NCBI GenBank assembly: GCA_028277445.1
Contig: JANQGG010000005.1
Span: forward strand, 1-64,000
Direction of reading: 5' to 3'
DNA: 64,000 nucleotides
Source: Chloroherpetonaceae bacterium
GTDB lineage: Bacteria; Bacteroidota; Chlorobiia; Chlorobiales; Chloroherpetonaceae
Below, in pieces: positions 1 through 64,000 of this stretch. The notes below the pieces were generated by a model. It worked only from the letters and a program-made list of their open reading frames with translations, did no database searches and was not told where the DNA came from. The position numbers and the translations under genes are program-made. Each line of letters begins with the position of its first letter. Positions within the stretch are counted from its first letter, which is position 1.

Positions 1-429
1 TCATTAGAAGTACAAATTTTTGGCAATGGAAGCCAAAAAGACAAAACGGAAATGACGAATTACTTTTTAACGGGTCATCGCGAACGCCTGGAAGGCGTGC
101 AGCGATCCAAAAAATGCCTCTGGATTGCTTCCATGAGCCTGTCCTGAGCGAAGCCGAAGGATTCGCAATGACACTTATCAATGCGTGTTCTTAATTTTTA
201 AATCCGTCATTAGAAAAAAACAATGTAATGGAAAAAGGCAAATTTATAGGTTTTACAATATGATTTTAAGAGCATTCAAGTTGTAAGCAAAATTTACGGT
301 TAGTTTTTGACTGTATTTTAGTTTGATTATTAAGCCTAAGCTATTAAAAAATAATTATTTAAGCACACGTTTCTCTAATGACAGTCCTTAGGAATTTTAA
401 CCTATTGACTGATTTGGGTTTATGATACT
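1..429. repeat. repeat-rich spacer downstream of valS
   Basis: No gene is seen here. Bases 1-90 are a copy of a dispersed repeat (family A) that recurs at about 3457-3535 and, inverted, at 63086-63213; shared pieces include 'ggcaatggaagccaaaaa', 'aatgacgaa' and 'ggtcatcgcga'. Bases 100-175 carry a REP-like string (aagccgaaggattcgcaatga) of the kind often scattered between genes. Bases 384-418 match the 3' arm and loop of the hairpin at 7601-7644 (26 bases with one mismatch, 393-418 against 7619-7644). Function unknown; probably non-coding mobile or palindromic elements. Confidence 0.7.
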
Positions 430-3144
430 TTATTTCAAACTTTCCAGATTTCCGGTGAGTTTTTCGAGATTGAGCCTGGCAGCCTTAAGTTTTTCACGCT
501 CACCTTCAACAACCTCTTTGGGCGCATTGGCTATAAATTTTTCGTTACCAAGTTTTCCTTCAAGCTGTTTAACATACCCGCCAACTTTTTGAATTTCTTT
601 TTCCAGGCGCGCTTTTTCCTTATCCAGATCAATTAAACCTTCCAACAAAATGTAGATTTCGTTGCCTTCAACTACCGCACCGGCTGAAGCTTTGGGTTTT
701 TCCATACCCACACCCACTTCAACTTCTGAACGAGCAAGCCGCTCAATGTAAATGGCATTCTCCTGAATCAAGGCGGCCTTCTCTTCTGAAAACGCATTAA
801 TCCGAACCTTGGATATGGTTGAAGGCGGCACGCCAAGTACACTGCGCACGCTTCGGCATTCGGTGATGATCTTTTTGAGAAACTCAATGGTTTCCAACGC
901 GTTTTCATCAATCCCGTTTGGATCTGAATAAGGAATAGCTGCGCAACTGATGCTTTCCTCTTTTTGGCGTTGAACAATTGTTTGCCAGATTTCTTCGGTA
1001 ATAAAGGGCATAACAGGATGAAGCGCTTTCAATGCGGTTTCAAAGACTTGCACCGCGCGAAGGATTTGCTGTTTTTTCTCAGTTTCCTCGGCACAATTTT
1101 GGAGCGAGACTTTCATCAATTCCAGGTACCAATCGCAGAAATCGCTCCATATAAATTCATAGAGCTGTTTGGTAATATCGTTAACCCGAAATTGTTTGTG
1201 GGCCTTGTGGTATGAGTCCAGCATTTGGTTCAGCTTTGTCAGCATCCATCGATCCACCAAGCCAAGCGCGGATATTTCCGGGGAAAAATCTACATACATG
1301 TTACCGAACTCTTCATCATCAGCAAAAACCTCATTTCGGTTCATGAACAAAAATCGTGCGGCATTCCAGATTTTAGTCGCAAAATTCCGACCCTGTTCGC
1401 ATTTTTCAGCGCCAAACAACACATCCTGCCCTAGAGGCGCGAGATAAATAACGGTAAAGCGCAAGGCATCGGTACCATACTGATCCATAACAGCGAGCGG
1501 ATCGGGAGAGTTACCCAACGATTTGGATAGCTTGCGCCCTTTCATATCGCGGATAATGCTGGTAAAGTATACATCGCGGAATGGTACGTCGCCTTTAAAA
1601 TATAGCCCGGCCATAATCATTCGGGCAACCCAGAAGAAAATAATATCGGGGCCGGTTACCAGGGTGCTGGTCGGGTAAAAGGCTTTGAAATCGTCGTTGC
1701 AATCGCCATCACCTTTCCAGCGCAGGGTGGTCATTGGCCAAAGCCACGAAGAAAACCAGGTATCCAAAACATCGTTATCCTGGGTCAGCTCGTCAGTGCA
1801 AGCCAGTTCTCTGGCTTCGGCCTCATTGTGGGCCACAAAAATATTTCCATCCTTATCGTACCAGGCCGGTATCCGATGGCCCCACCAAAGCTGCCTGGAA
1901 ATGCACCAATCCTGAATATTTCCCATCCAATGCCGGTAAGTATTGATCCACCTGGCCGGATGAAACTTGATCTTACCATCTTCCACGGCTTTAAGCGCAG
2001 GCTCAGCAAGGGTTTTCATCTTTACAAACCACTGCTCCGAAAGAAATGGCTCAACCACAACGCCTGCGCGTTCGGAGTAGCCCACGTTGTGCTCGTAGTC
2101 TTCAATTTTTTCAATGGCATTCATGGCCTGAAGATCGTCGGTAATTTTGTTTCTGGCATCGAAGCGATCCATACCCTTATAACCAAACTCGTCTGTCATT
2201 TCACCGCTTTGGCCGATCACGGAGATAATCGGCAGATTATGTCGCTGGGCAACAGCATAGTCGTTCGGGTCATGCGCCGGAGTTATTTTCAACGCACCGG
2301 TTCCGAATTCAATTTCAACATAATCATCTGCTATGATCGGTACCCTACGATTCGCAATTGGTACAATGGCTTCTTTACCGATCAACGCTTTATACCGATC
2401 ATCGTTAGGATTTACGGCAATGGCCACATCGGCCAAAATTGTTTCAGGGCGAACCGTAGCTATGGTGATATATTTTTCGGGTTGATCGGCCAAGGCATAG
2501 CGCACATAGGTGAGTGGATCAACCTGGGTTTTCATGATCACTTCTTCATCCGAAAGCGCAGTATGCGAAACCGGGCACCAGTTGATGATGCGTTTGCCTT
2601 TGTAGATCAAGCCATCGCGATAAAGTTTCACAAACACATTGATAACGGCTTCGGAAGCGCTTTCATCCATGGTAAATAAATTGCGACGCCAATCGCAGGA
2701 AATGCCCAAACGTTGAAGCTGCTGAAGAATCAAACTACCGTATTGCTCGCGCCATGACCAAACTTCATCCAAAAATTTTTCACGCCCCAAATCGTACCGC
2801 GAAAGCTTTTGTTTGCGAAGCTTTTTTTCCACAACGGTTTGAGTGGCAATGCCGGCATGGTCGGTTCCGGGCAACCACAACGCTTCTTTTTGCATCATGC
2901 GGTTGTAACGAATAAAAATATCCTGTATGGTATGATTCAAAACATGTCCGATGGTTAAACTACCGGTAACATTTGGCGGCGGCATTAAAATCGTGTAGGG
3001 TTCTTTTTTGTGGTTTAATACATTTTCGCTGTGCGCATGATACAACCCGAATGCATTCCAATGATCGGCGCTCCAGGTTTGTTCCACACGTTTTGGATCA
3101 TAAGTTTTGTCTAAATTTTTGGATACAAGTGATTCTTCAGACAT
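430..3144 (-). CDS. valS: valyl-tRNA synthetase
   Basis: Cytoplasmic class Ia aminoacyl-tRNA synthetase that charges tRNA-Val. The 904-residue length is normal for the family. The HIGH-type motif is TIGH at residues 64-67 after PPPNVTGSL, and the KMSKS-type motif is KLSKS at 538-542. The editing (CP1) domain lies between them, the anticodon-binding domain follows, and the last ~65 residues are a lysine/glutamate-rich coiled coil typical of ValRS. The ATG at 3144 is followed by an N-terminus that aligns with family expectation. It stands alone on the minus strand, with more than 400 bp of repeat-rich spacer on each side, so it is probably a single-gene transcript. No T-box or other leader is visible. 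Confidence 0.98.
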
Positions 3145-3830
3145 GGTTTTAACTAATAATTAAGTCGTTTTATGAATTGAGTCAATGCTATGTTGATGTT
3201 AATGATTTAGTTATAAGTCATTCCTAGATTGAACAAATAATACAACAATAATAAAATCATGCATACCGAAATGCATGTGCTGAGCGAAGCCGAAGCGCCA
3301 ATTTTCCCTCTCCCGATCTGCCAGTCACTCTATCCAGAGAGGGACATATACAACACCATTCGATTCAAATACAAGCGTTTAAAGAACTCTCCTCACGCTC
3401 TGGGAGGTGGCTTCGAAAACAAGGGGTTGCAACCCCTTGTTATAGATATACGCATGCGTCATTAGCAATCGGAAATTTTTAGCCAAAAACACAAATAAGC
3501 AATGACGAACTACTTTTTAATAGGTCATCGCGAGTCCATTATTTTGACGACCACAACACAAATGGATAATGACGATTAATTAACCGGGTCATGCTGAACT
3601 TGTTTCAGCATCTCTAACAGCTCCCCCTTTATCTGAGACCCTGAAACAAGTTCAGGGTGACTGGATAAGGAAACTATCATATTTTATTAGAGTTTCCGTC
3701 ATTGGAAGTTAATGATTCGGACTCGCCAAAAATTTTATTTTGTGATGTCCTGTCAAATTCTAAATCGCCATGGCCTGAGAGTCTGTTGTTAAGCATTGAA
3801 CTCTTAGAATCACTAAAAAACGCTAAAGCG
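3145..3830. repeat. repeat-rich spacer between clpP and valS
   Basis: About 690 bp without a convincing gene. It holds a perfect 24-bp palindrome at 3418-3441 (each arm aacaaggggttg), a family A repeat at about 3457-3535, and a perfect 15-bp inverted repeat, ctgaacttgtttcag at 3594-3608 pairing with 3641-3655. A REP-like fragment (gctgagcgaagccgaag) lies near 3279. Short open frames across this stretch have no recognisable product and run through the repeats. Confidence 0.65.
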
Positions 3831-3839
3831 GAACATATC

Positions 3840-3878
3840 GAAAAAAAAATGCCATTGCCTGGAATCAGCAATGGCATT
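3840..3878 (-). terminator. rho-independent terminator of clpP
   Basis: On the minus strand, 20 bp after the clpP stop, a perfect 10-11 bp stem (atgccattgc, 3849-3858, pairing with 3868-3877) with a 9-base loop is followed by a run of nine T residues. This is a textbook intrinsic terminator. Confidence 0.9.
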
Positions 3879-3898
3879 AATCTTTAATCGATCATTGA

Positions 3899-4576
3899 TT
3901 ACTTATCAGGCGTATCGGGTCGTTTGGTGAAGACCTCATCAATAATGCCATATTCTTTTGCTTCCGTAGCGCTCATCCAGCGATCGCGCTCCGAGTCTTC
4001 GCGAATTTTGACCACTTCCTGCCCGGTATGTTTGGAAAAGAGTTCTTCAAGCAATCGTCGAATTTTTTCAATTTCTTTTGCCTGTATCACAATATCCGAC
4101 TCCTGTCCCTGAACGCCACCCGAAGGCTGGTGAATCATAATACGCGAGTGCGGCAAGGCTGCACGTTTGCCTTCAGCGCCCGAGGCGAGCAAAAACGCTC
4201 CCATACTTGCTGCCATACCCACGCATACGGTTGCAACATTAGGGCGGATGTATTGTATGGTGTCGTAAAGACCTAAACCGGCCGATACACTTCCACCCGG
4301 AGAATTAATGTACATGAAGATATCGCGCTCGGGGTCTTCCGATTCCAGAAAAATCATTTGCGCCATGATCAAACTGGCAGTGTGGTCATCAACCGGAGTA
4401 CCAAAGAAAATGATGCGCTCTCTAAGCAATCGTGAAAAAATATCAAATGCCCGTTCGCCGCGTCCTGATGTTTCAATAACCATGGGAACCAACATGTTGT
4501 TAATTCCTTTTTCTATGTGCGGTGAATACAGATTTTTTTGGGCGTAATGATCAAAACCAAAATTAATGTTTGCCAT
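3899..4576 (-). CDS. clpP: ATP-dependent Clp protease proteolytic subunit
   Basis: Serine protease that forms the tetradecameric proteolytic chamber used by ClpX/ClpA/ClpC unfoldases. With the start at 4576 (MANINFG) the protein has 225 residues and the catalytic triad is Ser124 (in GMAASMGA), His149 ([10 protein letters not shown]) and Asp198 (SERDRW). The frame is open 21 codons further to an ATG at 4639, but that extension ([12 protein letters not shown]) has no family counterpart, and neither start has a strong ribosome-binding site. The N-terminal ~25 residues are longer than in E. coli ClpP. clpX is not adjacent in this window. A strong terminator follows the gene. Confidence 0.95.
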
Positions 4577-4710
4577 AAGACATTGGGTTATAATGTGATA
4601 AAACCTGGAACCATATAAAGCTTTTTTAAGGCTTGTCATTAAACATCATTCGTTTAAGCCAAGGTTCCATTTAACCATAAATACCTGTGAATGGTCTGTT
4701 CAAACTGAAC

Positions 4711-5262
4711 TTATGGTGATAAAAATTTCATTGGCGGCGTATAAAGATTACCAGAAGCCGGATCGTGCGGTTTAAATTTCATGCTTCTGGAAATTGCTTT
4801 TACTGTAGCCAGGGTTTGCGGGTCAACATCGCTATGCTTTAAGTTGAATTTAACCACCTTACCTTCAGGGCTTATAGCCAATTCAAAGGCAATGTAACCT
4901 TTTAAGCCCCGCTGACGCCAGGCGCGGTCAATAACAGGTGAAAGCTTTCTTTCCAAATCATCCAAAATTGGTTCCATTTCTTCATAAGGATCGACAAGAC
5001 TGCCTTTAGCTGAAGTTCCGCTTGGTTTATCGGCTTCTTCAGGACCGCTAACGTATTCACGTTTGATAACGCCGCTTTTATCCTGATTTTCATCGGCCAG
5101 TGTTTCCTGATATTTTTTATACATATCAACCTGGGCAGCCGAATCGGGTTTCAAAAGATCGGAGTCGTCGCCCTTGTTACATCCCGAACATGCCTGAAAC
5201 ATCATCCCTGAAACACTGATTGTGGTAATGAGGAGGATTGATTTTGAAAGTTTCAAATTCAT
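4711..5262 (-). CDS. lipoprotein with TonB C-terminal-like domain
   Basis: Predicted lipoprotein of 183 residues. A lysine-containing hydrophobic signal peptide ends in MMFQAC, so Cys25 is the probable lipidation site. It is followed by a charged, low-complexity linker (residues ~30-95) and a C-terminal domain of ~85 residues with the pattern 'Y-I-A-F-E-L-x-I-x-P-E-G-K-V...SMKFKP'. That pattern is typical of TonB C-terminal / AgmX-PglI-type domains, in which a conserved strand is followed by 'F.P'. Function is not known; such domains contact periplasmic or outer-membrane partners. It lies between groEL and clpP with its own spacers, and no ExbB/ExbD is nearby. Confidence 0.75.
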   Translation of the reverse strand: MNLKLSKSILLITTISVSGMMFQACSGCNKGDDSDLLKPDSAAQVDMYKKYQETLADENQDKSGVIKREYVSGPEEADKPSGTSAKGSLVDPYEEMEPILDDLERKLSPVIDRAWRQRGLKGYIAFELAISPEGKVVKFNLKHSDVDPQTLATVKAISRSMKFKPHDPASGNLYTPPMKFLSP

Positions 5263-5390
5263 GGTTTATAAAGTAAAATTGAGTTCAAAAACCGAAAGTT
5301 TTAAGGACTTATAAGTAACAAGTAAAAAGCAAAAAATCCAAATACTTAACACAACCGAAATCCGAGGAAATGCCAAAAAACACACCTAAA

Positions 5391-5424
5391 TAAAAAAGGC
5401 CAACCTGTTGTTGGCTGGCCTTTC
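5391..5424 (-). terminator. rho-independent terminator of groESL
   Basis: About 20 bp after the groEL stop on the minus strand, a stem formed by aaaggcca/tggccttt with an inner gccaac/gttggc extension is followed by a T-rich tract (ttttttat). It closes the groES-groEL operon. Confidence 0.9.
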
Positions 5425-5445
5425 TTACATATTGCTGTGAACGAA

Positions 5446-7110
<1,665 letters not shown>

Positions 7111-7130
7111 TTAGTAATTAATTTTTTTTC

Positions 7131-7418
7131 TTATCCAATAATGGCAAAAATGTCGGATTCACGCATGATCAGGTACTCTTCGCCTTCAACGGTAACTTCA
7201 GTACCGGAGTATTTTCCATAAAGCACTTTTTGGCCAACAGAAACTTCAGGAGCAACCAAAGATCCACTATCGGCAGTTTTACCTGGACCTACAGCTACCA
7301 CTTCGCCATGCTGTGGCTTTTCTTTTCCGGTGTCGGGTATGTAAAGTCCACCTTTAGTTTTTTCCTCAGCGGGTGATGGCTTAACAATAACGCGATCTGC
7401 TAATGGTTTGAGATTCAT
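7131..7418 (-). CDS. groS: co-chaperonin GroES (10 kDa)
   Basis: Heptameric lid for GroEL. It has 95 residues, normal length, starting [14 protein letters not shown], with the mobile-loop region ([12 protein letters not shown]) and the C-terminal [15 protein letters not shown] typical of the family. It is the first gene of the groES-groEL operon, with two HrcA-type operators upstream within 175 bp. Confidence 0.98.
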
Positions 7419-7489
7419 ATCGTTAAATTAATTTTTGGGTTTAAAAATACACGTCACTAAAAACGTAAGTCGTAAAAAACATGTAATTT

Positions 7490-7516
7490 CTAGCACTCTA
7501 TACAAATGAGTGCTGA
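7490..7516 (-). promoter_or_regulatory. CIRCE operator, groES-proximal
   Basis: Inverted repeat CTAGCACTC-N9-GAGTGCTGA, a close match to the CIRCE consensus TTAGCACTC-N9-GAGTGCTAA bound by the repressor HrcA. It lies 72 bp upstream of the groES start. Confidence 0.93.
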
Positions 7517-7561
7517 TTTTCAGCAATTATACAAAAGGGTAATAAAAAATGCAAGGATTTT

Positions 7562-7588
7562 TTAGCACTCTGGCTCTAAGAGTGCTAA
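7562..7588 (-). promoter_or_regulatory. CIRCE operator, distal, perfect
   Basis: TTAGCACTC-N9-GAGTGCTAA, a perfect CIRCE consensus, 72 bp upstream of the first copy (start to start). Two tandem operators imply tight HrcA repression of groESL. Confidence 0.96.
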
Positions 7589-7600
7589 TTATTCAATAAT

Positions 7601-7644
7601 CCCAAATCGGTCATTAGAAATTTTAACCTATTGACCGATTTGGG
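7601..7644. repeat. long hairpin repeat, family C
   Basis: A perfect 13-bp stem (cccaaatcggtca, 7601-7613, pairing with 7632-7644) around an 18-base loop. A partly decayed relative lies at 384-418. It sits between the divergent groES and AraC-type genes, outside the CIRCE sites. The rest of the 7645-7833 spacer shows nothing recognisable. Confidence 0.75.
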
Positions 7645-7833
7645 ATAATCATTTAAAAACTTTTCTTAATGAGTGAATGTCTTTTCGATTCCATGGAAAT
7701 ACCTATTATTTGTTCTTCATAAATTCACTTTGGCGTAGTTTGCATATTAAAAGACACAAATAGCCGGTAACTTTTATGCCATGTTATGTATTATTGGATT
7801 GTGTTTAATAATGAATATTGAAAATTTCTTCCC

Positions 7834-8814
7834 ATGAAATTTCTTGTAGACGCAAGTTGGAAAATACTCTTAAAAGATATGGGAATTGACTCTATAGAAG
7901 TTTTAAAAAGAGCTCAATTACCTGAAGATTTATTAGTCAGAAAAGATGCCGCTTTATCTACTGCTGAATATTTCCGTTTGTGGGAAAGTCTGGATCAAAC
8001 ATCTAACGATCCGCTATTCCCTTTAACTTTAGGACAAGCAGTTACAGCAGAAGCTTTTCACCCAGTGTTATTTTCCGCGCTTTGCAGTCCAAATCTGAAC
8101 ATTGCCATGAGCCGCGTAAGTAAATTCAAAAAACTCATTGGTCCGCTCACGTTGGATGTAAATATTCTGCCAGAATCCACAACAATAACTTTAAACTGTC
8201 TGGATAGCCAATACCCACTACCTTCATCACTGATTGCCACAGAATTTGTATTTTTAGTAAATCTGGTTCGGATGGCAACCCGAGAAACTGTGAAACCCAT
8301 ATCTATTGTTTCATCCAGGCTCATAACTAATGTTGATCAATACGTTGAGTTCTTTGGTGTGTATGTAAATTTTGGTCGTATTAACAAATTGGTATTCTCA
8401 TCTGAAGATGCTCTCCTGCCATTTATTACCGAAAATGAGAAAATGTGGAATTTTTTTGAGCCCGAACTTGGAAAACGACTTTCTGATATGGATTCGGATG
8501 TTGATTTTGCCGACCGCGTTCAAAGCTCATTAATGGAATTGCTACCAAGCGGTCAGAGCAGTATCGATGATGTAGCCAATAAACTTGCTATAAGCAAAAG
8601 AACTCTCCAACGGAGGCTGAGCGAAGAAAAAACAAATTTTCAAATTATTCTCAACACTGTACGAGAAAAACTCGCTAAGCACTACCTTTCAAATTCTGAA
8701 CTATCTAACACTCAAATTTCTTTTTTATTGGGATATGATGATCCCAATTCATTCTTTAGAGCATTTCATACCTGGACAGGATTAACCCCCAAACAGTTAC
8801 GAGTCAACCAATAA
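7834..8814 (+). CDS. AraC-family transcriptional regulator
   Basis: Predicted DNA-binding regulator of 326 residues. The N-terminal ~190 residues resemble the arabinose-binding-like sensor domain of OruR/ArgR-type AraC proteins. The C-terminal ~100 residues hold the double helix-turn-helix, with the conserved SKRTLQRRLSEE first helix pair and the signature GYDDPNSFFRAFHTWTGLTPKQLR. The ATG at 7834 follows an AT-rich leader. Two short-chain dehydrogenases follow in the same direction, 170 bp and more downstream, and are its likely targets by the usual neighbour rule; the ligand cannot be inferred. Confidence 0.92.
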   Translation: MKFLVDASWKILLKDMGIDSIEVLKRAQLPEDLLVRKDAALSTAEYFRLWESLDQTSNDPLFPLTLGQAVTAEAFHPVLFSALCSPNLNIAMSRVSKFKKLIGPLTLDVNILPESTTITLNCLDSQYPLPSSLIATEFVFLVNLVRMATRETVKPISIVSSRLITNVDQYVEFFGVYVNFGRINKLVFSSEDALLPFITENEKMWNFFEPELGKRLSDMDSDVDFADRVQSSLMELLPSGQSSIDDVANKLAISKRTLQRRLSEEKTNFQIILNTVREKLAKHYLSNSELSNTQISFLLGYDDPNSFFRAFHTWTGLTPKQLRVNQ

Positions 8815-8984
8815 AGCTACTCTTTTTAATATGTCTTGATCATAAATATCGTCTTTAGTAATAGCACTTTCAAATTGACGCATATTGCATGTTTTTTGGC
8901 ACATATTGCTATTTCTTGAATCAAACGCTTTCGTATTCTTCTTTCAAGAATAAATTTTTTAATCAAACCCAGAAAGGAAATACA

Positions 8985-9800
8985 ATGCAGAGAGTAGCAT
9001 TAATAACTGGCGCATCATCAGGCATAGGTGAGTCAGCCGCTAAATTACTTCAAAATAATGGATTCAAGGTCTATGGTGCAGCGCGTAGAATTCAAAACAT
9101 GAAATCTCTAGAGGAAAAAGGTATTTCAACGGTTGCTTTAGACATTACGAAGGAAGTGTCAATTCTTGATTGTGTTCATACAATACTAGAGAAAGAAGGC
9201 AAAATAGATGTGCTTATAAATAACGCCGGTTATGGCTCCTATGGCGCTGTTGAAGATGTTTCGCTGGATGAAGCCCGGCATCAGTTTGAAGTTAACATGT
9301 TTGGTCTTGCCAGACTCACACAACTTGTATTACCTGGAATGAGAAAGCATCAATTTGGTAAGATTGTAAATATTTCATCGATAGGTGGTAAAATTTATAC
9401 CCCTTTTGGTGCCTGGTATCATGCTACGAAACATGCACTTGAAGGATGGTCGGACTGCTTACGAAATGAGGTAAAACCTTTTGGCATTGATGTTGTAGTT
9501 GTAGAACCGGGAGGTATTAAGACGCCTTGGGGTCAAATAGCGGCGGACAATCTCAAGAAAACGTCCGGCAAAGGCGCTTATGCAGAACAAGCCATTAAAT
9601 ACGCCGATTCCATGGCAGAAATGTACTCATCAAATCAATTGACAGATCCTGAAGTCATTGGCAAAATAATTCTGAAAGCTGTAACTGTAAAGCAGCCTAA
9701 AACCAGGTATGCAAAAGGATTTATGGCAAAGCCTACATTATTTATTCGCAAATGGTTTGGCGACAGAGTTTATGACAAGATGCTAAAACTTATGGCTTGA
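8985..9800 (+). CDS. short-chain dehydrogenase/reductase (SDR)
   Basis: NAD(P)-dependent oxidoreductase of 271 residues. The Rossmann cofactor motif is TGASSGIG near the N-terminus, followed by NNAGYG, the catalytic Ser in NISSIGG and the catalytic YHATK (Tyr and Lys). The start at 8985 is preferred over an in-frame ATG at 8889 because it is preceded by an AGAAAGGA ribosome-binding site and gives the canonical SDR N-terminus. It probably forms an operon with the next SDR (33 bp away) under the AraC-type regulator. The substrate is unknown; similar proteins are annotated as oxidoreductases acting on lipids or small alcohols. Confidence 0.93.
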   Translation: MQRVALITGASSGIGESAAKLLQNNGFKVYGAARRIQNMKSLEEKGISTVALDITKEVSILDCVHTILEKEGKIDVLINNAGYGSYGAVEDVSLDEARHQFEVNMFGLARLTQLVLPGMRKHQFGKIVNISSIGGKIYTPFGAWYHATKHALEGWSDCLRNEVKPFGIDVVVVEPGGIKTPWGQIAADNLKKTSGKGAYAEQAIKYADSMAEMYSSNQLTDPEVIGKIILKAVTVKQPKTRYAKGFMAKPTLFIRKWFGDRVYDKMLKLMA

Positions 9801-9833
9801 ACTAAATTTTAAAATTATAAAAACAAATCACTC

Positions 9834-10661
9834 ATGAAAGACTTTAAAAATAAAGTAGTTCTTATAACAGGGGGCGCAACAGGCATTGGTTTTTCATTTG
9901 CCAAACAATTTGGCAAAGAAGGTGCGAAAATAATCATTGCGGGCCATCATCTAAACAAAGTTGAGACAGCCGTGGAAAAGTTAACCGCACTTGGTATTGA
10001 TGCAAAAGGTGTAGAATGCGACGTTACAAAACGCGAAGATGTTGAAGCAGCCGCTGATTTTGCCTGGAAAGAATATGGACAAGTGGATATGCTTTTAAAT
10101 AATGCCGGGGTTATGTCGGTTGGCGCTACTGTGATTGATTCAACGGTTGAAGATTATATGAAGACTTATAATGTTAATATTTTTGGCGTACTCAACGGTT
10201 CTTCAGTATTTGGAAAACGAATGATTGAACAAGGTTCTCCGGCTGCTATTTATAATGTGGGATCTGAAAACTCTCTGTTTAATGGCGTGCCTACTGCAGC
10301 TGCTTATGTATCCAGCAAACATGCTGTTTTAGCAATCACTGAATCTTTAAGGGAAGAAGTTCCGGGATTTATAGAAGTCGGTTTGATTTGTCCGGGTTTT
10401 GTTCAGTCTGAATTGGGTGATAAGGATGCGATGCAGTTTGCCATGGATACGGATAAATTCACTTCCATTGCGATGAAGCAAATCAAAGCGGGGAAATTCT
10501 TTATCGTTTCTCACTCCTATAATTTGAAAAGAATTGAAGATCGCTTTAACGAAATTAAAGAAGCATATGAAACCTATGCCCCACGTTATGAAGGCGATGA
10601 AGAATTTGATGTCAGAACTTTAATGGTGAAGTTAAATGAGCAAATGAATCAAAATCAGTGA
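9834..10661 (+). CDS. short-chain dehydrogenase/reductase (SDR)
   Basis: Second NAD(P)-dependent SDR in the AraC-linked cluster, 275 residues. It has TGGATGIG for cofactor binding, NNAGV, and the active-site AAYVSSKHA (Tyr-x3-Lys). It is only moderately similar to the preceding SDR, so this is not a recent tandem duplication. It begins 33 bp after its neighbour and is likely co-transcribed. Substrate unknown. Confidence 0.93.
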   Translation: MKDFKNKVVLITGGATGIGFSFAKQFGKEGAKIIIAGHHLNKVETAVEKLTALGIDAKGVECDVTKREDVEAAADFAWKEYGQVDMLLNNAGVMSVGATVIDSTVEDYMKTYNVNIFGVLNGSSVFGKRMIEQGSPAAIYNVGSENSLFNGVPTAAAYVSSKHAVLAITESLREEVPGFIEVGLICPGFVQSELGDKDAMQFAMDTDKFTSIAMKQIKAGKFFIVSHSYNLKRIEDRFNEIKEAYETYAPRYEGDEEFDVRTLMVKLNEQMNQNQ

Positions 10662-10684
10662 TATGACAACTGTTTCAAGCTAAG

Positions 10685-10718
10685 GAGTTCGCTTCAGCTT
10701 GGTTGCTAAAGCGAACTC
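10685..10718. terminator. hairpin between convergent genes
   Basis: Perfect 10-bp inverted repeat gagttcgctt / aagcgaactc with a 14-base loop between the stop codons of the SDR operon (plus) and the leucine-rich-repeat gene (minus). There is no clear T run, so it may be a rho-assisted or bidirectional terminator. Confidence 0.5.
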
Positions 10719-10740
10719 AACAGCCTCTTTAGAGGAGAAG

Positions 10741-12183
10741 TTATTTTACTAAGATCATGGGTCGGGTAATGGCCTTTTCATTATTGATTTGAAGCCTGTA
10801 AAAATACAACCCGCTACTTAATCTCTCAGCATTAAAAACTAATTGATACGTGCCGGGTCTTTGATTGCCATTCATTAATGTTTGTACTTGCCTGCCCAAC
10901 ACATCATAGACATTTAAAGAGGCAAAACAACGTTCTTTTAAATAGACCTTAATGGTTGTGGTTGGATTAAACGGATTTGGGTAGTTTTGACCTAATTCAT
11001 AATTATCGGGTTTGCCATCCTGAATGCTTTCTACAATAACAGAGCTAAGACCCAAAGTATCTATTATGGTAGTGGGATCAATGATCAGGTTTGAAATCAC
11101 CTGATCTTTCATAATATATAAGGTATCCATATCGAAATCGACACCTATGCCTACGTTTTGGCGACAATCTAAATCAGTTAGACTTAAATTGTTACTCACA
11201 TCTAATATCATCAGGTCATTAAAATAGCATGTCAGCTCATTAAGCATTGTATTATTACTAATATCCAGGGAGCCAAGTAAATTTTCAGAACAATCCAATG
11301 AACTAAGTTGGGTGTTTACTGAAACATCCAGCGAGGAAAGGTTATTTTCATAACAATCCAGAGAGTTCAGATTGATGTTTGCAGATACATCCAACGAGGT
11401 GAGGTTATTTTTATAGCAAAAAAATGTCTCCAGGTCGGATAAATGGCTTACATCAATCGTATCCAAATTTAAACTGGCGCAGCCCAGCCTTGTAAGCAAT
11501 GGATTGTTTGATATATCTAAAGTATCCAGTGGGTTAAATGAACAATCAATATCTTCCAACAAGGTGTTTTGAGAAATATCCAGGGAATCGAGGGCATTAA
11601 AATTCACATATAAGATTTCCAGAAGGGCATTTTGGGTGACATCCAAAGATTCCAAGTTATTACCGGTAAAATGTAAAAAGGTGAGATTAGGGTTTTGGCT
11701 TACATCTATCGTTTTAAGATTGTTTATGTAGGCTTTTATTTCTTCCAGATCACTACACCCGCTCACATCCAAATAACGAATATTGCTTTTCTTACAATCA
11801 AGATATTTTAACTTCGTATTATCAGACAGATCTAAAGAATCTATCTCATTATCATGGCAGTATAAATTTTCCAGATATGTAAAAAGCTCAATTCCGGTTA
11901 AATTCCTTATTTTAGAAGTATCGCCAGAAAGTGGCGCGAGTTTTAATTCCGTCACCATGTTTAAATCCGGGACATCAACCGTTTCACTTCCAAAATCGGT
12001 AATGCCGTAACTCGTACCATGATTTATATCATGGTTTATCAAGGCTTTTCTGAAATTTGAATCCGGCACAGAAATAATATTTCCCGAAACGATCATCACA
12101 TTATTTCTGGGTTCTGTTTCAGCAAATACATAAAGGGGCGTTTGTAAAAGTAGAAGCGCAGCAAGTAGTAGAAGTTTTTTCAT
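10741..12183 (-). CDS. secreted leucine-rich-repeat protein with C-terminal sorting domain
   Basis: Predicted exported protein of 480 residues. The start is set at 12183, giving the signal peptide MKKLLLLAALLLLQTPLYVFA; an upstream in-frame ATG at 12225 would spoil it. The middle (~90-340) consists of about a dozen tandem ~21-residue repeats of the form L-x-S-L-D-V/I-S-x-N-x-x-L-x-x-L-x-C-x-x-N, a bacterial LRR type that should fold as a solenoid. The tail (~400-480) has YPNPFNPTT, a VYDVLGRQV strand and SSGLYFYRL, the C-terminal secretion/sorting module widespread in FCB bacteria. It is divergent from hypA. Probably displayed at or beyond the outer membrane; ligand unknown. Confidence 0.9.
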   Translation of the reverse strand: MKKLLLLAALLLLQTPLYVFAETEPRNNVMIVSGNIISVPDSNFRKALINHDINHGTSYGITDFGSETVDVPDLNMVTELKLAPLSGDTSKIRNLTGIELFTYLENLYCHDNEIDSLDLSDNTKLKYLDCKKSNIRYLDVSGCSDLEEIKAYINNLKTIDVSQNPNLTFLHFTGNNLESLDVTQNALLEILYVNFNALDSLDISQNTLLEDIDCSFNPLDTLDISNNPLLTRLGCASLNLDTIDVSHLSDLETFFCYKNNLTSLDVSANINLNSLDCYENNLSSLDVSVNTQLSSLDCSENLLGSLDISNNTMLNELTCYFNDLMILDVSNNLSLTDLDCRQNVGIGVDFDMDTLYIMKDQVISNLIIDPTTIIDTLGLSSVIVESIQDGKPDNYELGQNYPNPFNPTTTIKVYLKERCFASLNVYDVLGRQVQTLMNGNQRPGTYQLVFNAERLSSGLYFYRLQINNEKAITRPMILVK

Positions 12184-12265
12184 AATCTGGGTGGTTTTTT
12201 TAAAAAAATGTGTTTTTATACTCACTTATAAATATAATAAGGAAATTCTGAATTGGTTTTTGGAA

Positions 12266-12607
12266 ATGCATGAAATGTCACTGGCCTTAAATATTGTTGA
12301 TATTATCACATCCAAAGCTCAGGAGGAAAACGCAAGTAAAATCACTGAGATTGATTTGGAAGTCGGTGATCTGGCAGGCATTGAACTCCATGCGCTTGAA
12401 TTTTGCATGGAAGAGGCTTGCAAAAATACGCTTGCCGATGGAGCTAATATTATTTATAATCAAGTTGGCGCTAAAGCCAGATGCATTGATTGTAAACATG
12501 AATTTGAACCTGATTTCTTATTTACCCGATGCCCGTCGTGTGGCGGATTTAAGGTGGATGTTATCCAGGGTAAAGAATTTAAAATCCGATCCATCAACAT
12601 CGATTAA
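12266..12607 (+). CDS. hypA: hydrogenase nickel-insertion protein HypA
   Basis: Small zinc/nickel metallochaperone that, with HypB, delivers Ni to [NiFe]-hydrogenase. It has 113 residues. The start at 12266 gives the obligatory MHEMSLA N-terminus, whose His2 and Glu3 take part in nickel binding; a longer frame from 12191 does not. The structural zinc site is visible as CIDC and CPSC. First gene of hypA-hypB-hypF (11 bp to hypB). No hydrogenase structural gene is in this window. Confidence 0.96.
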   Translation: MHEMSLALNIVDIITSKAQEENASKITEIDLEVGDLAGIELHALEFCMEEACKNTLADGANIIYNQVGAKARCIDCKHEFEPDFLFTRCPSCGGFKVDVIQGKEFKIRSINID

Positions 12608-12618
12608 AAGGAGTTTTT

Positions 12619-13425
12619 ATGTGCGATACATGCGGATGCAGCCAACCCGATAATGCTGTTACGATCAGAAAGCCCGGTGATATCAGCCAGCATAATGATG
12701 GCAACCATCACCACCATAGTCATAGCCATGACCATCATCACGGGCATACCCATAGTCATGATTCAAAAAAGATAGATATTGAACTCGATGTGCTTCAAAA
12801 AAATAATCTGCTGGCCGAACGCAATCGCGGGTATTTTGAAGCCAAAGGCGTTTTGGCGCTGAATTTAGTCAGTTCACCGGGTTCAGGCAAAACCTCCTTA
12901 TTGGAGCGAACCATTGCTGAGATGAAAGAGGATCTGGACTTTGCCGTCATTGAAGGCGATCAGCAAACCATGCGCGACGCCGAACGCATCGAAAAAACCG
13001 GCGCGCCGGTTGTTCAGGTCAATACCGGAACCGGTTGCCATTTGGACGCCGATATGGTTCACCGTGCCATTCACTCGCTCAAACTCAAAGAACAAAGCGT
13101 GCTTTTGATAGAAAATGTCGGCAACCTGGTTTGCCCGGCCCTATTTGATTTGGGTGAAGCCATGAAGGTTGTGGTGATCAGCGTAACCGAGGGTGACGAT
13201 AAACCGCAAAAATACCCCACCATGTTTGATGCGGCTCAAATTTGCATCATCAATAAAATTGATTTATTACCCCATGTTGATTTTGATGTTGAACAATGCA
13301 AAACCTACGCTTTGGAAGTCAATCATCATTTGAAATTTTTTGAAGTATCGGCACGAACCGGCCAGGGGTTAGAGGAATGGAAAACATGGCTTCAGGCTCA
13401 AGTCAGAAATACACACACGCATTAA
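12619..13425 (+). CDS. hypB: hydrogenase nickel-incorporation GTPase HypB
   Basis: GTPase of the SIMIBI class that stores and hands over nickel during [NiFe]-hydrogenase maturation. It has 268 residues. The N-terminus has the CDTCGC nickel-site motif and then a histidine-rich nickel-storage stretch (residues ~28-52, many His). The P-loop is SSPGSGKTSL, and NKIDLL supplies guanine specificity. A ribosome-binding site (aaaaggag) precedes the ATG. It overlaps the start of hypF, supporting co-transcription. Confidence 0.97.
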   Translation: MCDTCGCSQPDNAVTIRKPGDISQHNDGNHHHHSHSHDHHHGHTHSHDSKKIDIELDVLQKNNLLAERNRGYFEAKGVLALNLVSSPGSGKTSLLERTIAEMKEDLDFAVIEGDQQTMRDAERIEKTGAPVVQVNTGTGCHLDADMVHRAIHSLKLKEQSVLLIENVGNLVCPALFDLGEAMKVVVISVTEGDDKPQKYPTMFDAAQICIINKIDLLPHVDFDVEQCKTYALEVNHHLKFFEVSARTGQGLEEWKTWLQAQVRNTHTH

Positions 13426-15713
13426 ACGAATCCGATAATTGCGTTAAGCGACTGGGCATTGTCGTCAAAGGAATTGTGCAGGGGGTCGGGTTCCGGCCCT
13501 TTGTTTTTCAATTGGCCAAATCCAACCGGTTGAATGGCTTTGTAACAAATTCCTCCAAAGGGGTTGAAATAGAACTTGAAGGATCAACAGAACATCTTAA
13601 CCGGTTTTTAGCCGATCTTGAATCCAAAGCCCCACCGCTCAGCCAAATTTCAGATGTATCCTGTTCTGAACTGCCGTTGAAACATGAATCCGGCTTTAAC
13701 ATTGTTGAAACGCTTCGAGGAGAAAAACCCGCGACGTTAATCTCTCCCGATATCGCCGTCTGCAAGGACTGCCTGAAAGAGCTCTTTGATCCCAAAAACC
13801 GTCGTTATCATTACCCCTTTATCAATTGCACCAACTGCGGCCCGCGCTACACCATCATCGATCAAATGCCATACGACCGCCCATATACATCGATGAAACA
13901 TTTTACCATGTGCCCTTCATGCGATAGCGAATACCACGATCCCATGAACCGACGCTTTCATGCGCAGCCCAACGCCTGTGCGGATTGCGGACCTGAAATT
14001 GGTTTGTACTTGCCAGACCAAAAGCAAATTGAAACACCTGATCCGATTGGTCAAGCCAGAGCATATCTCAAAGCCGGTCACATTTTAGCCATTAAAGGTT
14101 TGGGCGGATTTCATCTTTGTTGTGATGCCAGAAACGAAATCGCCGTTCAAACGCTCCGCCGACGAAAGCATCGTGAAGAAAAGCCTTTTGCCATTATGGT
14201 TCGTTCGCTTGAAACGGCTAAGAGGCATTGCACGATAAACGCTGATGAAGAATCGCTTCTTATGTCCAAAGAAGCCCCGATTGTGCTTCTCAAAAAATCC
14301 GGTGAGACGCTTGCTCCATCTCTGGCTCCTGGCAATGATCGTTTAGGCATTATGCTGCCATACACCCCGCTTCATCATCTGCTGTTTGAGGATCAGATGG
14401 AAACGCTTGTCATGACAAGCGCAAACCTTTCCGACGAGCCAATTTGCATCAACAATGATGAAGCGTTTTCAAGACTCAACGGTATTGCGGATTTCTTTTT
14501 AATCCATAACCGTGAGATTTACTTACGCTGCGATGATTCGGTTGTGGCTCACATGGGCGGAAAAATCCGGTTTTTGCGTCGCTCCCGCGGGTTTGTCCCA
14601 AAACCTGTTCATGTTGGTTCAACCGGTGCGCCAATTCTTGCAACCGGCGCAGAACTAAAAAACACCGTCTGTTTGCTCAAGGATGATCAGGCCTTTTTAA
14701 GCCAGCATATTGGCGACCTTGTAAATCTGGAAGCTTACGAACACTTTCAAAAAACAATCGCTCATTTTGAGCGCATTTTTGAAACCAAACCGGAGCTTGT
14801 AGTGCATGACTTGCATCCAAATATGCTTAGTACCACGTGGGCTGCAGAGCAGGATGTGCCTACTCTGTCCGTCCAACATCACCACGCCCATTTAGCGGCA
14901 GTGATGGCCGAGCACCAACTCCAGGGTCCTGTAATTGGCATTATCCTTGACGGTACGGGCTATGGCACGGATGGCAGCATTTGGGGCGGTGAAATCCTGA
15001 TTGGCACGCCGGCTGAAGTGCGCCGGTTCGCCTCTTTTGAACCCATACCACTACCCGGTGGCGATGCGGCCATCAAAGCCCCGTGGCGCACTGCGCTGAG
15101 TTATTTGAAACAGGCTTTTGATGGCCGGTTGCCGGAGCTTGATTGTTTTGAAGGATTTGATACCCAACCTATTCTGGAAATGATCCGTCACAACATTAAC
15201 TGCCCGCTCACCAGCAGCGCCGGACGTTTGTTTGATGCGGTTGCGATAATTAGTGGCGGCAAGCCCCAAATTCGTTACGAAGCGCAGGCAGCCATTGAAT
15301 TTATGCAGCAATGTACCGGATTGGAAGAGCCTTCCTTTGATATACAGATAGAACATGCCTCAAATGTAAAGCATATGATGATCTCACCCATCATCCGCTC
15401 TGCGGTTAAAGCCGTGCAGGAAGGTGCCAGCCAAAGTGTGCTGTCCAATCGATTTCACCGCACCTTGATTGAGATGTTAAAAACCATCGCATTGAAGGCC
15501 AAACAAGAAACAGGCATTCGGCAGGTGACGTTAAGCGGCGGGGTGTTTCAAAACCATATTTTGTTTGAAGGATTGCTTTCGGCGCTTGAGCAATCAGGTT
15601 TCGAAGTCTTTACCCATCACCAGGTTCCCACTAACGACGGCGGCATTTCCCTTGGCCAAACGCTGATTGGGCGGGCTTTTCTGGAAGGAAATTATAAAGG
15701 GTTTGCGGGGTGA
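13386..15713 (+). CDS. hypF: carbamoyltransferase HypF
   Basis: Makes the thiocarbamoyl precursor of the cyanide ligands of [NiFe]-hydrogenase from carbamoyl phosphate. About 775 residues, full length. In order: an acylphosphatase domain (VQGVGFRPFV near residue 20), four zinc-finger-like CxxC pairs (CKDC, CTNCG, CPSC, CADCG), a YrdC-like domain, and a Kae1-like domain with HHHAHL and the late GGVFQN. The start at 13386 is preferred because AGAGGA lies at 13371-13376; an ATG at 13377 is also in frame. The gene overlaps hypB by ~40 bp. A diverged copy of its last ~40 codons lies at 16484-16609, beyond the vapBC genes. Confidence 0.96.
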   Translation: MASGSSQKYTHALNESDNCVKRLGIVVKGIVQGVGFRPFVFQLAKSNRLNGFVTNSSKGVEIELEGSTEHLNRFLADLESKAPPLSQISDVSCSELPLKHESGFNIVETLRGEKPATLISPDIAVCKDCLKELFDPKNRRYHYPFINCTNCGPRYTIIDQMPYDRPYTSMKHFTMCPSCDSEYHDPMNRRFHAQPNACADCGPEIGLYLPDQKQIETPDPIGQARAYLKAGHILAIKGLGGFHLCCDARNEIAVQTLRRRKHREEKPFAIMVRSLETAKRHCTINADEESLLMSKEAPIVLLKKSGETLAPSLAPGNDRLGIMLPYTPLHHLLFEDQMETLVMTSANLSDEPICINNDEAFSRLNGIADFFLIHNREIYLRCDDSVVAHMGGKIRFLRRSRGFVPKPVHVGSTGAPILATGAELKNTVCLLKDDQAFLSQHIGDLVNLEAYEHFQKTIAHFERIFETKPELVVHDLHPNMLSTTWAAEQDVPTLSVQHHHAHLAAVMAEHQLQGPVIGIILDGTGYGTDGSIWGGEILIGTPAEVRRFASFEPIPLPGGDAAIKAPWRTALSYLKQAFDGRLPELDCFEGFDTQPILEMIRHNINCPLTSSAGRLFDAVAIISGGKPQIRYEAQAAIEFMQQCTGLEEPSFDIQIEHASNVKHMMISPIIRSAVKAVQEGASQSVLSNRFHRTLIEMLKTIALKAKQETGIRQVTLSGGVFQNHILFEGLLSALEQSGFEVFTHHQVPTNDGGISLGQTLIGRAFLEGNYKGFAG

Positions 15714-15773
15714 GAATTCGGTTATTCAATGTTACATTTTAAACAAACAGCCTTGTAAGCTTCTCAAAATTAT

Positions 15774-16181
15774 TCATTCTCTTGGTTTATAAATTTGAAT
15801 TGGGATGTGTTTTTGAAAACCAGTAAAATCTTTATCGTGGGTAAAAATTGGCCAATGTTGATTATAGGATATCGCTGAAATCAGAAAATCGGTATTTGAA
15901 CCTTGAAGGCCTTTACGCCTGCATAAATTATAGAACTCAGCAGCGAGTTCAAAATCTTCAGTAATAATGGAATAATCCGGGAAAGCCTTAAGATAATTTT
16001 TTAACTCTGTAAATTGCTTGTCTGATTTTATTCCAGATAGAATTTCTTGCCGAACAGGCCCAATCAGTTGAACCCTTACCTCATTAATTAAAAATTTTAG
16101 TTCTGAAACCAAATGAGAATTTTGGGATTCAGACCTTCTCAATGCCAGAGACCATATACTTGTATCGACTAGAACTTTCAA
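15774..16181 (-). CDS. vapC: VapC-type PIN-domain ribonuclease toxin
   Basis: Probable RNase toxin of a type II toxin-antitoxin pair. It has 135 residues, typical of PIN toxins. The acidic active-site residues are Asp6 (LVDTSIW), Glu46 (RQEIL), Asp98 (NTDFLI) and Asp116/Asp118 (THDKDF). Its ATG overlaps the stop of the upstream antitoxin by 4 bp. It is inserted between the end of hypF and a decayed duplicate of that end, which suggests arrival by recombination. Confidence 0.93.
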   Translation of the reverse strand: MKVLVDTSIWSLALRRSESQNSHLVSELKFLINEVRVQLIGPVRQEILSGIKSDKQFTELKNYLKAFPDYSIITEDFELAAEFYNLCRRKGLQGSNTDFLISAISYNQHWPIFTHDKDFTGFQKHIPIQIYKPRE

Positions 16182-16378
16182 TTACGACTTCTTTGATTTT
16201 TATAATTGTAATCTTCTTCATAGTGTATTTTGCCAAATAAGTCAATTATTCTTAGCTGCTCCCTTCGCTGTATATATTCCATTAGAGCCTCCGTTACCAC
16301 TGCTTTTTTAGTTTTGTGCTTCCCGATTCGCAAGGCATTCTCAATTAATTTATCGTCTATGGCTAGATTAGTTGGCAT
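16178..16378 (-). CDS. vapB: VapB-type antitoxin
   Basis: 66-residue partner of the PIN toxin. The N-terminal NLAIDDKLIENALRIG and KKAVVTEALMEYIQRREQ form the ribbon-helix-helix/DUF2191-type DNA-binding fold common to VapB antitoxins. The C-terminal tail (DLFGKIHYEEDYNY) is the usual toxin-wrapping segment. It overlaps vapC by 4 bp and would autoregulate the operon. Confidence 0.9.
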   Translation of the reverse strand: MPTNLAIDDKLIENALRIGKHKTKKAVVTEALMEYIQRREQLRIIDLFGKIHYEEDYNYKNQRSRN

Positions 16379-16483
16379 AAGATTTTAAAATTTTATTTTA
16401 ATATACACATAGAACTGTGTGGCGTCAAGTGTAAAAACATTGCATCCCTATCAATGGTTTATTGAATGCTTTAGTCAACTGTT

Positions 16484-16609
16484 GAAAAAACTGAGTTTGA
16501 GGACTTTACCCATCACCTGGCCCCCACCAACGATGGCGGAATTTCCCTCGGTCAAACGCTGATTGGGCGTGCTTATTTGTAAGGAAAGTTTAAGGGGTTT
16601 ATGGGGTGA
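16484..16609 (+). pseudogene. decayed duplicate of the hypF 3' end
   Basis: Reading from 16484 in frame gives E-K-T-E-F-E-D-F-T-H-H-L-A-P-T-N-D-G-G-I and continues S-L-G-Q-T-L-I-G-R-A-Y-L before a TAA at 16580. The true hypF end reads the same except for scattered substitutions, and its GAA codon after the final Leu is the TAA here. Downstream bases still align to the hypF TGA (16607-16609). No upstream hypF sequence remains apart from traces to about 16468. It is therefore a truncated relic, not a gene. The spacer 16379-16483 holds nothing else. Confidence 0.9.
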
Positions 16610-16681
16610 GCATTTTATATTTAAAAGTTTTTTCGTATACCCAGTGCCCAAAAGAGAGTGAGCTGATAAACCTCCTTAAAA

Positions 16682-16876
16682 CTATGCTACTTCAAATTCA
16701 ATATTCTGAGGATTTTCAATTCTTTGGGAGGCTTTAAGAATTTCAATTCTTACGATATTACCATCTTCATCAAAGTCTAAAATAATACCGGGCCTTTCTT
16801 CATCACTTTCGTTCACCTTTGCATCCGAAAACTTTATTACAAGGGCATCAACATCCGCGCTATATTTAACTTTCAT
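16682..16876 (-). CDS. DUF2283 small protein
   Basis: 64-residue acidic protein with the DUF2283 pattern: MKVKYSADVDALVIKFSD, then GIILDFDEDGNIVRIEIL. Proteins of this family usually occur next to a DUF4258 protein, as here (one gene ends and the next begins on adjacent bases). The pair is widely suspected to be a toxin-antitoxin module with DUF2283 as the antitoxin-like partner, but this is not established. Immediate adjacency implies translational coupling. Confidence 0.85.
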   Translation of the reverse strand: MKVKYSADVDALVIKFSDAKVNESDEERPGIILDFDEDGNIVRIEILKASQRIENPQNIEFEVA

Positions 16877-17131
16877 CTATTCCCTCCAATACTTTTTAAT
16901 GTTGCTTGTTCGATAAACACTTATGATAACCGGTGGGTTCTTTTGAAAATTTATAAAAACTCTTAATAAATAAGTCTTATTACCAAATATAACCTTTGAT
17001 TGACAAACTGTTTCATCCTTGTCGTAATTATACTTTTGATCAGGATTTTTGCAAACTTCCAATACATAAGAGATTGGAACTTCTCTGACTTCTATTTGTT
17101 CTTTTGCATGTTTAGAAATTATAAACTCCAC
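16877..17131 (-). CDS. DUF4258 small protein, putative toxin
   Basis: 84-residue basic protein with the DUF4258 layout: SKHAKEQIEVREVP near the N-terminus and a late strand V-I-I-S-V-Y-R-T. DUF4258 proteins are distantly RelE-like in size and charge and are suspected toxins when paired with DUF2283. The start is a GTG codon at 17131; there is no better ATG. It is the first gene of the pair and lies just downstream of another, decayed toxin-antitoxin junction. Confidence 0.8.
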   Translation of the reverse strand: MEFIISKHAKEQIEVREVPISYVLEVCKNPDQKYNYDKDETVCQSKVIFGNKTYLLRVFINFQKNPPVIISVYRTSNIKKYWRE

Positions 17132-17149
17132 GTTTTTACTGTCTTTAAT

Positions 17150-17279
17150 ACCTTTCTAAAGATGTGTACCAATACTATTTTCATGGTATATAGTCCTTAA
17201 AGTCTTCAAGGGGTTCATCAAAATCATCTGACATTTTATGAGTCCTTTTGAACTTCCGAAATTTGGATAAGGCTTTTTT
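17150..17279 (-). pseudogene. decayed antitoxin/VapC junction
   Basis: On the minus strand, a frame ending at 17181 reads ...KMSDDFDEPLEDFKDYIP-stop. This is the characteristic C-terminus of DUF2281-type antitoxins. Its stop overlaps an ATG at 17184 in the classic ATGA arrangement. That ATG begins MKIVLVHIF, recognisable as a VapC start (MKILLDTHIF) with lost bases, and soon reaches a stop. The antitoxin N-terminus is not recognisable. I read this as a dead VapBC-like module. Confidence 0.7.
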
Positions 17280-17345
17280 AATTAACCAAATCTTAGACCC
17301 TCTGAATTTATAAAAGCCTTGAAATCCTATCAAATTGATTTCAAT

Positions 17346-18113
17346 TCACCGCCGCTTCAGCATATCCTCATACTTTAGCAGTTTGCCGCCAAAAATGTCC
17401 AATGCGCTGCCCACCGTAAAATCCAGCTTGCCCTTGCCCAATTCTTGAATGGTTTGGATATCTTCTTGTGAATGAATGCCGCCGGCATACGTCATCGCAA
17501 TAGCATGCTCCGATTGATTTGCCCAATTGCCCAACAACTTTACCACCTCCGTTTGAATGCCTTTACACAGCCCTTCCACATCGGCGGCGTGGATTAAAAA
17601 CTCGGCGCAGTAACGGGCCAGGATATCAAGATTTTGGTGCGAAATTTCAAACCCAGTAAATTTTTGCCACCTGTCCGTTACTACCCAATACTTGCCATCA
17701 CGCATTCGACAGCTTAAATCCAGCACCAATTGCTCTTTGCCTATAGTTTTTACTAATTGCTCAAGATGCTCAAAATGAATCTCACCATCTTTAAATACAT
17801 ATGACGTGACGATGACATGGCTGGCGCCTTGCTTTAAATAATACGAGGCATTTTCCGCATTAATCCCCCCGCCAATTTGCAATCCGCCAGGATAAGCCTT
17901 TAGAGCCTCCTCAGCCTGAGCTTCATTACCCGGCCCCAGCATGATCACATGTCCGCCTTTCAGATTATCTTTTCGGTATCGCCGGGCAAAATATGCTGCA
18001 TCCTCTGTTGCAACATAATTTTGTATCAGATCATCCGATGAATCGCTTAAGGAGCCACCTACAATTTGTTTGACCTTGCCGTTGTGAATATCAATACAGG
18101 GACGAAACTTCAT
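17346..18113 (-). CDS. hisA: HisA, eukaryote-type ProFAR isomerase
   Basis: Phosphoribosylformimino-5-aminoimidazole carboxamide ribotide isomerase, the fourth step of histidine synthesis; a TIM barrel of 255 residues. The sequence follows the HIS6-type (fungal/plant) subfamily rather than the common bacterial HisA: CIDIHNGKVKQIVGG at the N-terminus, GGGIN, HAADVEGLC and the ending SALDIFGGKLLKYED. The catalytic Asp is in CIDIHNG. The gene is alone, without other his genes around it. The surrounding island suggests it may have been acquired, but the type is also found in some other bacteria. Confidence 0.92.
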   Translation of the reverse strand: MKFRPCIDIHNGKVKQIVGGSLSDSSDDLIQNYVATEDAAYFARRYRKDNLKGGHVIMLGPGNEAQAEEALKAYPGGLQIGGGINAENASYYLKQGASHVIVTSYVFKDGEIHFEHLEQLVKTIGKEQLVLDLSCRMRDGKYWVVTDRWQKFTGFEISHQNLDILARYCAEFLIHAADVEGLCKGIQTEVVKLLGNWANQSEHAIAMTYAGGIHSQEDIQTIQELGKGKLDFTVGSALDIFGGKLLKYEDMLKRR

Positions 18114-18351
18114 GGTTGTTATGGAATTAAACGTTATAACTCATTGAAATGCTTTTAATCATCAGTCTCGCAGCTTTTTATGATTAAGTTAAGCCTTTCT
18201 TAAAATTCAGGTTTCAAAACGAATTAAATCTAGTCTATTTTTTGTATCTTTCCGATTTTACGAAGCGAGCAAAAAACTCGTTCTTTCGTGGTAATGACAC
18301 GCTTATCGTTTTATTGCTTCTCGGTTTTGCCAATCAACATCTGAAAATGAT

Positions 18352-21300
18352 ATGACACGCGATATTTTTTCATACCTCAACGACAGAATTCTTGTTTTAG
18401 ATGGCGCCATGGGGACATTAATCCAGCGCTATAAGCTAACCGAGGAAGATTTCAGGGGTGAGCGCTTTAAAGATCACCCATGTGCGTTGAAAGGCAATAA
18501 TGATATTTTGGTCTTAACCCAACCTGAGATCATCAAGACCATCCACCGACAGTTCTTGGATGCCGGATCCGATATCATAGAAACCAATAGTTTTAACGGC
18601 ACGTCTATTTCATTGTCCGATTACCAAACCGAGGATTTAGCGTTTGAACTTAATGTTGAAGCGGCCAAATTGGCTCGCGAAGTCGCAGACGAAGTTACGG
18701 CATTAACGCCTCAAAAACCTCGTTTTGTGGCCGGTTCTATCGGGCCAACGAACAAAACCCTTTCGCTTTCACCGGATGTCAATCGTCCGGGATATCGTGC
18801 GGTCACATTTCAGGAAATCGTTGATGCGTATATGGTTCAGGTGAAAGGGCTTATGGAAGGTGGAGCGGATTTATTGCTTATAGAAACAGTCTTTGATACG
18901 CTTAATTGCAAAGCCGCCTTGTATGCCACCGAAAAAGTGTTTGATGAAATTGGGCAACGGCTTCCTATAATGATCTCGGGAACTGTTGTCGATGCCAGTG
19001 GCCGAACGCTTTCGGGGCAAACCACCGAGGCTTTTTGGATATCCATCTCACACATGCCCGATATATTAAGCGTCGGTTTAAACTGCGCGCTTGGCGCCAA
19101 ACAAATGCGCCCGTTTATTGAAGCCCTATCCAATATTGCCACCAGTTATGTGAGTGTGTATCCGAATGCGGGGCTTCCAAATGAATTTGGCGAGTACGAT
19201 GATACCCCCGAATACATGGCCGCTCAAATTGAAGATTTTGCAAAATCTGGCTTTGTAAATATTGTGGGCGGTTGCTGCGGCACAACACCCGAGCACATTA
19301 AAGCCATTGCTGAAACCGTTCAAACAATTTCGCCGCGCAAAAAACCTGAAACCACGCATGTGCTTCAACTTTCGGGATTGGAACCATTGGTGGTTGATGA
19401 GACGACCGGTTTTGTGAATGTGGGTGAGCGAACCAATGTCACTGGTTCCAGAAAATTTGCCCGGTTGATTAAAGAAGGCAACTATGATGAAGCGCTTTCC
19501 ATTGCCCGCCAGCAGGTAGAAAACGGCGCGCAGGTGATTGATGTGAATGTGGATGAAGGCATGATCGACTCTGAAGCTGTAATTGAGGAATTCTTAAACC
19601 TGATTGCTTCAGAGCCTGAGATTTCACGCGTTCCCATTATGATCGACTCCTCGAAATGGTCGGTGATTGAAAAAGGCCTAAGATGCGTTCAGGGTAAAAG
19701 CATTGTAAATTCCATCAGCTTAAAAGAAGGTGAAGCGGTCTTTAAAGAGCGGGCACGGCAAGTTATGCGATATGGCGCTGCGGCTGTTGTGATGGCTTTC
19801 GATGAAAAAGGCCAAGCCGATAGCTTTGAGCGGCGCATTGAAATCTGCAAGCGCGCTTACGATATTCTCACAAAAGAAGTTGGCTTTCCGCCCGAAGATA
19901 TCATTTTTGATCCCAATGTGCTTACCGTTGCCACCGGTATTGAAGAACACAACAACTACGGGCTGGATTTTATCAATGCGGTGAAATGGATCAAAGAGAA
20001 CCTGCCTTATGCGAAAGTTTCAGGGGGTATCAGCAACATCTCGTTCTCATTCCGTGGCAACGAACCGGTTCGGCAAGCCATGCATGCCGCATTTCTTTAC
20101 CATGCCATCAACAACGGATTGGATATGGGTATTGTAAATGCCGGGCAGCTGACCATTTATGAAGATATAGATAAAAGTTTACTGGAGCGTGTGGAAGATG
20201 TGCTCTTAAACCGCCAGCCCGATGCCACCGAGCGATTGGTTGAACTGGCCGAAACCCTAAAATCCAAAGGGTCTAAAGTTGAAACCCAACTGGCCGAATG
20301 GCGAACGTTTCCTGTCGATGAGCGTTTGAAATACGCCCTCAAGAAAGGCATCGTGGATCATATTGATGCCGATACCGAGGAAGCCCGCCAGAAATTTTCA
20401 TCACCGCTTGAGATCATTGAAGGCCCATTGATGGATGGCATGAACGAGATCGGCGATTTGTTTGCAGAAGGTAAAATGTTTTTGCCTCAGGTGGTGAAAA
20501 GCGCGCGCGTGATGAAAAAATCCGTGGCTTATTTGGTACCGTTTATTGAAGAAGAAAAGCAGAAATGTTTGAACGCCAAACCGGCCGCCAAGGTGTTGCT
20601 TGCAACCGTGAAAGGCGATGTGCATGATATTGGCAAAAACATCGTTTCGGTGGTGCTTTCCTGCAACAATTATCAGGTGGTGGATATTGGCGTGATGATC
20701 CCTTGTGAGAAAATCATCGAAGCGGCCATCGAAGAAAATGCCGATGTGGTTGGCCTGAGTGGTTTAATAACGCCATCGCTTGATGAAATGATCCAGGTGG
20801 CTTCTGAAATGGAGCGACATGGCCTCAAAGCGCCCTTATTGATTGGTGGCGCTACAACATCTAAAGTTCACACTGCCGTTAAAATTGCCCCTCATTACTC
20901 AGCGCCGGTGGTTCATGTTTTGGATGCTTCACGGAGCGTGCCTGCGGTAAGCAGCTTAATCTCCGACGTGGGCAAAGACGAGTATGTGAAGAAACTTCGA
21001 AAGCAGCAAGATCAATTGCGTGTTGATCACGAGCATCGCCATGCAAGCAAACAATTTTTAACGTTGGCAGAGGCTCGCGAAAATGCTTTAAGATTGGATT
21101 GGGAAAACCATGATATCAAAACCCCAAACCGGCTTGGCATTATTGAATTCAACAATCTTGACCTTGAAGAACTCATGCCTTATATCGATTGGTCGCCATT
21201 TTTCTATACCTGGGAATTGAAAGGCAAGTTCCCGGCTATCCTGGAAAGCAAAAAATATGGCACGGAAGCTAAAAAGCTTTACGACGATGCCCGTTTACTT

Positions 21301-22059
21301 CTGGATCGGATTGTCTCTGAAAAATTGCTCCGGGCTAACGGGGTATCCGGAATTTTCCCAGCTAATAGCGTTGGCGACGATATTGAAATTTATGCTGATG
21401 AAAATCGCCGTGATGGTTTAGCGATCTTGCACACACTTCGCCAACAATCGCAAAAACCAAACACTCAAGCAAATTTGGCGCTTGCTGATTTTATAGCGCC
21501 AAAAACAACAGGCATTAAAGACTATGTTGGTGCATTTGTTGTTACGGCAGGCGTTGGCATTGATGACCTTATGCATCACTATTCATTAGAACACGACGAT
21601 TATCACCGAATTATGGCTCAGGCATTAGCCGATAGGTTAGCAGAAGCGTTTGCTGAGTATCTTCATGCTATAACACGAAAAGAATTGTGGGGTTATGCGC
21701 CAAATGAAAATCTGGAATCTGAAGGACTTATTGCAGAAAAATACCAAGGTATTCGTCCGGCTCCGGGATATCCGGCGTCACCGGATCATACTGAAAAACC
21801 CATAATTTTTAATTTGCTAGATGCTGAAACGAAAACCGGTGTTTCACTTACCGAAAATTACGCCATGAAACCTGCCGCTTCGGTTTCGGGTCTGTATTTT
21901 GCACATCCAAGAAGCGCTTATTTCGGTATCGGTAAAATCGGGAAAGACCAGGTTGAAGACTATGCTCAACGAAAAGGGATGACGCTGGAAGAGGCCGAGC
22001 GATGGCTTTCTCCTTCGTTGAATTATGATCGATCTACAACCATGGCGCCTTCCAATTAA
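18352..22059 (+). CDS. metH: cobalamin-dependent methionine synthase
   Basis: Transfers the methyl group of 5-methyltetrahydrofolate to homocysteine through methylcobalamin. It has 1235 residues and all four modules. The homocysteine/zinc domain occupies 1-330, with Zn ligands Cys245, Cys308 and Cys309. The pterin-binding domain follows (~350-620), then the B12 domain (~640-890) with D756-x-H758-x-x-G761, His758 being the cobalt ligand. The AdoMet activation domain (~900-1235) contains [11 protein letters not shown]. Cytoplasmic. No cobalamin or SAM riboswitch is recognisable in the 238-bp leader (18114-18351). It appears to be transcribed alone. Confidence 0.98.
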
Positions 22060-22114
22060 ACGATTCGGAAAATTTTAGGTATTTCAATTCGCCTTCCTCA
22101 TCCTAAGATCGCCT

Positions 22115-22142
22115 GTAGTGGCAATTCATGAATTGCCACTAC
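22115..22142. terminator. perfect palindrome after metH
   Basis: A perfect 28-bp palindrome (arms gtagtggcaattca) 56 bp beyond the metH stop. It could fold as a terminator hairpin for metH, although no T run follows; it may instead be a REP-type element. Confidence 0.5.
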
Positions 22143-22303
22143 AATGAAATTTGTTGTGTTTGGCTCTCAATTATTGGTTGAATGCGTGGCGATGTATAAC
22201 ACTTTCCTGACCTCTCTCAAGAGTAGAATAGTGTACTGCTTCTTCACAGCGTAAATCTAAGTTTATGCTGAGCGCTACTGTAAAGTTCAGGGCATGATTA
22301 ACG

Positions 22304-22417
22304 ATTTTTATTCTGTTTTAGGGTTCAATACCCTGCGGACTTGCTCTGGAATCGGGGTGAATGGGCTAAGAGTTACGCTCATGAGTGTTGGATCGAGTCC
22401 GGTATGACGTCTGATAG
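22304..22417. repeat. composite intergenic repeat, family B, copy 1
   Basis: Starts with ttttattctgttttagggt followed by tcaata and ends with ggatcgagtccggtatgac followed by tctgata. The same two ends occur in the same order at 31452-31590, and the left end occurs inverted at 63223-63257. The remaining spacer 22143-22496 shows no gene. Confidence 0.75.
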
Positions 22418-22496
22418 CGGAGTAGTTGATTTGTTCAAGTCAACACAGAATATTTGGATTAATTTTGTTTGAAACAATCCATTTTAAGCCTATCGC

Positions 22497-22742
22497 TTAC
22501 CCGTCATTATGAATGGCTTTACATGGGCAGGTTTGAAGGGCATCTTCGGCCAAAGAGATGTGTAAGGGATCTTCAGGTTGCAACGCCACAAAGGAATAAC
22601 ATTTTAGACCATTCCGCTTAAACACATGAGGATTTATATCTACACATAATCCGCAATCATAACAATTAGAATCCACATAATAGCTACCCGGCACATTATC
22701 AGGCAATTTTTGAACGGTTGAAGCTTGCATAAACGTCATCAT
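22497..22742 (-). CDS. ferredoxin, single [4Fe-4S] type
   Basis: Small electron carrier of 81 residues. One cluster motif is visible: CYDCGLC early in the protein and a distal CPCKAI, the pattern of Fer4_13/15-type ferredoxins with one [4Fe-4S] cluster. Between them lies the usual PHVFKRNG...SFVALQPEDP segment. Several ATGs lie at the start (22742 or 22730), so the exact N-terminus is uncertain. It sits between metH (opposite strand) and the porin terminator, so it has its own promoter. It may serve sHdr-linked or other redox enzymes, but nothing ties it to one. Confidence 0.85.
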   Translation of the reverse strand: MMTFMQASTVQKLPDNVPGSYYVDSNCYDCGLCVDINPHVFKRNGLKCYSFVALQPEDPLHISLAEDALQTCPCKAIHNDG

Positions 22743-22791
22743 TTAGTTAAGAAAATGCAACAGAGTTGCAATATACTTATCCATTACCATT

Positions 22792-22826
22792 AAAAAAATA
22801 ACCCCTGATTAAAAACCAGGGGCTAT
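22792..22826 (-). terminator. rho-independent terminator of the porin gene
   Basis: On the minus strand the stem agcccctg/caggggtt with an AT-rich loop is followed by a run of T residues (tattttttt). It lies ~70 bp after the porin stop and upstream of the ferredoxin. Confidence 0.88.
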
Positions 22827-22897
22827 TCACAGGACACAAACAATGAAAAAATATCATCTCTTAACTATAGATGAACCAAAGAACAACTCGTCAAAAC

Positions 22898-23905
22898 TTA
22901 TTTTTTACCCATTTTTGGCATGCTTACGCTGAAATTGTATTTAAACCCAACTGAGACTGAAAGTGGGCTTAAGTCATTATCCAAGCTGGCATAGCTAATA
23001 ATGCCAAGGAGTTGAGCATTTTTAAGAATGTTGTGGAATGCACCTGCAGTCACTCCAAAACCTTTAGCTGGGCCATCACTAACACTACCTATGGAAGCTG
23101 AAAAATTAGTTGAGATATCTTTTGCCATCAATGTACCTGTGACATAGATATAGTTTACCGCATCATTGAAACCAGCAATATCGAGGTTTTCAAATGAAGC
23201 CCCAACTTTAAATCCGTCACCTTTGTAGTTGGCATAAGCACGGATGGCTGTCCCATCAACCGCGATACCAGGCATAACTGCAACTGTATCGCCGTTCATG
23301 GCAAATACACCCCCAATGTTAAAGGCTTTTGTATCGTAAGAACCACCAACTAAAAATGAGTGTGCGTCTTCCTCAGTATCATCCAAATACACACCGCCTA
23401 CTAGCTTAAATCCATCAAAACTAGGCGTTTCGTATTGCAAAGAATTGTCTGTAAAACCATTGGTTGCTGGTGATAAACCATAAGTAGCTCCACCTGCACC
23501 AAAACCACCGGCTGCACTAACTGTTGAAAAATTGTAAAACGGATCCATTTTAAAACCAGGGAGTTTGTATGCATTTGTCATACGACCAAACATAACTTTA
23601 CCAAAACTTCCTTTTAAACCTCCAAAAAAGAAACGCTGACTAAATGCACGTCCGCCATTGGCATCTGCCGGAGCGCCGGTTTGTAAATGGAAGAACGCTT
23701 TTAAATCATCTTCGCCCCAAGAACCTTTGGCGCCAAATAAAGACACATTATCGCGACCCTGAAATCCTTTATTAGCATTTCCGAAGTCATCGTTTAAATA
23801 ATTATAAGATGCTCTGAACTGACCGTAAATGGTGGTGTTCGCATTCGCGTAATTAGAAAATGTTAGCAATGTAAATACTGCAAACAAGAATACCTTTTTA
23901 ATCAT
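22898..23905 (-). CDS. outer-membrane porin
   Basis: Predicted 335-residue beta-barrel. A cleavable signal peptide (MIKKVFLFAVFTLLTFSNYANA) leads into TTIYGQFRASYNY, the first strand typical of proteobacterial-style Gram-negative porins. It is followed by alternating amphipathic strands with G-x-F/G-x-K patterns (FGAKGSWG, GLKGSFGKVMFGR) and a barrel close near FKYNFSV. It would admit small hydrophilic solutes through the outer membrane. An AAGGAG ribosome-binding site precedes the ATG. The 18-bp motif found in front of the sulfur operons lies 97 bp upstream, so uptake of a sulfur substrate such as thiosulfate is a reasonable inference, not a proof. Confidence 0.85.
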   Translation of the reverse strand: MIKKVFLFAVFTLLTFSNYANANTTIYGQFRASYNYLNDDFGNANKGFQGRDNVSLFGAKGSWGEDDLKAFFHLQTGAPADANGGRAFSQRFFFGGLKGSFGKVMFGRMTNAYKLPGFKMDPFYNFSTVSAAGGFGAGGATYGLSPATNGFTDNSLQYETPSFDGFKLVGGVYLDDTEEDAHSFLVGGSYDTKAFNIGGVFAMNGDTVAVMPGIAVDGTAIRAYANYKGDGFKVGASFENLDIAGFNDAVNYIYVTGTLMAKDISTNFSASIGSVSDGPAKGFGVTAGAFHNILKNAQLLGIISYASLDNDLSPLSVSVGFKYNFSVSMPKMGKK

Positions 23906-24001
23906 AATTGCTCCTTAATAACGTTAAGTTTTAGGTTTTTATTATTTACTTGATTTTAGAACAAATTTATTCATTTACTATACTTTAAGATATGAGTGAA
24001 T

Positions 24002-24019
24002 TATCACAAATGTATCACG
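24002..24019 (-). promoter_or_regulatory. sulfur-locus operator motif, porin copy
   Basis: TATCACAAATGTATCACG, identical to 29732-29749 and 45785-45802. It is a direct repeat of TATCAC with an 11-bp period, one helical turn. It is oriented the same way relative to the downstream gene in all three places. Here it is 97 bp before the porin ATG, and 9 bp after it (minus strand) comes TATCTTAAAG. Confidence 0.8.
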
Positions 24020-24127
24020 AGGAAATTATATGCCTACAAAAGAGGATTTTTTTAAACATTTTCATCATATATAGTTACCGGAAAAGAATGCCCAAAATCA
24101 CCCCATATGAAAAAGAAGAAAACATTG

Positions 24128-25687
24128 TTAAGCCTGCTTCATGCTTAAGATTTTTTCTAAGACTTCGGTTTTAAGCTGAGTTTCGCGTTGAAATTCCCCA
24201 TTATAGGCTTCTTCTTCTTTTTGAAGCTCGTAGCACGTGGTATTATCAATATCGAGGATAGCAAAAGACAGACCAGAGTTTACAAACGCTTGATGTCGTT
24301 TTAAGAAAAACGCTTTACAACATGTTCCGATAACCGATGTTGAACCCGATTGCTTTTCAAGATTTAAAACGCTGACAAAGTTTTCAAAATTATTTATAGT
24401 TACAACTTTCAAACCTTTCTCCCTACCCATTCTATAAGCATCGCCAACCGAACATTTACCGCATTCAGCGCAACGATCTTCATACCTGAACTTGCACGAT
24501 TTTGGTTTTGCACAGTAGGGCACCAATAAAAGTTTAGCGTCTTTAACAATGGATTGTAAGTTTGCGCCCCTGGTTTCGATGGCGCTGATATCCTTAAAAT
24601 CAAATCCCCTTTCGATATAGCTAAACTTATCCATGAGCATGCCAAGCGCTCTCATAAAATCCGATTTACCAAATGCAACGCCTTCAAAGGGATAGTTATC
24701 CAAAAAACGACTGGCTTTTTCCAATACGTCGTCCGCATGCGTTTCTTTCAGAGTAGCTTCAAGGTCATAAAGAATTCGGCGGGGATTAATCAAAACATCG
24801 CCATGGATCATCAGTTGTTTGAGGCGTTTATGTAAGGGGTTAAAACGCGCTGAAAGTCGAAGTAAGCCGCCCTTTGTTTTAGAGACCGTTTCAATGCTCT
24901 CCGATAACGGCATGGCTTTGTTGCGATCAGGATCAATCCAATCTATGCTTTGCTTTTCAGTGATTTTTTCAGCAAACAACTGCCGCTCTTTTTCCGATGG
25001 CTGTGCATGTTCAGTGTTTCTGCCTAAGAGCTCAGCCAACGCATCGGTGATGACATCTTTTATGACGTCCATTGTTGGCAATATTTTAAGCAGCTCTTTC
25101 ATTGAAACCACGCGCTGGCTGGCGGAGCTGAGTTCTTTGGCCGAAAGCTTTTCAACCGGAATTTTGAGCGCTTTCAACAAATGCTCCATGTTGAAATCAA
25201 TGAGCAACGTGCCTTGAAAGAAGATAACATCATCATCCATTACTCCGCCCGTACCGCTTATTTTGCGGCCATCAACTTCAATATCGTTCCTGGGGCGAAA
25301 TGATGCAGCAATACCTAAACGATTCAAGGCTTTGGCAAAAGCTTGGCAAAGCTCTGCAGAAATTTGGTTCATGGAATAATTCCCCTGAAATGACGACCTA
25401 TGGGCAATCACTTCCCATCCCAATTGACCTTCATCAAAATAAATAGCACCGCCGCCTGTTATCCGACGATTGACCTCAATTCCTGTATTCTGACAATACG
25501 ATAAGCGAAGCTCATCATGAATGGATTGATGATAACCAACCAATGCCGAAGGTTTGAACTGCAAAAAACGAATGGTATCGGGAACGCACTCTGCAATGCG
25601 CGCTTCCATAATTGCTTCATCCCATGCGATATTTTCGGCGGCTGTTAAAAGCCCGGTATCGAGAACACGAATGTTAGATTGTTGCAT
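24128..25687 (-). CDS. lipoate-protein ligase (sLpl(AB)-type) fused to DUF116
   Basis: Predicted to attach lipoate or octanoate to LbpA. About 519 residues. Residues 1-~250 are an LplA-like catalytic domain: RFLQFKPSALVGYHQS, then EVNRRITGGGAIYFDEGQLG and RPRNDIEVDGRKISGTGG, the last carrying the adenylate/lipoyl-binding Lys. Residues ~275-340 are the accessory (LplB-like) domain, with HGDVLINPRRILYDLEATL. Residues ~350-519 form a cysteine-rich DUF116 domain (VPYCAKPKSC, RCAECGKC, IGTCC). The start at 25687 (MQQSNIRV) is preferred to 25735; it still overlaps the double radical-SAM gene by 14 bp. Last gene of the tusA-lip operon. The DUF116 fusion is unusual. Confidence 0.85.
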   Translation of the reverse strand: MQQSNIRVLDTGLLTAAENIAWDEAIMEARIAECVPDTIRFLQFKPSALVGYHQSIHDELRLSYCQNTGIEVNRRITGGGAIYFDEGQLGWEVIAHRSSFQGNYSMNQISAELCQAFAKALNRLGIAASFRPRNDIEVDGRKISGTGGVMDDDVIFFQGTLLIDFNMEHLLKALKIPVEKLSAKELSSASQRVVSMKELLKILPTMDVIKDVITDALAELLGRNTEHAQPSEKERQLFAEKITEKQSIDWIDPDRNKAMPLSESIETVSKTKGGLLRLSARFNPLHKRLKQLMIHGDVLINPRRILYDLEATLKETHADDVLEKASRFLDNYPFEGVAFGKSDFMRALGMLMDKFSYIERGFDFKDISAIETRGANLQSIVKDAKLLLVPYCAKPKSCKFRYEDRCAECGKCSVGDAYRMGREKGLKVVTINNFENFVSVLNLEKQSGSTSVIGTCCKAFFLKRHQAFVNSGLSFAILDIDNTTCYELQKEEEAYNGEFQRETQLKTEVLEKILSMKQA

Positions 25688-27728
25688 GAATTGACTCCCC
25701 GGTTTTAGCCATTGAACAACATGTGTATTGAACATCGTACGTGTAATTCAATTCTCCGGCCACTTCTATAATCCCATCCGCCGGAAAAGCGATGCTATCA
25801 ATACCCGACGCAAGTGCATATAAATCCAGTTTTTGTTTGTACTCACCGCCAGGTCTGGCACATCCTAAAATGACTTCGGTATGCTGAAGTTTAGCCCGGC
25901 ATTCAGCAATAAACTCCCCGGTTTCTTCAGGCGAAGGTGCAACAAATAAATTCTGATGCTTGGCATAATACGGCATCACAACCACCAAAATAAGCGACTC
26001 AACCGGATGACGGGCAATCATATCTAGCGCTGTCCATTCGCCTTTCATTTGTCCGAAATGCAAACCCATCACGATATGCGGCGCAATTTTCATTGATGTT
26101 GCCGCAAGACGGCTTAATGAAACCTCAAAATCAGCCACTGTCTTATCCAAATGATACACATCCCGAATTGTCTCGTTAGACCCAATAATGTCAATCATTG
26201 CCGTTTGCACGCCAGCTTGCTCCAAGCCGTATGCGGTTTCATCATCAACCAAACCGGTATGGACAGCAAGGTTCAACCCGTATCGCAAATAAATTTCACG
26301 GATGGTCGGTAAAAATTCTTTTAACGGAAGCTCATTGTTTCGATCTGACCCACCGCTGATGAGCATACCCTGACCACCGGTTTTGGCAATGCCTTCAGCC
26401 ACCTTCAACAAACGCTCCGGCGTTTCAGCCGGGATCATCGATTCAAGTAATTTACCTTTGCAATGCTCGCACTGCAACTGACATTTTGCTCCGGTAATTG
26501 AAACCGAAGGAAAACTACGCTGATGGCAATGATTACTGACTTCTGAAGTACTATAATTTTTAAACGATGGCAAATAAAATTTGATGTGGGGTTTTTTGCT
26601 CTTTTCCCGAATGTTTTGGGCTTTATGCCAAAGACTGGCATTGAGTTCAATATCTTCGAACTGATCAACCTCTTTTATGGCGTTGGGTACAATTAAGCCG
26701 CTCATTTGCCTGCGAACATGCGCCACATCGTCTTTATTCAACGCAAAAGGGAAGCTTCGAATATCGGATGGCGGTCCGTCGCCAAAAGGTCTGTTGCAGG
26801 CCGTTGGCTTGCAGTCTTTGGAAGGACATCCGCATGTTTCAAATGGTACGCCCGTATTGAAGATTTCTTCAAGGATGTTTTTTTCGAGGCCAAAGTCTAC
26901 AATCCTGCCATCTTCTGAAAACGACATTTGTGAGGCGTTGGACATTTTCATATCAATTAAAAATCGTGCGAGCTGGGTTCGGCGGTATTGCCCGGCATCG
27001 CATGGCTGTTGATCTTCCAGTAACGAATTCTTTTCAGGATTAAAGCTAAACAGATGGGTTGAACCGCCCATATCGGAAACTTTCTGAATTACTTCAACCA
27101 TTTCCTTTTCGCTCTCACCAAGTCCACTAATGAGATGGACGCCAATTCGGCCATCGCCGAATATTTTTGCCGCGCTCTCCAGCGTATCCCAATATTTTTC
27201 CCATCGATGCGGGCCATGAACACCTTTGCCACGGTAAGCATCAAAGAGATCGGGGCGTGCCAGGTCGATGGCAACGGTAAATCGGTCGGCGCCAAAATCA
27301 GCCAATTCTTGTATTTCCTGATCTTTAATGGTGGTTGGATTCGAAAGGATTGAAACCGGCAAGGACGTGCGCTGTTTAAACAGTTTCAGAACCGTAAGCG
27401 TGTCCGTTTTACTTTGCGGATGCGTAATGGTGCTAATGCACGCGCGTTCCAATATCTCCGACTCGTTGGCTTTTTCTATAATTAATTCCGTTGAATACTC
27501 CGGCCACTCAACCCGGATAAAGCTCTCATCTTTAATAGAAAGGGCCTTGCCATTTTTTTTGCGTGAAAGTCCACAATAGGCGCAACTGGCGCGGCAACCG
27601 CCCGGATAGGTTAAAAGCAGATTCAAACAATACAATTTGGCATTTCTATGGAACAACCCGTCTTTTAAACCGAGTGTCATGGCCGCCGCAAGGCTTATGC
27701 GAAGATAATCGGGACTTGATTTGATCAT
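25674..27728 (-). CDS. fused double radical-SAM lipoate synthase (LipS1/LipS2 type)
   Basis: 684-residue protein with two complete radical-SAM halves. The first [4Fe-4S]/SAM motif is C45-x3-C49-x2-C52 (CRASCAYC), the second C416-x3-C420-x2-C423 (CQLQCEHC). Each half is ~330 residues, the size of the separate LipS1 and LipS2 proteins that jointly insert two sulfur atoms into octanoyl chains in the archaeal/sHdr-type lipoate pathway. Genes upstream (lipT) and downstream (lipoate ligase) match that pathway. I have not decided which half is LipS1. Cys-rich segments (CGCPSKDC near residue 300 and the C-terminal YTCCS) may bind auxiliary clusters. Natural fusion of the two is, as far as I know, not a usual arrangement. 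Confidence 0.85.
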   Translation of the reverse strand: MIKSSPDYLRISLAAAMTLGLKDGLFHRNAKLYCLNLLLTYPGGCRASCAYCGLSRKKNGKALSIKDESFIRVEWPEYSTELIIEKANESEILERACISTITHPQSKTDTLTVLKLFKQRTSLPVSILSNPTTIKDQEIQELADFGADRFTVAIDLARPDLFDAYRGKGVHGPHRWEKYWDTLESAAKIFGDGRIGVHLISGLGESEKEMVEVIQKVSDMGGSTHLFSFNPEKNSLLEDQQPCDAGQYRRTQLARFLIDMKMSNASQMSFSEDGRIVDFGLEKNILEEIFNTGVPFETCGCPSKDCKPTACNRPFGDGPPSDIRSFPFALNKDDVAHVRRQMSGLIVPNAIKEVDQFEDIELNASLWHKAQNIREKSKKPHIKFYLPSFKNYSTSEVSNHCHQRSFPSVSITGAKCQLQCEHCKGKLLESMIPAETPERLLKVAEGIAKTGGQGMLISGGSDRNNELPLKEFLPTIREIYLRYGLNLAVHTGLVDDETAYGLEQAGVQTAMIDIIGSNETIRDVYHLDKTVADFEVSLSRLAATSMKIAPHIVMGLHFGQMKGEWTALDMIARHPVESLILVVVMPYYAKHQNLFVAPSPEETGEFIAECRAKLQHTEVILGCARPGGEYKQKLDLYALASGIDSIAFPADGIIEVAGELNYTYDVQYTCCSMAKTGESIHATI

Positions 27729-27785
27729 ACGTTTTTTAGTTAATGCGTTATTATCATCAGAATACCGTTGTAATAGGCAAATCGA

Positions 27786-28826
27786 TCAGTTTTGATAATA
27801 CTCACTAAAACCGATCCATAATTGCTTATAGGTTTCCCTGTCGATTGGGTGATGTTTGGCTGTAATGGTTTCAAAGGCCACGCGTTTCTTAATATCGCGC
27901 TGATTGGCGTGTTCAAAAATATCCATGACCTGTTCGGGATAGGCTTCCAAATCTTCGGGGTTAGAAGACGCTAGGAAATTTGCGGCAGCTTCACCTGCCA
28001 GTTCGCCGGTGAGCCTTGCACGATAAATCCCTTCTCCGGATATCGGATGCGTAATACCACAGGCATCGCCGGCCAAGAGAACATTGTTTCGCAGGAGCGA
28101 GGTGATACCAGTTACCGGAATCAATCCGCTCGAAAAAGATTGTGGCTCAGCGCCTAAACAAAACTCATCTTTGATGCGTTCATAAACTGTTTTAAGCAGG
28201 CGTTTAAGATTCAGTTCCTTTCTTTGGCCGGTAATGGCAAGCCCAAGATTTGCAACCCGGTTTTTGGGAAAAAGCCAGGCATAGCCACCGGGAATATCAT
28301 GGCTGAGCCAAACATGGATGTTTCGTAATGGTTTTTCCAAAGGAATGCTCATTTGAATGGCACGAGCAACTTCCGAAGAGATTTTTGGACCGGAAGCATC
28401 AATACAAAGTTTGGGGGCAACTTGTTTTTGATATCCGTTAATTAACATGACATTACCATTTTCAAGCAGCCTGCCTCGAGTCGATAGTTGAAAGCGAGCG
28501 CCGGCTTGCCTGGCTTTTTCGGCAAGATAAGCATCGTATCTGTCGCGATAAATCACATAACCCGGTGAATCCGAAATCCGAATGTCGCCATCCGGTAAAT
28601 GTGTTACCATTTTTTCAATTGACTGAGCAATTACGTCATCCGGTGCATTAAAACCTGCGCGGTGGATGAATTCAGCACATTGAACAGGCTTGCCGATTTC
28701 TTTTCGTTTGTCCAAAACCAGCACATTCCACCCCGATTTTGCCAACACATAAGCTGCACTAGACCCTGCCGGGCCACCGCCAATCACGACCACATCAGGA
28801 TTAGAATCCATCTCAGTCATAATCAC
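27786..28826 (-). CDS. lipT: LipT-like FAD-dependent oxidoreductase
   Basis: 346-residue flavoprotein of the geranylgeranyl-reductase-like group. The dinucleotide-binding motif is VVVIGGGPAGSSAAY near the N-terminus, and the second FAD motif is NNVLLAGDACGITHPISG. In sHdr gene clusters a protein of this family, LipT, accompanies lipS1/lipS2 and the lipoate ligase and is thought to supply electrons to lipoate assembly; this context supports the name. Several in-frame ATGs lie within the first six codons, so the exact start is uncertain. It lies 57 bp before the radical-SAM gene and 8 bp after dsrE2. Confidence 0.88.
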   Translation of the reverse strand: MIMTEMDSNPDVVVIGGGPAGSSAAYVLAKSGWNVLVLDKRKEIGKPVQCAEFIHRAGFNAPDDVIAQSIEKMVTHLPDGDIRISDSPGYVIYRDRYDAYLAEKARQAGARFQLSTRGRLLENGNVMLINGYQKQVAPKLCIDASGPKISSEVARAIQMSIPLEKPLRNIHVWLSHDIPGGYAWLFPKNRVANLGLAITGQRKELNLKRLLKTVYERIKDEFCLGAEPQSFSSGLIPVTGITSLLRNNVLLAGDACGITHPISGEGIYRARLTGELAGEAAANFLASSNPEDLEAYPEQVMDIFEHANQRDIKKRVAFETITAKHHPIDRETYKQLWIGFSEYYQN

Positions 28827-28834
28827 CGCAACAC

Positions 28835-29347
28835 TTAAATGAACAATTGAATATCAGCGTCGGAAGCGTACTCTAAAAACATGGCCGCACCGCCAAAATC
28901 AACGCCATCAATAAAATCGTCTTTGGTAAACCCAAACACATCCATCGTCATCTGGCAGGCAATGAATTTTACGCCAACTTCCTGGCATAATTCACGCAAT
29001 TCTTCAACAGTTGCTACGCCTTTGTTTTTAAACGTCTTTTTCATCATGCTGGTAGCCATGGTATTGAAACCAGGCGTATTACCGGAAATAAATCTGGGGA
29101 TAGACCAATTGATATTTTGAAACTGATCAGTACCAAACGGCATTTTCATCGGCATCGCCGGATTTGTTGCCGGGGCTATTTTTGCTTCAACTTTTTTATT
29201 GAGCAGGGTTAAGCCGTAAAAGGTAAAAAATACGACCACTTCCATATCCATCGCCGCAGCTGCCGAAGCCAAAATGAATGGCGGATATGCCCAATCCAAC
29301 GTGCCTTGCGAAGCAATTAATGCTACTTTTTTTGGAGTTTCACTCAT
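28835..29347 (-). CDS. dsrE2: DsrE2-like sulfurtransferase
   Basis: DsrE/DsrF-like protein of 170 residues, the long DsrE2 type. It has the N-terminal KVALIASQGTLDWAYPPFILA and VVVFFTFYGLTLL strands and the conserved late cysteine Cys131 in KFIACQMTMDVFG, the probable persulfide carrier. It also has Cys121. DsrE2 proteins move sulfane sulfur between rhodanese, TusA and the oxidising enzyme in the cytoplasm; some are membrane-tethered, but no clear transmembrane segment is evident here. It is 12 bp downstream of tusA, the classic tusA-dsrE2 pair. Confidence 0.93.
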   Translation of the reverse strand: MSETPKKVALIASQGTLDWAYPPFILASAAAAMDMEVVVFFTFYGLTLLNKKVEAKIAPATNPAMPMKMPFGTDQFQNINWSIPRFISGNTPGFNTMATSMMKKTFKNKGVATVEELRELCQEVGVKFIACQMTMDVFGFTKDDFIDGVDFGGAAMFLEYASDADIQLFI

Positions 29348-29359
29348 AATGCCTATCGA

Positions 29360-29596
29360 TTAAGATTTTTGAATGTAAAATGTGTAAATATTGCCATCCT
29401 GGCTGTTTTCCATCAAAGTATTGCCGGTTTTTTTAGCCCAGGCTATGACATCGTTGGTTGAACCCGGATCGGTAGAAATCATTTTCAAAATTTCACCAGA
29501 CTGCATTTTATCGATTTGCTTTTTTGTTTTCAGGATCGGTAAGGGGCAGTTCATACCTTTGCAATCAAGAACTTCTGTTTCAGTAATCGTTGACAT
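29360..29596 (-). CDS. tusA: sulfur carrier protein TusA
   Basis: 78-residue cytoplasmic sulfur carrier. The catalytic persulfide cysteine is Cys17 in CPLP, and the fold is complete through GSTNDVIAWAKKTGN. In sulfur oxidisers TusA receives sulfane sulfur from rhodanese/DsrE proteins and feeds it toward the sHdr or rDsr system. First gene of the tusA-dsrE2-lipT-lipS-lipoate ligase operon; the shared 18-bp motif lies 136 bp upstream. Confidence 0.97.
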   Translation of the reverse strand: MSTITETEVLDCKGMNCPLPILKTKKQIDKMQSGEILKMISTDPGSTNDVIAWAKKTGNTLMENSQDGNIYTFYIQKS

Positions 29597-29988
29597 GTTT
29601 CCGCTTATGTTTAGTTGTTTAGTGTTTATAGAGTTCGTTGAGTTGTAGCGTTAGATATGCAAAACGTGAGTTTTTAAGCGCACATGGATTGCATACAATT
29701 TGCATACATTGGATTAAAAATAGGCGGCGATTATCACAAATGTATCACGTAGAGCATGGAGTATATAAATATGTAGTAATTCAGGAAAAAAAATTTCAAT
29801 TGCCCCGTTTTTCTTGAATTTGAAGGCAATTTAGAGGAGCATTTTTTTTGATTTTTTATTGAGAAAGGGGTTGATCTCTATTAGTTTAAGTATTTTAAAG
29901 AGAGTCAAGCAGGATTGCTTTTGATTATTTGTGTAAACCTATTTCAGGACGAAACATTTAAGGGGAAGCATAAATGGTAAGTCTAAAT
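29597..29988. other. tusA promoter region and spacer
   Basis: Non-coding. It contains the 18-bp operator motif at 29732-29749. At 29784-29832 there is a weak stem (aaattgcc/ggcaatt) followed on the minus strand by eight T residues, which could terminate the DUF1634 transcript. No open frame of note. Confidence 0.6.
29732..29749 (-). promoter_or_regulatory. sulfur-locus operator motif, tusA copy
   Basis: TATCACAAATGTATCACG, identical to the copies upstream of the porin and of sHdrC1. On the minus strand it is followed after 9 bp by TATTTTTAATCC, nearly the same as TATTTTAATCCC at the sHdr copy, so similarity extends over ~38 bp. Confidence 0.85.
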
Positions 29989-30405
29989 TCAATGTCCGGC
30001 GCCAACAAATCCGCTTGCGGCAACCACGAGCACCAAAATTTGTAAAATGGCGATAATCGCGTAGATCATGTTTTTTTCTTCAAGAAACACTGCTATCACT
30101 GCGGCAAGGCAAATAATCGTAACCCCCGAAATATAGACTATCGATGCAAAACTTAGAATATCCCCTTTTAGAATATCGGAAATCCATCCCCAGCCTGTTG
30201 GCAATTTAAACGTTTGATTTAATTCCCCTGCGCCAAGATGCCAATTGTGAACAATATCTTGAATAGAAACTTTTAATGGTAGTAGTTCAAACACATAAAC
30301 CGCAAATGCCACGGCTACAAACGCAATACCAAATGTAGACGTCCAATGCAGAACACGAGAATAAACAAGCTGAGAATCATCAGGATGCACGCGATTGTTG
30401 TTCAT
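29989..30405 (-). CDS. DUF1634 membrane protein
   Basis: 138-residue protein with three predicted membrane helices (about residues 27-45, 88-108 and 115-135), matching DUF1634. The family is typically encoded beside TauE/SafE-type exporters, as here: its ATG overlaps the exporter stop by 4 bp. Likely an accessory subunit of the exporter; biochemical role unknown. Confidence 0.82.
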   Translation of the reverse strand: MNNNRVHPDDSQLVYSRVLHWTSTFGIAFVAVAFAVYVFELLPLKVSIQDIVHNWHLGAGELNQTFKLPTGWGWISDILKGDILSFASIVYISGVTIICLAAVIAVFLEEKNMIYAIIAILQILVLVVAASGFVGAGH

Positions 30406-31358
30406 ATTCCAAATCCTTTCAAAATGGCTCTTCCGCCGGCCAGCAAAAGCAAGGTGATGACAATTACCCGTACTGATGTTGTTTTAACTTTGGTTAGCAG
30501 TTTAGCGCCGATTTTTGTTCCCAACATCATCCCAACAACAGATGGAACGGCAATGAGCGGCAGCACGGCGCCTTTATGAAGATACACCCAAGCTGCTGCC
30601 GTATCATTAATGGAAAGCACGAACACGCTTGTAGCAACGGATACTTTTAAAGGTGCGCCTAACACAAGATTAAACACTGGCACATTAGCCCAGCCTGCCC
30701 CCAATCCAAACATTCCGGCCATGAATCCGATCACCACAAATAATACAAGCCCAACAGGAGTGCGGTGAATCTGCCAATCCACATTTTTTTTCAAAGAGTC
30801 TTCATAATAAATACCTTGTATGTGCAAAATTTGGGAGAGTTTATCGGGCTTATCAATTTCGGGAAACTCTGATTTTTTAGCCCGAAGCATTATTATGGCA
30901 ATAAAAACAATTGTAATACCCAGCGCTAATTGAACAATGTGGGAAGGCAATGCCAGACCTACAATCGCGCCAAAGATTGAACTTACCGATCCGATCAAGG
31001 CCATCGAAAGGGCAAGTTTTAAATTGGCCAGACCTTTTTTAAGAAGCGGTGAGCCGGCAGAAAGCGCACCAGCCAGCGCAACCATCAATCCGGCGCCTCT
31101 GACAAAATCCAAATGAAACGGGAACAGGCTGCTTACGATAGGGACAAATAACACGCCGCCGCCAACGCCGGCAACCACGGCAACCACACCAAGGCAAAAC
31201 GAAAACACAAAAAGCAGTAAAATCCAAATCCACCAGGCTAGTGGCTCAGCCGGCAGTGCATCGGCAGCAAACACCACTTCTGGCGAAAAAATCAAAAACA
31301 AGCCAAACACAGCAAATAAAGCTAACTGTGCTGACTTGTTACTAAAAAAAACATGCAT
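30402..31358 (-). CDS. TauE/SafE-family sulfite/sulfonate exporter
   Basis: 318-residue inner-membrane protein with about eight helices. The family pattern is visible in two related halves: AVVAGVGGGVLFVPIVSSLFPF-like near residue 60, and GFMAGMFGLGAGWANVPVFN near 215. TauE/SafE proteins export sulfite, sulfoacetate or related anions. Placed next to a sulfite-producing sHdr and a sulfite dehydrogenase, it may relieve sulfite load; that role is inferred. It is separated from soeA by a 253-bp repeat-bearing spacer, so it probably has its own promoter. Confidence 0.88.
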   Translation of the reverse strand: MHVFFSNKSAQLALFAVFGLFLIFSPEVVFAADALPAEPLAWWIWILLLFVFSFCLGVVAVVAGVGGGVLFVPIVSSLFPFHLDFVRGAGLMVALAGALSAGSPLLKKGLANLKLALSMALIGSVSSIFGAIVGLALPSHIVQLALGITIVFIAIIMLRAKKSEFPEIDKPDKLSQILHIQGIYYEDSLKKNVDWQIHRTPVGLVLFVVIGFMAGMFGLGAGWANVPVFNLVLGAPLKVSVATSVFVLSINDTAAAWVYLHKGAVLPLIAVPSVVGMMLGTKIGAKLLTKVKTTSVRVIVITLLLLAGGRAILKGFGI

Positions 31359-31451
31359 TTAAAATGTACGTGTTTAAGAAATTCGCTGAGTTTGTTGGCA
31401 GTCCTAATCTATTGAAAACCAACGAGTACCAATGGTATTTTACTCAAAAAG

Positions 31452-31590
31452 TTTTTTTTATTCTGTTGTAGGTTCAATACCCCCACAGCTTACTGCAAAT
31501 AGACAATCCAGCACAGGCCAGAATCTTAGTGAAACACCAAAGATTATGCTTCAGGATGCCGGATCAAGTCCGGCATGACTTCTGATACTC
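31452..31590. repeat. composite intergenic repeat, family B, copy 2
   Basis: Begins with ttttattctgttgtaggtt followed by caatacc and ends with an atgccgga-tcaag-tccggcat hairpin (31556-31576) then gacttctgata. The same order is seen at 22304-22417. It separates soeA from the TauE gene and could act as a transcript end for the sHdr operon. Confidence 0.75.
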
Positions 31591-31611
31591 CGTGGCTTGC
31601 CGCAAGTTAGT

Positions 31612-34464
31612 TCATTTGATATAAAACGTTTCTTCAGCCGGTCGTAACGGGCGATTAAGCCAAAGCGGACGGCGCAAGCCATTCGGGCCCGGAGCCGGGC
31701 GCGTCATCGCCAGCCATTCCTTATAGACTTCAAACGAACGCTTGGTATCTACAAACACGTCGCCATATCGATCATTGTCGTGGGCTTTTTCCAACCGGAC
31801 TTTCTGATGCCAGCAATGCATGCCGCTGATCGGGTCGGGATGCACTGGAAAGGTGATGTTTTGATGAACCCCGCCATCCGACCAGAATACGCGCTCGGAA
31901 TCAGGATCATCACTCTTATAAGGCTCTATACCTTGTTCTATGGTCAGTTTCCATTTCCCTTCACCTTGTCTTTCAATGGCTACGGTGTTATTTGCCCAGC
32001 GATTGGCCTGGGGATCTTGTTCTCTGCGCCACCGTCCGATATGATGTGAACAGGCCACCACACCTGGACGAATGGATTCGGTTACCCATGCCCGATTGAT
32101 ATGATACCCAATATCGGTATTCACACGAACCAGATCGCCATTCTCTAAACCCAAGGCTTGTGCATCTTCCGTATTGATCCAGAGTGGGTTACGATGGGCT
32201 ATTTCTGCCAGCCACTTGGAATTACCTGACCGTGAGTGAATCAACACCGGCAGCCGGAACGTTGGCACCAACGCAAATTCGTTGTTTGATCGGTCGATAT
32301 TCTCGGGATGCACATGACTTTTTATATACGTGGGAATTTTGTACTCCGGCCATTTCCAATCAATCATGGTTTTGGAATAAAATTCCTGCTTGCGCGAAGG
32401 GGTTGGAAAACCGGTATGGTTCTTTCCTTCCACATTTAAGCCAATAGCGCTTCCATTTTTACGAATGGCGCCGGTTTGCATATCAATCTTAGCTTCATTT
32501 AACGCATCCTCCGAAAGCAGTTTTTCATGGACATTATACACATGGCGTTCTACTTCAAACGCCCCGAATTTTTTCATGTATGCAAGCGGCGTTAAACCCA
32601 CCTCCAATGCTTTGGCTTTCAAGGCCGGAATTTGCTCAAATATATATTGATAGTATTCATTGATGGTTAGTTTTTCCCCTTCGCGGTATGGCGATTGGAA
32701 ATGCTTTTTAACGCCAAGGCTTCCATCCGGGTCGATTCGCCATGAAAGCTCCAACCAAAACTCATCTTCTTCCCAAACTTCCCCAACATTGGCCTGATAG
32801 GTAAATTCAACCGGTTTGTTTAATCGCTCGTGAGCTACACGCAGTACCGGCTGGCGAAACGCAATCCATTTTCCGGAATGAGTTTCGTAACTAACCAGAT
32901 CGTGACGTTCGGCCGAATGCCCCATCGGCAGCACATAATCGGCAAAGTAGGCCGTTTCGTTCCAGGTTGGCGTTAGCGCAATATGAAGGCCGATCAACGA
33001 TTCATCTTCCAGGGCTTCTATCCATGAAAATCCGTCGGGATACGTCCATACCGGGTTAAAGACTCTTGTAAAATATACATCCATCTTGCCGCGGCCTTCT
33101 TTGAGCATGTGCGGTAATAAGAAGCTGGGTTCGTAATGCGCCAGCGGGTATTCATCCGGGAAATGCAACGGATTCCAGAATTTATGCGGCTCGGGTGTGG
33201 TATGAAATGTCGGCTTAAATTTGTTCCATGCGCTTGGCGTAGTGCCGCCTTTTGTGCCAACGCTGCCGGTTAGAACATTCAGAAAATGCAGGGTTCGTGA
33301 TACTGCCCAGCCTCCCAAATTGCCACTGCTGGCACTGCGCCAGACATGTGTAGCAAAACGCTCACCAGCCTCGCCAATTTGGCGCGCAACATCAATTACG
33401 GTTTGGGCCGGTACGCCGCTTTCCTGCTCGGCAAACTCCGGGGTGTAATGAGCATATTCCTGCTTTAACGCTTCAATAAAGTTTTCAAAGGTTTGATCTT
33501 TATCGGGATATTCTTCAGCGAGGTATTCCTTCCAGTTCACCCAGTTCTCTAAATACTTACGATTGTAGAGCCCTTCATCAATGATGACTTTTGCCATTGA
33601 AAGCATCAACGCCGGCTCGCTACCGGGGTAGGTTGGCAACCAGTAATCCGACATGCTGGCCGTATTGGAAAGCCTAGGATCCATGACGGCAAGCTTGGCG
33701 CCTTTCATACGCGCTTCAATAATCCGTTGTGCATGCGGATTAAAATAGTGCCCTGCTTCCAAATGAGAACTTACCAGTAAAATGAATTTCGCATTGGTGT
33801 GATCAGGTGAAGGACGATCAAAAAACTGCCAAATCGCATACCCGAATCGTGCGCCCGAAGAGCAAATATTGGTGTGGCTGTTATGCCCATCAATACCCCA
33901 GGCTTTAAGCACCCAATCCATAAATCCTTCATGACCGGGGCGGCCAACATGATACGCAACCTCGTTGTTTCGTTTCTCCTGTATGGCTTTTCGGATTCTT
34001 GATGAAATATCATCCAAAACATCATCCCAGCTTACGCGCTCCCACTTACCGCTCCCCCTTGGGCCAACGCGCTTCATGGGATATAAAATGCGGTCGGTGT
34101 CTTCTATTTGATTGATGGTTGCCGGACCTTTGGCGCAATTGCGACCGCGGCTTGCCGGATGATAAGGATTGCCGACAAACTTTTTGATGGTCATCGTTTC
34201 TTTATCAATATAAGCAAGCAGCCCGCACCCCGCCTCGCAATTAAAGCAGGAGGTTGGAACCAGCATATATTCACGCTTTTTTTTCTCCGGCCAGCTTTTT
34301 GAATCGTATTCCACCCAGCTATCCCATTGCTCCTCCGGTGGAAATTTTGATGCTTCTAAGAGTGGTTTGTGATCCGATTCCCCATCTACCTGATGGAGAT
34401 TTGGCACAAGCTTAACAGACTCAGCAACTTTCTCTATGATGGATGGCTGATGTTTATAAGTCAT
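31612..34464 (-). CDS. soeA: sulfite dehydrogenase molybdopterin subunit (SoeA-like)
   Basis: Large catalytic subunit of a cytoplasmic sulfite-oxidising enzyme of the DMSO-reductase/CISM family, 950 residues. The N-terminal [4Fe-4S] site is C73-x2-C76-x3-C80-x29-C110; a candidate Mo ligand is Cys201 in TNICSSG. There is no twin-arginine signal, which fits the cytoplasmic SoeABC rather than periplasmic relatives. It lies 13 bp after a fused SoeB-SoeC gene and at the end of the sHdr operon, where sulfite would be produced. Polysulfide or tetrathionate reductase subunits are the alternative within the family; context favours sulfite. Confidence 0.87.
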   Translation of the reverse strand: MTYKHQPSIIEKVAESVKLVPNLHQVDGESDHKPLLEASKFPPEEQWDSWVEYDSKSWPEKKKREYMLVPTSCFNCEAGCGLLAYIDKETMTIKKFVGNPYHPASRGRNCAKGPATINQIEDTDRILYPMKRVGPRGSGKWERVSWDDVLDDISSRIRKAIQEKRNNEVAYHVGRPGHEGFMDWVLKAWGIDGHNSHTNICSSGARFGYAIWQFFDRPSPDHTNAKFILLVSSHLEAGHYFNPHAQRIIEARMKGAKLAVMDPRLSNTASMSDYWLPTYPGSEPALMLSMAKVIIDEGLYNRKYLENWVNWKEYLAEEYPDKDQTFENFIEALKQEYAHYTPEFAEQESGVPAQTVIDVARQIGEAGERFATHVWRSASSGNLGGWAVSRTLHFLNVLTGSVGTKGGTTPSAWNKFKPTFHTTPEPHKFWNPLHFPDEYPLAHYEPSFLLPHMLKEGRGKMDVYFTRVFNPVWTYPDGFSWIEALEDESLIGLHIALTPTWNETAYFADYVLPMGHSAERHDLVSYETHSGKWIAFRQPVLRVAHERLNKPVEFTYQANVGEVWEEDEFWLELSWRIDPDGSLGVKKHFQSPYREGEKLTINEYYQYIFEQIPALKAKALEVGLTPLAYMKKFGAFEVERHVYNVHEKLLSEDALNEAKIDMQTGAIRKNGSAIGLNVEGKNHTGFPTPSRKQEFYSKTMIDWKWPEYKIPTYIKSHVHPENIDRSNNEFALVPTFRLPVLIHSRSGNSKWLAEIAHRNPLWINTEDAQALGLENGDLVRVNTDIGYHINRAWVTESIRPGVVACSHHIGRWRREQDPQANRWANNTVAIERQGEGKWKLTIEQGIEPYKSDDPDSERVFWSDGGVHQNITFPVHPDPISGMHCWHQKVRLEKAHDNDRYGDVFVDTKRSFEVYKEWLAMTRPAPGPNGLRRPLWLNRPLRPAEETFYIK

Positions 34465-34477
34465 AACATGTACATAT

Positions 34478-36031
34478 TTAGCTTAACGAGATTAACTGCG
34501 GCGCTTTCACCCAGATTTTTTCAGTAATCCATGCGCCAATCAGAATCAAAACTGCTGCTGCCATTAAGGCGGCCATATTTGAAAAACTTAAGAGAAGTAC
34601 TACCGGCAAGAGATGGCCCAATACCAGGCTTCCGAACCAGAATTGTTGCTTAAGCTCGCCATTGGTAATTAGTTTTGCGGTTTCTTCAGCTTGCTTGGAA
34701 GGGTGTTCATTGAATACCTCTATAACCATCGAGAGCAAATTGATGATCAGCCCGCCAACAAGTCCCCATTTCAGTAAACTGAGCGCTTCGCCGTTAGCTC
34801 CGGTTAATCCTAGCAATATTATCATTACTGCGCCCCCTATAACGACCGAGGTCACAAACATATGAAATGCCAGCAAAGGGCTTTGCCAGAAATCGCGCCC
34901 TTTTGCCGAACCAAACAGGAACGCTGTATAGACGGCAATGACAACGGCAATAATGGCCGATCCGGCCAAAGCCAAAGGCTCAAGCCATGAAAGATTTAAG
35001 AGCTTGCTTGCACCCCACAACGCCAGAAACAAACCGTAAGCGCTAATGGTATAACCGCCTTTCACCAGCCACGATTTAAATTGGGGTCGAAGCATGACGG
35101 AAGAAAACCGATCTGGACGGTCAAGGTCCTTAACCAGGAAAATGCCGGTTAGCGCAAGGAAAACCAATGATGTTCCCAGAACGCTCCATTGAACGGTCTC
35201 TGAAAATGAAACGGAAAAAAATGAGGTTATTAAAAATAGCGCAAGAATTACGCCTGAGGATATGGCTTTTGTCCATATGTATGCCGGCACTTCCCATCCC
35301 CAAACCACGCCTTTCGACGGGCTATCATACACATTGTATGTTTCGGTGTGTTTATTGGTACTTGCCAACCCGTTTTTATGATGGCCGTTACCGGAGTGTC
35401 CTTTATTGACAAAATGCCCAACCCCTCGTGATTGTTCACTCCAAAGGTATTGCCCATCGGTCTTGATGTTCAACGGATTCAAAGACGGCCCATCGCCATT
35501 AATGTAAAATACATTCGGACGGGTTGATTTTTCGGCTTTGCGAACGCTGGTTTGCTGAGTTGATATTAATTTTGAAATTTCCGACTCTGAATCATCCAAA
35601 TCACCGGAAACAATGGCTTCCTGAGGACAAATGACTTCACAGGCCGGTTTCAGACTCAGCTCCATGCGATGCGCACAATAATTACATTTGGCTGTGGTTT
35701 GGGTATCGGGATCAATATAGACCGAATTGTACGGGCAGGCCTGGGCACAGGCTTTACATCCGATACATCGGCGGCTGTCAAAATCCACAATACCGTCGTC
35801 GCGTTGTTGAAGCGCTTCCACCGGACAAATGTAAACGCAGGGAGGTTCTTCACAATGATTGCATCGCATCACTGTAAAATAACGCCTGACATCAGGAAAT
35901 TTTCCCCGTTCCACATATTTAACCCAAGTTCTATTAACGCCAAGCGGGACTTCATTTTCCGATTTGCAAGCTACCGTGCATGCATGGCAGCCGATGCATT
36001 TTCGAGAATCTATAACAAAACCGTAGTTCAT
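34478..36031 (-). CDS. fused SoeB-SoeC: FeS electron-transfer plus NrfD-type membrane anchor
   Basis: 517 residues. Residues 1-~155 are a DmsB-like ferredoxin with four cluster motifs: C12-x2-C15-x2-C18-x3-C22, CNHCEEPPCVYICP, CIGCKACAQACP and CNYCAHRMEL...CEVICP. A polar, His/Gly/Asn-rich linker follows (~160-245). Residues ~250-517 contain about eight hydrophobic helices of the NrfD/PsrC family, including KDLDRPDRF, the quinone-site region of such anchors. It would pass electrons from SoeA to the quinone pool. In most organisms SoeB and SoeC are separate genes; here one reading frame joins them. Confidence 0.87.
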   Translation of the reverse strand: MNYGFVIDSRKCIGCHACTVACKSENEVPLGVNRTWVKYVERGKFPDVRRYFTVMRCNHCEEPPCVYICPVEALQQRDDGIVDFDSRRCIGCKACAQACPYNSVYIDPDTQTTAKCNYCAHRMELSLKPACEVICPQEAIVSGDLDDSESEISKLISTQQTSVRKAEKSTRPNVFYINGDGPSLNPLNIKTDGQYLWSEQSRGVGHFVNKGHSGNGHHKNGLASTNKHTETYNVYDSPSKGVVWGWEVPAYIWTKAISSGVILALFLITSFFSVSFSETVQWSVLGTSLVFLALTGIFLVKDLDRPDRFSSVMLRPQFKSWLVKGGYTISAYGLFLALWGASKLLNLSWLEPLALAGSAIIAVVIAVYTAFLFGSAKGRDFWQSPLLAFHMFVTSVVIGGAVMIILLGLTGANGEALSLLKWGLVGGLIINLLSMVIEVFNEHPSKQAEETAKLITNGELKQQFWFGSLVLGHLLPVVLLLSFSNMAALMAAAVLILIGAWITEKIWVKAPQLISLS

Positions 36032-36106
36032 GAATCGAAATTAAAATGTTATTCCAGCAGATTATTGTCACAAAATCAATAGATAGGACTGTAATGTTCT
36101 TTCTTC

Positions 36107-36385
36107 TTAAGCGTTTGTCATGTCCTGATATGCTGCCTTTAATTCACTCAAGGCCGTTTGTCCGACAAAACGCTTATGTTCTTCTCCATTTTTATAAAAG
36201 ATTAAAGTCGGGATGAGTTTTATGCCTGAATTATTGGCCTGTTCCAGCCCTTGTTTCGTTTCCAAACTGCATGTTTCCAAATCTAATTCAGGATATTGCT
36301 GAGAAAGCTCCCAACCCGACTTTACGGCATCTCCACACCCGCTACATGCCGGATGTGTAAATACTATTAACTTTATCCCTGCCAT
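36107..36385 (-). CDS. thioredoxin-like protein
   Basis: 92-residue thioredoxin-fold protein with active site C14-S-G-C17 (HPACSGCG) and the cis-proline in KLIPTLIFYKNG. The start at 36385 follows the lbpA stop by 4 bp; a longer frame to 36484 would run into lbpA and lacks family similarity. A cytoplasmic partner for reducing LbpA lipoate, DsrE or a sulfur carrier is a reasonable guess, since thioredoxins recur in sHdr loci. Confidence 0.88.
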   Translation of the reverse strand: MAGIKLIVFTHPACSGCGDAVKSGWELSQQYPELDLETCSLETKQGLEQANNSGIKLIPTLIFYKNGEEHKRFVGQTALSELKAAYQDMTNA

Positions 36386-36389
36386 CCGA

Positions 36390-36851
36390 TCATTGATCAA
36401 ATCCTTCGCAGTGGATGCATTCCTTGAAGTTCTTTTCTTCCATGTAATTCTTAAAGCCATCGGTAGCGCCAGCGGCATCCACAAGCTCAGCCATATCGCC
36501 TTGCAGATTATCGGGCTTTAATTTTACGATCCACCCTTCTTTGTATGGACTTTTGTTCAACATTGGCGGATCTTTTTCAACCGTCTCATTGATCGCAATA
36601 ATTTCACCCGAAAACGGACTTTTAACCGGGCCTACCCATTTACCGCTTTCTACAGTTGCAACGCTGCCATTCTTTTTAATGGACTTTCCGATTTTTTTTG
36701 CTTTGCAGTGGATAATGCTTCCTGCCATGGATTGAGCGATGTCTGTCATCCCAAGCGTAAGCGTACCATCAGCTTCTTCCCTTACCCAAATGTTATTATC
36801 AACATGATATTTTAAATCGTCCGGCAAGACGCAATTATTGATTTCTGCCAT
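36390..36851 (-). CDS. lbpA: lipoate-binding protein LbpA (GcvH-like)
   Basis: 153-residue GcvH-fold protein. The lipoyl-lysine is Lys71 in VATVESGKWVGPVKSP; the ESGKWVG context distinguishes sHdr-linked LbpA from the glycine-cleavage protein, which usually has ES-V-K. A short Cys-containing tail (CIHCEGFDQ) is extra. In sHdr organisms LbpA carries the sulfur substrate on its dithiolane arm. No glycine-cleavage genes are nearby; sHdr, lip and dsrE genes surround it. Confidence 0.95.
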   Translation of the reverse strand: MAEINNCVLPDDLKYHVDNNIWVREEADGTLTLGMTDIAQSMAGSIIHCKAKKIGKSIKKNGSVATVESGKWVGPVKSPFSGEIIAINETVEKDPPMLNKSPYKEGWIVKLKPDNLQGDMAELVDAAGATDGFKNYMEEKNFKECIHCEGFDQ

Positions 36852-36870
36852 GTAACCCTCCTTAGATTAA

Positions 36871-37245
36871 TTAATAATGAAGAACCAAATCACTTTCCAT
36901 GCCTGACCCGGTAATATGAGCGGCGCCTACAACCCCATCGCACTCGCTGATGAGATCATCTTCGGTCATATCGTGCAATTGCAACGCTGCCGAGCACACA
37001 CTCATTTTAACATCGGCATCGTAAGCATCTTTGATAAAATCATAGACGACCTTACCGCCCTCTTTGGCAAACAAATTTTCGGTTTCACCTTTTTTCATTA
37101 AAAGCACCCCATCGATCTGAAAAATAATTTCTACTTCATTATCCATTGCTGCTGCAACCGTTGCCATATAAAATGGCGTGGCGCATCGCTGTGGGGTTTG
37201 TGGACCTGAGGTCACGATTATGGTTACTTTACCTTCTTCAGACAT
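36871..37245 (-). CDS. DsrE-like sulfurtransferase (DsrE3-type)
   Basis: 124-residue DsrE/F family protein, shorter than the dsrE2 product. It has the VTIIVTSGPQTPQRCATPFYMAT N-terminus (shown in parts) and a conserved Cys84 in MSVCSAALQLHDM, the likely sulfur-carrying residue; Cys21 is also present. It is 19 bp upstream of lbpA, in the usual sHdr context. It probably shuttles persulfide sulfur to TusA, LbpA or sHdr. Confidence 0.92.
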   Translation of the reverse strand: MSEEGKVTIIVTSGPQTPQRCATPFYMATVAAAMDNEVEIIFQIDGVLLMKKGETENLFAKEGGKVVYDFIKDAYDADVKMSVCSAALQLHDMTEDDLISECDGVVGAAHITGSGMESDLVLHY

Positions 37246-37319
37246 AATGTTTTTTTAGTTTGAATTGATTTAATCGTTATCGTGCGATCCGGAATGATTC
37301 GGCCATTACCCGATCGCAT

Positions 37320-39425
37320 TTAATTCAACGACACGTTGATCTTGTTTAAGTCGGCCTGGTTGTTTGTGCTTTTCTCAGCTTCGGCAGATTTTTCCGACGA
37401 CGCTTCTTGTCCATTTTTGGAATCAAGACCCATCGCCTGCCAAACCAGATCAACGATATCTACAGTTTGCATTTTTCCTTCTAACCCAACCGTTTTGATC
37501 GCATCCGAGAACATGGTCATATCTTTGGGGCAGGCCACTGCAAAGTATTCCACGCCCAAAGTTGACGCTTCTTCCATACGATTTTCACTGGGTCGTTTTT
37601 TAACATCTTCGTGATCGGGAATCCAGATTCTGCCGCCGCCAGCGCCACAGCAAAACGAATTGGATTTGTTGCGCGGCATTTCAACCACATCCACCCCGCA
37701 TTTTTCCATCAGCTCACGCGGCGCTTTATAAATGCCGTTATAGCGTCCGAGGTAGCATGGATCGTGGTATGTTGCGCGAATATCAAGTTTCTTCTTGAGG
37801 TTGATTTTGCCAGAGTTGATCATATCCAATAAAAAGGTTGAATAGTGATTGACCTTGAACTCGCCGCCTAGCGCGGGATATTCGTTTTTAATGGTGTTAA
37901 ACGTGTGCGGATCGGTGGTGATCACTTCTTCGAAGTTACACTCGTTCATGGCTTCAATATTAGATTCGGCCAACACTTCAAACAAACCTTCTTCACCGGC
38001 ACGGCGAACATCATTACCGGCCGATTTTTCCTTTTTACCCATGATGCCAAAATCTATGCCGGCTTCGTTGAGAATTTCAGCAAATTTTCGGGTGTTATCC
38101 AAGCAGTTTTGATTGTAAGACGCGTAATCGCCAACAAACCAGAGATACTTAACCTCGTCTTTGGTGGCATCTTTTACTTTAAAGTCGAGCGGCTTTGTCC
38201 ATCCGCTGCGCTTACGAGCCGATTCACCCAGCGAGTTGCCTTGTTCATCCAAACCTCTTAAGGCGTCGGCAAGCTCAGCCGGCATTTGAGCGTCAAACAC
38301 CTGGTTACGACGCATATCAATCAAGTCCATAATGGGCTCGTTACCGACCGGGCAAATATTGGCGCAAGCAAAGCACGTGGTGCACGCCCAAACCCCATCT
38401 TCGGAAATCGCATAATCGAGCAATGCATCTGCCGTACCGTTTTCACCGGCAAGCGCTTTTGCATTTCGGTTAATGTAATACCGCTTGTTGATCTCCAAAG
38501 CGCCCGGACTAAGTGGCGCGCCGGATTCATGTGCGGGGCACACTTCCTGGCATCGATTACACATGATGCACGCATAAGCATTCAGCACACGGTTCAGGGG
38601 AAGATCATTAAGTTCTTTGGCGCCCGGTTTGGATTTATTGGCCGGTTTCTCTAATTCACCAAAGGCGTTATCGCGCTTGAAAGCAAGATTCAACGGGGCG
38701 ATCATCAAGTGGATATGTTTGCTTTTCGGGAAGTACGGCAAAAACATCACGATCAATCCCATTGCCAGCCACCAAGCCACATGAATGCCAACTTCCAATC
38801 CGGCTGAATTGTAAAACAATGGCGCCACAACGCTGGCTGTTGGCATAAATGGGTCGAAATGTTGTTTCTCGGCCAGGTGAAATACCGTTCCCAACCAACG
38901 CGAACCAACATGTACTAAAATAAATACACCAACAATTAACGAATCGCGTTTGATTCCACCGGCAGCAACACCGGGTTCCAATTTTACATTGGGGTTAAAC
39001 TCAAAGGCTTTTGGCTTGAACACAAACCGGCGTATCAAAAAAAACACGACACCTGAAAGGACAGCCATGCTGAACAGATCAGAAAGGATATTAAAGGTTT
39101 GTGCAATAGGATTTGTGCTGGCAACCGTTGTCCATCCATGAACATAAGCTTCCAAAATATCATTAACATTGACTATCACATAAAAACTAAATCCAAAGAA
39201 AATCAAGGCGTGAAATGTACTGGAAACCGGTCTTGATTTTGCGATGGTTTTTTGCGCGCCAACATCCACAAGGGCTTTGATAAGCCTTATAATGAACTCG
39301 GTATTGTGTGCGGCCGGTTGGCCTTTGCGGACTATTGCAATCAATTCATTGAATCTTTGAAATGCAATAGCCCCACAAACAATAATGAGTAAAATAAATG
39401 CAATCTGTTCATAACTTGTCAGCAT
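37320..39425 (-). CDS. membrane FeS oxidoreductase, ETF:quinone oxidoreductase type (HdrD-like)
   Basis: 701 residues. The N-terminal ~240 residues hold about five helices (near 5-25, 70-92, 115-133, 160-185 and 208-232) resembling the nitrate-reductase gamma/HdrE b-type cytochrome domain. Two [4Fe-4S] motifs follow: C286-x2-C289-x2-C292-x3-C296 and CTTCFACANICP. The C-terminal half has the HdrB/D 'CCG' features (HDPCYLGRYN, SFCCGAGGGRIW, VACPKDM). It is 30 bp downstream of etfA; proteins of this kind beside etfBA move electrons from ETF to menaquinone. Its C-terminal ~400 residues are clearly paralogous to the 41313-42599 product. Confidence 0.88.
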   Translation of the reverse strand: MLTSYEQIAFILLIIVCGAIAFQRFNELIAIVRKGQPAAHNTEFIIRLIKALVDVGAQKTIAKSRPVSSTFHALIFFGFSFYVIVNVNDILEAYVHGWTTVASTNPIAQTFNILSDLFSMAVLSGVVFFLIRRFVFKPKAFEFNPNVKLEPGVAAGGIKRDSLIVGVFILVHVGSRWLGTVFHLAEKQHFDPFMPTASVVAPLFYNSAGLEVGIHVAWWLAMGLIVMFLPYFPKSKHIHLMIAPLNLAFKRDNAFGELEKPANKSKPGAKELNDLPLNRVLNAYACIMCNRCQEVCPAHESGAPLSPGALEINKRYYINRNAKALAGENGTADALLDYAISEDGVWACTTCFACANICPVGNEPIMDLIDMRRNQVFDAQMPAELADALRGLDEQGNSLGESARKRSGWTKPLDFKVKDATKDEVKYLWFVGDYASYNQNCLDNTRKFAEILNEAGIDFGIMGKKEKSAGNDVRRAGEEGLFEVLAESNIEAMNECNFEEVITTDPHTFNTIKNEYPALGGEFKVNHYSTFLLDMINSGKINLKKKLDIRATYHDPCYLGRYNGIYKAPRELMEKCGVDVVEMPRNKSNSFCCGAGGGRIWIPDHEDVKKRPSENRMEEASTLGVEYFAVACPKDMTMFSDAIKTVGLEGKMQTVDIVDLVWQAMGLDSKNGQEASSEKSAEAEKSTNNQADLNKINVSLN

Positions 39426-39455
39426 GACATTCTCCTTTAATTTATTTCATTAGTT

Positions 39456-40400
39456 CTAGTCAAGCTCATCCATCAATTCTTCGGTTACATCAAATAGATC
39501 ACCTACAATACCATAATGGGCAACATCAAAGATGGGAGCCTGAGGATCAGTATTCACGGCAATAATCGTGCTTGCACTCTTCATGCCTTCAATGTGTTCG
39601 GGCGCGCCCGAAATGCCTAATGCCAGATACACTTTCGGTTTAACTTTTAAACCGGATTTACCAACCTGGCGAGATTTCGACATCCAGCCTGCATCAACGA
39701 TGGGTCGGGAACAGGAAACATCAGCATTTAAGCTTTCAGCAAGTTCTTCAATCGCTTCAATGTCGTCTTTACTGCCAACGCCTCGGCCAATTGATACCAA
39801 CACCTGACTTTGGGTGATATCCACATCGGAAGCTTCAGGTTCAATCAAGGTTTTAAAACGCACTTTTCCAGCGCCTTTTCCAGCCGAAACATCTTCCAGG
39901 CTTGCGCTTCCGCCGCTTTTCCCAGTTTCAGGATCGGCTGAACCGGCTAGTACCATCACAATAGCCTGCTGGCTAACCTGAACCTGGCTGTTTAATTTTC
40001 CACCATAAAGCTGACTCGTACATTTAAACGCAGAGCCGGAAGCTTCGATGGCATTGCAATAAGAAATAATAGGTAGGTTTAATGTGGTACCAACTTGGCC
40101 TGCAATATCAACACCCATTGAGGTTGAGCCAATTAACACCAAATCCGGTGATTTATCTTTGATGACCGATTCTACAATTGCAGAATATTCTTCAGGATTG
40201 TATTCATCACCGGCATCAGCGGCCAAAACCACATCTGCAGCGCCTAATTGAGAAGCGTTCGATTTCATTGCGCCGAAAACAAGCGCTGAACATGTTCCAC
40301 CGGTTGCGCCGGCCAACTCACGGGCAAGGCCCAACATTTCAAAGGAAATATCTTCAAAATTGCCCTTTATATGCTCTGTAACAACTAATATGTTTGCCAT
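39456..40400 (-). CDS. etfA: electron transfer flavoprotein alpha subunit
   Basis: 314-residue FAD-binding subunit. The C-terminal FAD domain is intact: VSIGRGVGSKDD, CSRPIVDAGWM, RQVGKSG, YLALGISGAPEH and IIAVNTDPQAPIF. With EtfB it carries electrons from a dehydrogenase to a quinone-linked acceptor. Encoded between etfB and the membrane FeS oxidoreductase inside the sHdr operon, which makes sHdr the likely electron donor here. No dedicated acyl-CoA dehydrogenase is nearby. Confidence 0.97.
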   Translation of the reverse strand: MANILVVTEHIKGNFEDISFEMLGLARELAGATGGTCSALVFGAMKSNASQLGAADVVLAADAGDEYNPEEYSAIVESVIKDKSPDLVLIGSTSMGVDIAGQVGTTLNLPIISYCNAIEASGSAFKCTSQLYGGKLNSQVQVSQQAIVMVLAGSADPETGKSGGSASLEDVSAGKGAGKVRFKTLIEPEASDVDITQSQVLVSIGRGVGSKDDIEAIEELAESLNADVSCSRPIVDAGWMSKSRQVGKSGLKVKPKVYLALGISGAPEHIEGMKSASTIIAVNTDPQAPIFDVAHYGIVGDLFDVTEELMDELD

Positions 40401-40445
40401 AACTTTTATTGATTAAAAGGTTTTGAATTTCTAAGGATTATTCGC

Positions 40446-41195
40446 TTAAGCTACGCCGAGATCTTTCAGCACATCCAAAAGGTCTTTACCGGAATCCAGC
40501 ATTTTAGCGCCTTCGCCTTTTGGTGGCGGCGCTAATGCGAGTACTTCAATTGAAGAAGCGCCATTGGAAGAGCTTGCAGATAATGATCCGATTTCAGCAG
40601 AATCCTGGATTTGTTTGATTTTGCTGACCGGGGCATAGCGTGGTGGTTGCTCAGCGGCCTGAATACCAATAACAGCCGGAAGATCGGCTTCAAATTCAGC
40701 CATAATACCACCGGAATATTCCTTAAAAATGCTGGCTGTGTTTCCACTTACCTTAACGCCTGTAACGGCGCTTATACATGGCATATCCAGAGATGCGGCA
40801 ACAATAGGGGCCAGTTGTCCATCCCGATCATCTACAGACTGAACGCCTACCATGATCATATCACCACCTTCAGCTTTAGCCGCTTCGGCCATCAGTTTTG
40901 CAAATTGGGCGCTATCGGAAGCCTCCCCTGAAATTGCAATGGATTTCGCTAAGGTAGCCCCTTTGGCCAAGGCTGTGTAAAGCACTTTTTCGGAACCTTC
41001 ACCCTCTTGGGTAAGCGCAACCACTTCATCGGCCTCGCCTCGTTCTTTTAAAAGAATGGCTTCTTCAAGGGCATGCTCATCGTACTCATTTAGCTTGAAC
41101 TTGATTTCAGATACATCTAATGCTTTACCGGAATCATCTACCTCCAAATCTTCCACCAAATCGGGAACCTGGCGAAGTAAAACAAGAATTTTCAT
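40446..41195 (-). CDS. etfB: electron transfer flavoprotein beta subunit
   Basis: 249-residue subunit binding AMP or a second FAD. Family features are the MKILVLLRQVPD start, LNEYDEHALEEAI, and the signature VGVQSVDDRDGQLAPIVA. An AGAGGAGAAAG ribosome-binding site precedes the ATG. The 117-bp gap before it is the longest inside the operon and contains a strong hairpin. Whether this pair is electron-bifurcating could not be decided by eye. Confidence 0.96.
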   Translation of the reverse strand: MKILVLLRQVPDLVEDLEVDDSGKALDVSEIKFKLNEYDEHALEEAILLKERGEADEVVALTQEGEGSEKVLYTALAKGATLAKSIAISGEASDSAQFAKLMAEAAKAEGGDMIMVGVQSVDDRDGQLAPIVAASLDMPCISAVTGVKVSGNTASIFKEYSGGIMAEFEADLPAVIGIQAAEQPPRYAPVSKIKQIQDSAEIGSLSASSSNGASSIEVLALAPPPKGEGAKMLDSGKDLLDVLKDLGVA

Positions 41196-41256
41196 GGCTT
41201 TCTCCTCTATTTTATATAATAGTGAATGGTTTAAAAAATAAGTTTGCTATCGCCTG

Positions 41257-41288
41257 CTTGAACAACCCTTAAACCCGGGTTATTCAAG
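41257..41288 (-). other. intercistronic stem-loop before etfB
   Basis: A 12-bp stem (cttgaacaaccc with gggttattcaag, one mismatch) and an 8-base loop in the 117-bp gap between the C2-B2 gene and etfB. No T run follows on the minus strand, so a processing or mRNA-stability element, or partial attenuation, is more likely than termination. Confidence 0.5.
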
Positions 41289-41312
41289 AAAGCGTTATGG
41301 TTTTGTTGACAT

Positions 41313-42599
41313 TTACCCCTCAGGGATACATGCATTAATCACTTCAACAATATCCATGACTTCTAACTTGCCTTCGGCATTTACGGCTTTAACGGCATCT
41401 TCAAAGCGGGATACTTCATACGGACAGCAGACCAACAATACCTCAGCGCCGGTTTCAACCGCTTCCCGAACACGATTGGTTGATAAACGCTCGGATGTAT
41501 AATTGGCAACAAGGCCATCCAGCCACATCCCGCCACCGCCGCCACCGCAGCAATAGCTTTGCTCTTTGTGGCGAGGCATTTCAATAAATGTGGCGCCAGG
41601 AATGCTGTTTATCAATTCTCTTGGAGCATTGTATTCATCGTTGTGCCGACCGAGATAGCACGGATCATGAAAGGTGACTTTTTTATCAAATGATTTGGTC
41701 ATCAAAGCTTTTAGCTCATCAAGCCTTGAACTCAAGAACTGTGTGTAATGCGTTACATTTCTTGTGTTTCCGGTAATTCCGGGGTAGAACTTTTTAATGG
41801 CGTTGTAAGCGTGCGGATCATTAACAACTAAGTCTTTGTGAGGAAATTTCTCAAAAAGGGCATCGTTGTGATTGGCCAGATCTTCAAACAAGCCGGATTC
41901 CCCAACAAGTCGTTGCGAATCGCCATCGGTTTTCTCAGCTTCGCCTAAAATCCCGAAATCCACACCAAGCCGATTAAAAACATTCACCATTGCCAAAGCG
42001 GCATCATTACCACGACCATGATAGGCATAAAAATCACCGACAAACCAAAGCACATCAACCGACTCGCCTTCTTCGGCTTTAGCGAGATTTTTGATCGAAT
42101 CCTTAATCGGCTTGGTCCATTTGGCTCGTTTCCTGGCCGATTCACCCATTGGATTTCCATATTCGGAAACGCTCTGTAACATTTCCTGGATTTCATCGGG
42201 AATAAATCCACCCAAAACCGCTTTTTCACGCGCCGCAGGAATAATTTCACCCATATTCACTTCTTTCGGGCATACGCGAACACAGTTCTTGCAGGTAGTA
42301 CACAACCAGAGGTAATCATCTTCTATCAAATTTGTACCGATCTGTAATTTGCGGTATATCTTTCGCGGGCCATAACTTCCGACATACTCAACCGGACACG
42401 AACCCACACATTTGGCACACTGATAACAATTGTTTATGCTTTCAGCCCCGGGTATATCTCGTAATTGTTCAAGACCTGAAATATCGAATTGCGTTAAAGC
42501 ACGGGGGACAAACATCTTGTTCCAGTGCCCCGAAATATCCATTCCATCTACGATCACCTGCTCAAGTTGAACAGAGTCTTGATACTTATGTTCAGACAT
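41313..42599 (-). CDS. fused sHdrC2-sHdrB2-like (HdrD-like) FeS subunit
   Basis: 428 residues. Two [4Fe-4S] motifs occur in the N-terminal part: C58-x2-C61-x2-C64-x3-C68 and C100-x2-C103-x2-C106-x3-C110. An HdrB-like CCG region follows, with HDPCYLGRHN, SYCCGGGGGGMW and VCCPYEV. In standard sHdr clusters (C1-B1-A-hyp-C2-B2) these are two genes; here one frame occupies their place, directly after sHdrA. It lacks membrane helices, so it is cytoplasmic. Strong similarity to the C-terminal part of the 37320-39425 product shows a duplication within the locus. Confidence 0.88.
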   Translation of the reverse strand: MSEHKYQDSVQLEQVIVDGMDISGHWNKMFVPRALTQFDISGLEQLRDIPGAESINNCYQCAKCVGSCPVEYVGSYGPRKIYRKLQIGTNLIEDDYLWLCTTCKNCVRVCPKEVNMGEIIPAAREKAVLGGFIPDEIQEMLQSVSEYGNPMGESARKRAKWTKPIKDSIKNLAKAEEGESVDVLWFVGDFYAYHGRGNDAALAMVNVFNRLGVDFGILGEAEKTDGDSQRLVGESGLFEDLANHNDALFEKFPHKDLVVNDPHAYNAIKKFYPGITGNTRNVTHYTQFLSSRLDELKALMTKSFDKKVTFHDPCYLGRHNDEYNAPRELINSIPGATFIEMPRHKEQSYCCGGGGGGMWLDGLVANYTSERLSTNRVREAVETGAEVLLVCCPYEVSRFEDAVKAVNAEGKLEVMDIVEVINACIPEG

Positions 42600-42634
42600 T
42601 GACTTTCCTCCACATTAAAATTTCCATCGGATTA

Positions 42635-43681
42635 TTAATTTTTCATTGCAAATGCGCATGCTTTCATAGCTGCATTTCCACCCATCGAAACGGAATCTTC
42701 CAAATCAGCCGGTCCTGTTGAAGCGCCTGCAACGAACACCCCTGGCACTGATGTTTCTACTGTGTTCAGAGGACCACCGATTGTACCAATGTAACCGTGT
42801 GATTCTAATGGCAGATTAAACACACCGGCCATCTCTTTGGTACCTTCGCTTGGCTCCATACCGGTTGAAAGAACCACCACGTCCATTGGAATTTCCATCG
42901 GGCGACCCATGGTTGTATCTTCACCTTTAACAATTAGCTTATCGCCTTGCTTGGTAATCTCAGTAACAATACCTTTGATGTAATTGACTTTATATTCCTC
43001 CTGAGCTTTCCAATACAGATCATCTTCCCAACACCCATAAGCACGCAGATCGATGTAAAAGACAAAGACTTTTGCATCCGGTAGGATTTGCTTGATCTCC
43101 ATCGCATCTTTTGAAGCAATACCGCAACAGACTTTTGAACACCATTGATTTCCGATTTGGCGATCACGGCTTCCAACGCACTGAATAAAGCACACGCTTT
43201 CCGGCGCTTCGCCGCTAGAAGGTTTCACAAACTTGTGTTCTTTCAACATCTTCTCGGCATCCGTAAGCGTAATTACATCGTCATATTCATAGTATCCATA
43301 GACTTGCGTTTCCTCACCCGGATCAAAATGATCAAAACCCGTGCTCACGATAACGCTTGAAACATCAATGGTTTTACCGCTACCACCATTCTGAACACTT
43401 ACTTTCATATTTCCGGCAGAACCTTCAACAGATGTTACTGTGCTGTTTGTGATCACTTCAACATTACCATCATCGGTAACAGCTTTAATCATTTCACCCA
43501 TCGCTTCTTCGGCATCACGAAAATCCGGGGTTAGCGCAGCATATTTTTCTTTGATCGGCGTACCGCCCAGGTACTCTTCTTTTTCAACCAATACGGCTTT
43601 GCGTCCAAGATCCGCAATACCTTTGGCAGCAGCTAACCCGGCCGGGCCGCCGCCGATGACTAAAATTGGATTATCAGACAT
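42635..43681 (-). CDS. shdrA: sHdrA, FAD-containing subunit of sulfur-oxidising Hdr-like complex
   Basis: 348 residues with the start at 43681, where its ATG shares one base with the stop of sHdrB1 (TAATG). The N-terminal FAD motif is VIGGGPAGLAAAKG, and the later SVIVSTGFDHFDP and VFVAGASTGPADLEDS complete the flavin domain. The HdrA-type cysteine block is CVGSR, then CSKVCCGIASKDAMEIKQ. It is short and lacks the ferredoxin and thioredoxin-reductase-like extensions of methanogen HdrA, as expected for sHdrA. It is the electron-entry hub of the sHdr complex. Confidence 0.94.
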   Translation of the reverse strand: MSDNPILVIGGGPAGLAAAKGIADLGRKAVLVEKEEYLGGTPIKEKYAALTPDFRDAEEAMGEMIKAVTDDGNVEVITNSTVTSVEGSAGNMKVSVQNGGSGKTIDVSSVIVSTGFDHFDPGEETQVYGYYEYDDVITLTDAEKMLKEHKFVKPSSGEAPESVCFIQCVGSRDRQIGNQWCSKVCCGIASKDAMEIKQILPDAKVFVFYIDLRAYGCWEDDLYWKAQEEYKVNYIKGIVTEITKQGDKLIVKGEDTTMGRPMEIPMDVVVLSTGMEPSEGTKEMAGVFNLPLESHGYIGTIGGPLNTVETSVPGVFVAGASTGPADLEDSVSMGGNAAMKACAFAMKN

Positions 43682-44880
43682 TAAACATCCTCCCATGTTA
43701 AAAATTGTTTTTGACCTGATTTGATCGGGCCAAGAGATTCTTCAAATTCCGCCCATGCTTTATCGGCATCAATCCCCATTTTCTCCAGCAAGGGTTTATG
43801 ATCAACCCCATGCCAATGAAGCTGGCAAACTTTGTATGGATGCGCGCCCATGGCTAGTGCAGCAAACTGAACATCGCTCATGACCGGCAATCCTACATTG
43901 CATTTATGCGCCTTTGCGGCAAACTGACTTTTATCCAGAGTTGTCAGGCATCCGGTATCTTGTGTGAGCAGCAGATCGGGATTGGCTTCATCTTTCATGC
44001 GCTCAATCTTGCGTGTCGCAGCAAACGATCTTGAGAACTCACGACTGACCAGGATATGACGAAAACCAAAGCCACAGCAATCGTGCCAGGTCGAATAATC
44101 AGCAACGTTTGCCCCTAAAACATCTGCAATGGCTGTCATTACCGGGGTTCGTTGGCCATTGAAGTAATCGTCATCATAGATCACATCTTCAGGAACTAAT
44201 TTGTGATAATGGCAAGCGGGATGCACTGTTACGGTAATATTACTGAGGTCTAAAACTTTTCGCTCTGCAATTTTGTGGCGCATAACATGCAACCACTCGG
44301 AGTAATGAACAATCTCTTCAGGAAAAGCGAACGGCAAACCAAGTTTATCCATAATGGTACGAACTTGCTTCCTGAGTTCGGGGTAATGCAAGAGCTGCTC
44401 TCGGGTTTCTTTATAATGGCCATAGCTGGTTCCGCAATGAATATATGGGAAATAACCATCCACTTTAGCCTGTGCAAAATTCCGTACGGCAATGGCTGCC
44501 TGAGCCGGAACATTAGAGGCAGAAGATGCATAGTAGTTCCAAGCCGTGCATGAGGTTTGATCTTTAGGATCAAAATAATCCAAATTGAACTGGCGATGCA
44601 GCCAGAAAATTGATGTCGGGTATCCCGGAATGTGTCCGCATTGACCGCATGACTTATGATGCCATCCGCCTTGCAACGGGATTTTCTTTGTTCTTCCAAA
44701 TTTTGTCGTGACTTCCACATAGGGTTCAGGAACACGAATAACTTCCAACTCGCCTTGTTCTTCAAGCTCAAAAAGCTCGTGGCGATAGTCTACAGATTTC
44801 TTATTTGGCTTACGTGTAAATTTTCGCTGATCCAGCCCGATAAAACTGGCTGACTTCTTTTCTTCCACTGTATTACTCAA
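43681..44880 (-). CDS. shdrB1: sHdrB1, CCG-domain subunit
   Basis: 399 residues, longer than typical HdrB (~290-300), with an N-terminal extension of ~80 residues. Cluster-binding cysteines are in SCGQCGHIPGYP, SCTAWNYY and IHCGTSYG for one CCG repeat, and HPACHYHK, HDCCGFGF and DTGCLTTLDK for the second. In Hdr these sites bind non-cubane [4Fe-4S] clusters that act on the disulfide; in sHdr they are proposed to act on the LbpA-bound sulfur substrate. It is 17 bp after sHdrC1 and overlaps sHdrA by one base. Confidence 0.93.
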   Translation of the reverse strand: MSNTVEEKKSASFIGLDQRKFTRKPNKKSVDYRHELFELEEQGELEVIRVPEPYVEVTTKFGRTKKIPLQGGWHHKSCGQCGHIPGYPTSIFWLHRQFNLDYFDPKDQTSCTAWNYYASSASNVPAQAAIAVRNFAQAKVDGYFPYIHCGTSYGHYKETREQLLHYPELRKQVRTIMDKLGLPFAFPEEIVHYSEWLHVMRHKIAERKVLDLSNITVTVHPACHYHKLVPEDVIYDDDYFNGQRTPVMTAIADVLGANVADYSTWHDCCGFGFRHILVSREFSRSFAATRKIERMKDEANPDLLLTQDTGCLTTLDKSQFAAKAHKCNVGLPVMSDVQFAALAMGAHPYKVCQLHWHGVDHKPLLEKMGIDADKAWAEFEESLGPIKSGQKQFLTWEDV

Positions 44881-44897
44881 AACCTTCCTCCTGTGAT

Positions 44898-45626
44898 TTA
44901 ATTTTCTTCTAAAATGTTTTCAACCTCATCGGCTTCCACACCATACTCATCCATTAATTCTTCAATTGTTTCTCCAAGAATGTCATAAATACCTTCATCA
45001 ACTTGTTCAATCAGCTCTAAATTACCTGTGAGTTTGAAAATCATGTAAAGTTGGAACTTGGTTTTATCACTGACATCCCAAGCAAGTTCGGTTGTATGAA
45101 GGGTATCCGGTGGAATAGCGCGGCGCCAAACATCTAAATTCTCCGCCACTACTTTTACATTTGGCCCCCAATCGGGGAAGAAATCAGGTTGAAGCATATC
45201 CGGAGCCACCTGCGTTCCGGTCGACATAACCTTGTAAATAATTCGACTGTAAGTCTTTAAGGCATCCTTTGCCGATTCCAAACCATTTTTCACGGCTACT
45301 TCTCTCATAATCGTTACAATTCCACCCGGACTGTTTTTCCTTGGGCAACGCGTGCTTGAAAAACATTGCGAACAGTCCCAAATCATGTCGTTCATCAATT
45401 CGTAAAATGTATCCACATCTTCCCTGGACATGGTTTGTGTTATAACCCTAGGTGAAAAGTCACAGAATCGTGCTGTTGGACAAGCGCCCACACATACGCC
45501 ACACTCAAAACACCCTTTCATGAAATCTTTCCACCGTATGTCCTGCTTAACCTGATTAAATAGATCCAGCTTCACTTCGTATGGGACATCTTTGTATTTC
45601 CTATCCCGATAAATTGATCTAGCCAT
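44898..45626 (-). CDS. shdrC1: sHdrC1, FeS subunit
   Basis: 242 residues; first gene of the main sulfur operon. Cluster 1 is canonical: C39-x2-C42-x2-C45-x3-C49. Cluster 2 is unusual: only C85-x2-C88 and C94-P are present, with Ser where the third Cys belongs and one residue fewer before the last Cys. The C-terminus is acidic (EELMDEYGVEADEVENILEEN, in part). It passes electrons between sHdrB1 and sHdrA. The 18-bp motif lies 159 bp upstream of the ATG at 45626. Confidence 0.92.
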   Translation of the reverse strand: MARSIYRDRKYKDVPYEVKLDLFNQVKQDIRWKDFMKGCFECGVCVGACPTARFCDFSPRVITQTMSREDVDTFYELMNDMIWDCSQCFSSTRCPRKNSPGGIVTIMREVAVKNGLESAKDALKTYSRIIYKVMSTGTQVAPDMLQPDFFPDWGPNVKVVAENLDVWRRAIPPDTLHTTELAWDVSDKTKFQLYMIFKLTGNLELIEQVDEGIYDILGETIEELMDEYGVEADEVENILEEN

Positions 45627-45784
45627 ACATCTTTCCTGGATTAAATCGTTTCAAAAAAGTAATTTATCTAGTACTAAATGACCATATACTCATATAACTA
45701 AACGATTATACCGTTGATCATTTTTCCTTGATCCTAATTGACGATACATTTCAAACGCATCTGGGGATTAAAATATTGGGAGAG

Positions 45785-45802
45785 TATCACAAATGTATCA
45801 CG
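45785..45802 (-). promoter_or_regulatory. sulfur-locus operator motif, sHdr copy
   Basis: TATCACAAATGTATCACG, identical in all 18 bases to the porin and tusA copies. On the minus strand TATTTTAATCCC follows after 9 bp. It precedes the ~14-kb sHdr-etf-lbpA-soe operon, in which no gap exceeds 117 bp. Confidence 0.85.
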
Positions 45803-45945
45803 CAACCATTTTTAGAGACCTATTTTTAACTTTTGTGCACTTTTTTTTGGGTTAAAGGGAGATTTTGGCGCTTCGGGCAGGACACACTAAGCTTATAATT
45901 CGTTGGTTTTGTTGGGGTTTGAGGTTTTTTAGGTCTGTGTTTTAC

Positions 45946-46089
45946 TCAGCTACCCACAAATCTGAATTGAATCTGGAGTTTTAACCACCCTTCAGGTGAG
46001 CGACCGAATACCTTAGAAAGCCTGAGCGCCATTTCAGGGCTAATGCCTAATCTTCCATTTAACAGTGTTAAGAGGGTTTTCTGGGAACC
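45946..46089 (-). pseudogene. decayed HigA-type antitoxin
   Basis: The minus-strand frame reads GSQKTLLTLLNGRLG then ISPEMALRLSKVFGRSPEGW, followed by LKLQIQF, the C-terminal two-thirds of a HigA/XRE antitoxin. It ends at a TGA at 45946. The N-terminal part continues only after a frameshift (a second frame reads KPIGVPRKP then stops), and no HigB toxin is present. A dead toxin-antitoxin gene. The stretch 45803-45945 has nothing recognisable. Confidence 0.82.
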
Positions 46090-46143
46090 CCAATTGGTTT
46101 AGCGGGCTCGATAACTATAATCAGAGAAATTCAATACAAAATC

Positions 46144-46178
46144 CTCAAATTATTTCTCCGGATGAGGTGGATTGTGTA
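46144..46178. repeat. direct repeat, left of yoeB module
   Basis: Begins ctcaaattatttctc and continues cggatgaggtggatt; recurs at 46846-46879 with one extra C and few substitutions. The two copies flank the YoeB/YefM-type pair. Confidence 0.75.
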
Positions 46179-46189
46179 TCATTTTTGAT

Positions 46190-46471
46190 TTATGTATCGT
46201 CGTAATGGCCACGAAGTGAAAGCACATAAACAACAACTATGTCGTCTTCAATTTTATAGATCATTCGATCTTTTTTCGTCAATCTCCTTGACCAGTATCC
46301 GGCAAAATCGCCTTTAAGCATTTCCGGCTTTCCTATTCCCTCTCTTGGATGTGTCATAAGTTCACCGACAATTTTAGTAATTTTATTTCGAACTGCTGTA
46401 TTTCCACTTTTAAGCCAGTATTTAAGGTCTTTATCTGCTGAACTTGCAAATCTTATTTGATATCGTCCCAT
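46190..46471 (-). CDS. yoeB: YoeB-family mRNA interferase toxin
   Basis: 93-residue RelE-superfamily toxin. The YoeB signature is clear: GIGKPEMLKGDFAGYWSRR, then KDRMIYKIEDD and SLRGHYDD, the C-terminal HY being part of the active site. It would cleave mRNA on the ribosome when free. Overlaps its antitoxin by 19 bp. Located between ~35-bp direct repeats and beside a dead higA. Confidence 0.93.
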   Translation of the reverse strand: MGRYQIRFASSADKDLKYWLKSGNTAVRNKITKIVGELMTHPREGIGKPEMLKGDFAGYWSRRLTKKDRMIYKIEDDIVVVYVLSLRGHYDDT

Positions 46472-46710
46472 AATTGTTTGGTATCCTTAACCTCACGAAC
46501 ACGACCTTCTTTAATATCTTCTTCCGCCTCTTTCAGGGCTTCCAGAAGTTTAGGGTTTGAAAAATATTCGTCGTTGTCGTCAATCCTTTTTGCGGGAACA
46601 ATTTCATAAGTCTCGGTTTTGCCACACTGGATTATTACACGCTCAGTTTGAGATAAATTCAAATATTTTCGGAGATTTTTTCGAAGTTCTGTGGTACTAA
46701 TGGCTATCAT
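46453..46710 (-). CDS. antitoxin partner of YoeB (Phd/YefM-like)
   Basis: 85-residue protein. The N-terminal ISTTELRKNLRKYLNL is the Phd/YefM DNA-binding region, and the acidic C-terminus (EEDIKEGRVREVKDTKQLW, in part) would wrap the toxin. It is longer and more divergent than E. coli YefM. First gene of the pair, expected to autorepress. Confidence 0.85.
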   Translation of the reverse strand: MIAISTTELRKNLRKYLNLSQTERVIIQCGKTETYEIVPAKRIDDNDEYFSNPKLLEALKEAEEDIKEGRVREVKDTKQLWDDIK

Positions 46711-46845
46711 ATCTTTACTATTTATATTACACTATAATGTACAAACATGATATTCACTATAAAAGGTTACAAAGTTAATAAATTGGAAATAAGTGGAAAT
46801 ATCATAGAAATTGCATTAAAGAAAATCAATAAATATTCCAAAATG

Positions 46846-46879
46846 CTCAAATTATTTCTCCCGGATGAGGTGGATTATA
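46846..46879. repeat. direct repeat, right of yoeB module
   Basis: Second copy of the 46144-46178 repeat, on the far side of the toxin-antitoxin pair. A short plus-strand frame (46747-46929) runs through it but has no recognisable product. Confidence 0.75.
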
Positions 46880-46975
46880 CATTCCCATTTTATGACTCCT
46901 TAACAATAGTCCTCGTTTTGAAAATATAGACTTGCATCTTTATACCTTATTTGAAATAAATGAATTTTTTTCGAA

Positions 46976-47188
46976 CTATGTTTCAAGCACACCAGCAAGT
47001 TCATTCGCACATCGTGAAATCAGCTTATTATACTGGCCTTTTGTAAGAAATAACCGATGAATGGTTGGGTCATTCTGCCGGCCTTTATCCAGGTTTTCCT
47101 TCTGATCAAAACTGCACCTGATAATTTTTAAGTTACCCAGATTTATATCAATAAAATAACGGGTATTTTTGTCTTGAATTTTGCTCAT
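46976..47188 (-). CDS. small hypothetical protein
   Basis: I do not recognise this 70-residue protein. With the start at 47188 it begins MSKIQDKNTRYFIDINLGN and contains a basic central part (RCSFDQKENLDKGRQ) and the ending LISRCANELAGVLET. There is no signal peptide or membrane segment. It has plausible codon use and is free of overlap with other genes, but no family support. It could be cargo of the adjacent toxin-antitoxin region. Confidence 0.5.
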   Translation of the reverse strand: MSKIQDKNTRYFIDINLGNLKIIRCSFDQKENLDKGRQNDPTIHRLFLTKGQYNKLISRCANELAGVLET

Positions 47189-47323
47189 TTTATTTTGCCC
47201 TAATTTGATTAAGTCACACAATTAACACTAAAAAGTTAACTAAATCCGATAAAGTTTGGCGGAGTATTTATTGTAGGTTCTGTTCATGAATTGTGCCACA
47301 AGCGTTAAACTTTTATGATGCCA

Positions 47324-48343
47324 TTAATAAGACACTTCTTTTTCCAGAATTTTAATGCTTCTGTTAATTAACCCAAGCCAATGCCCATTTAACTTATCAA
47401 AGCTTTGGGCTTTGCTATTTAAAAACTCTTGGGTCAATTCACAAATCAGGTGAGGGTTATAGGCTAGCGATTCAATTAGCACCCAACGGTTCCATTCGGT
47501 AGCAATGCGCCAGCCGGATTGATCCAGCATGGAGTTGGGCAATCGGTAGTGAAAGGTAGGTCGGGCTTTAATAAGCATTTTATCAAGCTCGTAATCGTTC
47601 ATAGCATCTTTATCGATTGCGGCAAATAAGGGAAGCATATCTAACGCACGGTGGCGGGTAGGATTGAAGTAAATGTAATCCCTTATCAACTGACGCATAT
47701 CGGGCTGATAGCCAGGATTTAAGACATACAGGATATAGTCGTTTTCAAAGTGATCAATAAACGGGCTAATGCGACGCTTAAAATCAATATTCCCAATTTT
47801 TAGCAACCACTCATGCATCAAGACATAAGCCCGGAGATAATTTAAGAGCAAATTTGCATCGGTTAATGTGGGCGATTCAGGATTGAAATGGAGCCCGAAT
47901 GCTGAGAACGGGGAGGCCTTTGTGCCATATGCGTTTCCTAAATGAAGCGCTTCCCTGAGCCGCTCTAGCATATTCATTTGCGATATAGGTATTGGTGGGG
48001 TGATGATTTCGTAAGGGACAATGGTGTTCGAAACACGCGTTACCAAGCCTTCAAAATTCGTTCGGGTTTCATGGGAAAAATTAATCCCCCATCCACCCAA
48101 GACTTTTTTGTAGGCATTTTCACGAACCAAGGCAGAATCCAGTACGATTCTAAACTCGCCAAAGTCAGTTTCTACAACTTTTAATTCAAAAGCGGAAATG
48201 GGAACAATTTTACCGCCAAACAACCTGTGTATAACCTCAGTTGCCGTTTGCAGGTCCATTTTCGCAAACTCAATTTCAACCCCAACCCGGCGTTCTTTGC
48301 CATTGGCATTAAATAGTTGTGGCGGCTTTTTAAAGAGTCCCAT
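47324..48343 (-). CDS. amidoligase-family enzyme
   Basis: 339 residues of the amidoligase (COOH-NH2 ligase, ATP-grasp/glutamine-synthetase-like) family. The N-terminal RRVGVEIEFAKMDL carries the E-x-E metal-binding core, and SAFGLHFNPESP supplies the conserved G-x-H-x-N strand. Family members are thought to form amide bonds, often in peptide or cell-surface modification, and usually sit beside a glutamine-amidotransferase-like gene, which is absent here. It follows an RNA methyltransferase by 22 bp, probably in one operon with two upstream genes. Substrate unknown. Confidence 0.82.
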   Translation of the reverse strand: MGLFKKPPQLFNANGKERRVGVEIEFAKMDLQTATEVIHRLFGGKIVPISAFELKVVETDFGEFRIVLDSALVRENAYKKVLGGWGINFSHETRTNFEGLVTRVSNTIVPYEIITPPIPISQMNMLERLREALHLGNAYGTKASPFSAFGLHFNPESPTLTDANLLLNYLRAYVLMHEWLLKIGNIDFKRRISPFIDHFENDYILYVLNPGYQPDMRQLIRDYIYFNPTRHRALDMLPLFAAIDKDAMNDYELDKMLIKARPTFHYRLPNSMLDQSGWRIATEWNRWVLIESLAYNPHLICELTQEFLNSKAQSFDKLNGHWLGLINRSIKILEKEVSY

Positions 48344-48365
48344 AGTTCGGGCATTAAAATGTTGA

Positions 48366-49181
48366 TCAGGTTGAAAAGATAGAAATCAATATTCCTGCAG
48401 AGACCGATGCATTTAAAGATTCCACGGCGTTTGAATTACCTGGAATCGAAATTTTATGATGCGCAATTTTTTTTAACTCTTCCGATACGCCAACACCTTC
48501 ATTTCCAATCACCAACACTGATCTCTGTGATCGCTTAATGCCATAAACCTCTTCACCTTCAAGCGCAGCGGCAAAAACTGTAAATCCCGACTCTTTAATT
48601 GTTTCTAAATCATTTTTCAAAGACACGTTTTGGCATATGGGCATTGCCATTAAACTTCCTGCTGAGGCTCTGACAGTTTTAGGGTTATATACATCAACCG
48701 TATTTTCGCCGCATATGAACAGGTCTACATCAAACCAAGCGCATGTTCTAAGAATTGTTCCGGCATTCCCAGGATCTTGCAATCCATCGCAAACAACAAT
48801 CAACGACTTGGGTTTGTCAGCCAGTTGCTTTAAAAGTATGCTGAAATTATAAACTGGCTGTTTGAAAACCGCACAAATTCCTTGGGAATGGATCGTGTTA
48901 GAGATGGCTTTGAAGTCTTTTTCTTCAGCCAGATACAGTTTATCCAACAAGCCCGGTTCAATTTGGTGAAGTGACTGAAACGCATCGCTCACCACAATCA
49001 TTTCAAGCATGGATTCATCTGGTATTGCCTTAATAAGCTCCAATACCGCTCTTAAACCTTCTGCCAGAAATTTTTTTTCCTGATCCCTGAATTTCTTCTG
49101 ATTTAATCTCGCGCAATATCGCCGTTTTTGAAGGCTTAACCGATTGATCTTATCCAATTGCCCCAAAGGGTTGCCATGCAT
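48366..49181 (-). CDS. SpoU/TrmH-family RNA 2'-O-methyltransferase
   Basis: About 272 residues. The N-terminal ~90 residues match the SpoU substrate-binding domain (KKFRDQEKKFLAEG). The C-terminal SPOUT domain has motif 1 DPGNAGTILRTCAWF, motif 2 VLVIGNEGVG and motif 3 ISIPGNSNAVESLNASVSAGI. It methylates the ribose of an rRNA or tRNA nucleotide; the target cannot be told. The start is uncertain: ATGs at 49190 and 49181 both overlap the upstream gene, and a TTG at about 49157 (LDKINRLS) is possible. Confidence 0.92.
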   Translation of the reverse strand: MHGNPLGQLDKINRLSLQKRRYCARLNQKKFRDQEKKFLAEGLRAVLELIKAIPDESMLEMIVVSDAFQSLHQIEPGLLDKLYLAEEKDFKAISNTIHSQGICAVFKQPVYNFSILLKQLADKPKSLIVVCDGLQDPGNAGTILRTCAWFDVDLFICGENTVDVYNPKTVRASAGSLMAMPICQNVSLKNDLETIKESGFTVFAAALEGEEVYGIKRSQRSVLVIGNEGVGVSEELKKIAHHKISIPGNSNAVESLNASVSAGILISIFST

Positions 49182-50115
49182 CGCAAACATCGGTGATTTC
49201 CACCTCTAAGTTTGCATTTCCACACATGCTATTGACACGATCAAAATTTGAGCAGTTATCGCACTTCATCTTACCTCCAGCACTGGCACGAATCCCTCTC
49301 ATACGTTTCAACACGCGCGCAGGCACGCCATTTTCGGGCTGGTTTTTAACCGTTTTTTCTTTGATTTGGGTATCAGCCGGCGCGGGTTCATCAATAAACT
49401 CAATCCCATGGTCGTTAAGGTAGTTTTCCTGCTCACCCGACATGCAACGTTTGATGTAATCATTAAAACTATTCGGATCCAATGACACTTTCGGATGGCA
49501 ATCAGCCCGGCAATCCAAATCCATTTGAGCGCTTTTACCATTGGACGATTTGCGCTCTTTATCTAACAAATCCTCTAAAACGCTTCGCAATTCCGATGCG
49601 CTATGCATATGAAATCCCATTTGTTTAGCCATTTTTTCAATGGTTTTATTATCCATTTTATCGGCCATTGTTTTCATTTTTTCCAATCCTCCATACATTG
49701 AAGCGCCCGCTAGAATTTGGGATTCCAGTGATTTCTGATGTTCTATTGATTTGGGTTCAGGAATTGATTGATCTTCATGATGCCGGGTGTATTCAAACCC
49801 GGAACTTTTCTTACGTGTAAACGTATTCAGAGGATTTTTTGAAAGGAATTCATCATCAATCGCGTAACCTTTTTCCAGCATATCGTGCTGAACGTCTTTA
49901 GCAGCGCTTGCACGCCGCATTGAAACCGACTCTAAATTCACCCGCCCGGGTGAAAAACTTTGAAAAGAAAACAGTAAAACAATACTTGCAACGAAAACGC
50001 CAAACGAGAGCAAGATTAACTCAATATCTTTCCCGAATGTAAATACCAAAATTACTTGTGATAATATATAAAGCCCTGAAGCTATGAGTGTATATTTTGC
50101 GGTGCTTTGATTCAT
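49150..50115 (-). CDS. uncharacterised membrane protein with C-terminal Cys cluster
   Basis: 321 residues, not recognised. The start at 50115 (MNQSTAKY) is preceded by a strong GGAGGGAG ribosome-binding site. Two hydrophobic helices occupy residues ~8-28 and 33-53. A long hydrophilic region follows, with Met/Lys-rich helices (GGLEKMKTMADKMDNKTIEKMAKQ, in part) and CRADCHPK. The C-terminus has CDNCSNFDRVNSMCGN and a final CDAW, which looks like a metal- or FeS-binding Cys4 site. First gene of a likely operon with the RNA methyltransferase and amidoligase. Confidence 0.75.
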   Translation of the reverse strand: MNQSTAKYTLIASGLYILSQVILVFTFGKDIELILLSFGVFVASIVLLFSFQSFSPGRVNLESVSMRRASAAKDVQHDMLEKGYAIDDEFLSKNPLNTFTRKKSSGFEYTRHHEDQSIPEPKSIEHQKSLESQILAGASMYGGLEKMKTMADKMDNKTIEKMAKQMGFHMHSASELRSVLEDLLDKERKSSNGKSAQMDLDCRADCHPKVSLDPNSFNDYIKRCMSGEQENYLNDHGIEFIDEPAPADTQIKEKTVKNQPENGVPARVLKRMRGIRASAGGKMKCDNCSNFDRVNSMCGNANLEVEITDVCDAWQPFGAIG

Positions 50116-50348
50116 ACTCCCTCCAATGAGATAAACTTTTACTATCAACCAAACCAAAAAATTTGTATGTATTTATGATAAATTTTAAGGCGGGTCGCAC
50201 TCAAGCATTTCAAATTATCATAAAAACAACTGCAGAACACCTCACAATTAATAAAGAATATAGCTACAGCATACGTTCATTTCAAAATAAAACTCTGAGA
50301 TAGAATTCCTGAGGTTCAAGCCATTATAACAAAGGGATTCTTTTAGCC

Positions 50349-51743
50349 TTATAGTCTCATTCCGTTTGAAGCTGGAATTACATACTGGGAGTCAAAACTA
50401 TTGCCAAAATGGTAGGAATAAACCTTCACATGCGGCAATTCCTGAGCAATTTGCTCAACGTCTTCCAAATCGGTATGAACCGGGTCTTTAGCTACCGTTG
50501 TATCGTGAAGCAGAATTTCGGAATCGGCAAACCACTCTGGGGACTGAATCTGGTAATTTTCCTGATCCAAATCACCATTGGCCAATCGGCTGTCAATGAT
50601 CTCTCTACGATATAAGACATCGCCGGATATGCTGATTTGCCTGTCGTTATAGCTTAAACGAAGGCCTAATGTGGGAAGGGTATGATAATTTTCGCGAGCT
50701 TCAATATTGCAGCCGTAATAATTATTGAAAATGCTACGATCATAAATATCAAGAAAAGTAATGTGTTGTGAAATATCCCCAAATAGCGGATTAAAAATTT
50801 GCTGGAGCTGCTTATAAACCGCTTGGGAACTTATCAGAGATAGTTTCAACCCCAAATCGATTTTTCGTTTTAACAACGCACTGAATCCTTCAATATGATC
50901 TTCATGACAATGGGTAATTAGATATTCGGTAACCTGATCGGGATGAATCTGGTATTTAACAGCCTTTTCAAATAAACGCGCAGGTGGATCGATCCAAATT
51001 AACCGATCTGCGTAATAAAAAATAAAATTGCTCGTCACGCCCGGCCGTGTTCCGATTCCAGTTCCCCCTACCGTTAAACCTAGTGAATTTTTATCGTAAT
51101 AAAGCGGCTGAACTTGCGAAAGAAGAGTTTCCACATAAAGCGATGCCAGATTTTCCTGGAATGTGGTTGAATAATGATCGGAATCAAAGATCAGGTGGTT
51201 CTTATCATAAATCTTAACGCCTTTCGGATCGGATAGATCAAGAGTAACCGAACCGATTTCATAGGTTGTATCGGTCGGACACCAATCAAAAACATCATCC
51301 ACCCATTTTTTATCAACAAATTTTGCTTGTTTGTTGTCGTTTTCATCCGCCACGAAATCGCCATTCATGGTAATTTCGAGCCGTGTGTATAAACTCTTTA
51401 TAAACGACTCCTGGCCGACAAACTTAACTCTATGTGGTGATTGAAAATCAATAAACCTAGAAACCCAAAGTTCAAACTCAAAACCGGTTTGAGAATCCCC
51501 GATTTGATTAATCACTGGCTCAGTCATGCAAATTGCCACGGGTAACTTCTGCAAATGCGGGAAATAGGTTTTAAACAGTTCGGGAACGGTATTAATTTGG
51601 ATTAATCCTGCCGATGTTTCAACCAAATAAGCGCTTAATGCACCATCAGGTCCGCTTACCCGGTAAATACCATTACCATGAGAATAAAAATTATACCCGA
51701 TGCGTTTGGTTGTCTTGTACCGCGATTTTTGAGCAATTTTCAT
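50349..51743 (-). CDS. metallo-beta-lactamase-fold hydrolase
   Basis: 464 residues. The metal-binding H-x-H-x-D-H motif is THCHEDHIEG near residue 300; later ligands are probably the Asp in SISGDVLY and a His near YSYHFGN. The first ~290 residues precede the hydrolase core: a beta-rich region (GNGIYRVSGPDGALSAYLVE) that may be a second, degenerate MBL-like or sensor domain. Family members cleave phosphodiesters, thioesters or persulfides; the substrate here is not evident. It probably forms an operon with the upstream gamma-carbonic-anhydrase-like gene (46-bp gap). Confidence 0.85.
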   Translation of the reverse strand: MKIAQKSRYKTTKRIGYNFYSHGNGIYRVSGPDGALSAYLVETSAGLIQINTVPELFKTYFPHLQKLPVAICMTEPVINQIGDSQTGFEFELWVSRFIDFQSPHRVKFVGQESFIKSLYTRLEITMNGDFVADENDNKQAKFVDKKWVDDVFDWCPTDTTYEIGSVTLDLSDPKGVKIYDKNHLIFDSDHYSTTFQENLASLYVETLLSQVQPLYYDKNSLGLTVGGTGIGTRPGVTSNFIFYYADRLIWIDPPARLFEKAVKYQIHPDQVTEYLITHCHEDHIEGFSALLKRKIDLGLKLSLISSQAVYKQLQQIFNPLFGDISQHITFLDIYDRSIFNNYYGCNIEARENYHTLPTLGLRLSYNDRQISISGDVLYRREIIDSRLANGDLDQENYQIQSPEWFADSEILLHDTTVAKDPVHTDLEDVEQIAQELPHVKVYSYHFGNSFDSQYVIPASNGMRL

Positions 51744-51789
51744 GATAAAGCGTCCTATTAATGAAAGGGATTACAAGGTTTGGCCTTAC

Positions 51790-52308
51790 TTAGACCATTT
51801 CCCGATATTGCTTTACATAATTCAAATAATTCGTCGATGACGTCTTCACATTGTGAAGCTCTTTTTCACTTATCTCGCGCACTACTTTTGCAGGGACGCC
51901 CGCAACTAATTTCCCGGAAGGAACAACAAAACCCTGCCTAACTAAAGAACCTGCCGCTATTAACGAATATGGCTCGCAAACACAGTCATCCAATAGGATT
52001 GCGCCCATACCTACCAAAACAAAATCCTTAACCGTACAGGCATGCAATACTGCATTATGACCTATCGTTACATCATTGCCAATGGTTAATGGACCGGTAT
52101 CGTGAGTGACATGCAATGTTGCATTATCCTGAACATTTGTTCTCTCTCCAATTCTTATCGGACAAACATCGCCTCTAACCACTGCATTAAACCAAATGCT
52201 ACAATCCCGACCAATTTTTACATCGCCAATTACAAAAGCGCCATCGGTAATAAAAACACTTTCATGGATTTCCGGCCAGATTCCTTTGTAAGGTAAAACT
52301 GTGCCCAT
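51790..52308 (-). CDS. gamma-carbonic-anhydrase-like protein (YrdA/PaaY type)
   Basis: 172 residues forming a left-handed beta-helix of hexapeptide repeats (VIGDVKIGRDCSIWFNAVV, then VTIGHNAVLHACT). The histidines needed for the trimeric metal site are present in NATLHVTHD and IGHNAVLHAC. Relatives bind zinc or iron; many have weak or no carbonic anhydrase activity. Divergent from lptB. Confidence 0.92.
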   Translation of the reverse strand: MGTVLPYKGIWPEIHESVFITDGAFVIGDVKIGRDCSIWFNAVVRGDVCPIRIGERTNVQDNATLHVTHDTGPLTIGNDVTIGHNAVLHACTVKDFVLVGMGAILLDDCVCEPYSLIAAGSLVRQGFVVPSGKLVAGVPAKVVREISEKELHNVKTSSTNYLNYVKQYREMV

Positions 52309-52495
52309 AAAATAGCATCAATAAAGTATTTAATAACACAGGCTGCTGATGTGACAAATATCACAATCAATGCCTTACAAACCAACTATGGAAATAATTC
52401 AAAAAACAACATACTAAAAATTCCGTTATATTCTAATTATCGTTCAAATGAAAACCAGAACTTTGCTATTATAATTCAAAACGGTTTAAAATAAT

Positions 52496-53242
52496 TTGTC
52501 AGATCATAGCATATCTACACTAAGTTGTAAAAATCTTAAGAAAGTCTATAAAAAGCGCGTTGTCGTTAAAAGCTCAACGGTAAGCGTAAGGCAAGGTGAA
52601 ATTGTTGGTTTGCTAGGCCCCAACGGGGCCGGTAAAACAACCACATTCTACATGATCGTCGGGTTAATAACTCCCAATGCCGGGCAGGTGTTTTTTAACG
52701 ATACCGAAATCACATCGATTCCGATGTATAAACGCGCCAGGCTTGGGGTTGGGTATTTGCCTCAGGAGCCCTCGGTATTCCGTAAACTTACGGTCGAAGA
52801 AAATATTTTAAGCGTGCTTCAGTTTACTTCGCTCTCAAAGAAGGTTCAAAAAGAGCGAACCGAAAAGCTTTTGGAAGATTTCAACATTGCTCATATCCGT
52901 AAATCCAAAGGATTTTCATTATCAGGCGGCGAGCGACGGCGAACAGAAATTGCACGAGCTCTTGCCACTGAACCCAAGTTTATCTTACTGGATGAACCTT
53001 TTGCGGGCGTTGATCCGATTGCCGTAGAAGACATTCAACAAATTGTCTCGGATTTGAAAAACCGTAATATCGGCGTTCTTATTACCGATCATAATGTTCA
53101 TGAAACCCTCTCCATCACGGATCGTGCTTACTTATTGTATGAAGGAAATATACTCATGCAAGGCACCGCTGAAGATCTGGCGTCAAGTGAACAAGCCCGA
53201 AAACTTTATCTGGGCGAAAAATTCTCATTGGAACGCTTTTAA
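52496..53242 (+). CDS. lptB: lipopolysaccharide export ATPase LptB
   Basis: ATPase of the LptB2FGC complex that drives LPS transport to the outer membrane; 248 residues. Walker A is GPNGAGKTT, the ABC signature [16 protein letters not shown], Walker [14 protein letters not shown], followed by the H-loop TDHNVHE. The start is a TTG at 52496: an in-frame stop lies at 52487 and the next ATG is far inside the domain, so no other start gives a full protein. The LptB-specific C-terminal extension ([10 protein letters not shown]) is present. ptsI follows 121 bp downstream. Confidence 0.96.
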
Positions 53243-53363
53243 CTCTATCAGCCTAATGCCTTAAAAATAAACTATTTGCCTATGTTTTGATTACTGGTTG
53301 TAATTGTTTTTTTTATATTGTTTTACTTAGAGTAATTGATCAATCGCTTTAAATGAATTCATA

Positions 53364-55115
53364 ATGCCAAAAACTACCGGTAAAAATTTTGAAGGGGAAC
53401 AAGTATTTCGTGGAATGAAAGCTTCAAAAGGACTGGTAAAAGGCGAAGTGTTTATCTATAAACACCACGAATTTACCCCCGAAGGCGACTATATTCAAGC
53501 CAGTGAAGTTGAATATGAAATCTCCCGATTGAAAGATGCGCTTGCCCGCTCTAAAAAAGAATTGTTGAAAATTGAGCGCGTTACTCAACAAAAACTCGGT
53601 GAAGTTTTTTCAGAGATTTTTTCGGCACAAATCATGATGCTCAACGATCATATCATGCTCGACCGGGTTTTTGAACGAATCCGAAAAGAGCACAAATGCG
53701 CTGATGTGATTATTGATGAAGAAATCACCAAATACCAGGAATTGATGATGAAGGCTGAAGATTCCAATTTTCGTGAGCGTTCTCAGGATATTAAAGATTT
53801 AAAAGAACGCATTATCCGCAATTTGCATTCGGGTACGCTGCTCTCGAAAATCAAAGCCAATACCATCGTTATTTCCAGTCTCCTTACGCCGGCGGATGTT
53901 ATACTATTTAGCCGGCAGGATATACTAGGCTGTGCCACAGATGGCGGTGGCATTACCTCTCATGCGGCGCTTATATGCGGATCATTAAACATTCCCATGA
54001 TTGTGGGTCTGCATAATGTATCGGAAAAAACAAAAACAGGTGATTATGCCATTATTGATGGTTATACCGGCGAACTCATCATTAACCCTTCCAACGAACG
54101 CCTTGAAGAATTTGACCGTAAACGCGAAGCAGAGCTGGAAACCGATAAAAAATTAGAAGCCTCCAAATCACTAACCAGCCAAACCAAGTGCGGCAAGCCC
54201 ATCCGGCTTTACTCAAACATTGACTTTAAAGAAGAAATTGAGGCGCTAAAAAAAGTCGGCTCAAAAGGCGTTGGCTTATACAGAAGCGAAAGCTTGTTTA
54301 TTGCTTCAGGAAAAGCGCCTACCGAGCAAGAGCAATACGAATATTATTATGAACTCTCCAAAAACACCGCACCGTTACCCCTTGTTATTCGGCTGTTTGA
54401 TGTCGGTGGCGATAAACTCCTGATTTCAGCTTACAAGGAACAAAATCCAAACCTGGGTTGGCGTGGCATTCGTATTTTAATTGACGTGCCGGAAGTTCTG
54501 GAAAATCAAATTCGGGCCATTTTAAGAGCAAATATCTTGGGCAATATCCAGTTGCTTTTACCGATGATCTCTTCTATCGAAGAAATTGAGATCATTAAAT
54601 CCAGGGTCGAAGAGATCAGGGAAAAAATGATCAATGAAGGTTATAAGTTGGATCACCCGTTGCCGTTAGGTGTGATGATTGAAATTCCAGCCGCCGTAGA
54701 AATTATCGATGATATTGTCCGGATTGTGGATTTTGTGAGCATTGGCACCAACGACCTTATCCAATACACCTTGGCGGTTGATCGCAATAACGATGTGGTT
54801 CAGGATCTGTACCGCAAGTTCCACCCGGCGATTATTCGGATGATCAGTAAGGTAATAGCTTCAGCCAAACAAAATAATTGCCACGTGTCGGTGTGCGGTG
54901 AAATTGCCGCCGATCCGATTGCCACGCCTTTGTTGCTTGGCTTAGGTCTGGAGGATTTTAGCCTCGTAAATTCCAACATACCCGAACTGAAATCCGTGCT
55001 TTCATCCGTGACTATAACCGAATGCCAGAAACTCGCCCATAAGTGCCTTTCACTTTCAAAAGTTACGGATATTGAAGAAGAACTCCGCGTGTTTTCCGAA
55101 ACGCATGTTGATTGA
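53364..55115 (+). CDS. ptsI: phosphoenolpyruvate-protein phosphotransferase (PTS enzyme I)
   Basis: 583 residues, full length. Transfers phosphate from PEP to HPr. The active-site histidine is in GGGITSHAALICG; the PEP-binding region has RLFDVGGDK and GWRGIRI; the C-terminal catalytic cysteine is in VSVCGEIA. No HPr or EII gene is nearby. Position behind lptB, where many bacteria keep regulatory PTS genes, suggests a signalling rather than sugar-uptake role, by inference. Confidence 0.96.
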   Translation: MPKTTGKNFEGEQVFRGMKASKGLVKGEVFIYKHHEFTPEGDYIQASEVEYEISRLKDALARSKKELLKIERVTQQKLGEVFSEIFSAQIMMLNDHIMLDRVFERIRKEHKCADVIIDEEITKYQELMMKAEDSNFRERSQDIKDLKERIIRNLHSGTLLSKIKANTIVISSLLTPADVILFSRQDILGCATDGGGITSHAALICGSLNIPMIVGLHNVSEKTKTGDYAIIDGYTGELIINPSNERLEEFDRKREAELETDKKLEASKSLTSQTKCGKPIRLYSNIDFKEEIEALKKVGSKGVGLYRSESLFIASGKAPTEQEQYEYYYELSKNTAPLPLVIRLFDVGGDKLLISAYKEQNPNLGWRGIRILIDVPEVLENQIRAILRANILGNIQLLLPMISSIEEIEIIKSRVEEIREKMINEGYKLDHPLPLGVMIEIPAAVEIIDDIVRIVDFVSIGTNDLIQYTLAVDRNNDVVQDLYRKFHPAIIRMISKVIASAKQNNCHVSVCGEIAADPIATPLLLGLGLEDFSLVNSNIPELKSVLSSVTITECQKLAHKCLSLSKVTDIEEELRVFSETHVD

Positions 55116-55147
55116 TCGTTTTCTGAAATTTCAAAACAATCTTAATG

Positions 55148-55169
55148 AACTGTAACTTATACAGTTTTT
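55148..55169 (+). terminator. possible ptsI terminator
   Basis: Short AT-rich stem aactgta/tacagtt with a 5-base loop followed by a T stretch, 33 bp after the ptsI stop. Weak stem, so tentative. Confidence 0.4.
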
Positions 55170-55252
55170 AAGACTTACGTGTGAATTAATTTCTATTACA
55201 AAAAAACTTATTTGCAGAGTCGTTTGCATTGCTGTTGCATAATACCGTCGCG

Positions 55253-55320
55253 ACAAAAAAAGAAACGCTTTGCCCTGTGTTTTTTTGCTTATGCCAAATC
55301 AATTCAAAATGAAAAAATAA
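55253..55320. repeat. direct repeat, left of methyltransferase segment
   Basis: Contains aacgctttgccctgt, ttttgcttatg and aaatcaatt in order; about 85% identical to 56860-56930. The rest of 55116-55556 shows no gene. Confidence 0.75.
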
Positions 55321-55556
55321 TAATAGAGATAAAAAATTCTATCTTTTACTGTTGAAAGAATTCAGAAATTAACCCCTTATCTAGTTTAGGCTCATATTTT
55401 TATATACTTTCAAAGTGTTAAAATATTACATAATGTAGAACATACTTAATTCTCAGTTTAAGCATTTGGGGCGTAATACTTAGAAACTGATAACAAAGCA
55501 GCTTTAAAATTATAAGACATCATGTGATATATTTATCTTATGAAGAATAATTATAA

Positions 55557-55563
55557 GTTAGCC
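55557..55563 (+). other. possible cassette 5' core site
   Basis: GTTAGCC, the exact complement of the GGCTAAC inverse core at the start of the attC-like site (56689-56695). In integron cassettes the 5' end (G/TTRRRY) is complementary to the inverse core of the cassette's own attC, so this marks a plausible left boundary. Confidence 0.55.
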
Positions 55564-55626
55564 AGATGAAAAATGAAATTGTAATGGAACAAGATGGCAC
55601 TCAAGGAATAAAAGAGTAATCGATCT

Positions 55627-56532
55627 ATGACTTACCAAGGCGAAAAGATAGACACAAAAGTGGCCGCGCAAACGGGTATCGGCCCAACGATGTTAGTCGC
55701 CATTGAACAGAACTTCCCAACTAATCAACGCATGATCAATGACCCTCTCGCTGGAGAAATTTTGCCACCAGTTTATCGTTTGATCGTCAAAGCAACGCGA
55801 CTTCCCATGTTGCGTAATGGGATGGTTAACCTTATTGAGAAGCAAATAACAGGTGCCTGGAGTGCGATGATATGCCGGAAGCGGTATATCGATGAGAAGG
55901 TGATTGCTGCGGTGCAGCGTGAGAATCCGCTCAAAGCCATCGTCAACCTTGGCGCAGGTTACGACACACGTTGCTACCGCTTGTCAGACCTTGCCAACAT
56001 CCCAACGTGGGAGGTTGATCAGCCATTGAATATCAAGGCCAAACGCAAGGGATTGCAACGGGCAATCGGTACACTCCCCAGCAACATCACACTTGTGCCC
56101 ATCAACTTTGTCGAGCAAGAAATCAGACCTGTGCTACAAAAACATGGCTACCACGGTGACAGGAAAACATTCTTTATCTGGGAAGCGGTATCACAATACT
56201 TGACAGAGTCGGCCGTGCGCCAAACGTTCGATTTCTTAGCCCAAGCCCCAGGAGGTAGCCGTTTGGCATTTACGTATGTTCTCAAGGATTACATCGAAGG
56301 CAAAAACCTCTATGGAGAGGAAGCATTTTACAAACGCATGGTCATCAAAGATAAAGGGTGGCATTTTGGTTTTGAGCCAGCAGAGGTAGCTGGGTTTTTG
56401 AAGGAATATGGATGGCGGTTGATAGAAGATCTAAGTTATGCCGAATTGAGTGAACGGTATGCAGAACCAACGGGGCGAAACTTACCAGCAATGAAAATTG
56501 AACGTGTGGTCTATGCTGAAAAGGATGAGTAA
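55627..56532 (+). CDS. SAM-dependent methyltransferase, leucine carboxyl methyltransferase-like
   Basis: 301 residues. SAM motif I is IVNLGAGYDTRCYRL, followed by an acidic strand (TWEVDQP) and TFFIWEAVSQYLTE, the pattern of LCM/PPM1-like class I O-methyltransferases common in actinobacteria and other groups. Substrate unknown. Its DNA is visibly richer in G+C than the surroundings (34 of 60 in the line at 55921, against AT-rich flanks). It lies between a possible cassette core site (55557) and an attC-like site (56689-56809), and between ~70-bp direct repeats: signs of horizontal acquisition. Confidence 0.88.
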   Translation: MTYQGEKIDTKVAAQTGIGPTMLVAIEQNFPTNQRMINDPLAGEILPPVYRLIVKATRLPMLRNGMVNLIEKQITGAWSAMICRKRYIDEKVIAAVQRENPLKAIVNLGAGYDTRCYRLSDLANIPTWEVDQPLNIKAKRKGLQRAIGTLPSNITLVPINFVEQEIRPVLQKHGYHGDRKTFFIWEAVSQYLTESAVRQTFDFLAQAPGGSRLAFTYVLKDYIEGKNLYGEEAFYKRMVIKDKGWHFGFEPAEVAGFLKEYGWRLIEDLSYAELSERYAEPTGRNLPAMKIERVVYAEKDE

Positions 56533-56599
56533 GGAGCTACCTATATCGGACGAGTTTGTTGAGAACCTAAAAGAATTGCAAAACAAGAAAGGGTTTTAG
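56525..56599 (+). CDS. possible 24-residue ORF overlapping the methyltransferase stop
   Basis: The ATG at 56525 overlaps the end of the methyltransferase and reads MSKELPISDEFVENLKELQN plus four residues to a TAG. Its start-stop coupling is suggestive, but there is no family support. It could be a truncated second cassette gene. Confidence 0.3.
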   Translation: MSKELPISDEFVENLKELQNKKGF

Positions 56600-56688
56600 C
56601 AGTACGTTTGTCATAGGGCAAACATTTGGTTAAACAATATGAATGTGGTTTAATTCGGTAACAAAGTTGGCGTCAAATCAAAAAACCC

Positions 56689-56809
56689 GGCTAACAAATC
56701 GTTGTAGCCGAATTGCTAAGCAGGGTAAATTTTGGAAATGGCTGTGCCGCGGGTATCATAAGGTATCGAACAGTCGAGGCTGGCCTTGGCAATCGGCTGA
56801 ACTCAACCG
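56689..56809 (+). other. attC-like integron recombination site
   Basis: The left end is GGCTAACAAATCGTTG followed by TAGCCGAATTGC; the right end is GCAATCGGCTGAACTCAACCG. These match the attC (59-be) pattern GYCTAACAA-CGTT...AGCCGA / CGGCTTAACTCAA-CG. The arms pair as AGCCGA(A)TTGC with GCAA-TCGGCT, leaving the single unpaired base typical of attC. The terminal core is degenerate: G/TCACGT instead of G/TTRRRY. The spacer 56810-57015 holds the second direct repeat and no gene. Confidence 0.68.
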
Positions 56810-56859
56810 TCACGTGTTTAGAAATGCATTAACATCTTATTATTATAGATCAGGCAGTA

Positions 56860-56930
56860 ACAAAAAAATAAACGCTTTGCCCTGTATTTTCTTTTGCTTA
56901 TGCAAAATCAATTCCCAAATGGAAAAAATA
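56860..56930. repeat. direct repeat, right of methyltransferase segment
   Basis: Second copy of 55253-55320, containing aacgctttgccctgta, ttttgcttatg and aaatcaatt. The two copies enclose the cassette-like segment. Confidence 0.75.
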
Positions 56931-57015
56931 ATTGCAATTTGATCGGCTTGGCTTTGGATCAAAAAAATTATATTGTACCTTTTAGTATAATACCTAAAGG
57001 TATAGCGATAAACTC

Positions 57016-58164
57016 ATGAATACATCGCCATTTAAATTTGGCGTAACCGTAAGCGAAGCTTCCTTCGCCAACAGAACGCGCGAAATCCAAAAACTTTATG
57101 AGAACCTGACCCAGGGTGTCAATACCGCCATCATTTCGCCGCGCAGATGGGGCAAATCGAGCCTTGTTGAAAAAGTGATTCAAGAAATAAGACAAAAAGA
57201 AAAAGGGATAAAAATTACCGTTATAGACCTGTTTTCAGCGACGAATGAAGAGGAGTTTTTAGAATTATTTGCTCGTGAAAGCATCAAAGCCTCGTCGGGT
57301 AAATGGGAAGAATGGATGCAAAGCGGAAAAAGATTTTTCAAGCAGCTTGTTCCAAAATTCAGTGTAGGCATAGATCCTGCTACCGACTTTTCAGTTAGCT
57401 TCGACTGGAGTGAATTAAAGAAACATCAAGATGAAATACTCAATTTACCGGAAAAAATGGCGGCGCAAAAAAAAGTGAAGTTCATTGTCTGTCTCGATGA
57501 GTTCCAAAACCTTGCTTCATATCCGGATTATGAAAAGCTCGAAAAGAAAATGAGATCGGTGTGGCAACGTCAGAAACATGTCACTTACTGTCTTTACGGC
57601 AGCAAGCGTCACATGATGACCGATTTATTCAACAGTCCCTCCAAACCATTTTACCGCTTTGGCGATATTTTGCCACTCGATAAAATCGCAACGGAACACT
57701 GGGTAGCATTTATTCGTGAAAATTTTTCAAAAACGGGAAAATCAATTGATGACAAAGCCGCCGAAATGATCCCTTTTATGATGAAGAACCACTCGTGGTA
57801 TGTTCAACAACTGGCGCATTATACATGGCAATTAACCGCTAAAAAAGCCAGTCGACGCGAAGTGGAAAAAGCGTTGGAAGAGTTAATCCATACAAACATA
57901 CCATTTTATCAAAAAGAAATTGAACGACTTAGCGCAACACAGCTCAACTTGTTAAAAGCCATCCAGGCAGGCGAATATAAATTAACGGCTTCTGCAGTCA
58001 TGCAAACGTACAGGCTAGGCACGCCGCGAAATGTTAGCAAAAACAAGACAAAACTTATCAACGCCGATATCATTCATGATGTTCAAGGGAAGTTTGAATT
58101 TTTAGACCCAGCTTTTGAAAAATGGTTTTTGAAACAATACCACAACAAAAGCTTTTACTATTAA
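57016..58164 (+). CDS. archaeal-type AAA ATPase (ATPase_2 family)
   Basis: 382 residues. Begins with the family-typical FGVTVSEASFANRTREI, then Walker A SPRRWGKSSL and Walker B FIVCLDEFQN, a sensor-like YGSKRHMM, and a C-terminal winged-helix region (LSATQLNLLKAIQAGE). These STAND/ORC-related ATPases occur patchily in FCB bacteria, often in several copies near mobile DNA; function is unsettled. It stands alone directly after the cassette-like segment. Confidence 0.88.
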   Translation: MNTSPFKFGVTVSEASFANRTREIQKLYENLTQGVNTAIISPRRWGKSSLVEKVIQEIRQKEKGIKITVIDLFSATNEEEFLELFARESIKASSGKWEEWMQSGKRFFKQLVPKFSVGIDPATDFSVSFDWSELKKHQDEILNLPEKMAAQKKVKFIVCLDEFQNLASYPDYEKLEKKMRSVWQRQKHVTYCLYGSKRHMMTDLFNSPSKPFYRFGDILPLDKIATEHWVAFIRENFSKTGKSIDDKAAEMIPFMMKNHSWYVQQLAHYTWQLTAKKASRREVEKALEELIHTNIPFYQKEIERLSATQLNLLKAIQAGEYKLTASAVMQTYRLGTPRNVSKNKTKLINADIIHDVQGKFEFLDPAFEKWFLKQYHNKSFYY

Positions 58165-58428
58165 ACCGGCCGATAATTTTTATACACTGTAATATCAGAT
58201 TTCCCTTAACCCGCCGCTCTCAGCGGAAAAAAGGCGTAACATACGCTCGATTTCATCTCCGTTCAATCTAACCTGATATTCTGTTGCAATAACGCTGGGT
58301 TAATAATCCGGCGGTCTTTCTCTGAACGCAATTTTTCAAACGCCACTTTAACCGCCCTATCTTTTTGGCTTGTTTGGCGCTAAAACTCTCCCTATTTTGG
58401 CAAACCGTTTTAACCATTAATTCCAGTT

Positions 58429-61400
58429 ATGTTACGCATTTTTTTGACCCTGTTTTTGTTGACCGGCCTTTTTGCAGATGGATTTTCCAAAGAACCCGCG
58501 GCACTTTTGTATAAACAATATGCAAAGCAAATCCATGAACGCGACAAAAAAGCCCCGCCGCAAGCTTCATCTTTAATTATAAAATTCAAAAACACGTCCA
58601 AAAGTAAGGCAAGCATTCAAGCTATGGCTGTTCAATCGGTATCAAGGGGAACATTTTCCCTGAAGCCGTTATGGAAAAAACAGGCAACGCGTCATGAAAA
58701 AATGGGCGTACAATCTTCACCAACGACATTTGATTATTTCCGGTTTTATGTGGCCGACATTGCGAAAAATCTCATGGCGTCTGAAAAAGAATCCTTAAAA
58801 GACGAACTGAGCCGGAATCCCGACATAGCGTATGTACAATGGAATCATTATTATTCACTGGATGCTATCACAGAATCCTTTACACCGAATGATTCGGCCT
58901 TCGGCGATCAATGGAACTTAGTCAAAATACAAGCGCCCGAAGCATGGGAGATCACCAAGGGCGATCCGTCCATCAAAGTCGGTATTATTGATACGGGTAT
59001 CGACTACACCCATCCCGATCTGATCCCCAATTTGTATATCAACCCTGATGAAGATCACAACAAAAACGGCACATTTGAACCGTGGCCATCCGGCGAAAAG
59101 CGCAATCCGATCACCTTTGAGCTTGATCCTAATGGCCTTTGGGGTGATTTTGACAGCCTGGATCAGGATCAAAATGGCTACATAGACGACGTGATCGGTT
59201 GGGATTTCACCAATCAACCATTGAACGCCGATAACTTAAATGGATTTTCAGATTACGAAACCCCCGATCCAGACCCGTTTGATGAAAACTCCCACGGCAC
59301 GGCATGTGCGGGCATTGTTGCCGCTGCCACGAACAACGCCATTGGTGTGTCGGGTATTGCTCCAAATTGCAAATTGGTTGCCTTGCGTGTTTTTACCGCA
59401 CTCGGCTACGCCGATGATAAAGATATTGCCTCGGCCATTGTGTATGCCGCAGACAACGACATCAGGGTACTGAACATGAGTTTTGGCGATGTTATCATTT
59501 CGCCGCTTTTAAAAGACGCCATTCAATACGCGCATGAAAAAGGCGTGGTTATGTGCGCCTCTTCAGGAAATGCCGGTGGGGACGGCCAGCACTACCCTTC
59601 GGGCTACGACGAGGTGATCTCCACAGTTGCCACCTCGCCCTCCGACGATATTTCCACCTTTTCAACTTACGGCATAACGGTTGATGTTGCCGCTCCCGGC
59701 GAAGGCATCCTTACCACCATGCCGTTTTACGACAATTATTACACCGATTCGTATGGCGGCACCAGCGCCGCCGCACCGCATAGCGCAGGCATTGCAGCGC
59801 TAATTTTATCGCAGCACCCCGAATACACGTCCGATCAGGTTCGTGGGGTATTGGTTTCAACTGTCGACGATATTGCTTTGGAAGGTTGGGATCATTTTAG
59901 CGGCGCCGGTCGGGTTAATGCTTATCGCGCGTTGCAATCAACCGGAACGCCGGTGGCAAAAATCCTTTCACCGACATATGATGCGGGATTTTCAACCGAG
60001 CCTGAGCTTGCAATTGTTGGCACGGCCACTTCGCCCACATTTGATTTTTACAGACTCAGCTATACGCCTGGAACAACGTATGGGGGTTCCTGGCAAACCA
60101 TCACCGAATCGCCGTATCAAAAAATTCAAGACACGCTTGGCGTATGGCCAATTTCAAGCCTGAGCGACAGCTCCTATACGCTTCGACTTGCTGTTCATCA
60201 AAAAAACGGACAAACCATTGAAGTTCGAGAGCGATTTTTTATTGATCGATCTGCGCCAATCATCGATACATTTGCGATTCGCGATACCTATTTAAATGAA
60301 AAGCATGGCTTGCTCATAACCGGTATTTCCGATGATTTAACCCAGGCTACAATACACTATCGCAGAGCCAGTAGCGGTTTGGATTTTACGCCCTATACTA
60401 TAACCGACATCAAACGCACGCATGAAGCGCTCTTGCAATCGGATGTGCTTATTGCAGGCATCGAGTATGAATTTTTTATGGCACTTAAAAACCGTTCGGG
60501 ATTAATTTCCTATTCGGATACTCTGAAACAAACCTTGGATCCCGAGATCATACAAACACCCACGCTTGGCGGTTTTTCTTTTACGAACAAATCTGCTCAG
60601 AACTTACCCAAAGGCTACTACCTTAAAACATTAGCCGATTTTAATCAGAATGGAAAATTTGAACTTTTGCTCAACGAAGCATTACCTAGGGAAGGCAAAA
60701 AGTTTGGCGATCTCAAACGCTTTGAATACAACACTATTGAGCAGCGTTTCATGGTGTTGGATTCGGTTTCTGCACCTTATATACCAAGAGATATCAAAGA
60801 TTTTAATCAGGATGGTCTAAAAGAAGTTTTGGTTCAATCCGGCGGTAAAACCATCCTTTTTTCACAGGCTTCACTCAATGCTTCGCCGTTTTCATCCATA
60901 CTTTTTGCCGACACCTTATCGGGTGATTTTTGGGGGGCGTTAATGGCCGATACAAAAGGCGATGGAAAATTGGAACTGCTTGCCAGAAACGACACCGCAT
61001 TTTTTATTCTGGATCAATCCTTTTCAAAAATTGCCACACTGGAAAACCCCGTAAAAATTGCTAAGGATGGCTCAAAACCCAGTTTTGAAGAGCCCAAAGT
61101 TTTGGTTGAAGATTTTGATCAGGATGGACGTCCCGAAATTCTAATGGGCGATTACGATGCAAACTTTTTTATGTATGAATATTCCGGTACAGGCAACGCT
61201 TACCTGCAAACCTGGCTCCGCCGGACAGCCTACATTGGGGGCAGCAATTCGATGATCAGCGGCAAGTTTTTAGCGAACGGGAAAACCCAGTTTATTATTG
61301 GTTACCACAGCGATAACAATTTAAACGAACGCGGCGATTTTGATCCCCAGGTATGGGTGTTTGAATGCTATCAGGCCACTGGCGATAACGCGTATGTGCA

Positions 61401-62862
61401 GTTGTGGGAAAAAGCATTTTACAATTACAAGCCGGCATTTTTTTTCCCGGGCGCAACCGCTGCCGGCGACATTGATAACGACGGTAAAGATGAACTCATT
61501 ATTCTTGCTTATCCCAATCTCTATATCTTTACATGGTCAATGGCCAAGCAAACCTTTGTCCCGATTTGGTTGAACCCTGCTGCCGCTGCCAATGAACTGG
61601 TGCTTGATGATCTTGACGGAAACGGATTGAAAGACATTATTTTTTCTGATGATCTGAACGCAAAAATTTACGAGTATCAAAACTTTACCGGGCCGCTTGC
61701 CCCTATTGGCATTGAGTATGAACCGTTAAGCAATTCGGCTGTTTCGCTCTCCTGGCTTCCGGTTGAAGGGGCAACAGCTTATAACATCTACCGCGATATT
61801 TACTCAAGTGAGAATAAAACCCCAACAACACTGTTGGCGCAAACATCGGCTACATCCTTTTTAGATAGCACGGTGTCTGGCTTAAACGACCGGCTTTATA
61901 TTTATGCCATAACCGCGCAAAACGCATCGATGGAAAGCGACACCGGCAATTACTTCATGGTTAAACCGCACTTGCAACCCAGGTTAGTAACTGCTAACTA
62001 TGAAGATCATGCTTTTTTACGCCTAGGTTTTTCAGAACCTATTTCCCCATTTGAACTTAATGCATCCAATATTGTTGTCAAACATCAATCAGGCCTAAGC
62101 CTCTCACCGGCAAGCCTTACCTTGGCCAAAGGCGGTTTGGGTATGATTGCGTCGTTTAAATCTTTGCCCTTAGCGCCTGGCGACTATACCGTTGAAGCAC
62201 ATTCGCTTGTGGATATTTACCAGGGAAAGCTTGATACACTCTACCGCTCGCTTCCCTTTAGCGTTGAGGAACGTTCTACTTCCTTATTCTATATCGTTGG
62301 CAGCAACATCGTATCGAAGCAGAAACTGAGCATTGAGTTCAATAAACCGGTTTTAGCCTCATCAGCCGAAAACTTTTCCAATTACCAACTCTCTCCTTTT
62401 GGAGAAGTTACCGGCGCTCAATTAAGTAATGCCAATAAAACCCTCACGCTTACCATTTCCGGGGTAGAACTTGGTGGTTTGGGTTTTTCACAAACTCTTG
62501 AAATTCAACAGTTATTGAGTGAGGACGGCTCAACCATAGACTCTCAAAACGGCGGCAACATTATTTCTTTTGATCAGGTTAAAGAGAATCTTAAGAATGC
62601 TTTCGTATATCCGAATCCTTATCGTATATCGGGAAACTCTGCCGATATCGTGTTTGCCAATCTCACTCAATCGGGAACGATTGATATTTATACCCTCAGC
62701 GGCAAGCATATCCAACGCATTATCTACAACACGAAAAACGGTGGGGCTCAATGGAATGCCAATGCGAAAGATGGAAAAAAGTTAGCAACGGGGATTTATA
62801 TCTACCGGATCAAAAGTTCGAACGACGAGGAAAAATTCGGCAAACTGGCCATCATCAAATAA
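58429..62862 (+). CDS. large secreted subtilisin-like protease with FG-GAP-like repeats and sorting tail
   Basis: 1477 residues. Signal peptide MLRIFLTLFLLTGLFADGFS, then a propeptide (~20-165), then an S8 catalytic domain with Asp188 (IIDTGIDYTHPDL), His289 (NSHGTACAGIVA) and Ser446 (GGTSAAAPHSAGIA). The region ~560-750 is beta-rich. Next come about six repeats with Ca-binding-like D-x-N/D-x-D-G (DFNQNGKFE, DFNQDGLKE, DTKGDGKLE, DFDQDGRPE, DIDNDGKDE, DLDGNGLKD), as in FG-GAP/VCBS propellers. A fibronectin-III-like domain (~1105-1190) and Ig-like domains follow, then a C-terminal tail with VYPNPYR and ATGIYIYRI. Exported and surface-bound or released; degrades protein. Confidence 0.95.
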   Translation: MLRIFLTLFLLTGLFADGFSKEPAALLYKQYAKQIHERDKKAPPQASSLIIKFKNTSKSKASIQAMAVQSVSRGTFSLKPLWKKQATRHEKMGVQSSPTTFDYFRFYVADIAKNLMASEKESLKDELSRNPDIAYVQWNHYYSLDAITESFTPNDSAFGDQWNLVKIQAPEAWEITKGDPSIKVGIIDTGIDYTHPDLIPNLYINPDEDHNKNGTFEPWPSGEKRNPITFELDPNGLWGDFDSLDQDQNGYIDDVIGWDFTNQPLNADNLNGFSDYETPDPDPFDENSHGTACAGIVAAATNNAIGVSGIAPNCKLVALRVFTALGYADDKDIASAIVYAADNDIRVLNMSFGDVIISPLLKDAIQYAHEKGVVMCASSGNAGGDGQHYPSGYDEVISTVATSPSDDISTFSTYGITVDVAAPGEGILTTMPFYDNYYTDSYGGTSAAAPHSAGIAALILSQHPEYTSDQVRGVLVSTVDDIALEGWDHFSGAGRVNAYRALQSTGTPVAKILSPTYDAGFSTEPELAIVGTATSPTFDFYRLSYTPGTTYGGSWQTITESPYQKIQDTLGVWPISSLSDSSYTLRLAVHQKNGQTIEVRERFFIDRSAPIIDTFAIRDTYLNEKHGLLITGISDDLTQATIHYRRASSGLDFTPYTITDIKRTHEALLQSDVLIAGIEYEFFMALKNRSGLISYSDTLKQTLDPEIIQTPTLGGFSFTNKSAQNLPKGYYLKTLADFNQNGKFELLLNEALPREGKKFGDLKRFEYNTIEQRFMVLDSVSAPYIPRDIKDFNQDGLKEVLVQSGGKTILFSQASLNASPFSSILFADTLSGDFWGALMADTKGDGKLELLARNDTAFFILDQSFSKIATLENPVKIAKDGSKPSFEEPKVLVEDFDQDGRPEILMGDYDANFFMYEYSGTGNAYLQTWLRRTAYIGGSNSMISGKFLANGKTQFIIGYHSDNNLNERGDFDPQVWVFECYQATGDNAYVQLWEKAFYNYKPAFFFPGATAAGDIDNDGKDELIILAYPNLYIFTWSMAKQTFVPIWLNPAAAANELVLDDLDGNGLKDIIFSDDLNAKIYEYQNFTGPLAPIGIEYEPLSNSAVSLSWLPVEGATAYNIYRDIYSSENKTPTTLLAQTSATSFLDSTVSGLNDRLYIYAITAQNASMESDTGNYFMVKPHLQPRLVTANYEDHAFLRLGFSEPISPFELNASNIVVKHQSGLSLSPASLTLAKGGLGMIASFKSLPLAPGDYTVEAHSLVDIYQGKLDTLYRSLPFSVEERSTSLFYIVGSNIVSKQKLSIEFNKPVLASSAENFSNYQLSPFGEVTGAQLSNANKTLTLTISGVELGGLGFSQTLEIQQLLSEDGSTIDSQNGGNIISFDQVKENLKNAFVYPNPYRISGNSADIVFANLTQSGTIDIYTLSGKHIQRIIYNTKNGGAQWNANAKDGKKLATGIYIYRIKSSNDEEKFGKLAIIK

Positions 62863-63480
62863 ACTACGCCGCTGCCAGCCACTGGGATATCAGACAACAT
62901 GGGAATAGCCTGTTGTTTTCGAGGCCACTTTCTGTGGCGGACAAAACTTGTCATTACCTATTTGTATTTGGCTTGTCCAAATAATTAACTGCTAATGATG
63001 AGGTTTTGTTTTTGTCGCTCCTGCGAAAGCAGGAGCCTATGGATACCTGCGTGCGCAGGTATGACCTGGTTGGTTGATGAACTTTAAATGAATGACTTCG
63101 TCATTTCTTTTTTGTGTTTTTGGCTTCCATTGCCAAAAATTCACCCTCAGCATGACTAATACATATGTTTTTGGTTATTGACGCCAAAAATTTCCGATTG
63201 CTAATGACGATTCACTAATAAGCTGCGCGATATTGAACCCTAAACAGAATAAAAAAAGCTACCGGGGTTTAACCGGTAGCTTTTAAATTCTAAACGAATT
63301 TTTTCCTGCATATCTCACGAAAGAACATCACATTTAGTACTTAACCAAGGTCGAAAATATTCAATCAACACGTTGTGATTTTTGTCACAACTTATTGTTT
63401 TTCATTTTAAAAACAACCAACGATAAAAAACGATTTTTTTAACTGTGCCGTTTTTAAGTCCATATATCTTTTAATTCAAC
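62863..63480. repeat. repeat-rich spacer
   Basis: No gene seen. A REP-like pair of hairpins at ~63024-63065 (cctgcgaaagcagg and acctgcgtgcgcaggt), family A repeats inverted at ~63086-63145 and ~63180-63213, and the inverted left end of family B at 63223-63257. The AT-rich 63287-63480 probably holds the promoter of the following gene. Confidence 0.7.
63252..63286. terminator. bidirectional hairpin terminator
   Basis: Perfect stem aaaagctaccgg/ccggtagctttt with a 7-base loop, A-rich on the left and T-containing on the right, so usable in either direction. It lies ~390 bp after the protease gene. Confidence 0.7.
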
Positions 63481-63492
63481 GTGACTGCAACG

Positions 63493-64000
63493 ATGACAAA
63501 ATCACAACTGAAAACAAAACCCATACAAGAGACTACATTTTTGATATCTGGCGCAACGGATGGTATTGGGAAAGTCACCGCATTAGAAATCGCTAAATTA
63601 GGCGCCAAAGTAACGCTGATCGGGCGAAATCCCGATAAAACCAAGCAGGTAACCGATGAAATACGAATGCTTTCCAATAATGAAGCGGTGGATTATTTCA
63701 TTGCGGATTTGTCCATTCAGGAAAACATTTACAACTTAGCTGAGGCCTACAAATCGCGACATTCGGTTTGCGATGTTCTCATAAACAATGCCGGAGCGCT
63801 ATTCACCTCCAGAAAGGAAAGTCATGATGGCATTGAAATGACTTTTGCGCTTAATCATTTAAACTACTTTTTGCTTACTCATTTGATGCTGCCATTAATG
63901 CCCCAAGATACGCACAGCCGGATTATCAATGTTTCTTCGATGGCGCACATGAGCGGTCGCATTAATTTTGATGATATTCAACAGCGCCGATTTTATAATG
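63493..64000 (+). CDS. short-chain dehydrogenase, 5' part (runs off the window)
   Basis: Incomplete at the right edge; 169 codons are visible. It reads MTKSQLKTKPIQETTFLISG then ATDGIGKVTALEIAKLGAKV: the TGxxxGIG-like cofactor motif is SGATDGIG. It is followed by NNAGALFTS and INVSSMAHMSG, the layout of retinol-dehydrogenase/WW-oxidoreductase-like SDRs. The catalytic Tyr-x3-Lys lies beyond the window edge. A GTG at 63481 in the same frame is an alternative start. No relation to the two SDRs at 8985-10661 beyond the family. Confidence 0.88.
   Translation, partial: MTKSQLKTKPIQETTFLISGATDGIGKVTALEIAKLGAKVTLIGRNPDKTKQVTDEIRMLSNNEAVDYFIADLSIQENIYNLAEAYKSRHSVCDVLINNAGALFTSRKESHDGIEMTFALNHLNYFLLTHLMLPLMPQDTHSRIINVSSMAHMSGRINFDDIQQRRFYN

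Follow-up and report, generated by a model that had tools for sequence, protein, structure and literature searches.

A predicted single-chain LipS2–LipS1 lipoyl synthase encoded beside the sulfur-oxidation genes of a Chloroherpetonaceae bacterium

The locus and its sulfur-oxidation neighbourhood

The window analysed here, a 64,000-nucleotide stretch of contig JANQGG010000005.1 from a Chloroherpetonaceae bacterium (assembly GCA_028277445.1), contains a single frame of 684 residues at 27728–25674 on the minus strand, beginning with an ATG at 27728, ending in a stop at 25676–25674 and free of internal stops, whereas translation of the plus strand from 25674 runs into many. Residues 1–342 (26703..27728, minus) match the LipS2 family NF053743 and were aligned with 34 relatives, and residues 343–684 (25677..26702, minus) match the LipS1 family NF053742. 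The single frame, its CxxxCxxC sites at C45/C49/C52 and C416/C420/C423 of the translation, and its placement between a lipT and a lipoate ligase gene had all been claimed in the initial annotation and are borne out, the LipT-like flavoprotein gene lying on the 5′ side and the lipoate–protein ligase gene on the 3′ side. The strand, and the fact that LipS2 precedes LipS1, are additions to it. The fusion is present in single copy in the genome (3.42 Mb in 70 contigs, 99% complete), which encodes no free LipS1 or LipS2 elsewhere but does encode a canonical LipA as a separate gene.

Read 5′ to 3′ on the same strand, the surrounding genes encode HdrC1, HdrB1, HdrA, a fused HdrB3, EtfB, EtfA, an HdrD-like membrane protein, a small DsrE-like protein, LbpA, SoeB+C, SoeA, a TauE-like exporter, DsrE2, LipT, the fusion and a ligase with a DUF116 domain, the DsrE-like, Soe and TauE names being partly assigned by reading the sequence. 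The stretch from HdrC1 to the HdrD-like protein (37320..45626, minus) forms a type II-like sHdr cluster. The mark of type II is a single cluster that unites shdrC1-B1-A-H, fused B3 and etfAB (PMC11582611); of these, C1, B1, A, fused B3 and EtfAB were identified here. The expected substrate is LbpA, a GcvH-like lipoate-binding protein (36390..36851, minus; PF01597, E 3.8e-37) whose sequence points to K71 as the likely modified residue. The genome has two genes of GcvH type, this one and an ordinary GcvH that neighbours a glycine cleavage gene. Elsewhere in this sulfur-oxidation island, a SoeB-like iron-sulfur subunit and a SoeC-like membrane anchor share one 517-aa frame (34478–36031, minus), a second fusion within it. 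Flanked by the sHdr cluster on one side and an amidoligase gene on the other is a small adjacent gene pair resembling, by eye, a toxin-antitoxin system (46190–46710, minus).

Closest to the fusion are the sulfur carrier DsrE2 (28835..29347, minus; NF047629, above cut-off) and the LipT-like FAD oxidoreductase (27786..28826, minus; geranylgeranyl reductase family TIGR02032), the proposed electron donor, which adjoins the fusion as has been published for lipT next to lipS genes. Downstream, the frame of the ligase with C-terminal DUF116 (24128..25735, minus; PF21948 and PF01976) probably begins translation at M17 (25687), behind a GGGGAG, and would then overlap the 3′ end of the fusion. Its DUF116 domain carries several cysteines and may take part in maturing LbpA; the same Lpl-then-DUF116 arrangement appears in many LipS clusters of another phylum (loci L002 and L049–L062) and did not turn up in the alphaproteobacterial sister group described below. 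The ligase frame of the alphaproteobacterial LipS clusters runs, by eye, into an alpha/beta-hydrolase-like domain (L003, 514–2631; L011, about 2516–4026); as a guess, this extension may be lipX, which overlaps slpl in Hyphomicrobium.

With LipT and the ligase adjacent and LbpA and the sHdr genes on the same strand, the set matches sHdr-associated lipoate assembly. Given what PMC10332631 says of the machineries of E. coli and B. subtilis, an LbpA-specific synthase is the most likely role of the fusion.

The frame and its junction

The DNA at the junction reads CGC AGG CAA ATG AGC GGC, with the ATG encoding M342 (26703..26705, minus), the last conserved LipS2 column. This column holds L, M or I in almost all of the 34 LipS2 relatives, none of which ends there: at least one further residue always follows, and the relatives terminate a few residues past a motif such as RRQL. 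The next segment (residues 343–372; 26613..26702, minus) corresponds in the alignment to the N-terminal part of alphaproteobacterial LipS1 proteins, which align from about residue 343–351 of the fusion onwards. LipS1 thus begins at about the point where LipS2 ends, indicating a joint without an added linker, and the roughly 20 residues between the domains are, on this alignment, the N-terminal extension of LipS1 itself.

An AlphaFold model (39 sequences) has a mean pLDDT of 85.8, with two barrel domains mostly above 90 and a junction that falls below 50 at residues 346–355 and 357–359, the segment being predicted as flexible up to about residue 360. The initial annotation had suggested looking for facing active sites; the prediction provides two confident barrels and a flexible joint, and its pTM of 0.60 does not fix the relative orientation of the halves.

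These features bear on whether the fused protein is the only product of the gene. Free LipS1 could arise in addition, either from an internal start at ATG342, which sits exactly at the domain border with an AGG three bases upstream, or through cleavage of the segment 346–359, which is predicted to be disordered; the ratio of the two activities would then depart from 1:1. An AGG at a 3-base spacing is a weak site, however, and we regard such a mixed output as rather unlikely. The 1:1 ratio is fixed if the protein stays uncleaved and ATG342 does not serve as a start for LipS1.

Whether the frame is intact at all, a point on which the initial annotation allowed for a frameshift, comes down to one A at 26705–26707, which decides between a fused frame and two genes that overlap at ATGA. 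Deleting one A from CAAATGAGC gives CAATGAGC, a textbook stop/start overlap, and an extra A introduced by sequencing or assembly would join two genes that truly overlap. Such an ATGA overlap of lipS2 and lipS1 does occur in locus L058 (genome G498), the genes of L057 and L060 overlap or abut, and no fused relative was found among 80 other LipS-bearing genomes. The two-gene reading, however, would end LipS2 at Q341, a point past which the relatives that reach it extend by a hydrophobic residue and one or more others. It would also leave LipS1 with M342 as its sole possible separate start, the next in-frame start codon being TTG386, within the conserved domain, and with AGG-CAA-ATG as a poor ribosome-binding site, although DsrE2, LipT and the fusion too have poor sites at their starts. 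Moreover, three consecutive A make an unusual place for an error, and the genes nearby match their families over the full length, their frames unbroken. An error of this kind is improbable: a single base could still split the frame, but the fused reading suits both families better.

Two LipS halves and their cluster ligands

The proposal that the frame unites two LipS proteins is supported by the family searches, in which each half scored best against its own LipS family with biotin synthase (BioB) far behind; the refuting case named in the initial annotation, a half closest to an unrelated radical-SAM family, did not arise. Residues 9–320 match positions 1–284 of the 292 in the LipS2 model NF053743 (E 3.9e-62, 210 bits), and residues 402–671 match positions 3–268 of the 268 in the LipS1 model NF053742 (E 2.7e-67, 227 bits), as against 47 bits for BioB, the next best NCBIfam family. 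Matches over nearly the full length of both models are not expected by chance. Both scores lie under the curated cut-offs (270 for LipS2, 230 for LipS1), which was considered and rejected as a warning sign: nine of ten stand-alone LipS1 and LipS2 proteins from related clusters also fall short, with ranges of 188–241 bits for LipS2 and 190–246 bits for LipS1. Among the NCBIfam families matched by the fusion there is no model for a LipS1–LipS2 fusion. An identity as LipA, judged by a Cx4Cx5C auxiliary motif plus RSSY, was rejected as well: the auxiliary cysteines are placed as in LipS1 and LipS2, and the LipA model gives a trace match of 20 bits.

Conservation was counted in alignments with 34 LipS2 and 26 LipS1 proteins from other genomes. 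Another alignment was anchored with two loci read through intergenic stops purely as an alignment aid. In the LipS2 half, the radical-SAM motif C45/C49/C52 (27573..27596, minus) is invariant in 34/34 relatives, as are the expected auxiliary-cluster ligands C97 (27438..27440, minus) and C301 and C311 (26796..26828, minus). In the LipS1 half, the motif C416/C420/C423 (26460..26483, minus) is invariant in 26/26, as are H551 (26076..26078, minus) and the expected auxiliary-cluster ligands C623 (25860..25862, minus) and C670-C671 (25716..25721, minus). Mutants of the T. kodakarensis enzymes identified C85, C276 and C279 of LipS2 and C230, C276, C277 and H159 of LipS1 as residues that matter, H159 being essential (PMC9585515). 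The fusion ligands agree with these in number and order. H551 corresponds to H159, C623 to C230 and C670-C671 to C276-C277; by position and count C97 would be the counterpart of LipS2 C85, and C301/C311 those of C276/C279, with a different spacing. Three further cysteines (C299, C306 and C610) occur in none of the relatives sampled, C299 and C306 flanking the auxiliary-cluster ligand C301, and C243 is missing from most.

With all expected ligands kept, both halves look active from their sequences. A tandem radical-SAM protein could conceivably have an inactive half, and one half of the fusion might be catalytically dead and serve only to bind substrate, a case for which no positive support was found. 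It is highly improbable, given that both halves retain every expected cluster ligand together with the near-universal residues of their relatives and that the genome holds no free LipS1 or LipS2 to take over. Two radical-SAM domains of another family, such as BioB-like ones, can be dismissed almost entirely despite BioB being the next best family and the nearest solved fold, considering the far higher LipS scores and the genes for lipoate attachment and LbpA that surround the fusion. In keeping with that fold, Foldseek with the predicted structure placed biotin synthase first and lipoyl synthases (LipA) further down; a sequence search of the PDB returned no LipS structure, and only biotin synthases matched the LipS1 profile there.

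Relatives, proposed reaction route and known systems

The survey of relatives covered the class of the window (98 genomes), two phyla and further groups, with archaea, Aquificota, Firmicutes and others outside the sample; it is possible that LipS fusions exist in those groups. In the 80 other LipS-bearing genomes LipS1 and LipS2 are encoded by distinct genes, which in some cases share a few bases, and for genomes in which the DNA was not read this separateness is taken from search matches alone. Three loci with open frames of about 700 aa (L032, L036 and L039) were considered as fusions and rejected, their DNA having in-frame stops between the genes. Plasmid and viral collections yielded no relative of the fusion, the plasmid match being to another radical-SAM family (23.5%).

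Trees of both halves recover the same sister group, the alphaproteobacterial LipS proteins (support 90/76 and 100/98), identifying them as an orthologous pair that was joined. The gene order in that sister group is DsrE2-LipS1-LipT-LipS2-ligase, with LipS1 upstream of LipT, and this difference implies that LipS1 moved behind LipS2 before or at the fusion. The joining of a pre-existing LipS2–LipS1 pair is disfavoured, as that order was seen in a distant clade (L052–L058) and not in the sister group; an origin by rearrangement is therefore likelier. LipS2/LipS1 overlaps of a few bases, observed in L057 (4957–6947), L058 (7505–9513, ATGA) and L060 (5098–7115), are likely a step towards fusion in another lineage. 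G087, which alone among the other genomes belongs to the same family, encodes separate and distant LipS1 and LipS2 proteins (35–37% identity). Its Etf and HdrD-like proteins are 59–66% identical to those of the window, and its sHdr cluster (G087:C1:144000-158000, L047) contains two ligase genes. It seems that the lipS genes were replaced in one of the two genomes.

Taken together, the frame is likely a natural LipS2–LipS1 fusion acting as a single-chain lipoyl synthase dedicated to the LbpA of the sHdr pathway. In the route we propose, whose chemistry and reaction order come from papers on the separate enzymes, the ligase would attach octanoate to LbpA, after which the LipS2 half would cleave SAM at its C45/C49/C52 cluster, abstract hydrogen from C8 and insert sulfur there from an auxiliary cluster on C97/C301/C311. 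The resulting 8-mercaptooctanoyl-LbpA would pass on to the LipS1 half, whose C416/C420/C423 and C623/C670/C671 clusters, with H551, would put the second sulfur at C6, LipT probably being the electron source. In T. kodakarensis, LipS2 acts first to place sulfur on C8 and LipS1 second at C6 (PMC9585515); the order of the halves in the fusion is thus the published reaction order. The tether would hold the halves 1:1 and close together, so that the intermediate need not diffuse off; both halves would be active within one chain, and the hand-over would gain from the tether. More tentatively, with chances somewhat short of even, the octanoyl arm of a single bound LbpA might swing between the two sites, LipS2 first and LipS1 second, while staying on the protein throughout. 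If so, the fusion would represent a second, independent route to a single-chain lipoyl synthase.

Such a natural 1:1 fusion in reaction order offers a ready construct for structural work and for tests of how the 8-mercapto intermediate is handed over, and it would show that LipS1 and LipS2 tolerate, and perhaps favour, tethering. Its parts are already known, while their join was not found in the literature searched: where PMC10332631 speaks of fusions it names none between LipS1 and LipS2, and neither does PMC9585515, in which the word "fusion" is absent.

Among known systems, BioB shares radical-SAM sulfur insertion and the closest solved fold with the fusion but differs in its substrate, its one domain and its 2Fe-2S auxiliary cluster. 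A fusion in lipoate assembly is known in LplA-LipA (NCBIfam NF053790), which joins a ligase to LipA and not two sulfur-inserting enzymes. LipA shares with the proposed role of the fusion the principle of one polypeptide inserting both sulfurs into a carrier-bound octanoyl group, yet it relies on a lone radical-SAM domain with a single auxiliary cluster and starts at C6, whereas the fusion has two domains, each with its own set. The two-protein LipS1 and LipS2 system of T. kodakarensis and of the sHdr sets of Thioalkalivibrio and Hyphomicrobium has the same families, cluster ligands and neighbours (LipT, ligase and LbpA); there the enzymes are two separate proteins, whereas here they form one chain with LipS2 first.

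Follow-up and report, generated by a model that had tools for sequence, protein, structure and literature searches.

A green sulfur bacterium without Dsr carries a type II-like sHdr locus that lacks sHdrH and has a probable EtfAB–EtfD route for its electrons to menaquinone

How may green sulfur bacteria without Dsr oxidize sulfur, and where would the electrons go? For Dsr-less Chloroherpeton, the route of sulfur oxidation is described as not clear in a 2021 review (PMC8232776), and a 2019 paper (PMC6338057) credits Chloroherpeton with only sulfide:quinone reductase. The window analyzed here, i.e., the whole stretch of 64,000 nucleotides, comes from a member of the Chlorobiales, a green sulfur bacterium that has no dsrA: the gene is absent from the window genome (G000) and its family-mate (G001), while the same search finds it in 5/5 genomes of family f4. 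Among 41 genomes (the window genome and 40 relatives), sHdrB1 is found only in these two. We consider it likely, with a probability of about 0.75, that the window holds a type II-like sHdr locus lacking sHdrH, whose electrons pass through a dedicated, non-bifurcating EtfAB and an EtfD-like membrane protein to menaquinone. The locus offers a testable route of sulfur oxidation for Dsr-less relatives of Chloroherpeton.

The genes are transcribed in the order shdrC1, shdrB1, shdrA, shdrB3 (a fusion of C2 and B2), etfB, etfA, EtfD, dsrE, lbpA, trx, soeBC, and soeA (Table 1). The shdrB1 gene is sister to the G001 copy in the tree (SH-aLRT 95). The first-pass annotation had placed EtfBA and a membrane FeS protein inside an sHdr operon with short gaps. 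The three genes are indeed intact minus-strand open reading frames at the coordinates it gave, co-directional and contiguous with the sHdr genes, although the first CCG-type domain of the membrane protein lacks the cluster cysteines. The gaps are short, too (117 nt for shdrB3–etfB, 45 nt for etfB–etfA, 30 nt for etfA–EtfD, and 74 nt for EtfD–dsrE); however, they do not imply co-transcription, because hairpins flank the trio on both sides. The hairpin in the shdrB3–etfB gap has −28.4 kcal/mol, with 0/200 shuffles as low, and a six-T run begins 13 nt past its outer stem; the one downstream of EtfD has −17.2 kcal/mol. The two could divide the transcript. Pattern scans, given no weight here, showed fewer promoter sites than in shuffles, and between shdrC1 and soeA no gap holds a terminator-like site on the operon strand; Rfam gave no matches in positions 22000–47000.

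Table 1. Features of the locus, in the order of transcription (window coordinates).
Feature	Coordinates	Strand	Remarks
shdrC1, 4Fe-4S protein, 242 aa	44898..45626	-	75% identity to G001
shdrB1, CCG domain, proposed catalytic subunit, 399 aa	43681..44880	-	80% identity to G001; TTG start uncertain
shdrA, Fe-S flavoprotein, 353 aa	42635..43696	-	73% identity to G001
35-nt gap at the sHdrH position	42600..42634	-	
shdrB3, fused C2+B2, 428 aa	41313..42599	-	Fer4 + CCG; falls in the B3 clade
shdrB3–etfB gap with strong hairpin	41196..41312	-	
etfB, 249 aa	40446..41195	-	PF01012, E 2.6e-22
etfA, 314 aa	39456..40400	-	PF00766, E 2.2e-33; PF01012, E 6.5e-31
EtfD-like, candidate ETF:menaquinone oxidoreductase, 701 aa	37320..39425	-	two CCG stretches, Fer4 domains
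DsrE-family sulfurtransferase, 124 aa	36871..37245	-	
lbpA, GcvH-like lipoate-binding protein, 153 aa	36390..36851	-	ESGK lysine, by reading
thioredoxin-like protein	36107..36388	-	start set by reading the translation
soeB–soeC-type fusion, 4Fe-4S + NrfD	34478..36031	-	
soeA-type molybdopterin oxidoreductase, 950 aa	31612..34464	-	
TauE-type (sulfite) exporter	30402..31358	-	
tusA-like sulfur carrier, 78 aa, CPLP motif	29360..29596	-	named by eye
dsrE2-like protein, 170 aa	28835..29347	-	
lipT-like FAD oxidoreductase	27786..28826	-	name from position and PMC10332631
one-piece radical-SAM protein	25674..27728	-	halves match separate LipS-type genes of G001
lipoate:protein ligase (sLpl-like) fused to DUF116	24128..25735	-	

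The layout itself is not new, since it is the published layout of type II sHdr. This type is defined by etfAB, which share a syntenic cluster with shdrC1B1AHB3 (PMC11582611), and etf genes accompanied by a long six-helix CCG "HdrC" were described by Justice 2014 (PMC4378227). The window contains shdrC1, shdrB1, shdrA, a fused shdrB3, etfAB in the same cluster, and an LbpA with predicted lipoylation, but no sHdrH between shdrA and shdrB3. The same C1-B1-A-B3-etfB-etfA-EtfD order is seen in Sulfobacillus (hdr cluster II) and Thermomicrobium roseum (trd_0160-0142), and LbpA, DsrE proteins, and a TusA-like carrier are common to the known systems and the window. Unlike them, the window locus lacks sHdrH and belongs to a green sulfur bacterium; its lipoate-assembly gene fusions were seen in none of 15 other loci compared.

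For comparison, we used the best 80 of 552 confirmed matches from a scan built on a three-row alignment; as the ranking followed similarity to the query, type II and its near relatives are favored. In all 71 comparable loci of these best 80, an open reading frame of at least 237 aa, equated with sHdrH by position, lies between shdrA and shdrB3. No sHdrH was found in the window locus or anywhere in the window genome (99% complete), while the 18-row sHdrH profile used finds the gene in 7/7 control genomes. Without this subunit, the sHdr complex of the window may be incomplete or altered, and its absence allows one to ask what role an otherwise constant subunit plays. An 18-row AlphaFold model of sHdrH (pLDDT 88.7) had no Foldseek matches at E 0.001 or better; the best VIA-align match, a DNA glycosylase (Z 8.0), is within the range of common arrangements, and Pfam gave scattered matches only, at E 0.011 or worse and in one member each.

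Downstream of shdrB3, 23 of the 80 loci are not assessable, leaving 57 with at least 4.5 kb there. Among these 57, etfBA is present in 55, and etfB, etfA, and EtfD together in 47; of the ten loci in which EtfD is missing, eight break off before the gene could appear, and two (L029 and L032) lack all three genes. The same etf–FeS pair, which had been suggested as something to look for in other sHdr genomes, is thus common in this set, and the synteny extends across many phyla. As 47/57 loci carry the whole trio, its place next to sHdr is not due to chance.

The membrane protein matches EtfD of M. smegmatis (PDB 9ojn) with E 3.5e-83; the paper on that structure describes an electron wire to menaquinone (PMC13083937). 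Hydrophobic segments lie at about 7–25, 67–91, 113–135, 153–181, and 212–230. The two proteins share the domain order, the heme b ligands (His72 and His239 in the window), eight cubane-cluster cysteines (286/289/292/296 and 348/351/354/358), and, at the noncubane cluster D2, the histidine and four of five cysteines (His507, Cys557, 592, 593, and 632). In contrast, all four ligands of the linear [3Fe-4S] cluster D1 (Cys503, 538, 581, and 584 of 9ojn) are replaced, by D433, S468, D505, and T508; Asp635 takes the place of the D2 ligand Cys712; and the long C-terminal tail is absent. According to the 9ojn paper, the D1 cysteines are also missing from the homologues FadF and DgcB, which are nevertheless believed to receive electrons from ETF (PMC13083937). 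Both heme histidines and all eight cubane cysteines are present, and the D1 cysteines absent, in 47/47 sHdr EtfD (from the best 80 of 552 matches), with Asp at the Cys712 position in 46/46 filled rows. Among eight other EtfD (nine regions before a length filter), seven retain all four D1 cysteines, and all eight have Cys at the D2 position. By its published description, EMO of Syntrophus, an ETF:methylmenaquinone oxidoreductase, plays a similar part: it is membrane-bound, carries b-heme and Fe-S centers, and links ETF to a menaquinone (PMC8805022).

In a tree of the soluble part (30 of 47 sHdr EtfD and 30 of 72 B3 chosen), sHdr EtfD form one clade (SH-aLRT 98). Here the B3, the sHdr EtfD, and the remaining EtfD each fall into a clade of their own, and an origin of EtfD from B3 by duplication within the locus is unsupported. 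In the full-length tree sHdr EtfD are not one clade, with the non-sHdr L113 and L114 falling inside, although a single clade is not rejected by the AU test (p 0.4).

From family knowledge and gene neighborhood, sulfane sulfur would be carried by the TusA/DsrE proteins and LbpA and oxidized by sHdrC1B1A–B3, with the SoeABC-type enzyme and/or TauE dealing with the sulfite. Electrons would then leave sHdr for EtfAB, and pass from its FAD to the EtfD-like protein, through the altered CCG cluster (D2), cubanes D3 and D4, and heme b, to menaquinone. Expression of the genes, docking of the ETF on sHdr, the direction of flow, and menaquinone as the acceptor are what we infer. At the level of sequence, the synteny, the EtfD homology, the EtfA clade and lack of bifurcation motifs described below, and menA, which scores above the cut-off in the window genome, give good support to the first-pass proposal that sHdr electrons would reach the quinone pool through ETF; the sequence is compatible with ETF acting in place of NAD or alongside it.

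Could this instead be a general or β-oxidation ETF that adjoins the sHdr genes by chance? The best PDB matches of EtfB are ordinary ETFs (1o94, 1efp, and 1efv), and EtfD homologues act in β-oxidation (PMC13083937). However, a single branch (SH-aLRT 100) divides the 57 sHdr EtfA from 18 further EtfA copies found in 15 of the same genomes (21 places, of which 20 were taken in and 18 passed the length filter); a grouping with these other ETFs, which would have spoken against the first-pass proposal, is not seen. The flavin site is altered as well, with KSG...SGAPEH in place of QTG...SGA[IV]QH (KSG at 248–250 and SGAPEH at 264–269 in the window). Pro267 and Glu268 are found in 56/56 filled rows of sHdr EtfA, Ser249 in 57/57, and Lys248 in 55/57, while the 18 others have Gln or Asn at 268, Thr249 in 17 cases, and Pro267 in one. 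A second etf pair elsewhere in the genome and the synteny across phyla also argue against a chance neighbor. The tree and the flavin-site residues largely refute this reading, which we reject as very improbable.

HdrA-type flavoproteins bifurcate in methanogens, and green sulfur bacteria require a low-potential reductant; both points favor a bifurcating or confurcating scheme, in which EtfB (or sHdrA) would split the sHdr electrons, one share going to menaquinone and the other to NAD+ or ferredoxin. At EtfB this is contradicted by the residues. Of the bifurcation motifs given in PMC9232219, the β-FAD motif DGDTAQVGP is matched at 3/9 positions by window EtfB residues 122–130 (DDRDGQLAP), RxFxG and SPT are both absent, and Arg205 of LctC, located at N5 of β-FAD, corresponds to Ser129 of window EtfA. 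The pattern is general: 64 sHdr EtfB have 1–4 of nine β-FAD positions and RxFxG in 0/64, and 57/57 sHdr EtfA have Ser, Ala, or Cys at the Arg205 position, compared with Arg (17) or Lys (1) in the 18 others. The check for bifurcating-type FAD residues proposed earlier thus comes out negative for all four determinants in the window pair; a bifurcating ETF is rejected, and the scheme as a whole appears highly unlikely. Lipoyl proteins can pass electrons to dihydrolipoamide dehydrogenase-type enzymes, and LbpA is present, so that the ETF branch might be minor and the main outlet NAD+, e.g., via lipoate and such a dehydrogenase. We hold this improbable, given the near-universal etf linkage (55/57 assessable loci) and no dihydrolipoamide dehydrogenase genes recognized among the scanned open reading frames of the locus. 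The least probable scheme is a reverse run, with menaquinol electrons, lifted by the light-driven membrane potential, reducing disulfide or sulfite via EtfD and ETF. A related ETF:methylmenaquinone oxidoreductase does act in reverse redox loops (PMC8805022), but the neighbors are of the oxidative type (LbpA, DsrE, TusA, SoeA-type, TauE) and dsrA is absent.

The dedicated ETF–EtfD route to menaquinone may not be restricted to sHdr. A 24-base SGAPEH pattern, sought in 394 genomes of the phylum, matches in the window genome, G001, G180, and G384; the latter two have no recognizable sHdrB1 at E 1e-60, hence the signature is not exclusive to sHdr. In G180 (L126), an Etf-EtfD-HdrD-like-HdrA-MvhD-[NiFe] hydrogenase cluster shares SGAPEH of EtfA and the ligand changes of EtfD with the window locus, but has full-length HdrA, MvhD, and hydrogenase genes in place of sHdrC1B1A. 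Because the same marked pair adjoins this cluster, it looks like an Hdr-to-menaquinone adapter. Tentatively, and at somewhat less than even odds, EtfBA and EtfD could form a distinct portable adapter (KSG...SGAPEH and no Arg at LctC 205; no D1, and CxxD rather than CxxC at D2) that serves both sHdr and HdrA-MvhD-[NiFe] complexes and brings sulfur electrons into the photosynthetic quinone pool of Dsr-less green sulfur bacteria; in the species of the window, it would do so despite the absence of sHdrH. The residue signatures provide markers for Hdr-coupled ETFs; according to a 2026 paper (PMC13384644), it is not yet clear which genetic markers are distinctive of the Hdr-based pathway. Since the window genome has a second etf pair and only one copy of EtfD, this EtfD might serve the second ETF too.

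Inspection of the locus bears out the first-pass annotation, which had placed etfB, etfA and the gene of a 701-residue protein inside a series of genes of the sulfur-oxidising heterodisulfide-reductase-like (sHdr) system: in the window, shdrC1, shdrB1, shdrA and the fused shdrB3 lie upstream of this trio, all on the minus strand. Downstream are a DsrE protein, lbpA, a thioredoxin-like protein and a SoeBC/SoeA-type sulfite enzyme, and, farther on, a TauE exporter, a TusA-like carrier, DsrE2, a LipT-like flavoprotein and then lipoate-assembly genes. Intergenic distances from C1 through the DsrE gene range from -16 to 117 nt. A YoeB-type toxin gene (46193-46471) is located immediately upstream of the sHdr locus.

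Coordinates of the etf–EtfD trio and of two lipoate-assembly genes in the window
Feature	Position	Strand
etfB	40446-41195	minus
etfA	39456-40400	minus
EtfD-like protein, 701 residues	37320-39425	minus
LipS-type radical-SAM protein, one piece, 684 aa	25674-27728	
Lipoate:protein ligase fused to DUF116	24128-25735	

The layout itself is already known. A six-helix CCG protein, described as long, accompanies etf in Sulfobacillus cluster II (2014; PMC4378227), a group with etfBA was reported in 2018 (PMC6067878), a 2019 paper suggested that the electrons reach respiration "possibly via the ETF complex" (PMC6776052), and the published criterion for type II sHdr is C1B1A-H-B3 plus etfAB (PMC11582611). 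The search for the same pair in other sHdr genomes, suggested earlier, gave a positive result: among 80 comparison loci from named genomes, 57 extend at least 4.5 kb beyond B3; etfB and etfA are present in 55 of them and all three genes in 47; of the ten without EtfD, eight stop too soon to reveal it, and two (L029, L032) lack the whole trio. In 71/71 loci having both hdrA and B3, the two are separated by an ORF no shorter than 237 aa, taken from its position to be sHdrH; the window has only 35 nt here (42600-42634) and no sHdrH. A profile of 18 such proteins did not find it in the window's own genome (99% complete), and matched 7/7 control genomes. Since sHdrH, a component of the published definition, is missing, the locus would fall outside type II, and is termed a variant. 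No description of sHdrH loss was found in the literature searched.

All 15 genomes compared have the sHdr-linked EtfA and at least one further copy. The Etf phylogeny proposed earlier as a test sets the sHdr EtfA apart from other ETFs, with 57 sequences on one side of a branch and 18 others opposite (SH-aLRT 100). At the FAD site of sHdr EtfA, KSG replaces QTG and SGAPEH replaces SGA[IV]QH; the position of LctC Arg205 holds Ser, Ala or Cys in 57/57, and in other EtfA Arg (17/18) or Lys (1/18). The bifurcating-type FAD residues, also to be checked, are absent from the window ETF: EtfB residues 122-130 read DDRDGQLAP, compared with the bifurcating motif DGDTAQVGP (PMC9232219), and neither RxFxG nor SPT is present. 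Because of these features, the ETF is most likely a one-FAD, non-bifurcating form. A second etf pair of the same genome (L010 8380-10185; C38) lies beside a TRAP-type binding protein.

The 701-residue protein matches Mycobacterium smegmatis EtfD (PDB 9ojn, E 3.5e-83), from whose published ligands (PMC13083937) the residues were mapped; no other EtfD was found in the window's genome. Compared with the mycobacterial protein, it keeps the heme His and cubane Cys but lacks the Cys of the linear cluster D1 and has an altered noncubane cluster D2. Heme His72, His239 and eight cubane Cys are retained in 47/47 sHdr EtfD, and all four D1 Cys are gone in the same 47 (retained in 7/8 other EtfD). The final D2 Cys is Asp in 46/46 filled sHdr rows and Cys in 8/8 others; B3 carries Glu at this position (30/30). 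sHdr EtfD form one clade in the soluble-part tree (SH-aLRT 98); in the full-length tree two non-sHdr EtfD fall within them, and the AU test decides neither way. For neither the EtfA nor the EtfD signature of sHdr-linked copies was a description found in the literature searched.

The SGAPEH pattern additionally matches two genomes, G180 and G384. In G180 (L126 8134-18637) the order is etfB-etfA-EtfD-B3-like-HdrA-MvhD-[NiFe] hydrogenase, and its EtfD carries the changes seen in sHdr EtfD; the trio and signatures are common to the window, while the HdrA-MvhD-hydrogenase genes are G180's. G384 (L127 4622-11358) shows the same order as far as hdrA, and the same signatures. Since the signature also occurs in these Hdr clusters, on sequence grounds it is a mark of Hdr-coupled ETF, not of sulfur chemistry as such.

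Family knowledge and the residues found point to a route in which sHdr would give electrons to the FAD of EtfAB, which would pass them to the altered D2 of EtfD, then via the cubane clusters D3 and D4 to heme b, and from there to menaquinone, each transfer being inferred; menA is present in the genome. It is plausible that the sHdr genes and the trio share one transcript. Strong RNA hairpins are predicted on both sides of the trio: -28.4 kcal/mol in the B3-etfB gap (41196-41312; 0/200 shuffles as low) and -17.2 kcal/mol in the EtfD-dsrE gap (37246-37319; 5/200). In the former, a run of six T begins 13 nt past the stem, farther than in a usual terminator. The matching gap of the family-mate G001 is 475 nt and likewise strongly folded (z -7.1); in nine comparison loci the gap, measured by match ends, is at most 22 nt.

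The green-sulfur-bacterial FMO protein is present in 13/13 genomes (own and 12 relatives) and in 0/14 controls. In the same 13, dsrA was found in five, every one from family f4, and not in the window's genome or G001. sHdrB1 is restricted to these two, both among 41 genomes (own and 40 relatives) and among 394 sampled across the phylum. They are sisters in the HdrB1 tree (SH-aLRT 95), in a clade with Marinimicrobia, SAR324, marine Euryarchaeota, Calditrichota and Myxococcota; since they group with other phyla, away from other Bacteroidota loci, the tree suggests acquisition by transfer, not descent inside the phylum. Three loci from records titled marine Euryarchaeota or Poseidoniaceae (L019, L020, L022) have their nearest neighbours in SAR324 and Marinimicrobia, and the etf pair and EtfD are present as well in L019 and L020; the archaeal labels may be binning errors. 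No description of sHdr in Chloroherpeton was found in the literature searched; C. thalassium may figure in the source data of Cao 2018.

Identity to the G001 counterparts is just 30-37% for the lipoate-assembly genes, compared with 59-80% for the sHdr core, which suggests that the former have a separate origin. The 684-aa protein is a fusion of two radical-SAM halves, each resembling separate LipS-type genes of G001 (35-37%); the halves are encoded separately in 15/15 other loci having both. Two other regions, 10741-12225 and 58429-62862, encode proteins that end in C-terminal signals for type IX secretion, one with a subtilase domain.
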